Below, piece after piece: positions 1 to 23,839 of a stretch of DNA of 23,839 nucleotides. Below the pieces are notes generated by a model that saw nothing but the letters and a program-made list of their open reading frames with translations, had not been told where the DNA came from and ran no database searches. The position numbers were made by a program, and so were the translations under genes. The stretch is from a virus, in the IMG/VR virus record IMGVR_UViG_3300000101_003937, positions 3,463 through 27,301 of that record. One strand, 5' to 3'. Position 1 is the stretch's first letter. Each line of letters opens with the position of its first letter.

Positions 1-635
1 ACACAATAGTCTGTTCTAAATAATTTATTTGGAAAATTATACAAGTACTGATAAAAATCATAGTTGTCAGCAACATGAGCCCATGTATCAAAAAACATTT
101 TACTAAAGTCGCTACGGTCAAAATATACAACTGTACTCCACCACATTTTAATTCCTGCGTCATATAAGAAGCGTTCTTCGTTTGCTGGTAGTTCATTTCT
201 AATTGTAGTTGCATTGTCAAACATAGATACTGGGTAATCACTATCAAAATATTTTAACAGTACGTCTGTCTTTACAATATAATCAATATCAAGTAATAAT
301 GTTTTTTCAAATGGACTATACTCATATATTTTATGTTTGTTGCTATTATTAAATTGTGCTTTAAATTCTGTCCAAGGGCTATCAAAATGTCGTCTATGAT
401 TTGATCGCATTTCGTCGTTAGTGATTATAATATAATCAAATACTTCGCTGACTAATTGTTTGGGTTGACTTTCCTCTAGCCAGCTCGCCGAGCCTTCATC
501 AGTGATCAAACACACTGGTAGTTTTAGATTTTGTTTAGCATACTTACCAGCAGCAAGCGCCATCTTTACATAGTCTAGTTGATCATTGTTGTAAGCAAAA
601 AAGCAAATGCCTCTTGGTTCTAGAACTTCTTCCAT
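1..635 (-). CDS. Glycosyltransferase-like protein (partial, N-terminal 211 residues)
   Basis: The gene runs off the left edge, so only its first 211 codons are seen. The start is an ATG at 635 that overlaps the stop of the preceding gene by one base (TAATG), so it is probably translated by coupling; the ribosome site is weak. The N-terminus (about residues 8-46) reads like an alternating strand-helix Rossmann-type start, with ICFFAYNN and LPVCLITDE. Residues 108-121 (SPFEKTLLLDIDYIV) contain a DXD motif, D116-I-D118, in the hydrophobic setting typical of GT-A nucleotide-sugar transferases, where it binds the metal and the sugar nucleotide. It lies next to fibre genes, so it may modify a virion protein or a host surface sugar, but acceptor and donor cannot be told. 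The fold call is by motif and pattern; no family was confirmed. Confidence 0.6.
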   Translation of the reverse strand, partial: MEEVLEPRGICFFAYNNDQLDYVKMALAAGKYAKQNLKLPVCLITDEGSASWLEESQPKQLVSEVFDYIIITNDEMRSNHRRHFDSPWTEFKAQFNNSNKHKIYEYSPFEKTLLLDIDYIVKTDVLLKYFDSDYPVSMFDNATTIRNELPANEERFLYDAGIKMWWSTVVYFDRSDFSKMFFDTWAHVADNYDFYQYLYNFPNKLFRTDYC

Positions 636-982
636 TACCAGTCCATTATTTTCTTAATGTTACGAGCTTTCTTTATTTTTTCATTTTCAATATCAAATTC
701 TGTAGTAGCACTAGTGTATGCATCAACAAGTTTTTCTAATAATTCTTTTAAGTTTTTTACTGTAATAGGATTATTTTTGCTATCAATTAAAATAGAACTC
801 TTATGACCTAGGTCTATTAATGTTTTAGTGAATGCTATTGTTTCGTGATTAGCAATAAACACACCGCCTAAGTGATGTACAATTTGTAGTTGTGCAACTC
901 TATTCCTAATATTTCTTTTCTGATTATTGATCGTTAAAGCATAATTACTAAAGTCTAATGCCTTTTCGAGTCTTTCGTCCAT
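635..982 (-). CDS. Hypothetical 115-residue phage protein
   Basis: I do not recognise a function. The protein is charged and mostly helical by eye, with a lysine-rich C-terminus (ENEKIKKARNIKKIMDW), no membrane segment and no cysteine. Small proteins of this general look (N-terminal ALDFSNYALTINNQ, a central short beta part with SILIDSKNNPITV, helical end) occur in marine T4-like phages; that is from memory and unverified. The ATG at 982 is preceded by a good AAAGGAG site and by a double promoter, making it the first gene of a new transcription unit. Its stop overlaps the start of the glycosyltransferase-like gene by one base, so the two are probably made together. Confidence 0.75.
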   Translation of the reverse strand: MDERLEKALDFSNYALTINNQKRNIRNRVAQLQIVHHLGGVFIANHETIAFTKTLIDLGHKSSILIDSKNNPITVKNLKELLEKLVDAYTSATTEFDIENEKIKKARNIKKIMDW

Positions 983-995
983 AGAATACTCCTTT

Positions 996-1013
996 ATTAT
1001 ATATGTATATAAT
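996..1013. repeat. Perfect 8-base inverted repeat around the -10/start region
   Basis: Minus strand reads ATTATATA-CA-TATATAAT, two exact 8-base arms with a 2-base centre. It begins inside the -10 box and ends just before AAAGGAG (995-989). It could be an operator or a weak RNA structure near the ribosome site. In AT-rich DNA such TA-rich palindromes can also arise by chance. Confidence 0.5.
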
Positions 1014-1037
1014 ACACTATTTAGTTTGTTTTGTCAA
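1009..1037 (-). promoter_or_regulatory. Sigma70-type promoter for the 115-residue/glycosyltransferase unit
   Basis: On the minus strand TTGACA (1037-1032) is a perfect -35 box. It is followed by a 17-base spacer and TATTAT (1014-1009), one mismatch from the -10 consensus. A start near 1002 would give a leader of about 20 bases that contains the AAAGGAG ribosome site. This is the only near-perfect host-type promoter seen at a gene junction in the window. Host-type promoters serve early genes in T4-like phages, so this pair of genes may be expressed earlier than, or in addition to, the late tail genes. The timing is inference. Confidence 0.7.
1017..1024 (-). promoter_or_regulatory. Late-promoter-like box CTAAATAG inside the sigma70 spacer
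   Basis: CTAAATAG (1024-1017) resembles the T4 late consensus TATAAATA and shares the 12 bases TAAATAGTGTAT with the late-type box at 3866-3858. T4 late promoters start roughly six bases after the box, which here gives a start near 1012 and a leader of about 30 bases with the AAAGGAG site. The box lies in the spacer of the sigma70 site, so the two promoters would compete for the same DNA. Confidence 0.5.
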
Positions 1038-1043
1038 TGGGGT

Positions 1044-2276
1044 TTATGGATTTTTAGTATATCGATATCCACTATCGAACGTCCAATTAGTTGAACCATC
1101 AATGAAGTCTTCTAATTGCTCACCAGCTGCAGCATCTACTTCTGTCCAACCAGAGTCTAATGCGATATCGGGTGCTGACCTGGCAATAAACTGCACAGCT
1201 GGATTGCTTCCTACTGTCATATAAATGCTTCCATTATTATCTGATGTTCCTGGCGTTGTGGATGGTTGTGCGTATCCTGAAGTTAGTGTTATAGCTGCAG
1301 TAATATCATAATCATCATCAACATCTTCAATTAATATAACTTTTACATATACGTTGAACTTTCCACCTTGTTCGTCTGCTTTTAATTTTAATCTAATTCT
1401 TCTACTATTGTATTCACTTTCTAAGTACACTGTTGCAGTGTCACTTGAAACATATGCAAACACACCAGCATCAAGTATAGTTTCAAATGTTGGTGTAGCT
1501 GAATATAATATTCCAGTGTAGAATCCTTTGTTAATTCCACTTGTAGTAATTACATCATACACAGCATCTCCTACTACTTTACATGCTTCGGCTCCAATTC
1601 TAATACTATCAAACTGATCAAATATTTGTTGCCAAACTTGGTTACCAGCAGTACCACCTGCAGCCATACTTAATTCTAATGTTAGCTCACCACCTGCATT
1701 AAAAAAGTATCTTGCTTCGTTGTAATTGTTAAATTCAAATTTATGAACTATTTCTAAATCCTGTGACCAGTTGCTAGTGCTAGTTGTTTGTAATACACTT
1801 GTGTTTAAGTTTAACCAATCAGTTTTATATTTGTTAGTGTTTAATGTTTCTATTTTAGTAGACACATCGTTGAACAATGTCTTAGTAATTAAACTACCTT
1901 GTATATCTACTGATCGAGTTGATAATGGATATAATCCATATGTTGGTGTTGTTGGGTTATCTTCTTTATGATATAATCCTGCATTTACTTGAGCAATAAG
2001 TTGATTCATATCATCAATTGTTACTTTTGTGCCTTCAGTAACTGCACCAGTAGTTGGGTCTTTGAAAAATGCTTGTGGTGTAGGACTAATACTTGCAGCC
2101 GTTTGTCCCCATCCAAATCTTCTATCGTCTGATCCTGTACTGTGGTTTGTATCAAACGTGTATCCTCCATTAACTGGATCATTCCAATACTCGTTATAAT
2201 ATGTTACCAACTCATTTAAATGATCAGCTTCAATAAACTTGATGTTTGGATCAGTAATGTTTGGCTGTGGACCCAT
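1044..2276 (-). CDS. Virion structural protein, probable tail-fibre or baseplate accessory (410 residues)
   Basis: The protein looks like a family of marine T4-like virion proteins. Its N-terminal 105 residues contain two spaced, related helices, IEADHLNELVTYYNEY (about 15-30) and IDDMNQLIAQVNAGLYH (about 87-103). Each is of the form hydrophobic-x-(A/D)-D-(H/M)-N-x-L and they flank a Gly/aromatic stretch (FGWGQTA). The rest is beta-rich and Thr/Ser/Gly-rich, with a typical NEARYFFNAGGELTLEL segment near residue 187. There is no transmembrane segment or catalytic motif. Its ATG abuts the stop of the upstream fibre gene with no gap and has a GGAG site, so it is co-translated with it. It probably acts in host recognition or in the distal tail, by position and composition. 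The exact location in the virion cannot be read. Confidence 0.7.
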   Translation of the reverse strand: MGPQPNITDPNIKFIEADHLNELVTYYNEYWNDPVNGGYTFDTNHSTGSDDRRFGWGQTAASISPTPQAFFKDPTTGAVTEGTKVTIDDMNQLIAQVNAGLYHKEDNPTTPTYGLYPLSTRSVDIQGSLITKTLFNDVSTKIETLNTNKYKTDWLNLNTSVLQTTSTSNWSQDLEIVHKFEFNNYNEARYFFNAGGELTLELSMAAGGTAGNQVWQQIFDQFDSIRIGAEACKVVGDAVYDVITTSGINKGFYTGILYSATPTFETILDAGVFAYVSSDTATVYLESEYNSRRIRLKLKADEQGGKFNVYVKVILIEDVDDDYDITAAITLTSGYAQPSTTPGTSDNNGSIYMTVGSNPAVQFIARSAPDIALDSGWTEVDAAAGEQLEDFIDGSTNWTFDSGYRYTKNP

Positions 2277-3242
2277 TTACTTTACTCCAACTATTACTTC
2301 TATTATGCCTGTGTTGTTTCCTGGTTTACTATCTAACGCTCTACCAACTACATGTCGCCAATTCAATTCATCTACATTGTGTTCTGATTGACCATGTCCT
2401 GGTACATTGCTACTAATAATTCTGTCGCCTCGTTTTATTGGGCCAGTTACTTTACATGGTACCCTTCCTAGTAATGCTACACCAACCACTACACCTTGTA
2501 ACTTACTATTCATAAGTAATGCAGGATCTGTTGTAACCACACCAAACACACTTGGATCTTTTTCGTGTACTGTTTGTGTTACTTCTGTATCCAATGTGTC
2601 TTTGACCATTATTAGTGTGCCGGGTTCGTAGTTTTCATCACTTGTATAAAGCTCTGCCACGTCAGCGTATTTTGCCGATGTTGCTGTTCCATGAAACTGC
2701 ATATTTTTTGATGTTACTGTAACTAAGTTGATACCAGCTTTAATAGTTGCTACATTAGTTGCGTCAGTTGATACTGTGCCTGCACCGTCATTTCTAAACC
2801 ACTTATGTAATGGATCACTGTAATGAATTTGCCAATCTGTATCTTCTGAACTTGCTAGTGAGACTGGAGTTGAGTTTGCTCTTTGTATTAATACATTTCT
2901 GAATACAGGAACTCCTACTGTCCATGTACTATCTTTTACTGCTACTAAACCTGTTGATGGATCTAGTGTAAGCCAAGCTCCCTCATGTCGTATGTATAAA
3001 ATTTCATCCGATGGTTTCCACCACAGTTGTCCTTCGACTGGATTAAGTGGAGCAGTATCACTTGCAAAATTTTCTAATAAGTTTACAGAGTTCTGTGCAA
3101 TAGTTTCACCATATCCAACATAGTACTTTCCTACTAATGCCAACGAAGTATCGGTTGTATTTAACCCATCATCATTAACATCAAAAGCTCCGCCATTGTA
3201 TCCATCATTTATTGTTCCGTGTTTACTAATATTGTATGCCAT
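2277..3242 (-). CDS. Tail-fibre-like protein with N-terminal T4-type fibre domain (321 residues)
   Basis: Residues 33-78 carry the pattern TSLALVGKYYVGYGETIAQN followed by LLENFA, P-N-P and GQLWW. This pattern is characteristic of fibre proteins in marine T4-like phages. The middle is repetitive beta. From about residue 187 a compact C-terminal domain begins (SAKYADVAELY, PGTLIMV, FGVVTTDPALLMNS, GRVPCKVTGPIKRGD, GIIEVIVG). I recognise it as a recurrent C-terminal domain of phage and prophage tail proteins, possibly a chaperone or tip domain, but its function is not certain to me. It lacks the S74 endosialidase-chaperone signature. The start at 3242 has an AGGAG site and lies 3 bases after the previous stop. 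It probably forms trimers in a host-binding fibre. Confidence 0.78.
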   Translation of the reverse strand: MAYNISKHGTINDGYNGGAFDVNDDGLNTTDTSLALVGKYYVGYGETIAQNSVNLLENFASDTAPLNPVEGQLWWKPSDEILYIRHEGAWLTLDPSTGLVAVKDSTWTVGVPVFRNVLIQRANSTPVSLASSEDTDWQIHYSDPLHKWFRNDGAGTVSTDATNVATIKAGINLVTVTSKNMQFHGTATSAKYADVAELYTSDENYEPGTLIMVKDTLDTEVTQTVHEKDPSVFGVVTTDPALLMNSKLQGVVVGVALLGRVPCKVTGPIKRGDRIISSNVPGHGQSEHNVDELNWRHVVGRALDSKPGNNTGIIEVIVGVK

Positions 3243-3245
3243 ATG

Positions 3246-3839
3246 TTATACTCCTGCTCTGATTCTTATTGTGTAAAGAATCTCTAATCGTCTGTTATTA
3301 CTTTTTTGGATAGGGTGGAATATTAAATGAGTTAAGTATGATCCCGACTCTGTCATTAAACCAATTTCATCAAATACAAAACTGTCTGGATCATCAAAGT
3401 CCGATGCGTTGTCTGTTATTGGTCCACTTGAATCTGGTTCGTCATAATCTAATATAACTTTACATTCTAGGTCCGTGTATGGTTGATTACTTGAATCGTT
3501 TACAGTGAAGGTTACATCTTTTTGCAACGGTGTTACTGAAGCATCGCCACCTATACTTGTTGGACTAGGACTATATAATCCTGTACTAACTGCACCAGAT
3601 ACCTTTGCATCCTTGTATGTAACGTTTCCGTTTACGTCTAATGTTGTACCACCATAGCCAAATGCTAATTTGTCTATAGCAAATGTAGTATCGCCTTTCA
3701 GTGCATTTGCTACTGCTAATGCAAAGTTTTGAAAGTTTATTGCGTTGTATTTGTCAAGTAGAACTTTGCCCGAATCAGCATCTCTGATTAGAACGTGTCC
3801 TTCTACCTTAACGTTTGAGTTGTCGTTTAATGTTTTCAT
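3246..3839 (-). CDS. Virion structural protein (197 residues), fibre-module member
   Basis: Begins with MKTLNDNSNVKVEGHVLIRDADSGKVL, then NAINFQNFALAVANAL, a pattern I associate with small structural proteins beside fibre genes in marine T4-like phages. The remainder is beta-rich with acidic loops (YDEPDSSGPITDNASDFDDPDS) and ends in hydrophobic strands (HLIFHPIQKSNNRRLEILYTIRIRAGV). There is no enzymatic motif, signal peptide or membrane helix. It is the first gene after the giant gene and has its own late-type promoter box and two AGGAAT-type ribosome sites. It therefore leads the three-gene fibre unit 3839-1044. The role is inferred from position; the exact protein family is not named. Confidence 0.7.
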   Translation of the reverse strand: MKTLNDNSNVKVEGHVLIRDADSGKVLLDKYNAINFQNFALAVANALKGDTTFAIDKLAFGYGGTTLDVNGNVTYKDAKVSGAVSTGLYSPSPTSIGGDASVTPLQKDVTFTVNDSSNQPYTDLECKVILDYDEPDSSGPITDNASDFDDPDSFVFDEIGLMTESGSYLTHLIFHPIQKSNNRRLEILYTIRIRAGV

Positions 3840-3857
3840 ATTCCTATTCCTTATACA

Positions 3858-3866
3858 CTATTTATG
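3858..3866 (-). promoter_or_regulatory. Late-type promoter box CATAAATAG before the fibre genes
   Basis: CATAAATAG (3866-3858) matches the T4 late consensus TATAAATA at 7 of 8 positions. It lies in the 44-base gap after the giant gene. A start about six bases downstream of the box would leave a leader of about 14 bases containing AAGGAATAGGAAT just before ATG 3839. That is a normal late-promoter layout. Confidence 0.65.
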
Positions 3867-3883
3867 CATTTCATTAAATAGCA

Positions 3884-6800
3884 TTATAATTCAATTCCCT
3901 TGCCAAACGTTTGCAACTCTTGTGCCTGTGTTGACCCTGGACTATTTAAAATTGTATCACTTAATTTATTATATTGATAATCGTTTGCATCTACAATACC
4001 TGTATATTCATTTACTGTTCCTACATCTCTATGAACTCTTTCTACTTGTTTTATATTTGCAAACGTAAGTTGTGTTTTGTCAACTTGTATTATTGAATCT
4101 CCAACACTTGCTAGCACTTTAAATGTTCCTGCTAGTTCTCGTTTTGTGATTCCCAATGTAGTACTGTCTACTACACTATATTCTATTAGCTCACCGTTTA
4201 CATAAGCAATACCAACATTATCAAATGCTGTTGTACTTGCTACAGTTATAGTTGTGCTATCTAATGTTAAAGGAGTAGTTGCAATAGTTGTTTCTTTTGC
4301 TTCTGTTAATGCGTAAGCACTAACAGTTCCATTAACATTACGTATGTGTGCAAATGTTCTTGAAGTGCTTGCATGTGTACTACCCGAAGCATTTGTCTGA
4401 ACATTTATTCTTAATAATTCTAGTGGTCTAACTTCTACTAAACTATTTCTGTTGTGTCCTTCATTTGTATAATTAAAATATGCTGGATCAACTTTTGGAG
4501 ATAATTTTGCAACTACACTATCATTGTTTAGTGGAGCAGTAACAAATGTTATTACTTGTCCTGCAATGCTCCAAGTATCTGTTGATTGCAGTATATTGTT
4601 TATTGTAATGTCTATTTCATATGTTACTCCTACATTAACATCTTGAGTTAATGTAAATGTATTTGCAGTTCCATCGCCTGTGAATGTTTGTGTTATAGGA
4701 TTACTAATTTCTGTATTGCCAAACCCAATGCCACTAACAGTATCTGTACTAGCATGGTCTGTAGTGAACCCACCACCATCGTATGTTGTAGCAGCAGTTT
4801 CATTCCATTCTGATTCTCCTTGTATTGTTACTGAAGGATAACCAAACACAGTATCAATATCAAATGGCTTCATAATTATTTTTGTAGTTGGAGATTCTGT
4901 TAACGTTAATCCAACTTCATCCATAGTAGTATTTCTCATAACCACAGTACTTGCTTTAGTATGGTAAGGTTTAATTTCTTGTATGTATCCTAGTACATTA
5001 TTAATTTTGTTTCTTGTATATTTTCTAGTAACTGTATCAAGTGTATTAGTAAACTCTAATTTGATATATGTTGTTTTTCTAATCCAATTTGTTTGTTCAA
5101 ACGTACTTAGTATGTAATGTATTACACTAAAGAAGAATGTATTCATTTTATCTGTGTTATATGAAACAAAGATGTCTTTGTGCAATGCTTCTATAATTAT
5201 TTCCCAATATCCTGCAATGTCTGCCGCATCATATAATCCCGAATCAAAGGACATAGAATCCCATCCACCAGTAGTAGTTAATAATTTTTCATCAAATGCT
5301 ATTGTGCCATTTTTCTTAAACACAAGTTCCCAAAGATTGGTATCAGTGTTATATGCATATGTTTCACTTGTATTAAGTTGCAATGCATCATTAAATACTG
5401 TCATTTTAACTACATGATGATAATCTAAATCAATTGAATCTAAATCCGAATACGCAGTAATAAATCTTGTATGATTTAATGTACCCGAGTATGATGCAGA
5501 TTTATAATCTGTATATTTCCATAAATTAGATGGAAAATTGTGTGCAACAAGTGTATTGTCCCATTTACCTAAGTACTCGCCTATTAAGTTAATGTTCTTT
5601 AATAACATATTAATTGTAATGATTGCATTTCTTCTTGCGTCAGTTATATCATTGAACCAGCTTTGTCCAATAGATAAATCATCTCCGTACTTGTTAAATT
5701 TATGTAATGTCTGATATGGAATTTTATTTGAGTTTGCATCTCTGCCACCAAAGTTCATTTTCATTCCACTTATGTAGTATTCAGGAATAGTATCACTGTC
5801 TTGTGCTATTACTGTCCATTCGTTATGAGATTTAAATTTGTCTCCGGCTTTATTAATTTGTAGCACAGTATTTTTATCTTCAACATAATAGTTAATATTG
5901 TCTATAATAAATTCTTTATCACTTATAACTGCAAACCAGCTAACTCCACTTCCAGTTGGGTCTTTGATAATATTTTCAACATCATATGCTGACAACGATC
6001 TATCATCTGAGATAGTTGTTTTGTTTTTAACCCAGTAATAATAAACAGTATCATATGAAGAAGTTTGTGTATTCCACTCTTCAATTGTTGTATAATAATA
6101 TTGTGTTTCTTTAGCTACCTGGTTGTATATAGAATATGCTACACCTGTAGCAACTGTACCAAATATCTCTTTGCCAAGTTTAACTGCTTCTGCATAATCA
6201 TCTGGAGCCACATTTGATTTAATCCATTCCCATACTGCTATTTCACTTCCAGGATACAACTGACCCCACAATGCAGATTTGTAAAATGAGTCACCCTGAT
6301 CGTAATCGTAATATCTTACTTTACTTATATCCCACCATCGTGTTCCTACTTGCTCAGGACCCCACGCAGCATCTTTGTCTAATAATTGTGTAGTGTCTGT
6401 TGAGGTATTATAAATTGCGTTATCATTAAAATTATTATAGTCTATATTTTTCTGTGCAATACCTGGTAATATTTTTCTCATTGGGTCCCATACTTCTAAC
6501 TGAACCTTAGCTTTGTTTTCTGCATGATTATAAATTACTATACTATCGATATCTTTATTTGTTGGCCTTTGTAGTGTCTGTCTTACTAATCCCTTACCTA
6601 CTTTGCTTGTTTCTGTTAGTATCTTCCAATCATACACATATGTTCCTTGTACGCCGTTTTTATCATTAACAAATAACATTGTATTAATTGGTAAGTTCCA
6701 ATGTGCCGTTAGTGCTGCCTCATCTACTTGTGGTGTATTTAAAAATCTTGTTGTTACTAGAGGCATTACTGAAACTGCATTACCGCATGCTTCAATATAT

Positions 6801-9800
6801 TCATCTATATAAAATACTTTATTAGTTGATCCTAATTTTGTTACTTTGTGTATACCATCAATGGTTGGTGTTGTAGTTGTATTTAATAGCTGTACATAAT
6901 CGCCAACACTTAACCCATGTGGTTCGTTTGTTGTAACTTCAGCATCATTTCCATCCTTACTAGATCGCCCTGCACATATTCCACAGTCTGACCCATCAGA
7001 ACTTTTAGTATATAATGGTGTATCTATTATTTGTGTAACTGTTCCTGTGCCCGATACTGTTGTACCAGTGGCTGTAAATCTAGTTAATACTGTATTAACG
7101 GATGCGCCTAGTGATGTAAAGTCTGTAGTCCCTACAGAACTGATTCTATAATCTTTGCCTATTACTAATGGAAGTGACAATCCTGTGTCAGGGTCTACAT
7201 GTGCTACACTAGATTTACGTAATGTTGTTTGTAATACATTCCATCCATAAAATTTTGTTGTAACTGTTTCTCTCGATTCAATTTCAAAATCACTATCATC
7301 TGTTATTTGTATATTGTAAATTGCAGGATCTTCGCTATTAATTGAAGTAGTTCCAAACTGTGCTGGATTCCAAACGTTTGCAACATTAACATCACTTGAC
7401 GTAATTGTTCCTGTTTCTAAACCTGCTATACTGTTAAAGTCTGTGTCGCCCATTGCTAAACTAGAACCTGTTGATGTTATTCGGATTGCTTGCCCAAATA
7501 CTGAAATTGTTACTTCGGTAATACCATTATTAACAAGTTCGGTTGCTATAGCATTCTTGGCACCTGTTGCGTCCATTGTTGTAGGAGTAGATACTCCTAC
7601 AGAAGTATATGTTCCTGGTGTGGCTGTATCACCTGGCAATCCCAAGTAAGTTAGAATATTAGTAGAGCCACCTAGTACTAAAGTTTTGTTGTTACTGGTA
7701 TTATTTGTTTTTGTAAGAACTAAATTTCCGCTACTTTCTGATGCAGTAATACTTACTAGGTTTGTAGCACTAGTGTTATTAATTTGTGTTACAACATCTG
7801 CTACTGTTAATGGCTGTGGTACTAAAGCGTTTGATGTTTCTTGTCCCTCTACTAAGTTACCAGTTGTTGGATATCCCAAATCTGCGTTGTCTGGATTGTC
7901 TTTTAATGTAATACTGTTTTCTGGATCTGCGTCTTGATATACAAATTCCATACTTTGTGTAACAATTCCATTAACAATAGAAGTTGTATTAACTGTTAAG
8001 CCAGATATATTATAAGCATCAATGTGACTCTTAATTTCACTAGCATTCATTGTTAATGGTGTGTGTGCTAAAGTAACAACAATATTAGATGTTCCTGTTC
8101 CTGGTGCAGATGTAAAAGTAACTGTTTGTCCAGTCTGAGAATAGTCAGCTGGCTCGGCTTGAGCTACACCGTCGACATCAATACCGTTAATAAAAAATCC
8201 ACCTGACGTTAATGACTGGCTTATAGTAAATGATGTTGTAGTTGTATCACCATTAAAGTTCTCAGTTATCTCGCCTGGTGTTGTATCAAAGTCTATTGGA
8301 TATTCTGTGTCAGTTGTAACTGTGTTGTTGTTAGCATCTAGTGTTGTGTTTCTAACAACAAAAGTAATATTTTTATTAGTAACTGGGTTAAGTTCTGCTG
8401 GTCCACTGTCTGCAATTAGTCTTGCAGGTCCTGTAACTGATGTAACATATTCGTCTTTGTCAAATATAATTGACTCTCCGTTTATTGTTAATGATTCCGA
8501 ATCAGTAAATGCAGTAAAACTTGATCCTGTTGCTATTATGTCTGGGTATACTGTGACTTGATTTTGTAATTCAAATTCCGGCATACCAGCAAGGTTAACT
8601 TTTGTTCCATATGGGAATGTTGGAGATGTTGTTAGTCCAGTTTCTTGTATAATATCTGTTACTTCTGTTAGCCCAGTAAAGTCAACACTACATTGCCATA
8701 GTTCGCCTTGATATCTAACTTTATCACCTTTCTTATAACTTGTTGTATTATTCCACGTTGGTATATTTGCATATTCGGCTGTGCTATTAAACACGTCACT
8801 TAAATAACTTGAATTTAGTACTTGGTAGTCTGATTCATTTCTCAATAACTCACCACCAGTAAGTATGTCGTTATCTGCATAAGCATAATCAACTGTATCA
8901 AATGTAATTGATTTATTGTTGACAATTTTATTGTCTGTTGCTATAATTACATTAGCCTCTGTATTAGAAGTATTTAATGATATAGTTTGAGGAGATGAAA
9001 TAATGTCACCCGATACAATTTCAATTTCAAGTGGGTCTTCAAAGTCGTCGTTGCCTAATGTAGACTGTCTAAACATGTATTCTTCAAATGCAGAAACTGT
9101 TGTTTCTCCGTTGTCGAGTATGTTAGATTTCCCTACATGTTCAACTGCACCACGTGTACCTTTTTCTTTTATTACACCCTGATGATAGTTAGTAAGTACG
9201 TTTTCGTTAATACCCAGGTTGCTAAGAAGTTGTCCTTCTGCATTTCCTATTGTTAAATCTTTTGCTTTTGAAAACGATTTGTTAAAATGGTCAACATCAG
9301 TTCTATATAAATTGTCAATGCTTTCTACTGCACTATCAAAGTTTTGGACAATGTAATCGCCCATAATTAAATAGCCAGGAGCTTTCTTTTCACCTGTCCA
9401 GTTTTGAGTTCGTTGTCCAGTAACTAATAAACGCACTGGTCCATTATTCTTAGTGTCATCAAAAATAGTGACTCCAAGTTTTGTTTTGTTTTCAAAAATT
9501 ATAATATGTTCATAATCTAAAATAGCACTAGTAATACTTCCAATAAAACTTTTGTCTTTTGTTTCAACTGAAACTGTTCCATCAATACGTTTAATACCTA
9601 AATCACTGTTTTCTATTTTCTTACCATTTTGTAATAAAATATTATTACTGTTATATTCTAATTGATTATATTCATACACATGTCCAGTGTCTGGTGTGAA
9701 TGATATTTCTCTACCAATTTGTAAAATATATCCTTCACCCTCTTTGGCAGTCAATGCCCAACCAACAAAGTCAGTAGCAGAACTATCGCCATCATATGTA

Positions 9801-12800
9801 ATTTTATATCCGGACGTTTCCATCCACTTCCAGTAACCACGTATAAAGTTATAAACATCTTGTAGCCTTTGAAATTCAGAATCGTATTCTACAACACTAG
9901 GTGTAGTTACAAATTTGTTATAACGTCTTACTGTTTGAGATGCAATATTTCGTGTAGTGTAATCTGTTGAACTTACTACATTTGGTTCATAGAATTTAAA
10001 TTCTCTTGCATTATTACTAACACCTGCAACTTTGTATCCAGAAGATGTTTTTGTGATTGTCACTGTACTTGCGGCTACTAAATCTGTAGTAGCACCTTTA
10101 TACATTTTAATATCAAAGTCGTCATCTCCTAAAACAAAATCTCCTGTTAAACTAGTTTCAGAAGAAATATTTAATAAGTGTTTGTTACTGAATCCACTTA
10201 ACTTAAATTGCAATTTAGTTGCTAAAGTATTATATAAATCATCTAACTCAACTCCAAAACTATTTCGAATCATATAGTTATATTGTGATTGTGATATTCC
10301 GTTTGCAACAAATGGGATAGATTTAAGTCTTGCATCTAAATCTATATTGGCTGCTAGTCCTGTTGTACCTACATATGAAATAATATGTTGACTAGTAAAA
10401 CTTAAACCTCTGTCTGTCATACTCAGTGCTGTAATTTTGTTATCACTGTTTAATGAATATACTGCTTTACCAAATGTGCTATAGTCATCATCTAGCATTG
10501 TAAAGTATCCGTCACTTTCTAATGTAGTAGGTGAACTTTTAACTGTAATCGAATCAATAACACTGTCATATACTTTACCTGGAGTCTTATAATAACATAT
10601 ATTGTTTCCTGGCAACATATCATTGTATTGATTTATGTTGTGTATTCCTGTATTGTTTTTTCTAAATATACCTGGTTGGAAAAAATCTGTCCATGCTTTA
10701 GCAGGATGTAATTTTAATACACCATCTACCATTATTGATTGACCTATTGCAGTTGACCTCCAATTAAATTCAACTGGACCCCAATCACCAAAGACAAACT
10801 CTTTTGCTTTTTCTATATCTGTTGGAATTCCCAAAACTAAATGAGGTAACTCTAACGTTCCTGTATCTGTGACGGGACACTTATTAGTAGTAGAGAAAGG
10901 CCAATAATACCTTGCATATTTTACTGATTGTGTTACTGGTTTGCCTGGTTCAGATATAATACCTTTTTTTAATGCGTCTAATAATGCTGTTCGTTTAGCA
11001 CCTGCTTTCCAACTATAATGTGTATCCCACCAAGTTGGCTTAAATGCATATCCTAGCATGTGCCAAGGAGTTATATGCGGTGTGCATGTTCCAAACAAAT
11101 ATGTATATGCACCTTTCCAATGTCCAGGTAATGAACTTAAAAATCCATCTGCAATTATTATACTACTGTAATTCCATGTAAACGGATCAGCAGCATCATA
11201 GTAATTGCTTAAAGTTAAACTTGTGATGTTATTTTCTGTTGCCCAATTTGAATAATATTTTTCTAAGTAATTGTTATAATCTGATAACGAATACCAAGTT
11301 GTTTTATGTTGACTTGGCAAATAATCAATATGTGATTTATATTTTTCTATTACAATATCATTATACATTTTATCTTGTTTAACTAGTCCAGCATATATGC
11401 GTTTTTCTATTTCATATATTACTGCATTAACAGGATCAAAGTTTGGTGCGTTTACGTTTAGTAGTTCACGGTTAGTTACATCAAATTGTGTACCATCGTG
11501 TGTATACAAAATATTATCATTTACTTGTGGCTGTGTACCGTAACCTAGTCCAAGTTTTACCATACTAGGTGGAATAAAATAATCATCATCCATATCAATA
11601 TAAAATACTTCTACTTGTGGTTGGGTTTTAAGACTATCAAATGCTGCATAGTTTAATGTGAGTGTAACAGTGTTACCAATAAAGGTATATTCAATATCCT
11701 TAACTAATGATCTTCTCTGTTGTCCATCTTGCTTTGCAGTACCGCTTGCACCAGATTGTGATGTTCTATTAGTAGCTACAAATACAGTTCCTGCATTGTT
11801 ATTAGCTGATCCAAGTAAAGTCCAATCTACGTTACCGGGTGTAACAATAGTATAAGTTTCTCCTGATATTAAATTACTATATTCAGTAACTTCTTTAATA
11901 GCCTCAGTTAGATAAACATATACATGATCTCTTATATTTGTATCACCGTTAAATATGAATCTTGTTTGAAAAGTTTTAGAGAACTCAGAAATGTTGTCTT
12001 CTTCTAATATCCATTTTTGTGTATTTTCCATATCAATGGAAAGCATGTTTGATTCTTTATATAATCCATGGTCTCTTTGATTTCTAGTTACTTCGTTAAC
12101 TGCTTTGTTAGCCAAGTCTTGCACATTTAAAACTCCAGTTGTAGCATACACTCTTCTTGCTTGTGCTGCCACCCTTGTTCTAAATGCTATAAATTCTTTT
12201 GCTTGTTCGAGTAATGCGCCTGTAATACTTAACTCATTGTCTGCATATGTGATATCATGCATAATGCTAGTATCTTCGTGCATAAAGATTGTACCACCGT
12301 AACAAGAAGTACGTGGTATGCTTGCAAAATTATTTTCTCCATATGTCTTTCCATCAAATCCTGGAGTTGCATTTAATTTACTTTTCCAGTGATCCATTGT
12401 TTCACTAATTGTAAATGTTGTAATAGCTTTATTTTCTGAGTTATGTTTATGCACATCTGGCATACTTGTGTTGTTTGTTTCATTTAATGAATCGTTATTT
12501 CTCCAATATATATCAACTAAATCATCTGATGCAAATATACTTTTATCAATAGTAATACTAGTTGCAGTTGTTGTTATATTAGAATATGCTATTGCTTCTC
12601 CATTAAGTGTAACATTGTAAAAACTATCATCCCATTTATCAGTTACAATAAACGATTGCAATACTTCTCCATTTATAAGAATACTAAAATGCTTATTGTT
12701 GCTCGTCGAGCTTGTTTGAATAGCTATGTTAGTACCTGGTCTTGTGATTGTAATTTCTGGTATAGTACTAGTTTCAATATTTACACCATGTGACATAATT

Positions 12801-14932
12801 GTTATAGTTGAATCTGTTAGATCTTGAAATATAATTTGAGATGATGTTCCAACCTTATATAATTCATTTGGTTGTGATAATGTAAAATTTGATCCATCTT
12901 TGCTATTGATTGTAATAGCCGGTTTATTATTATCTTTGTGAATTATATATTCTTGTGTAGGGCGCCAGTTGTTATACCCAAGTGGAATAACTAAATCTGT
13001 ATCTGTTGATTCTACGTTGTATTGTTTGTGTTCTAATGCGCCAGATAATTCTCCTGCTGGTACGTATACTGTTTTTAGTACATCAGCCTGTTTAAACAAA
13101 TTATAGCCTTTTTGATCTTTTGAAAATGTTCCTCTAGAGTTTTCTGCATTTGCATACGTAGTATAATAATTACTTGTGATTATAAAGTTTTCAAATTCAT
13201 ATTCAGCACCCTTGGGTGAATCTTTATAACATAGTGCAAATCCTAATTCAGGATCATTTGCACCAGTTCCTTCTTTAAATCCAAATATTCTATCACCAAC
13301 AAATCTTTTTCCATTAATACTTTCTAGTGGTGTGCCTTGTGTATTATAAAATCTATATAATGGATACTGATTAGTTTTTGTTTTTTGTTGTGCAAGTTCC
13401 ACTTTACCACTTGTAAAATATCCATCTGCTTCAACCCATAAACTGTTTGTACTTTCAAGTACAGAGAATGTATCACCTTCAATTAATGAACTAGTTGATC
13501 CTCCCACTGTATGAATTAAATCATCGGTGTCGTCTATGTAAACATAAGTTTTGCCTGTAGTGGTTGGCTCGTTGCCAGTTGTTACTGCTTCATCAATTAC
13601 ACCCTTGTATTCTGCACCAGTAACATTCTCAGATTGATTCCATAAATGTAATCCTGGATTATATTCTATAATAGGCCTGTGTGCTCTTCTTTTAATATCT
13701 CTTATTTCACTAAAATCATAATATGGCATTAGTGTTGCTAACTTGCTAATAGTACTTCTATTAACCCAATGGTTACTTCTGCTCCAAGCTGTTTGCGGTG
13801 GATCATTTTTAGCAATAGTAATGTAATCTTTTAATGGCATCACTGGATGTCCATTATCATACATTAAATTGTTATTAGGTGTAATATAAGACCCAGTTAC
13901 TTTTGCTTTTTCATCATCAGTGCCTTCAGTTAATACTACTTCTGGGTTTGATGCTATTGTGTACTGAACAGAGTATGGCTCTACAAGGTCTGTTCCTGTT
14001 CCCCATCCTGTTGTAAATTTTATTAAAGTATATCCAGTAAGTGAATCAGAATGTGTATCTTTATCAGTAAATTTAAAACCATCAAACACAGGCAGTCTGT
14101 CAACATTTTGATTATATGCCTGTACAACTTCTGCTGGTGTTCTGCCCGCTACCCAATAAGCACTGTTTGTATTTGGTTCAACACGTAATACTGTATTGTT
14201 TACATATGTACCATCTGTGTTTTCGGAATGCTTAACTGCATTGTTGTATACTCTATTTCCACTTACATCTAAGTATTCATATAACTTAAAATTGTTTATT
14301 GTGCCTGCTATAATAAATGTTTTATCTAATACATCTACATGCCAACCTGCTCCTTTAAACTTAATAAGCATCTGGTTTTCAACTGTGAATTCATTGTTAT
14401 CATCAAGTATAGTTGGCCAGCCATTAATTTCTATATCTGTTATTGGATTCTTAATTGCCCCTGTCCATGTACTTTCGTATATAGGTAATTCCTCTACCCA
14501 ATGATAGTTTATATAATTTACGAACTTATCAAAATCAATTGGCGGACTATAACTATATCTACTAGACGAATATGCTGAATTATAATTATATGTACTAAAA
14601 TTATTATCAATAGCATGTGCAATATCATCAAATGCTAGCATTTTAGTTATGTCTTTATTTTTATTATAAGAAACAATAGCAGGTGTTAATTCATTTTCAG
14701 TTCTAATATTTTTACGAAATTTAGGTTCTATGTATGTGTCAGTTGCTTTTGCAACCAATCCATCTCTGCTTCCAACAAATCCATTAATATCTTCTAAAGG
14801 TCCTTTTGAAACCATCTGATCCATTGTACTGTCTAACCAACTTTTGTTTAGTTCAGTTTGAAATACACTTGGTAAGAATTTACTAGTTTTTATATTGTTA
14901 ACTGGATTTTGTCCTGATTTCTTTTTAGCCAT
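3884..14932 (-). CDS. Giant virion structural protein (3682 residues), baseplate/tail-associated
   Basis: This belongs to the very large structural proteins found beside gp6 in marine T4-like phages. Hallmarks in order: KFLPSVFQTELNKSWLDSTMDQMV (about 17-40); RRAHRPIIEYNPGLHLWN (about 412-430); HWKGAYTYLFGT with PWHMLGYAFKPTWWDTHY (about 1268-1305); YIQEIKPYHTK (about 3316). Added beta modules are a DWTxLGA module twice (1024-1068, 2592-2635), an FNGDTTTTSFTI module (about 2224-2290), three tandem repeats (2292-2508), an EVTTNEPHGLSVGDYV module (about 2662-2710), FTGDGTANTFTL (about 3416-3478) and TTITVASTTAFDNV (about 3557-3600). There is no membrane helix or obvious enzyme motif. The ATG overlaps the gp6 stop by one base (TAATG) and has an AGGA site, so it is coupled to gp6. 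A role as a baseplate-peripheral or fibre-attachment protein is inferred from position. It is not recognisably T4 gp7 or gp10. Confidence 0.85.
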   Translation of the reverse strand: MAKKKSGQNPVNNIKTSKFLPSVFQTELNKSWLDSTMDQMVSKGPLEDINGFVGSRDGLVAKATDTYIEPKFRKNIRTENELTPAIVSYNKNKDITKMLAFDDIAHAIDNNFSTYNYNSAYSSSRYSYSPPIDFDKFVNYINYHWVEELPIYESTWTGAIKNPITDIEINGWPTILDDNNEFTVENQMLIKFKGAGWHVDVLDKTFIIAGTINNFKLYEYLDVSGNRVYNNAVKHSENTDGTYVNNTVLRVEPNTNSAYWVAGRTPAEVVQAYNQNVDRLPVFDGFKFTDKDTHSDSLTGYTLIKFTTGWGTGTDLVEPYSVQYTIASNPEVVLTEGTDDEKAKVTGSYITPNNNLMYDNGHPVMPLKDYITIAKNDPPQTAWSRSNHWVNRSTISKLATLMPYYDFSEIRDIKRRAHRPIIEYNPGLHLWNQSENVTGAEYKGVIDEAVTTGNEPTTTGKTYVYIDDTDDLIHTVGGSTSSLIEGDTFSVLESTNSLWVEADGYFTSGKVELAQQKTKTNQYPLYRFYNTQGTPLESINGKRFVGDRIFGFKEGTGANDPELGFALCYKDSPKGAEYEFENFIITSNYYTTYANAENSRGTFSKDQKGYNLFKQADVLKTVYVPAGELSGALEHKQYNVESTDTDLVIPLGYNNWRPTQEYIIHKDNNKPAITINSKDGSNFTLSQPNELYKVGTSSQIIFQDLTDSTITIMSHGVNIETSTIPEITITRPGTNIAIQTSSTSNNKHFSILINGEVLQSFIVTDKWDDSFYNVTLNGEAIAYSNITTTATSITIDKSIFASDDLVDIYWRNNDSLNETNNTSMPDVHKHNSENKAITTFTISETMDHWKSKLNATPGFDGKTYGENNFASIPRTSCYGGTIFMHEDTSIMHDITYADNELSITGALLEQAKEFIAFRTRVAAQARRVYATTGVLNVQDLANKAVNEVTRNQRDHGLYKESNMLSIDMENTQKWILEEDNISEFSKTFQTRFIFNGDTNIRDHVYVYLTEAIKEVTEYSNLISGETYTIVTPGNVDWTLLGSANNNAGTVFVATNRTSQSGASGTAKQDGQQRRSLVKDIEYTFIGNTVTLTLNYAAFDSLKTQPQVEVFYIDMDDDYFIPPSMVKLGLGYGTQPQVNDNILYTHDGTQFDVTNRELLNVNAPNFDPVNAVIYEIEKRIYAGLVKQDKMYNDIVIEKYKSHIDYLPSQHKTTWYSLSDYNNYLEKYYSNWATENNITSLTLSNYYDAADPFTWNYSSIIIADGFLSSLPGHWKGAYTYLFGTCTPHITPWHMLGYAFKPTWWDTHYSWKAGAKRTALLDALKKGIISEPGKPVTQSVKYARYYWPFSTTNKCPVTDTGTLELPHLVLGIPTDIEKAKEFVFGDWGPVEFNWRSTAIGQSIMVDGVLKLHPAKAWTDFFQPGIFRKNNTGIHNINQYNDMLPGNNICYYKTPGKVYDSVIDSITVKSSPTTLESDGYFTMLDDDYSTFGKAVYSLNSDNKITALSMTDRGLSFTSQHIISYVGTTGLAANIDLDARLKSIPFVANGISQSQYNYMIRNSFGVELDDLYNTLATKLQFKLSGFSNKHLLNISSETSLTGDFVLGDDDFDIKMYKGATTDLVAASTVTITKTSSGYKVAGVSNNAREFKFYEPNVVSSTDYTTRNIASQTVRRYNKFVTTPSVVEYDSEFQRLQDVYNFIRGYWKWMETSGYKITYDGDSSATDFVGWALTAKEGEGYILQIGREISFTPDTGHVYEYNQLEYNSNNILLQNGKKIENSDLGIKRIDGTVSVETKDKSFIGSITSAILDYEHIIIFENKTKLGVTIFDDTKNNGPVRLLVTGQRTQNWTGEKKAPGYLIMGDYIVQNFDSAVESIDNLYRTDVDHFNKSFSKAKDLTIGNAEGQLLSNLGINENVLTNYHQGVIKEKGTRGAVEHVGKSNILDNGETTVSAFEEYMFRQSTLGNDDFEDPLEIEIVSGDIISSPQTISLNTSNTEANVIIATDNKIVNNKSITFDTVDYAYADNDILTGGELLRNESDYQVLNSSYLSDVFNSTAEYANIPTWNNTTSYKKGDKVRYQGELWQCSVDFTGLTEVTDIIQETGLTTSPTFPYGTKVNLAGMPEFELQNQVTVYPDIIATGSSFTAFTDSESLTINGESIIFDKDEYVTSVTGPARLIADSGPAELNPVTNKNITFVVRNTTLDANNNTVTTDTEYPIDFDTTPGEITENFNGDTTTTSFTISQSLTSGGFFINGIDVDGVAQAEPADYSQTGQTVTFTSAPGTGTSNIVVTLAHTPLTMNASEIKSHIDAYNISGLTVNTTSIVNGIVTQSMEFVYQDADPENSITLKDNPDNADLGYPTTGNLVEGQETSNALVPQPLTVADVVTQINNTSATNLVSITASESSGNLVLTKTNNTSNNKTLVLGGSTNILTYLGLPGDTATPGTYTSVGVSTPTTMDATGAKNAIATELVNNGITEVTISVFGQAIRITSTGSSLAMGDTDFNSIAGLETGTITSSDVNVANVWNPAQFGTTSINSEDPAIYNIQITDDSDFEIESRETVTTKFYGWNVLQTTLRKSSVAHVDPDTGLSLPLVIGKDYRISSVGTTDFTSLGASVNTVLTRFTATGTTVSGTGTVTQIIDTPLYTKSSDGSDCGICAGRSSKDGNDAEVTTNEPHGLSVGDYVQLLNTTTTPTIDGIHKVTKLGSTNKVFYIDEYIEACGNAVSVMPLVTTRFLNTPQVDEAALTAHWNLPINTMLFVNDKNGVQGTYVYDWKILTETSKVGKGLVRQTLQRPTNKDIDSIVIYNHAENKAKVQLEVWDPMRKILPGIAQKNIDYNNFNDNAIYNTSTDTTQLLDKDAAWGPEQVGTRWWDISKVRYYDYDQGDSFYKSALWGQLYPGSEIAVWEWIKSNVAPDDYAEAVKLGKEIFGTVATGVAYSIYNQVAKETQYYYTTIEEWNTQTSSYDTVYYYWVKNKTTISDDRSLSAYDVENIIKDPTGSGVSWFAVISDKEFIIDNINYYVEDKNTVLQINKAGDKFKSHNEWTVIAQDSDTIPEYYISGMKMNFGGRDANSNKIPYQTLHKFNKYGDDLSIGQSWFNDITDARRNAIITINMLLKNINLIGEYLGKWDNTLVAHNFPSNLWKYTDYKSASYSGTLNHTRFITAYSDLDSIDLDYHHVVKMTVFNDALQLNTSETYAYNTDTNLWELVFKKNGTIAFDEKLLTTTGGWDSMSFDSGLYDAADIAGYWEIIIEALHKDIFVSYNTDKMNTFFFSVIHYILSTFEQTNWIRKTTYIKLEFTNTLDTVTRKYTRNKINNVLGYIQEIKPYHTKASTVVMRNTTMDEVGLTLTESPTTKIIMKPFDIDTVFGYPSVTIQGESEWNETAATTYDGGGFTTDHASTDTVSGIGFGNTEISNPITQTFTGDGTANTFTLTQDVNVGVTYEIDITINNILQSTDTWSIAGQVITFVTAPLNNDSVVAKLSPKVDPAYFNYTNEGHNRNSLVEVRPLELLRINVQTNASGSTHASTSRTFAHIRNVNGTVSAYALTEAKETTIATTPLTLDSTTITVASTTAFDNVGIAYVNGELIEYSVVDSTTLGITKRELAGTFKVLASVGDSIIQVDKTQLTFANIKQVERVHRDVGTVNEYTGIVDANDYQYNKLSDTILNSPGSTQAQELQTFGKGIEL
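7028..7159 (-). repeat. Copy 2 of the 45-residue module in the giant protein (residues 2592-2635)
   Basis: Reads GKDYRISSVGTTDFTSLGAS, then RFTATG and VSGTGTVTQI, colinear with the copy at residues 1024-1068. The two copies are more than 1500 residues apart, so this is a dispersed module, not a tandem array. Confidence 0.7.
7409..8059 (-). repeat. Three tandem degenerate repeats in the giant protein (residues 2292-2508)
   Basis: The copies begin PLTMNASEIKSHID (2292), PLTVADVVTQINN (2374) and PTTMDATGAKNAIA (2450), so the periods are 82 and 76 residues; the third copy is 59 residues long. Each has the opening P-(L/T)-T-(M/V), an amphipathic helix, a strand ending in a variable turn, and a closing hydrophobic-Gly motif (DLGYPTTG, YLGLPGD, IAGLETG). 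The helix-strand-LGL layout resembles flagellin/hook-associated IN motifs. That similarity is by eye. Confidence 0.6.
7581..7600. repeat. 9-base inverted repeat inside the giant gene
   Basis: GTAGGAGTA (7581-7589) and TACTCCTAC (7592-7600) are exact inverted arms around two bases. On the mRNA this would fold into an 8-base-pair stem with a four-base loop. It sits just before the in-frame ATG codon M2453 at the start of the third tandem repeat. It may be a coincidence of the codons for VGVSTPT. Confidence 0.6.
11729..11863 (-). repeat. Copy 1 of a 45-residue module in the giant protein (residues 1024-1068)
   Basis: Reads GETYTIVTPGNVDWTLLGSA, then a N-rich turn, GTVFVATN and an S/G-rich end with GASGTAKQ. 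It aligns over its whole length with residues 2592-2635 of the same protein (Y-x-I, G-x-x-D-(W/F)-T-x-LGA, (V/R)F-x-AT, SG-x-GT). The same short pattern is familiar from other marine phage structural proteins (recollection, not a search). Confidence 0.7.
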
Positions 14933-17900
14933 TAGTATGTTCCTGCTTTAATATTTTCGTCTGTTATATTTGTAATAATATCTATATCATTAACATTTAT
15001 ATCTGGTATGATAAGTTCGTCTGTGTTAGGTTTGTATTCAAACATATCTCCAAATACACTGCCTGAACTTTGAGGTACAATAACAAAACTACTTAGCAGT
15101 CCTGGAAGTTGTTTATGTACGTAAGCTGCTAACTCTGTGAAGTAAAAAGTTTCACCAAAGTCCCAATTACTAGAATCAAAGAAATCATCTATTGCAGTAA
15201 CTACTTTTGATTTTAAATCACTATCAGTAATAGTTGCACCAAATAATTTAATTATTCTAAATCTTGCTCTAAGATGTGGTTCAGCCAAACTACCAAATAG
15301 AGGTTTATATTTTACTGGTTTATATACAATAGTATCACTGATTGCTTTTTTATCTATTACGCCACTAAATTGTGTGCCCAGTTGATAACTTGTTGGCGGC
15401 AATGGTTCTTCTGCTACCGTACCTTTAAGATAATTTTTATATTGTGTGTCGTATGTTTTTGATAAAGCAAACACATCAATAATATTTGTAAAACTAGGAT
15501 CAACTACTTGATTATCAGCTGCTATATGTTCCCATTCAAATTTTAAATTGTCTACTCCGTTGTATCCATCTACTGTTGAAGAACCAATTACGTTTTTAAA
15601 TACTTCTGGATCATCTGGTCTGCTGTCAGCATTCCCATCTATTAGTGTCAATCTATAATTAGTTGAATCTGAATTCTCAAATCCATATACATAAAATTTA
15701 CCTAATGATGTTAAAAAATTACCATTGGCTCCTACTAAACTAATTATATCTCGTTTTGCCTTTTTAGTATAAGTTCCTATTTCAACTTCGTTTTGAATAT
15801 TTCCTAATTTAACTGAACTGCTTGTAAAGTTAAATCTTATTGTTCTCAAATAAATGTCGTATGTTGACCCAGTAAAATTAAAATGTGCTATCCAACTTAA
15901 ATCGTTATCAGAAAAATCTAGATCGTCAAACCTAGCACTTGGATCAAAAGGACTACTTGGAGAGCTATCAATTAACCATGCTCTGTTTTTAAAATCATAT
16001 TTTAAAGAAAATGTTCTTTTTGATTTTATGTATGAAATAAGTAATGCTCTTTCATCGTTTGAGAAATTTCTCGACAACGCAGGGTATATAATTTCTATAG
16101 TACTTTGATCTGGAACAGTTGCGTCTAACACAATAGAACCCGTACCATCTGCACGTTTTCCTGTAGGTTCACCTGCGTTTGTTCCTGTACCTTCAATCCC
16201 TAATCCATGAGAGAAAGTATCAATAACTTTTGCCCATATAAATGTATTGTCTTCTTTTCTAAATTTAATTAAAGCTCCTGGTGTAAAATATTTCATATAT
16301 CCAGATGCCGTGCTACCTACTCTAGTAACTGCACTTGGTGTTCCAGACAACAAGTATCCAGTTTTAATACCACTTGCAGTTGTACTAGGACTTTGCCAAG
16401 TATATATTGAGTTAGCAAGCACGTTTGCATTACTGTCCATGTGACCTTCTGCATCTGCTAATTCATAAAATGAATCTGCAAAGTTTTTATAATATAAATT
16501 TACAAACTCATCATTGTGTAATAATTCTTTAACATATTTTTCGTAAGTTATTTCTGCTGTATCTGTTGATGCAGTTGATATCTGTACTAGATTATCTTTT
16601 GCAAGTAGTGTTGCATCATTGCTTGCCATGTATAAGTTACTATATGTTCCTGTAGGATCATAAAACTTTGAGTATCTGCTGTGTCCACTAAATGTTCTAT
16701 TAATACTTTTTATTTTAATAATACCACCGTTAGTAGTACCTAGCATAGTATTGTAGTCTTGAGCAGTAATCATTCTGTCTTGACTAGCATAATTTCTTGG
16801 AGCATTTTCTTTTATTTCGTCTATACTCTCATTTGAACTTGCAGTTGATACTGATTGTTTAAGTTGTAATTTAAATATGGCTGTGTATGTATTGCCATCA
16901 TATCCTGTATAATTTACTTGTACTTTTTTACTTGGAATGTCGTCTGGTCTTAAAACATATGTACTGTTGACACTTGGTCTGTACCAAACTCTAACAACAT
17001 CTTTTGGAATATTACCAAATGTATCATCAGGAAATAAAATTGATATTTGATTATCTTTTCTTGTCTTTACACTGAATATATTTCTTTCACCAGTTGAAAG
17101 GTTATTATAAATTACATTACTGTTTACATCTGTTACTTTAGTCCAATGCTTTACAACATTTCCTGTATCGTTAATGTTTTGCACCCACACATCTGTTGTA
17201 TTAATATTATCTACATCAACGTCTAATGAAGTACTGTTAATTGGTGTACTAATAGGAAAGTCTTGATATGCAAGTGTTCCTTGTTTAACTCCAAAGAAGA
17301 ATCCTGTATTAACACTATTAATGCCTTTGCCATCTTGTTTGAAGTATATTCCAAAACTTCCTACTGGGTCAGGAGCCTTTTCTATAAATGTTCCATTCTG
17401 AGTGTCGTAGTCACTGCTTATAACATTAAATGATTTTGATGCTCCATTAACAGAACCGTTAATATCAAATTTGATTTGGTTTGGTTCATTGTTTAGATCA
17501 TAAAATTCTGTTTTTATATTGTTAACTACTACTGCTTTTTTTGGACTACCGTATTGATTACTATTTTGTAATACTGAATTTACAATGGTAATAAAATCAT
17601 CTAAGTTGTTTACATTATTTGATATTTCGTATTTAATTTCATTTCCACCTAAACTAACTCCTGCACTACCAATAACTGGTTCGTTTGTTGTTACACTTGT
17701 TACTTTCATTTCACCGTACGCTGGCACATTACGTCTTGGCTGATAGCCTAAAAATTCTGCTAACTTGTAAACACTCTCTTGTCTTTCTGCGGTACTTAAA
17801 AAATTGTTCCTCGCATTCATATCTACTCGATATGCTAAGTTGTGACCAAATTGTGCAACTACATCTAGTAGTGAAACAAATTCGGATGATTCTACCCAGT

Positions 17901-18060
17901 CATTGTAGTTTTCTGGATAATTGTTGCGTACATAGTCGACCATTGCAGTTCTAATAGTATCAAAGTCAAATGCTTGAAAGTTTGCATTGATATATGATTC
18001 GTATACAACTGTAAAGTCCTCTGCCGCAAATAGTTTATTTTGTCTTGATTTCTGTGCCAT
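14932..18060 (-). CDS. 6: Baseplate wedge protein gp6-like (1042 residues)
   Basis: In T4, gp6 forms the inner ring that joins the baseplate wedges and binds gp25, gp53 and gp7. Here the N-terminus (FDFDTIRTAMVDYVRNNYPENYNDWVESSEFVSLLDVVAQFGHNLAYRVDMNARNNFLSTAERQESVYKLAEFLGYQPRR, about 33-112) is the conserved gp6 start of marine T4-like phages. Residues about 414-440 (ENAPRNYASQDRMITAQDYNTML) match the baseplate J / gp6 core signature. The C-terminal part (about 850-1042) contains DPSFTNIIDVF and an acidic tail. It is about 380 residues longer than T4 gp6 (660). The ATG is two bases after the gp25 stop and lacks a clear Shine-Dalgarno sequence, so translation is probably coupled to gp25. Its stop overlaps the giant gene start by one base. 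Confidence 0.9.
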   Translation of the reverse strand: MAQKSRQNKLFAAEDFTVVYESYINANFQAFDFDTIRTAMVDYVRNNYPENYNDWVESSEFVSLLDVVAQFGHNLAYRVDMNARNNFLSTAERQESVYKLAEFLGYQPRRNVPAYGEMKVTSVTTNEPVIGSAGVSLGGNEIKYEISNNVNNLDDFITIVNSVLQNSNQYGSPKKAVVVNNIKTEFYDLNNEPNQIKFDINGSVNGASKSFNVISSDYDTQNGTFIEKAPDPVGSFGIYFKQDGKGINSVNTGFFFGVKQGTLAYQDFPISTPINSTSLDVDVDNINTTDVWVQNINDTGNVVKHWTKVTDVNSNVIYNNLSTGERNIFSVKTRKDNQISILFPDDTFGNIPKDVVRVWYRPSVNSTYVLRPDDIPSKKVQVNYTGYDGNTYTAIFKLQLKQSVSTASSNESIDEIKENAPRNYASQDRMITAQDYNTMLGTTNGGIIKIKSINRTFSGHSRYSKFYDPTGTYSNLYMASNDATLLAKDNLVQISTASTDTAEITYEKYVKELLHNDEFVNLYYKNFADSFYELADAEGHMDSNANVLANSIYTWQSPSTTASGIKTGYLLSGTPSAVTRVGSTASGYMKYFTPGALIKFRKEDNTFIWAKVIDTFSHGLGIEGTGTNAGEPTGKRADGTGSIVLDATVPDQSTIEIIYPALSRNFSNDERALLISYIKSKRTFSLKYDFKNRAWLIDSSPSSPFDPSARFDDLDFSDNDLSWIAHFNFTGSTYDIYLRTIRFNFTSSSVKLGNIQNEVEIGTYTKKAKRDIISLVGANGNFLTSLGKFYVYGFENSDSTNYRLTLIDGNADSRPDDPEVFKNVIGSSTVDGYNGVDNLKFEWEHIAADNQVVDPSFTNIIDVFALSKTYDTQYKNYLKGTVAEEPLPPTSYQLGTQFSGVIDKKAISDTIVYKPVKYKPLFGSLAEPHLRARFRIIKLFGATITDSDLKSKVVTAIDDFFDSSNWDFGETFYFTELAAYVHKQLPGLLSSFVIVPQSSGSVFGDMFEYKPNTDELIIPDINVNDIDIITNITDENIKAGTY

Positions 18061-18062
18061 AA

Positions 18063-18446
18063 TTAAAACTCTGCGTTTTCTGTAAATTCTCTGTCGAATT
18101 TAATCTGCAACTCTGTTGCAGTTGTTTCTGGTAAGTAAGTTAGTTTTACATTAACTGTTACCGAATGTGTATCGTGTTCAACTCTTATATCTGAATTGTT
18201 TACTTCAAACCTAGGATCATAACTTATTACTGTATTAACTTCTTCTTCAATAGCATCTTGTGTTTCATCATCTAGCGGTTCAAACACATATAATTCTAAG
18301 TCGCAACCAAATTCTGGGTCAGACCATTTCTCACCCTTGCGGATTTTAAAATGATTCAGTAGGTCTTGTTTGGCTAATTCTAAGCCACTCAGACGGTTAC
18401 TTGTATAGGGTTGATTAATAGTTGTGTATCCAAATATATTGCTCAT
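18063..18446 (-). CDS. 25: Baseplate wedge protein gp25
   Basis: The 127-residue protein matches the GPW/gp25 family in length and pattern. It has SGLELAKQDLLNHFKIRKGEKWSDPEFGCDL (about 20-50), the DPEFG(C/T)DL core that contacts gp6, FEPLDDETQDAIEEEVNTVISYDPR, and a final beta region TVNVKLTYLPETTATELQIKFDREF. The family is often labelled lysozyme-like but has a structural role: gp25 joins gp6 and the sheath at the wedge core. The start at 18446 fits the T4 gp25 N-terminus. No Shine-Dalgarno is visible, and the late-type promoter box ends only five bases upstream. Confidence 0.93.
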   Translation of the reverse strand: MSNIFGYTTINQPYTSNRLSGLELAKQDLLNHFKIRKGEKWSDPEFGCDLELYVFEPLDDETQDAIEEEVNTVISYDPRFEVNNSDIRVEHDTHSVTVNVKLTYLPETTATELQIKFDREFTENAEF

Positions 18447-18450
18447 ACAA

Positions 18451-18459
18451 CTATTTATG
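18451..18459 (-). promoter_or_regulatory. Late-type promoter box CATAAATAG directly before gp25
   Basis: CATAAATAG (18459-18451) is identical to the box before the fibre genes. The last A of the CATAAATA core (18452) is six bases from the A of the gp25 ATG (18446). In T4 late promoters the box covers about -13 to -6, so the message would start at or within a base or two of the ATG. Confidence 0.6.
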
Positions 18460-18480
18460 CAAAAGATTAACTAAGTAGAT
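18452..18480 (-). repeat. Direct repeat, downstream copy (after the HNH gene)
   Basis: Minus strand: ATCTACTTAGTTAA, seven bases, CATAAATA. It aligns without gaps to 19088-19060 with 22 of 29 matches (13/14, 1/7, 8/8). It contains the TAG stop of the HNH gene. In another frame it reads CTA CTT AGT TAA, the same Leu-Leu-Ser-stop that ends the lysozyme-like gene upstream of HNH. Confidence 0.6.
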
Positions 18481-19025
18481 AATGGTTCTATAATTAGCTT
18501 ATCTTCTTGCCAATGTATGTACTTTTGCCAAGCTGCATCGGGTATTCTGAGTGTATGATGCTGGTAAGCATAGTTTATTTGGTACCACGAAGGGTGTGTT
18601 GGTCGTTGCATAGGTAAAGGATATAAGCTATCACCTTTCTTTACATTGCATGGACCACATGCAGTAACACTATTTTCCCATGTTAGTCTTCCACCTTTTG
18701 ACTTTGGAATAACATGATCAATTGTTAAGTCGGCATAGGCAAACCTATCGCCACAGTATTGGCAACAGTATTTGTCTCTGACATATAAATTTCTACGAGT
18801 GAATTTTGCTTTGGAGGGTTGTTTGTGATAAGTGTTAAGCATAATAATGCTTGGGTATGGAATAGTTACTCTCGGTGACCGGAGAAACTCATTTTCATAA
18901 TTTTTAATTACGTGTACTTTCTCAGCCCACATGGCCTTAATCGCATCTTGCCAACTGACTGTGCTAAGTGGCATTTGTGATAATGGTTGCCCATCAGCAT
19001 TAAGTAGTAAAACGCTTTTATTCAA
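18471..19025 (-). CDS. Free-standing HNH endonuclease (184 residues, TTG start)
   Basis: A small HNH nuclease of the bacterial/phage type whose N-terminus reads NKSVLLLNADGQPLSQMPLSTVSWQDAIKAM. The nuclease core has zinc pairs C88-x-x-C91 and C123-x-x-C126, the catalytic D103-H104 in LTIDHVIPKSKGG, and N118 in TWENSVTACGPCN. The Zn-Cys arrangement is intact, so it should be active. I choose TTG at 19025: it has AAGGA at the right distance, gives the family N-terminus (MNKSVLLLNADGQPL), and leaves room for a late-type promoter. An upstream in-frame ATG at 19115 would overlap the previous gene by 41 bases and add 30 residues without family resemblance. It lies between the lysozyme-like gene and gp25, flanked by direct repeats, and is not part of the baseplate. 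It is probably a homing-type selfish gene. Confidence 0.88.
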   Translation of the reverse strand: MNKSVLLLNADGQPLSQMPLSTVSWQDAIKAMWAEKVHVIKNYENEFLRSPRVTIPYPSIIMLNTYHKQPSKAKFTRRNLYVRDKYCCQYCGDRFAYADLTIDHVIPKSKGGRLTWENSVTACGPCNVKKGDSLYPLPMQRPTHPSWYQINYAYQHHTLRIPDAAWQKYIHWQEDKLIIEPLST

Positions 19026-19058
19026 GATAAAAATTCCTTGTATTATATTAGTATTTAA

Positions 19059-19067
19059 ATATTTATG
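19059..19067 (-). promoter_or_regulatory. Late-type promoter box CATAAATAT before the HNH gene
   Basis: CATAAATAT (19067-19059) lies in the 49-base gap after the lysozyme-like gene. A start about six bases downstream of the CATAAATA core gives a leader of about 29 bases with AAGGA before the TTG at 19025. The box is the 3' part of the upstream direct-repeat copy. Confidence 0.6.
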
Positions 19068-19088
19068 TAGTGAGTTAACTGAGTAGAT
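19060..19088 (-). repeat. Direct repeat, upstream copy (end of lysozyme-like gene plus promoter box)
   Basis: Minus strand: ATCTACTCAGTTAA, seven bases, CATAAATA. The first part is coding: it carries the last codons CTA CTC AGT and the TAA stop of the 235-residue gene. Partner copy at 18480-18452, same internal spacing. Confidence 0.6.
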
Positions 19089-19782
19089 TTGCAAGAATTC
19101 TTTTCCTGCTCTCAATCATATTTGGTAGAAACCTGTTTGTTTCTGCATAGTAAACATATTCTGCTTGCTTTTTTTGTATGGCGTTTAATTGATTTGAACT
19201 ATATTCTTTTACGAGAGATTGTATACCTTGCTCTGCTATCAGAGTTCTGTCTTTATTTGTTCCATAATCTCCTAGCATCATTATCTTTGCGTCTGTTTGT
19301 CTACTTAGTCTATCACTTCCACTTAGCGTAAATGCAGTAGCTATGTAGTTCCATTTTTTATCATTAATAAACTCTAATAATCTAAATTTCCTAACAGAAG
19401 TTCCTACTTGGTCAAATTTGCCTGTATCTGCATATAAACTTAACATAGCATCATATTGTGACTGTGTCATTGCTGATAGTGGAAATAATTTTTTAAATCT
19501 TTTTTCTTTGTCTTTGAATTCTTCTATCCAAATTATATATGCATCATTTTCTGTTAGGCCTTCACCATCAATTCCAACAGTTCCCTTGTATCCAATTACT
19601 GAATTTTTTGCATATCCCGTCCATCCAATAGTTCTAAGTTTAAAATTTATTAACTTAGTACTTGCTTCAAGTTCAGATAAGTTTACTAATGTACTGGTTG
19701 CAGTGTTATCAATTATAGAAAATAAACTATAATCTATTAGATTTTTATTATCAATTGTTGATTGTAAATTGAAACTTGGCAT
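19075..19782 (-). CDS. GH24 lysozyme-like tail protein, probably inactive (235 residues)
   Basis: Residues about 43-178 follow the phage T4 lysozyme (GH24) layout: LRTIGWTGYAKNSVIGYKGTVG; then GEGLTENDA (T4 GVITKDEA); then MTQSQYDAMLSLYADTGKF with the usual Q-x-D-A-x-x-S-L pattern; FINDKKWNYIATAF (T4 QQKRWDEAAVNL); and RLSRQTDAKIMMLGDYG. At the place of catalytic E11 (T4 IDEGLRL) I read INFKLRT, and no clear match to D20 or T26 is seen. A structural or regulatory role is therefore more likely than hydrolysis. The N-terminal 40 residues and the helical C-terminus (180-235) are extra. Its ATG overlaps the gp5 stop (TAATG) with an AAGGA site. The fold call is by hand alignment, and the family name is moderately sure. 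Confidence 0.6.
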   Translation of the reverse strand: MPSFNLQSTIDNKNLIDYSLFSIIDNTATSTLVNLSELEASTKLINFKLRTIGWTGYAKNSVIGYKGTVGIDGEGLTENDAYIIWIEEFKDKEKRFKKLFPLSAMTQSQYDAMLSLYADTGKFDQVGTSVRKFRLLEFINDKKWNYIATAFTLSGSDRLSRQTDAKIMMLGDYGTNKDRTLIAEQGIQSLVKEYSSNQLNAIQKKQAEYVYYAETNRFLPNMIESRKRILANLLS

Positions 19783-20990
19783 TATGCTGTATTTCCTTTA
19801 CCAGCAGTAAACGTTTCTTCTACTGCACTAACACCCTTCCATGGGTGATGTTCAGGTACACGACTTGCAGTACTTTTTAATACACTTTGGTTTGCAGTTT
19901 GATTTTGTATATTAATCTTTGTTGCTGAATCTGGAGTTGGGCCGTTCATATCTATTTTTGTACCCTGTACGATCTGATTGCCTGCCACTAGTAAATGATA
20001 GTTAGTATCCGCTTGTATTTTAATATCTAATGCACTATATACATCTACACCGGCTATGCTTGTTTCTAATTTTATTCCATCACCTCCGGCACTTTTTATA
20101 TTAACTCCAATTTCAGCTTCCATATTAATACTACCTTTTGCATGCACATTGTAATCACCTTCTGTATGCATGCTTATACCTGCTTTACTGTAAACATCTA
20201 TGTGTCCAGCTAAATCCATTTCAATCCACGCATCGCCTGATTGATTTGTAATAAAAACAAAACCATTACTGTCGTCCATTAAAATTTGTGCGCCACTTTT
20301 AGTTCTCAATCTAATATTATTACTAGCGCCGCTCTCATCACCATCGTCCATTGACAATACATGTCCTTGGCGAGTTGTTATACCAAATACTCTACTAGGT
20401 GATTCTCTTCTTGCATTACTTTGACTGTGTCCTCTTACATAATCAACACTTAGTCCTTGTTGATTTAATACTGACTGAAAGTATTCATCTAGTGGTTTTG
20501 TGTCTGCATCATTTGTATCTTTTGGATTTTTCTCGGAACCAACTGGTCCTAGACTAGTCTCGCCATCTGCATATACTTGTCCACTTGCTCTGCCTCCCAT
20601 CATTGCATTTCTATCTTTTGCAATTAATGATCCTATTACAATGCCTTGCTCTATACTACCAGTATATGCAACAACTACGTTTGTTCCTACTTCAGGAGGT
20701 TGTGGCCACATTCCATAACTTATAGGTGCTTGTGCTTCTTTAGTTTCGTCATCACCACTGTCTGTAATTTTTGTATGTCCACCAAATGGAGTTGACAACA
20801 AACAAACTCTTTCTGAATTCTTTGAACCAAATTCAGATATGCGTATCTTTATCCTACCTGTATATAAACTATCAGTGTTATCAACAACCTCACCAACGTA
20901 TACTCCACTAAGATTATTAATTCCTAATTCACTGCTTTGTTTTGCTTTCTTTGAAACATGCACACCGTCGTGCTTTATTAATCCTGCCAT
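19782..20990 (-). CDS. 5: Baseplate hub spike gp5 without lysozyme domain (402 residues)
   Basis: T4 gp5 (575 residues) is an OB-fold, a lysozyme domain and a C-terminal triple beta-helix needle. Here the OB-type N-terminus is present: LSGVYVGEVVDNTDSLYTGRIKIRISEFG (about 29-55), then ISYGMWPQPPEVGTNVVVAYTGSIEQGIVIGSL (about 90-122). From about 223 a VgrG-like repeat region runs to about 355: IRLRTKSGAQILMDDSNGFVFIT, then AWIEMDLAGHIDVYSKAGISMHTEG, with the alternating pattern of spike beta-helices. Between them is only a disordered-looking linker. No lysozyme motif is found and the length is shorter by about the size of that domain. The start follows the hub stop by one base with AGGAG at good spacing. 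It is the membrane-piercing spike that sits on the hub. Confidence 0.87.
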   Translation of the reverse strand: MAGLIKHDGVHVSKKAKQSSELGINNLSGVYVGEVVDNTDSLYTGRIKIRISEFGSKNSERVCLLSTPFGGHTKITDSGDDETKEAQAPISYGMWPQPPEVGTNVVVAYTGSIEQGIVIGSLIAKDRNAMMGGRASGQVYADGETSLGPVGSEKNPKDTNDADTKPLDEYFQSVLNQQGLSVDYVRGHSQSNARRESPSRVFGITTRQGHVLSMDDGDESGASNNIRLRTKSGAQILMDDSNGFVFITNQSGDAWIEMDLAGHIDVYSKAGISMHTEGDYNVHAKGSINMEAEIGVNIKSAGGDGIKLETSIAGVDVYSALDIKIQADTNYHLLVAGNQIVQGTKIDMNGPTPDSATKINIQNQTANQSVLKSTASRVPEHHPWKGVSAVEETFTAGKGNTA

Positions 20991-20991
20991 A

Positions 20992-23364
20992 TTAGTCTCC
21001 TGATAGTTCTAGTATTTGATTTATCAACAAAGACGTATTTGAATTAACATCTTTGTATCCGTTTAGTGTTTGTGTAAATCTACCGCCCTGGAATCTACTT
21101 TCTACAGTAGTCAGTTTGTATACTCCTGTACTTATTGGATCTACTTCACCTTTAATTTGTTCTGTTAGTAATCTGTCTGCATTTGGATTAAACTGTATAA
21201 ATGTTATTAATGCATCCTGTTTAGCATAATCTGGTGTTTCTAATTTTCCTTTTACTATTGCTTGCATATTACCCATCCAGTGTGGGTCACCTTTAATTTC
21301 CATAGTAAAGTTAATAGCATCATATTCTCGTTTAGCCATTTTTTGCATTCTACGTGCTATTGTTGATTGGGCACTTGTGTTAATTTCATTAGACTGTTGA
21401 CCTTCGCTCGACTCGTTTTTTGCTACACCACCTACAACTTGATTAAAATATGTTTCAGAGCCGCCTGCTTGTTTTATGTCTGATAAGAAAATCGAATCAG
21501 TAATTGTAGTAGGAGCAAACTGTTGCTTTCCTTCTGCATCTGTGCCGTTAACATAAAGACCAGCACCCGGTTCGTCAAGTACAAAATATAAATTCTGTAT
21601 ATCTATTTGATAATTTATAACCTCTGTGTTTAGTCCAGTATACATAAACGAATAGCTTTTTTCAATTCCCAATGTTTTAAATCTTTTTACTTGTTTATTT
21701 TGGTCACCCAATGCTTCATCGCCATCTGCTAAACTGGCTTGATATGTTGTTTTATTTATTGCTATCTTAATTGTGTAAGTTACTAATGTTGGTTCTACAT
21801 GGCCATAATTTGATTTCTTAGTATGTGGTGGATACTCTGTTCTAGCCTCTACTACAATATGTGGTACCATGTTTTTCTTGTGTGCTTCATCTACCCATTT
21901 ATCCCATGCGTAACAATTGTTTTCTATTGTCTTTTGAATTGCCATAGCTATGCTAGTTTCTCGTTCAATAGTATATATGTTTTTGCCTTCGCTACCTGGA
22001 CCATCTTGAGAGTACCGAGTACCGCTTGATGCATCTGCTGTACTACCAAACGGTTTGCTTTCTAAATTGAAATCACGCAAATCGTTCTGAGTTGCGCCTC
22101 CTCTGTAATATGTACTAGTATCAAATACTATCTTTATTTCTTTTGGAGGTGGCGTGTAGGGAGCTGGTGGAGACGGTGCCATTAAATCTTTTATTCCATC
22201 GTTGTATTCTTTTTCAAGGCCTTTAACAAAATCTCCTATTGTTGTAATTGCAGAAACTGTTATATCCGAGTCAGTTACTCCTTCAGTTTGTGCGTGTTTT
22301 AATGCCGACCATGCAATAATATTATATCGTGTTCCTTCGGGCCCAGTTGTGCTTCTTATTTGATTAAATTTAACTGGATACAAATATACACCTGGAAATT
22401 TAACACTTCTATTATTAGTTGGATTTCTGCCTATGAATTCCAACTTTAACAAAAAGTTCTGTGAATACAGATTTGAAGGTTTACCAAGTTGCTTACCTGC
22501 ACTTAAAATTTTATCAATAAACGAAAATCCTAAATTTTCAAATAAATCAAATTGAATAATACCTGGAGTAGCATTACCGTGTTTCTGGCCTGGTGTCATT
22601 GCTGCAAGTGACATAAAATTATCTACAGAGAATTCTGAATCAACACCCTGTTTAGCAATAATAAAGGCCTTGTTGTTTGTAAGAGAAGAGTCATTGTCAC
22701 CTATAAGGTTTGGGTCATTCCATATATCATTGTTTACTATGTATAAAGTCCAACGATACGTAGGACTGTCTACTGTACTCATCCAATTTGTACCTGACGT
22801 TAATTGTTGTTCTGCCTTACCAAGTTTTTTTATTTCGTTTGCTTCTTTTGTTTTTATAACATCCGAAGATGAATTTGTTTCTGGTGTAAATCCTGCAGCG
22901 GCAAAATCTGTATTTTGATTGGCAAGATCAACTTCGCTTGCTGGTTTGCCGTTTGCCATAGCAACACCGTTTTCAATAACATCTTGTGTATATTTGCCAT
23001 CACTGCCTACAGTAGCGCCTTCGTGTTTTGCCATTGACGAAAGTAGGTCAGTTGTTACATCTGGATTATTACGTAAACTTCCTAAGTTATCATCTGGTGA
23101 AACTCCTAAATCATTTGAGACTCTTTGAATATATGCTTCTGTATCGTTTTCACTTGGCGGTGCCCAACGAGTAATAATATCACGTACTGAATTATTACCA
23201 TGTTTCTCTTGACTTGCATACAAATTCAATGCACCAGCACGTACACCATACTCTGGATTGTTAAATTTAACAAAGCCAGCATTACTACCGGAGGCGCCTT
23301 TCCAATCATCGCCACTTGTTCTAATGTTTAATGGATTATTATTTCTATCCGATAATGTAGACAT
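20992..23364 (-). CDS. Baseplate hub protein with N-terminal peptidoglycan-hydrolase-like domain (790 residues)
   Basis: Residues about 6-137 match a phage virion lytic domain: NNNPLNIR, WKGASGSNAGFVKFNNPEYGVRAGALNLYASQEKHG, then DIITRWAPPSENDTEAYIQRV and AKHEG. The rest looks like a gp27-type hub: SPTYRWTLYIVNN (about 190-210), a Pro-rich hinge SPPAPYTPPPKEIKIVF (about 393-411), GDPHWMG (about 692), and a final GVYKLTTVESRFQGGRFTQTLNGYKD (about 745-773), the usual end of tail hub proteins. The protein would combine hub and local cell-wall cutting at the tail tip. The start at 23364 lies two bases after the gp53 stop with a weak ribosome site, so coupling is likely. The catalytic residue of the lytic domain cannot be assigned by eye. 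Confidence 0.82.
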   Translation of the reverse strand: MSTLSDRNNNPLNIRTSGDDWKGASGSNAGFVKFNNPEYGVRAGALNLYASQEKHGNNSVRDIITRWAPPSENDTEAYIQRVSNDLGVSPDDNLGSLRNNPDVTTDLLSSMAKHEGATVGSDGKYTQDVIENGVAMANGKPASEVDLANQNTDFAAAGFTPETNSSSDVIKTKEANEIKKLGKAEQQLTSGTNWMSTVDSPTYRWTLYIVNNDIWNDPNLIGDNDSSLTNNKAFIIAKQGVDSEFSVDNFMSLAAMTPGQKHGNATPGIIQFDLFENLGFSFIDKILSAGKQLGKPSNLYSQNFLLKLEFIGRNPTNNRSVKFPGVYLYPVKFNQIRSTTGPEGTRYNIIAWSALKHAQTEGVTDSDITVSAITTIGDFVKGLEKEYNDGIKDLMAPSPPAPYTPPPKEIKIVFDTSTYYRGGATQNDLRDFNLESKPFGSTADASSGTRYSQDGPGSEGKNIYTIERETSIAMAIQKTIENNCYAWDKWVDEAHKKNMVPHIVVEARTEYPPHTKKSNYGHVEPTLVTYTIKIAINKTTYQASLADGDEALGDQNKQVKRFKTLGIEKSYSFMYTGLNTEVINYQIDIQNLYFVLDEPGAGLYVNGTDAEGKQQFAPTTITDSIFLSDIKQAGGSETYFNQVVGGVAKNESSEGQQSNEINTSAQSTIARRMQKMAKREYDAINFTMEIKGDPHWMGNMQAIVKGKLETPDYAKQDALITFIQFNPNADRLLTEQIKGEVDPISTGVYKLTTVESRFQGGRFTQTLNGYKDVNSNTSLLINQILELSGD

Positions 23365-23366
23365 GT

Positions 23367-23651
23367 TTATGAAAACCTTACAGGTACGTTAATTTTTATT
23401 CCCGTTTTAAAATCTAAAATTGGGTCTACTAATTCATCTTGATTGAATAGTGCAAACACCCACCATAAATTTGCATTACCATATAATTCGTATGCTAACA
23501 AGTCTGGTTTTTCTTCGTGCTTTGCTTCTACTGTAATACTAGTAGTTGTTGTATTTTGTATATCTATGTTATCCACATTTAATATGTCTAAGTATTGTTT
23601 ATTAATAATTTGTGTATTTCTATACAAACTATCTGTACCATAATCTGCCAT
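23367..23651 (-). CDS. 53: Baseplate wedge protein gp53-like (94 residues)
   Basis: T4 gp53 clamps neighbouring wedges around gp6 and gp25 and has a LysM-like fold. The 94-residue protein here, against 196 in T4, carries the marine gp53 pattern: RNTQIINKQYLDILN, then PDLLAYELYGNANLWWVFALFNQDELVDPILDFKTGIKINVP. The YG-x-x-x-LWWVFA motif is at about 57-67 and the I-x-V-P end at about 87-90, as in LysM-type tail proteins. The start ATG overlaps the previous stop (TAATG) with a GGGAGGA site. Its position before the hub and gp5 matches the T4 gene order. Confidence 0.83.
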   Translation of the reverse strand: MADYGTDSLYRNTQIINKQYLDILNVDNIDIQNTTTTSITVEAKHEEKPDLLAYELYGNANLWWVFALFNQDELVDPILDFKTGIKINVPVRFS

Positions 23652-23839
23652 TATAAAAATCCTCCCTTAGTTCTTAATTGATTTCCTGATGCATAATCTT
23701 GTAAATTAAAATTATCTTTAACAGTCTTTGGTGGAATTTGTGGGACTAGTTCAATTGCTGCTAAAATCAATGCAGGCATACTTATTTTTCCAGATACTGC
23801 ATCATCAAAGGTTACATAGTCTGTGTCTTCTGGTAATGT
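23651..23839 (-). CDS. Unrecognised phage protein, C-terminal 62 residues only
   Basis: An open frame enters from the right edge and ends with TAA at 23653-23651, overlapping the gp53 ATG by one base. The visible part has SGKISMPALILAAIELVPQIPPK (a proline-flanked hydrophobic segment that is not long enough to be a sure membrane helix) and ends GNQLRTKGGFL. The one-base overlap and the ribosome site inside its last codons support it as a real gene. It does not look like T4 gp4, the gene expected here from T4 order. I do not recognise the family. Confidence 0.7.
   Translation of the reverse strand, partial: TLPEDTDYVTFDDAVSGKISMPALILAAIELVPQIPPKTVKDNFNLQDYASGNQLRTKGGFL

Follow-up and report, generated by a model that had tools for sequence, protein, structure and literature searches.

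What does a protein of 3682 residues do in a phage particle when its gene lies among those of baseplate wedge proteins, and where along its chain has it grown? The window analysed here, a 23,839-nucleotide section of a 31.8 kb virus record (IMG/VR IMGVR_UViG_3300000101_003937), carries on its minus strand an ATG-started ORF that runs from 14932 to 3884 uninterrupted by stops and takes up 11,049 of the 23,839 bases (46.3%), in agreement with the 46% given by the first-pass annotation, which had been made from the letters alone. The product has a computed mass of 409 kDa and a computed pI of 4.8. This giant is real, modular and well conserved, and neither its size nor its skeleton is peculiar to the window phage.

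A family of giants encoded behind gp6-like genes

The frame is not a chance one, because its product matches the 'virion structural protein' profile phrog_10938 (profile length 3324) in four stretches with an E-value of 1.6e-181, and because an open frame of 2792-4817 amino acids is kept among relatives at ~23-98% identity. Separate segments of the giant likewise have phrog_10938 as their best match. Judged by its sequence, the protein belongs to an already known family of giants in the baseplates of very large tailed phages. A tblastn search retrieved 57-60 sequenced phage records at ~23-32% identity over parts, nearly all of them jumbo myophages (of Klebsiella, Pseudomonas, Erwinia, Salmonella, Escherichia, Agrobacterium, Salicola and other hosts); comparison of the gene with phage records by megablast gave no match. 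The family, as assigned by profile and tblastn, includes RaK2 gp465, CBB gp236, 121Q gp582, PA5oct gp355, SCTP-2 gp140 and Atu_ph07 gp180, which are ~3320-4450 residues long and, like the window giant, encoded directly after a gp6-like gene, but which share only the above ~23-32% identity with it over parts.

A scan of viral contigs yielded 59 loci, which were picked via residues 1301-1900 of the giant, so that relatives without that part would be missed. Two of these contigs (L002 and L003) encode a giant of equal length that is 98.6% identical. The 33 full-length family proteins measure 2792-4817 residues (median 3476), nine of them being longer than the window protein, and the ORF of a further relative (L027) already has 4891 codons though it is cut by the locus end. 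The size of the giant is therefore ordinary for its family, and the exceptional length first ascribed to it, which is mostly skeleton, does not hold up. The giants of 4486-4891 codons (L036, L040, L057, L027) contain inserted stretches of as much as several hundred residues beyond the point corresponding to window residue 3480.

The ORF immediately upstream of the giant is gp6-like in all 55 readable loci (~800-1480 codons, some truncated at contig ends), with a gap of −57 to +56 nt, and is itself preceded by a gp25-like ORF in nearly all of them. The order gp25, gp6-like, giant is found in PA5oct, CBB and 121Q and, by position, in RaK2; in Atu_ph07, a gp6-like gene directly precedes the giant. 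The window gp6-like protein is linked to T4 gp6 by hhalign (probability 82, E = 1.1e-5). In terms of gene order (gp6-gp7-gp8 in T4, J then I in P2, 47 then 48 in Mu), the giant occupies the place of T4 gp7, XM1 gp17, P2 gpI and Mu gp48, directly after the gp6-like gene.

Homologues of the giant are virion proteins. CBB_236 was found in CBB virions by mass spectrometry with 21 peptides (PMC5259590), and the sequence record of PA5oct notes gp355 as a virion protein identified by ESI-MS/MS. In phAPEC6, the 381.9 kDa gp245, detected with 17 peptides, adjoins the wedge protein gp244 (PMC7247149); it is probably the same gene. These findings and the wedge-gene neighbours bear out the baseplate setting and virion nature that the first-pass annotation had proposed. 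The sources for CBB, PA5oct and phAPEC6 label the giants as structural or hypothetical.

The remaining genes of the window (Table 1) add several minor observations. The HNH endonuclease ORF overlaps the next upstream ORF by 41 nt and likely encodes a free-standing homing-type enzyme; in 121Q, an ORF labelled 'group I intron associated' lies near the same spot, at the gp25-gp6 junction. Residues 3-196 of the protein in hub position match endolysin/transglycosylase families and the following part matches the virion family phrog_11190, which by sequence makes it a predicted fusion of a cell-wall enzyme to a hub-position protein; the adjacent gp5-like OB protein is without a recognised lysozyme. 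The cut ORF at 3-635 looks glycosyltransferase-like by eye and has no PHROG match. In RaK2, CBB and 121Q, the giant gene is followed directly by a ClpA-like ATPase gene of opposite strand.

Table 1 Features of the window, with residue numbers referring to the giant protein
Feature	Position	Strand	Basis
ORF downstream of the giant, followed by further ORFs	3246..3839	-	phrog_11259
Putative giant wedge protein, PHROG 10938 family	3884..14932	-	ORF, profile match, tblastn relatives
Module C, residues 3547-3598	4139..4294	-	profiles
Insertion 3, second module B copy, residues 3405-3480	4493..4720	-	profiles, realignment
Skeleton block 4, residues 2728-3360, YIQEIKPYHTK near end	4853..6751	-	alignment, conservation, AlphaFold2 model
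Small beta-barrel, residues 2640-2727	6752..7015	-	AlphaFold2 model; VIA Z 9.2 and 8.7
Insertion hot site, residues 2573-2639	7016..7216	-	profiles, realignment
Variable Ser/Thr-rich beta region common to close relatives, residues 2085-2572	7217..8680	-	composition, conservation, profiles
Module B copy 1, in the variable Ser/Thr-rich region, residues 2225-2278	8099..8260	-	profiles
CBM_5_12 (chitin-binding type 3-like) element, residues 2057-2084	8681..8764	-	Pfam 3.4e-6
Skeleton block 3, residues 1081-2056, with PWHMLGYAFKPTWW and KGT...E.WMF region (~1923-1955)	8765..11692	-	alignment, conservation
Insertion 1, residues 1011-1068, with module A (1021-1057)	11729..11902	-	profiles, realignment
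Skeleton block 2, residues 361-1010	11903..13852	-	conservation
81-residue presence/absence block, residues 433-513	13394..13636	-	realignment
Skeleton block 1, residues 1-240, LPxxFxT start	14213..14932	-	alignment, conservation
gp6-like baseplate wedge protein, directly upstream of the giant	14932..18060	-	phrog_10646 1.8e-253
gp25-like wedge/sheath initiator	18063..18446	-	phrog_261 9.3e-20
HNH endonuclease, between gp25-like and next upstream ORF	18471..19115	-	phrog_16726 2.3e-34
ORF without assignment	19075..19782	-	neighbour list
gp5-like hub (OB domain)	19782..20990	-	phrog_13211 1e-27; Pfam Phage_base_V
Transglycosylase-containing protein in hub position	20992..23364	-	endolysin/transglycosylase and phrog_11190 matches
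gp53-like wedge protein	23367..23651	-	phrog_7145 1.5e-23

A conserved skeleton with mapped insertion sites

Alignment of the 33 full-length proteins resolves the giant into a conserved, Trp/Gly/Pro-rich skeleton (residues ~1-240, 361-1000, 1081-1440, 1521-2080 and 2640-3360) and variable islands (241-360, 1001-1080, 1441-1520, 2081-2640 and 3361 onward). The skeleton totals ~2700 residues, near the length of the shortest relative. The four motifs that had been quoted as its hallmarks, KFLPSVFQ (residue 18), RAHRPIIEYNP (416), PWHMLGYAFKPTWW (1289) and YIQEIKPYHTK (3316), occur once each and all fall within conserved blocks, as proposed. At ~2200-2700 and 3400-3600, Ser and Thr are enriched and charged residues depleted.

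In an AlphaFold2 model of residues 2640-3400 (mean pLDDT 74.8), a small barrel is formed at 2640-2727, and the best viral matches of the model as a whole include the same protein in Atu_ph07 and are otherwise mostly uncharacterised phage proteins. The barrel, which was matched in 32 giant ORFs, i.e. in nearly all relatives, resembles in VIA the barrel of endosialidases and the FCCH domain of E1 (Z 8.7-9.2, ~75 residues for endosialidases). Because many middling matches cover the same range, we regard it as a common barrel arrangement, with phage endosialidases still at the top. The predicted likeness to the endosialidase beta-barrel (endoNF, K1F, phi92) or FCCH comes with 19% identity and, in contrast to phage endosialidases, concerns a single small domain with no catalytic domain; it represents a shared fold alone and not evidence of sialic acid binding. 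The model of residues 1081-2080 (pLDDT 68.7, with low confidence in the helical KGT region) gave a best Z of 4.6 and no PDB match in Foldseek and VIA, and a PDB sequence search with three giant-family profiles returned nothing credible and no solved structure of any relative.

Five elements were followed through the family with iterated profiles, and realignment with six relatives at 54-60% identity gave clean boundaries for the insertions. Two of the elements keep their place in distant relatives: the CBM_5_12 element (27.4 bits versus a gathering cut-off of 26.2, with 25 of 44 profile positions covered) stays near residue 2070 in most relatives and module C near 3573 in 18 of the 33 proteins, and because these places are shared with distant relatives, both elements are taken to be old. 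At 1011-1068, the six relatives have a turn of 4-5 residues instead; the site at 2573-2639 is occupied by module A (2589-2625) in the window and by module B in L010, the other five having a short loop; and residues 3405-3480 are a clean 76-residue insertion missing from all six. Module B (GDG type) is found at 2250 in all close relatives, a second copy, at 3442, being confined to the window lineage. Module A (TDFT type) lies at 1021-1057 and 2589-2625 in the window giant and at three other places in that of L009. The presence of module A at two places and of a second module B sets the window giant apart from its closest relatives. The block at 433-513 is cleanly missing in L007 and L012 and present in L009, L004, L008 and L010. 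Single family members show weak Pfam DUF2460 and Phage_T7_tail matches in the N-terminal part, which we infer to be linked to module B, carried there by some relatives.

The three clean insertions uphold the proposal that small beta modules were added to the skeleton, with some redrawing of the map. Within the span first marked at 2190-2720, only 2573-2639 is a lineage-specific insertion, 2190-2570 being common to close relatives and 2640-2727 being the barrel of nearly all relatives; within 3410-3640, the insertion at 3405-3480 stood, but the part at 3547-3598 is fixed across much of the family; and the insertion at 1011-1068 and the block at 433-513 had been overlooked. Homologues equal in length and with every module in a matching position, which had been named as the observation that would speak against recent gain, were encountered only among the 98.6% identical contigs (in L003, every module is at the identical place). 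As relatives at 54-60% identity are without the three insertions, lineage-specific gain, or repeated loss, stands; the polarity towards gain follows from parsimony in this small clade, in which loss could have recurred. A preference of insertion points for predicted coil found no support (12 of 19 versus a 58% background, p = 0.43, in an alignment blurred at such divergence).

The probable place of the giant in the baseplate

The giant is probably a large peripheral baseplate-wedge protein that takes the gp7 position in a myophage distantly related to T4 and the RaK2-type jumbo phages. In T4, XM1, P2 and Mu, the product of the gene after gp6 is the presumed partner of a gp6-type dimer, and the same is presumed for the giant. 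The XM1 gp7 orthologue gp17, to which tail spikes attach, has 242 residues compared to 1032 in T4 (PMC10457771), and the gp7 position therefore tolerates large changes in length; the window giant has ~3.6 times the length of T4 gp7 and 15 times that of XM1 gp17, and the giants may by analogy represent the opposite extreme. No similarity to T4 gp7 was detectable in sequence or profiles, although divergence may hide homology: hhalign of every giant segment against T4 gp7, gp8, gp9, gp10, gp11 and gp12 was negative, whereas the same method linked the gp6-like neighbour to T4 gp6. Because homology to gp7 could not be shown, our claim is that the giant works in place of gp7, and not that it is gp7.

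Two further candidate links were rejected. A match to the C-terminal domain III of T4 gp6 at residues 1869-1894, seen in 5 of 28 family members with a best Pfam E-value of 0.0047, scored 25.8 in hhalign, with top scores of 27.7 and 25.0 among 60 shuffled comparisons; it is therefore treated as not above chance. The KGT...E.WMF pattern, which we take to recall gpI/gp7, was supported as a signature of these proteins by none of the tests. Scans with P2 gpI and Mu gp48 returned mostly near-identical copies that were useless for profiles.

The following arrangement is consistent with the gp7 position. A few copies of the giant (six under gp7 stoichiometry) would bind the gp6-like dimer; a protein of gp7 type would do so with one copy per wedge and with an N-terminal helix-turn-helix that enters the (gp6)2-gp7 core bundle. 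The conserved ~2700-residue scaffold would build the outer wedge, carry peripheral proteins and relay a receptor signal to the inner ring. The small beta modules, some at the fixed CBM, barrel and module C positions and some at a handful of variable sites, would decorate the exposed surface, where they may bind sugars or partner proteins.

The large size of the giant and its position right after gp6 could also be explained if several T4 wedge proteins (gp7, gp8, gp10 and others) were fused into a single chain, and a T4-like gp8 or gp10 was not recognised downstream within the window. We consider such a fusion improbable, as no segment has profile similarity to any of gp7 to gp12 and PA5oct has a separate gp10-like-annotated gene downstream of its giant. 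A fibre-like or whisker protein that stands out from baseplate or tail shaft, such as the hairy phages CBB and phAPEC6 possess, would fit the unusual whiskers and fibres of RaK2-type phages (PMC5259590, PMC7247149), the carbohydrate-binding-like element and endosialidase-like barrel of the family, and the occurrence in it of a module weakly like the N-terminal domain of the T7 tail fibre. Against this reading, and against the fibre-like arm suggested by the first-pass annotation, the giant has no collagen-like run, a self-BLAST found no internal repeats, and no fibre or spike fold was matched except by the 88-residue barrel. The skeleton is conserved and rich in Trp, Gly and Pro, the gene is fixed directly behind gp6 in all readable loci, and RaK2 encodes its long-tail-fibre proteins in a cluster of their own, gp526-gp534 (PMC10253068), all of which makes a fibre or whisker unlikely. 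A tape measure protein was rejected, as the modelled parts consist of beta structure, coil and short helices, are not mostly helical, and the gene lies in the wedge cluster.

In jumbo phages, the giants belong to the largest proteins of the virion, and even very distant phages retain them behind gp6. Their reading as likely gp7 counterparts offers a concrete and testable location for proteins without an assigned role in the cited sources.

Module A beyond the giants

The family of giants is already known; what is new here are the mapped insertion sites, at which the giants have grown, and the broad distribution of module A, a small mini-domain that is common in environmental phages and is missed by Pfam and PHROGs, neither of which matches it. 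Its motif, GxxYxIxxVGTTDFTxxGAxxNxxGxxFxATGxGxGTG, occurs in the window at 7058-7168 and 11762-11872. A pattern scan of viral contigs gave at least 600 matches, at least 506 of them confirmed. The best 80 loci contain 95 ORFs with 143 copies, which after masking fall into 25 host-protein clusters; this count may be too high because of fragments and shadow ORFs. Among the hosts that could be named are a tail sheath, a head-tail adaptor, a tail spike-like protein, a tail protein of phrog_376 and a fibre J-like protein. The module is also carried by the gp6-like neighbour of the giant, at one site in L009 and L010 and at another in L036 and L040; the window's own gp6-like protein is without it.

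Recent duplication as the source of the copies was rejected. In the window, the DNA identity is 53% for the module A pair and 50% for the module B pair, and module A copies of the same contig are no more alike (0.596) than those of different contigs (0.587). Module A may well be an undescribed, promiscuous mini-domain of environmental phages, 44 residues long, that unrelated virion proteins (wedge, sheath, adaptor, spike and fibre) acquired by repeated insertion from a shared diverse pool and not by within-genome copying, the giants being one platform among these. Ig-like domains are known promiscuous small beta modules of phage structural proteins. Module A resembles them in its occurrence at variable places in many unrelated virion proteins, and differs in having only ~44 residues, a motif of its own (GTTDFT..GA..N..G) and no Pfam match.

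That the modules are neutral or selfish-like sequences carried by recombination, with no binding function, is compatible with a gp7-position giant. The spread over ~25 host clusters of the best 80 loci, tail sheath and head-tail adaptor included, the equal diversity of copies within and between genomes, and insertion sites that are empty in close relatives with the remainder of the protein intact would all be expected of such passengers. The residue pattern of module A, however, is retained in very divergent copies, which suggests selection on its fold, and the CBM and barrel elements each keep a fixed place; we therefore hold the passenger reading to be possible but rather doubtful.

With the reduced sensitivity of short queries, module A was detected in 3 of 50,697 sequenced phage records. 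The same limit applies to its detection at 22 loci of bacterial genomes, most of them assembled from metagenomes, where it may belong to prophages or to phage contigs in bins. The bacterial-genome loci include the candidate phyla Woesebacteria, Nomurabacteria, Roizmanbacteria and Gottesmanbacteria, as well as Planctomycetes and Spirochaetes.
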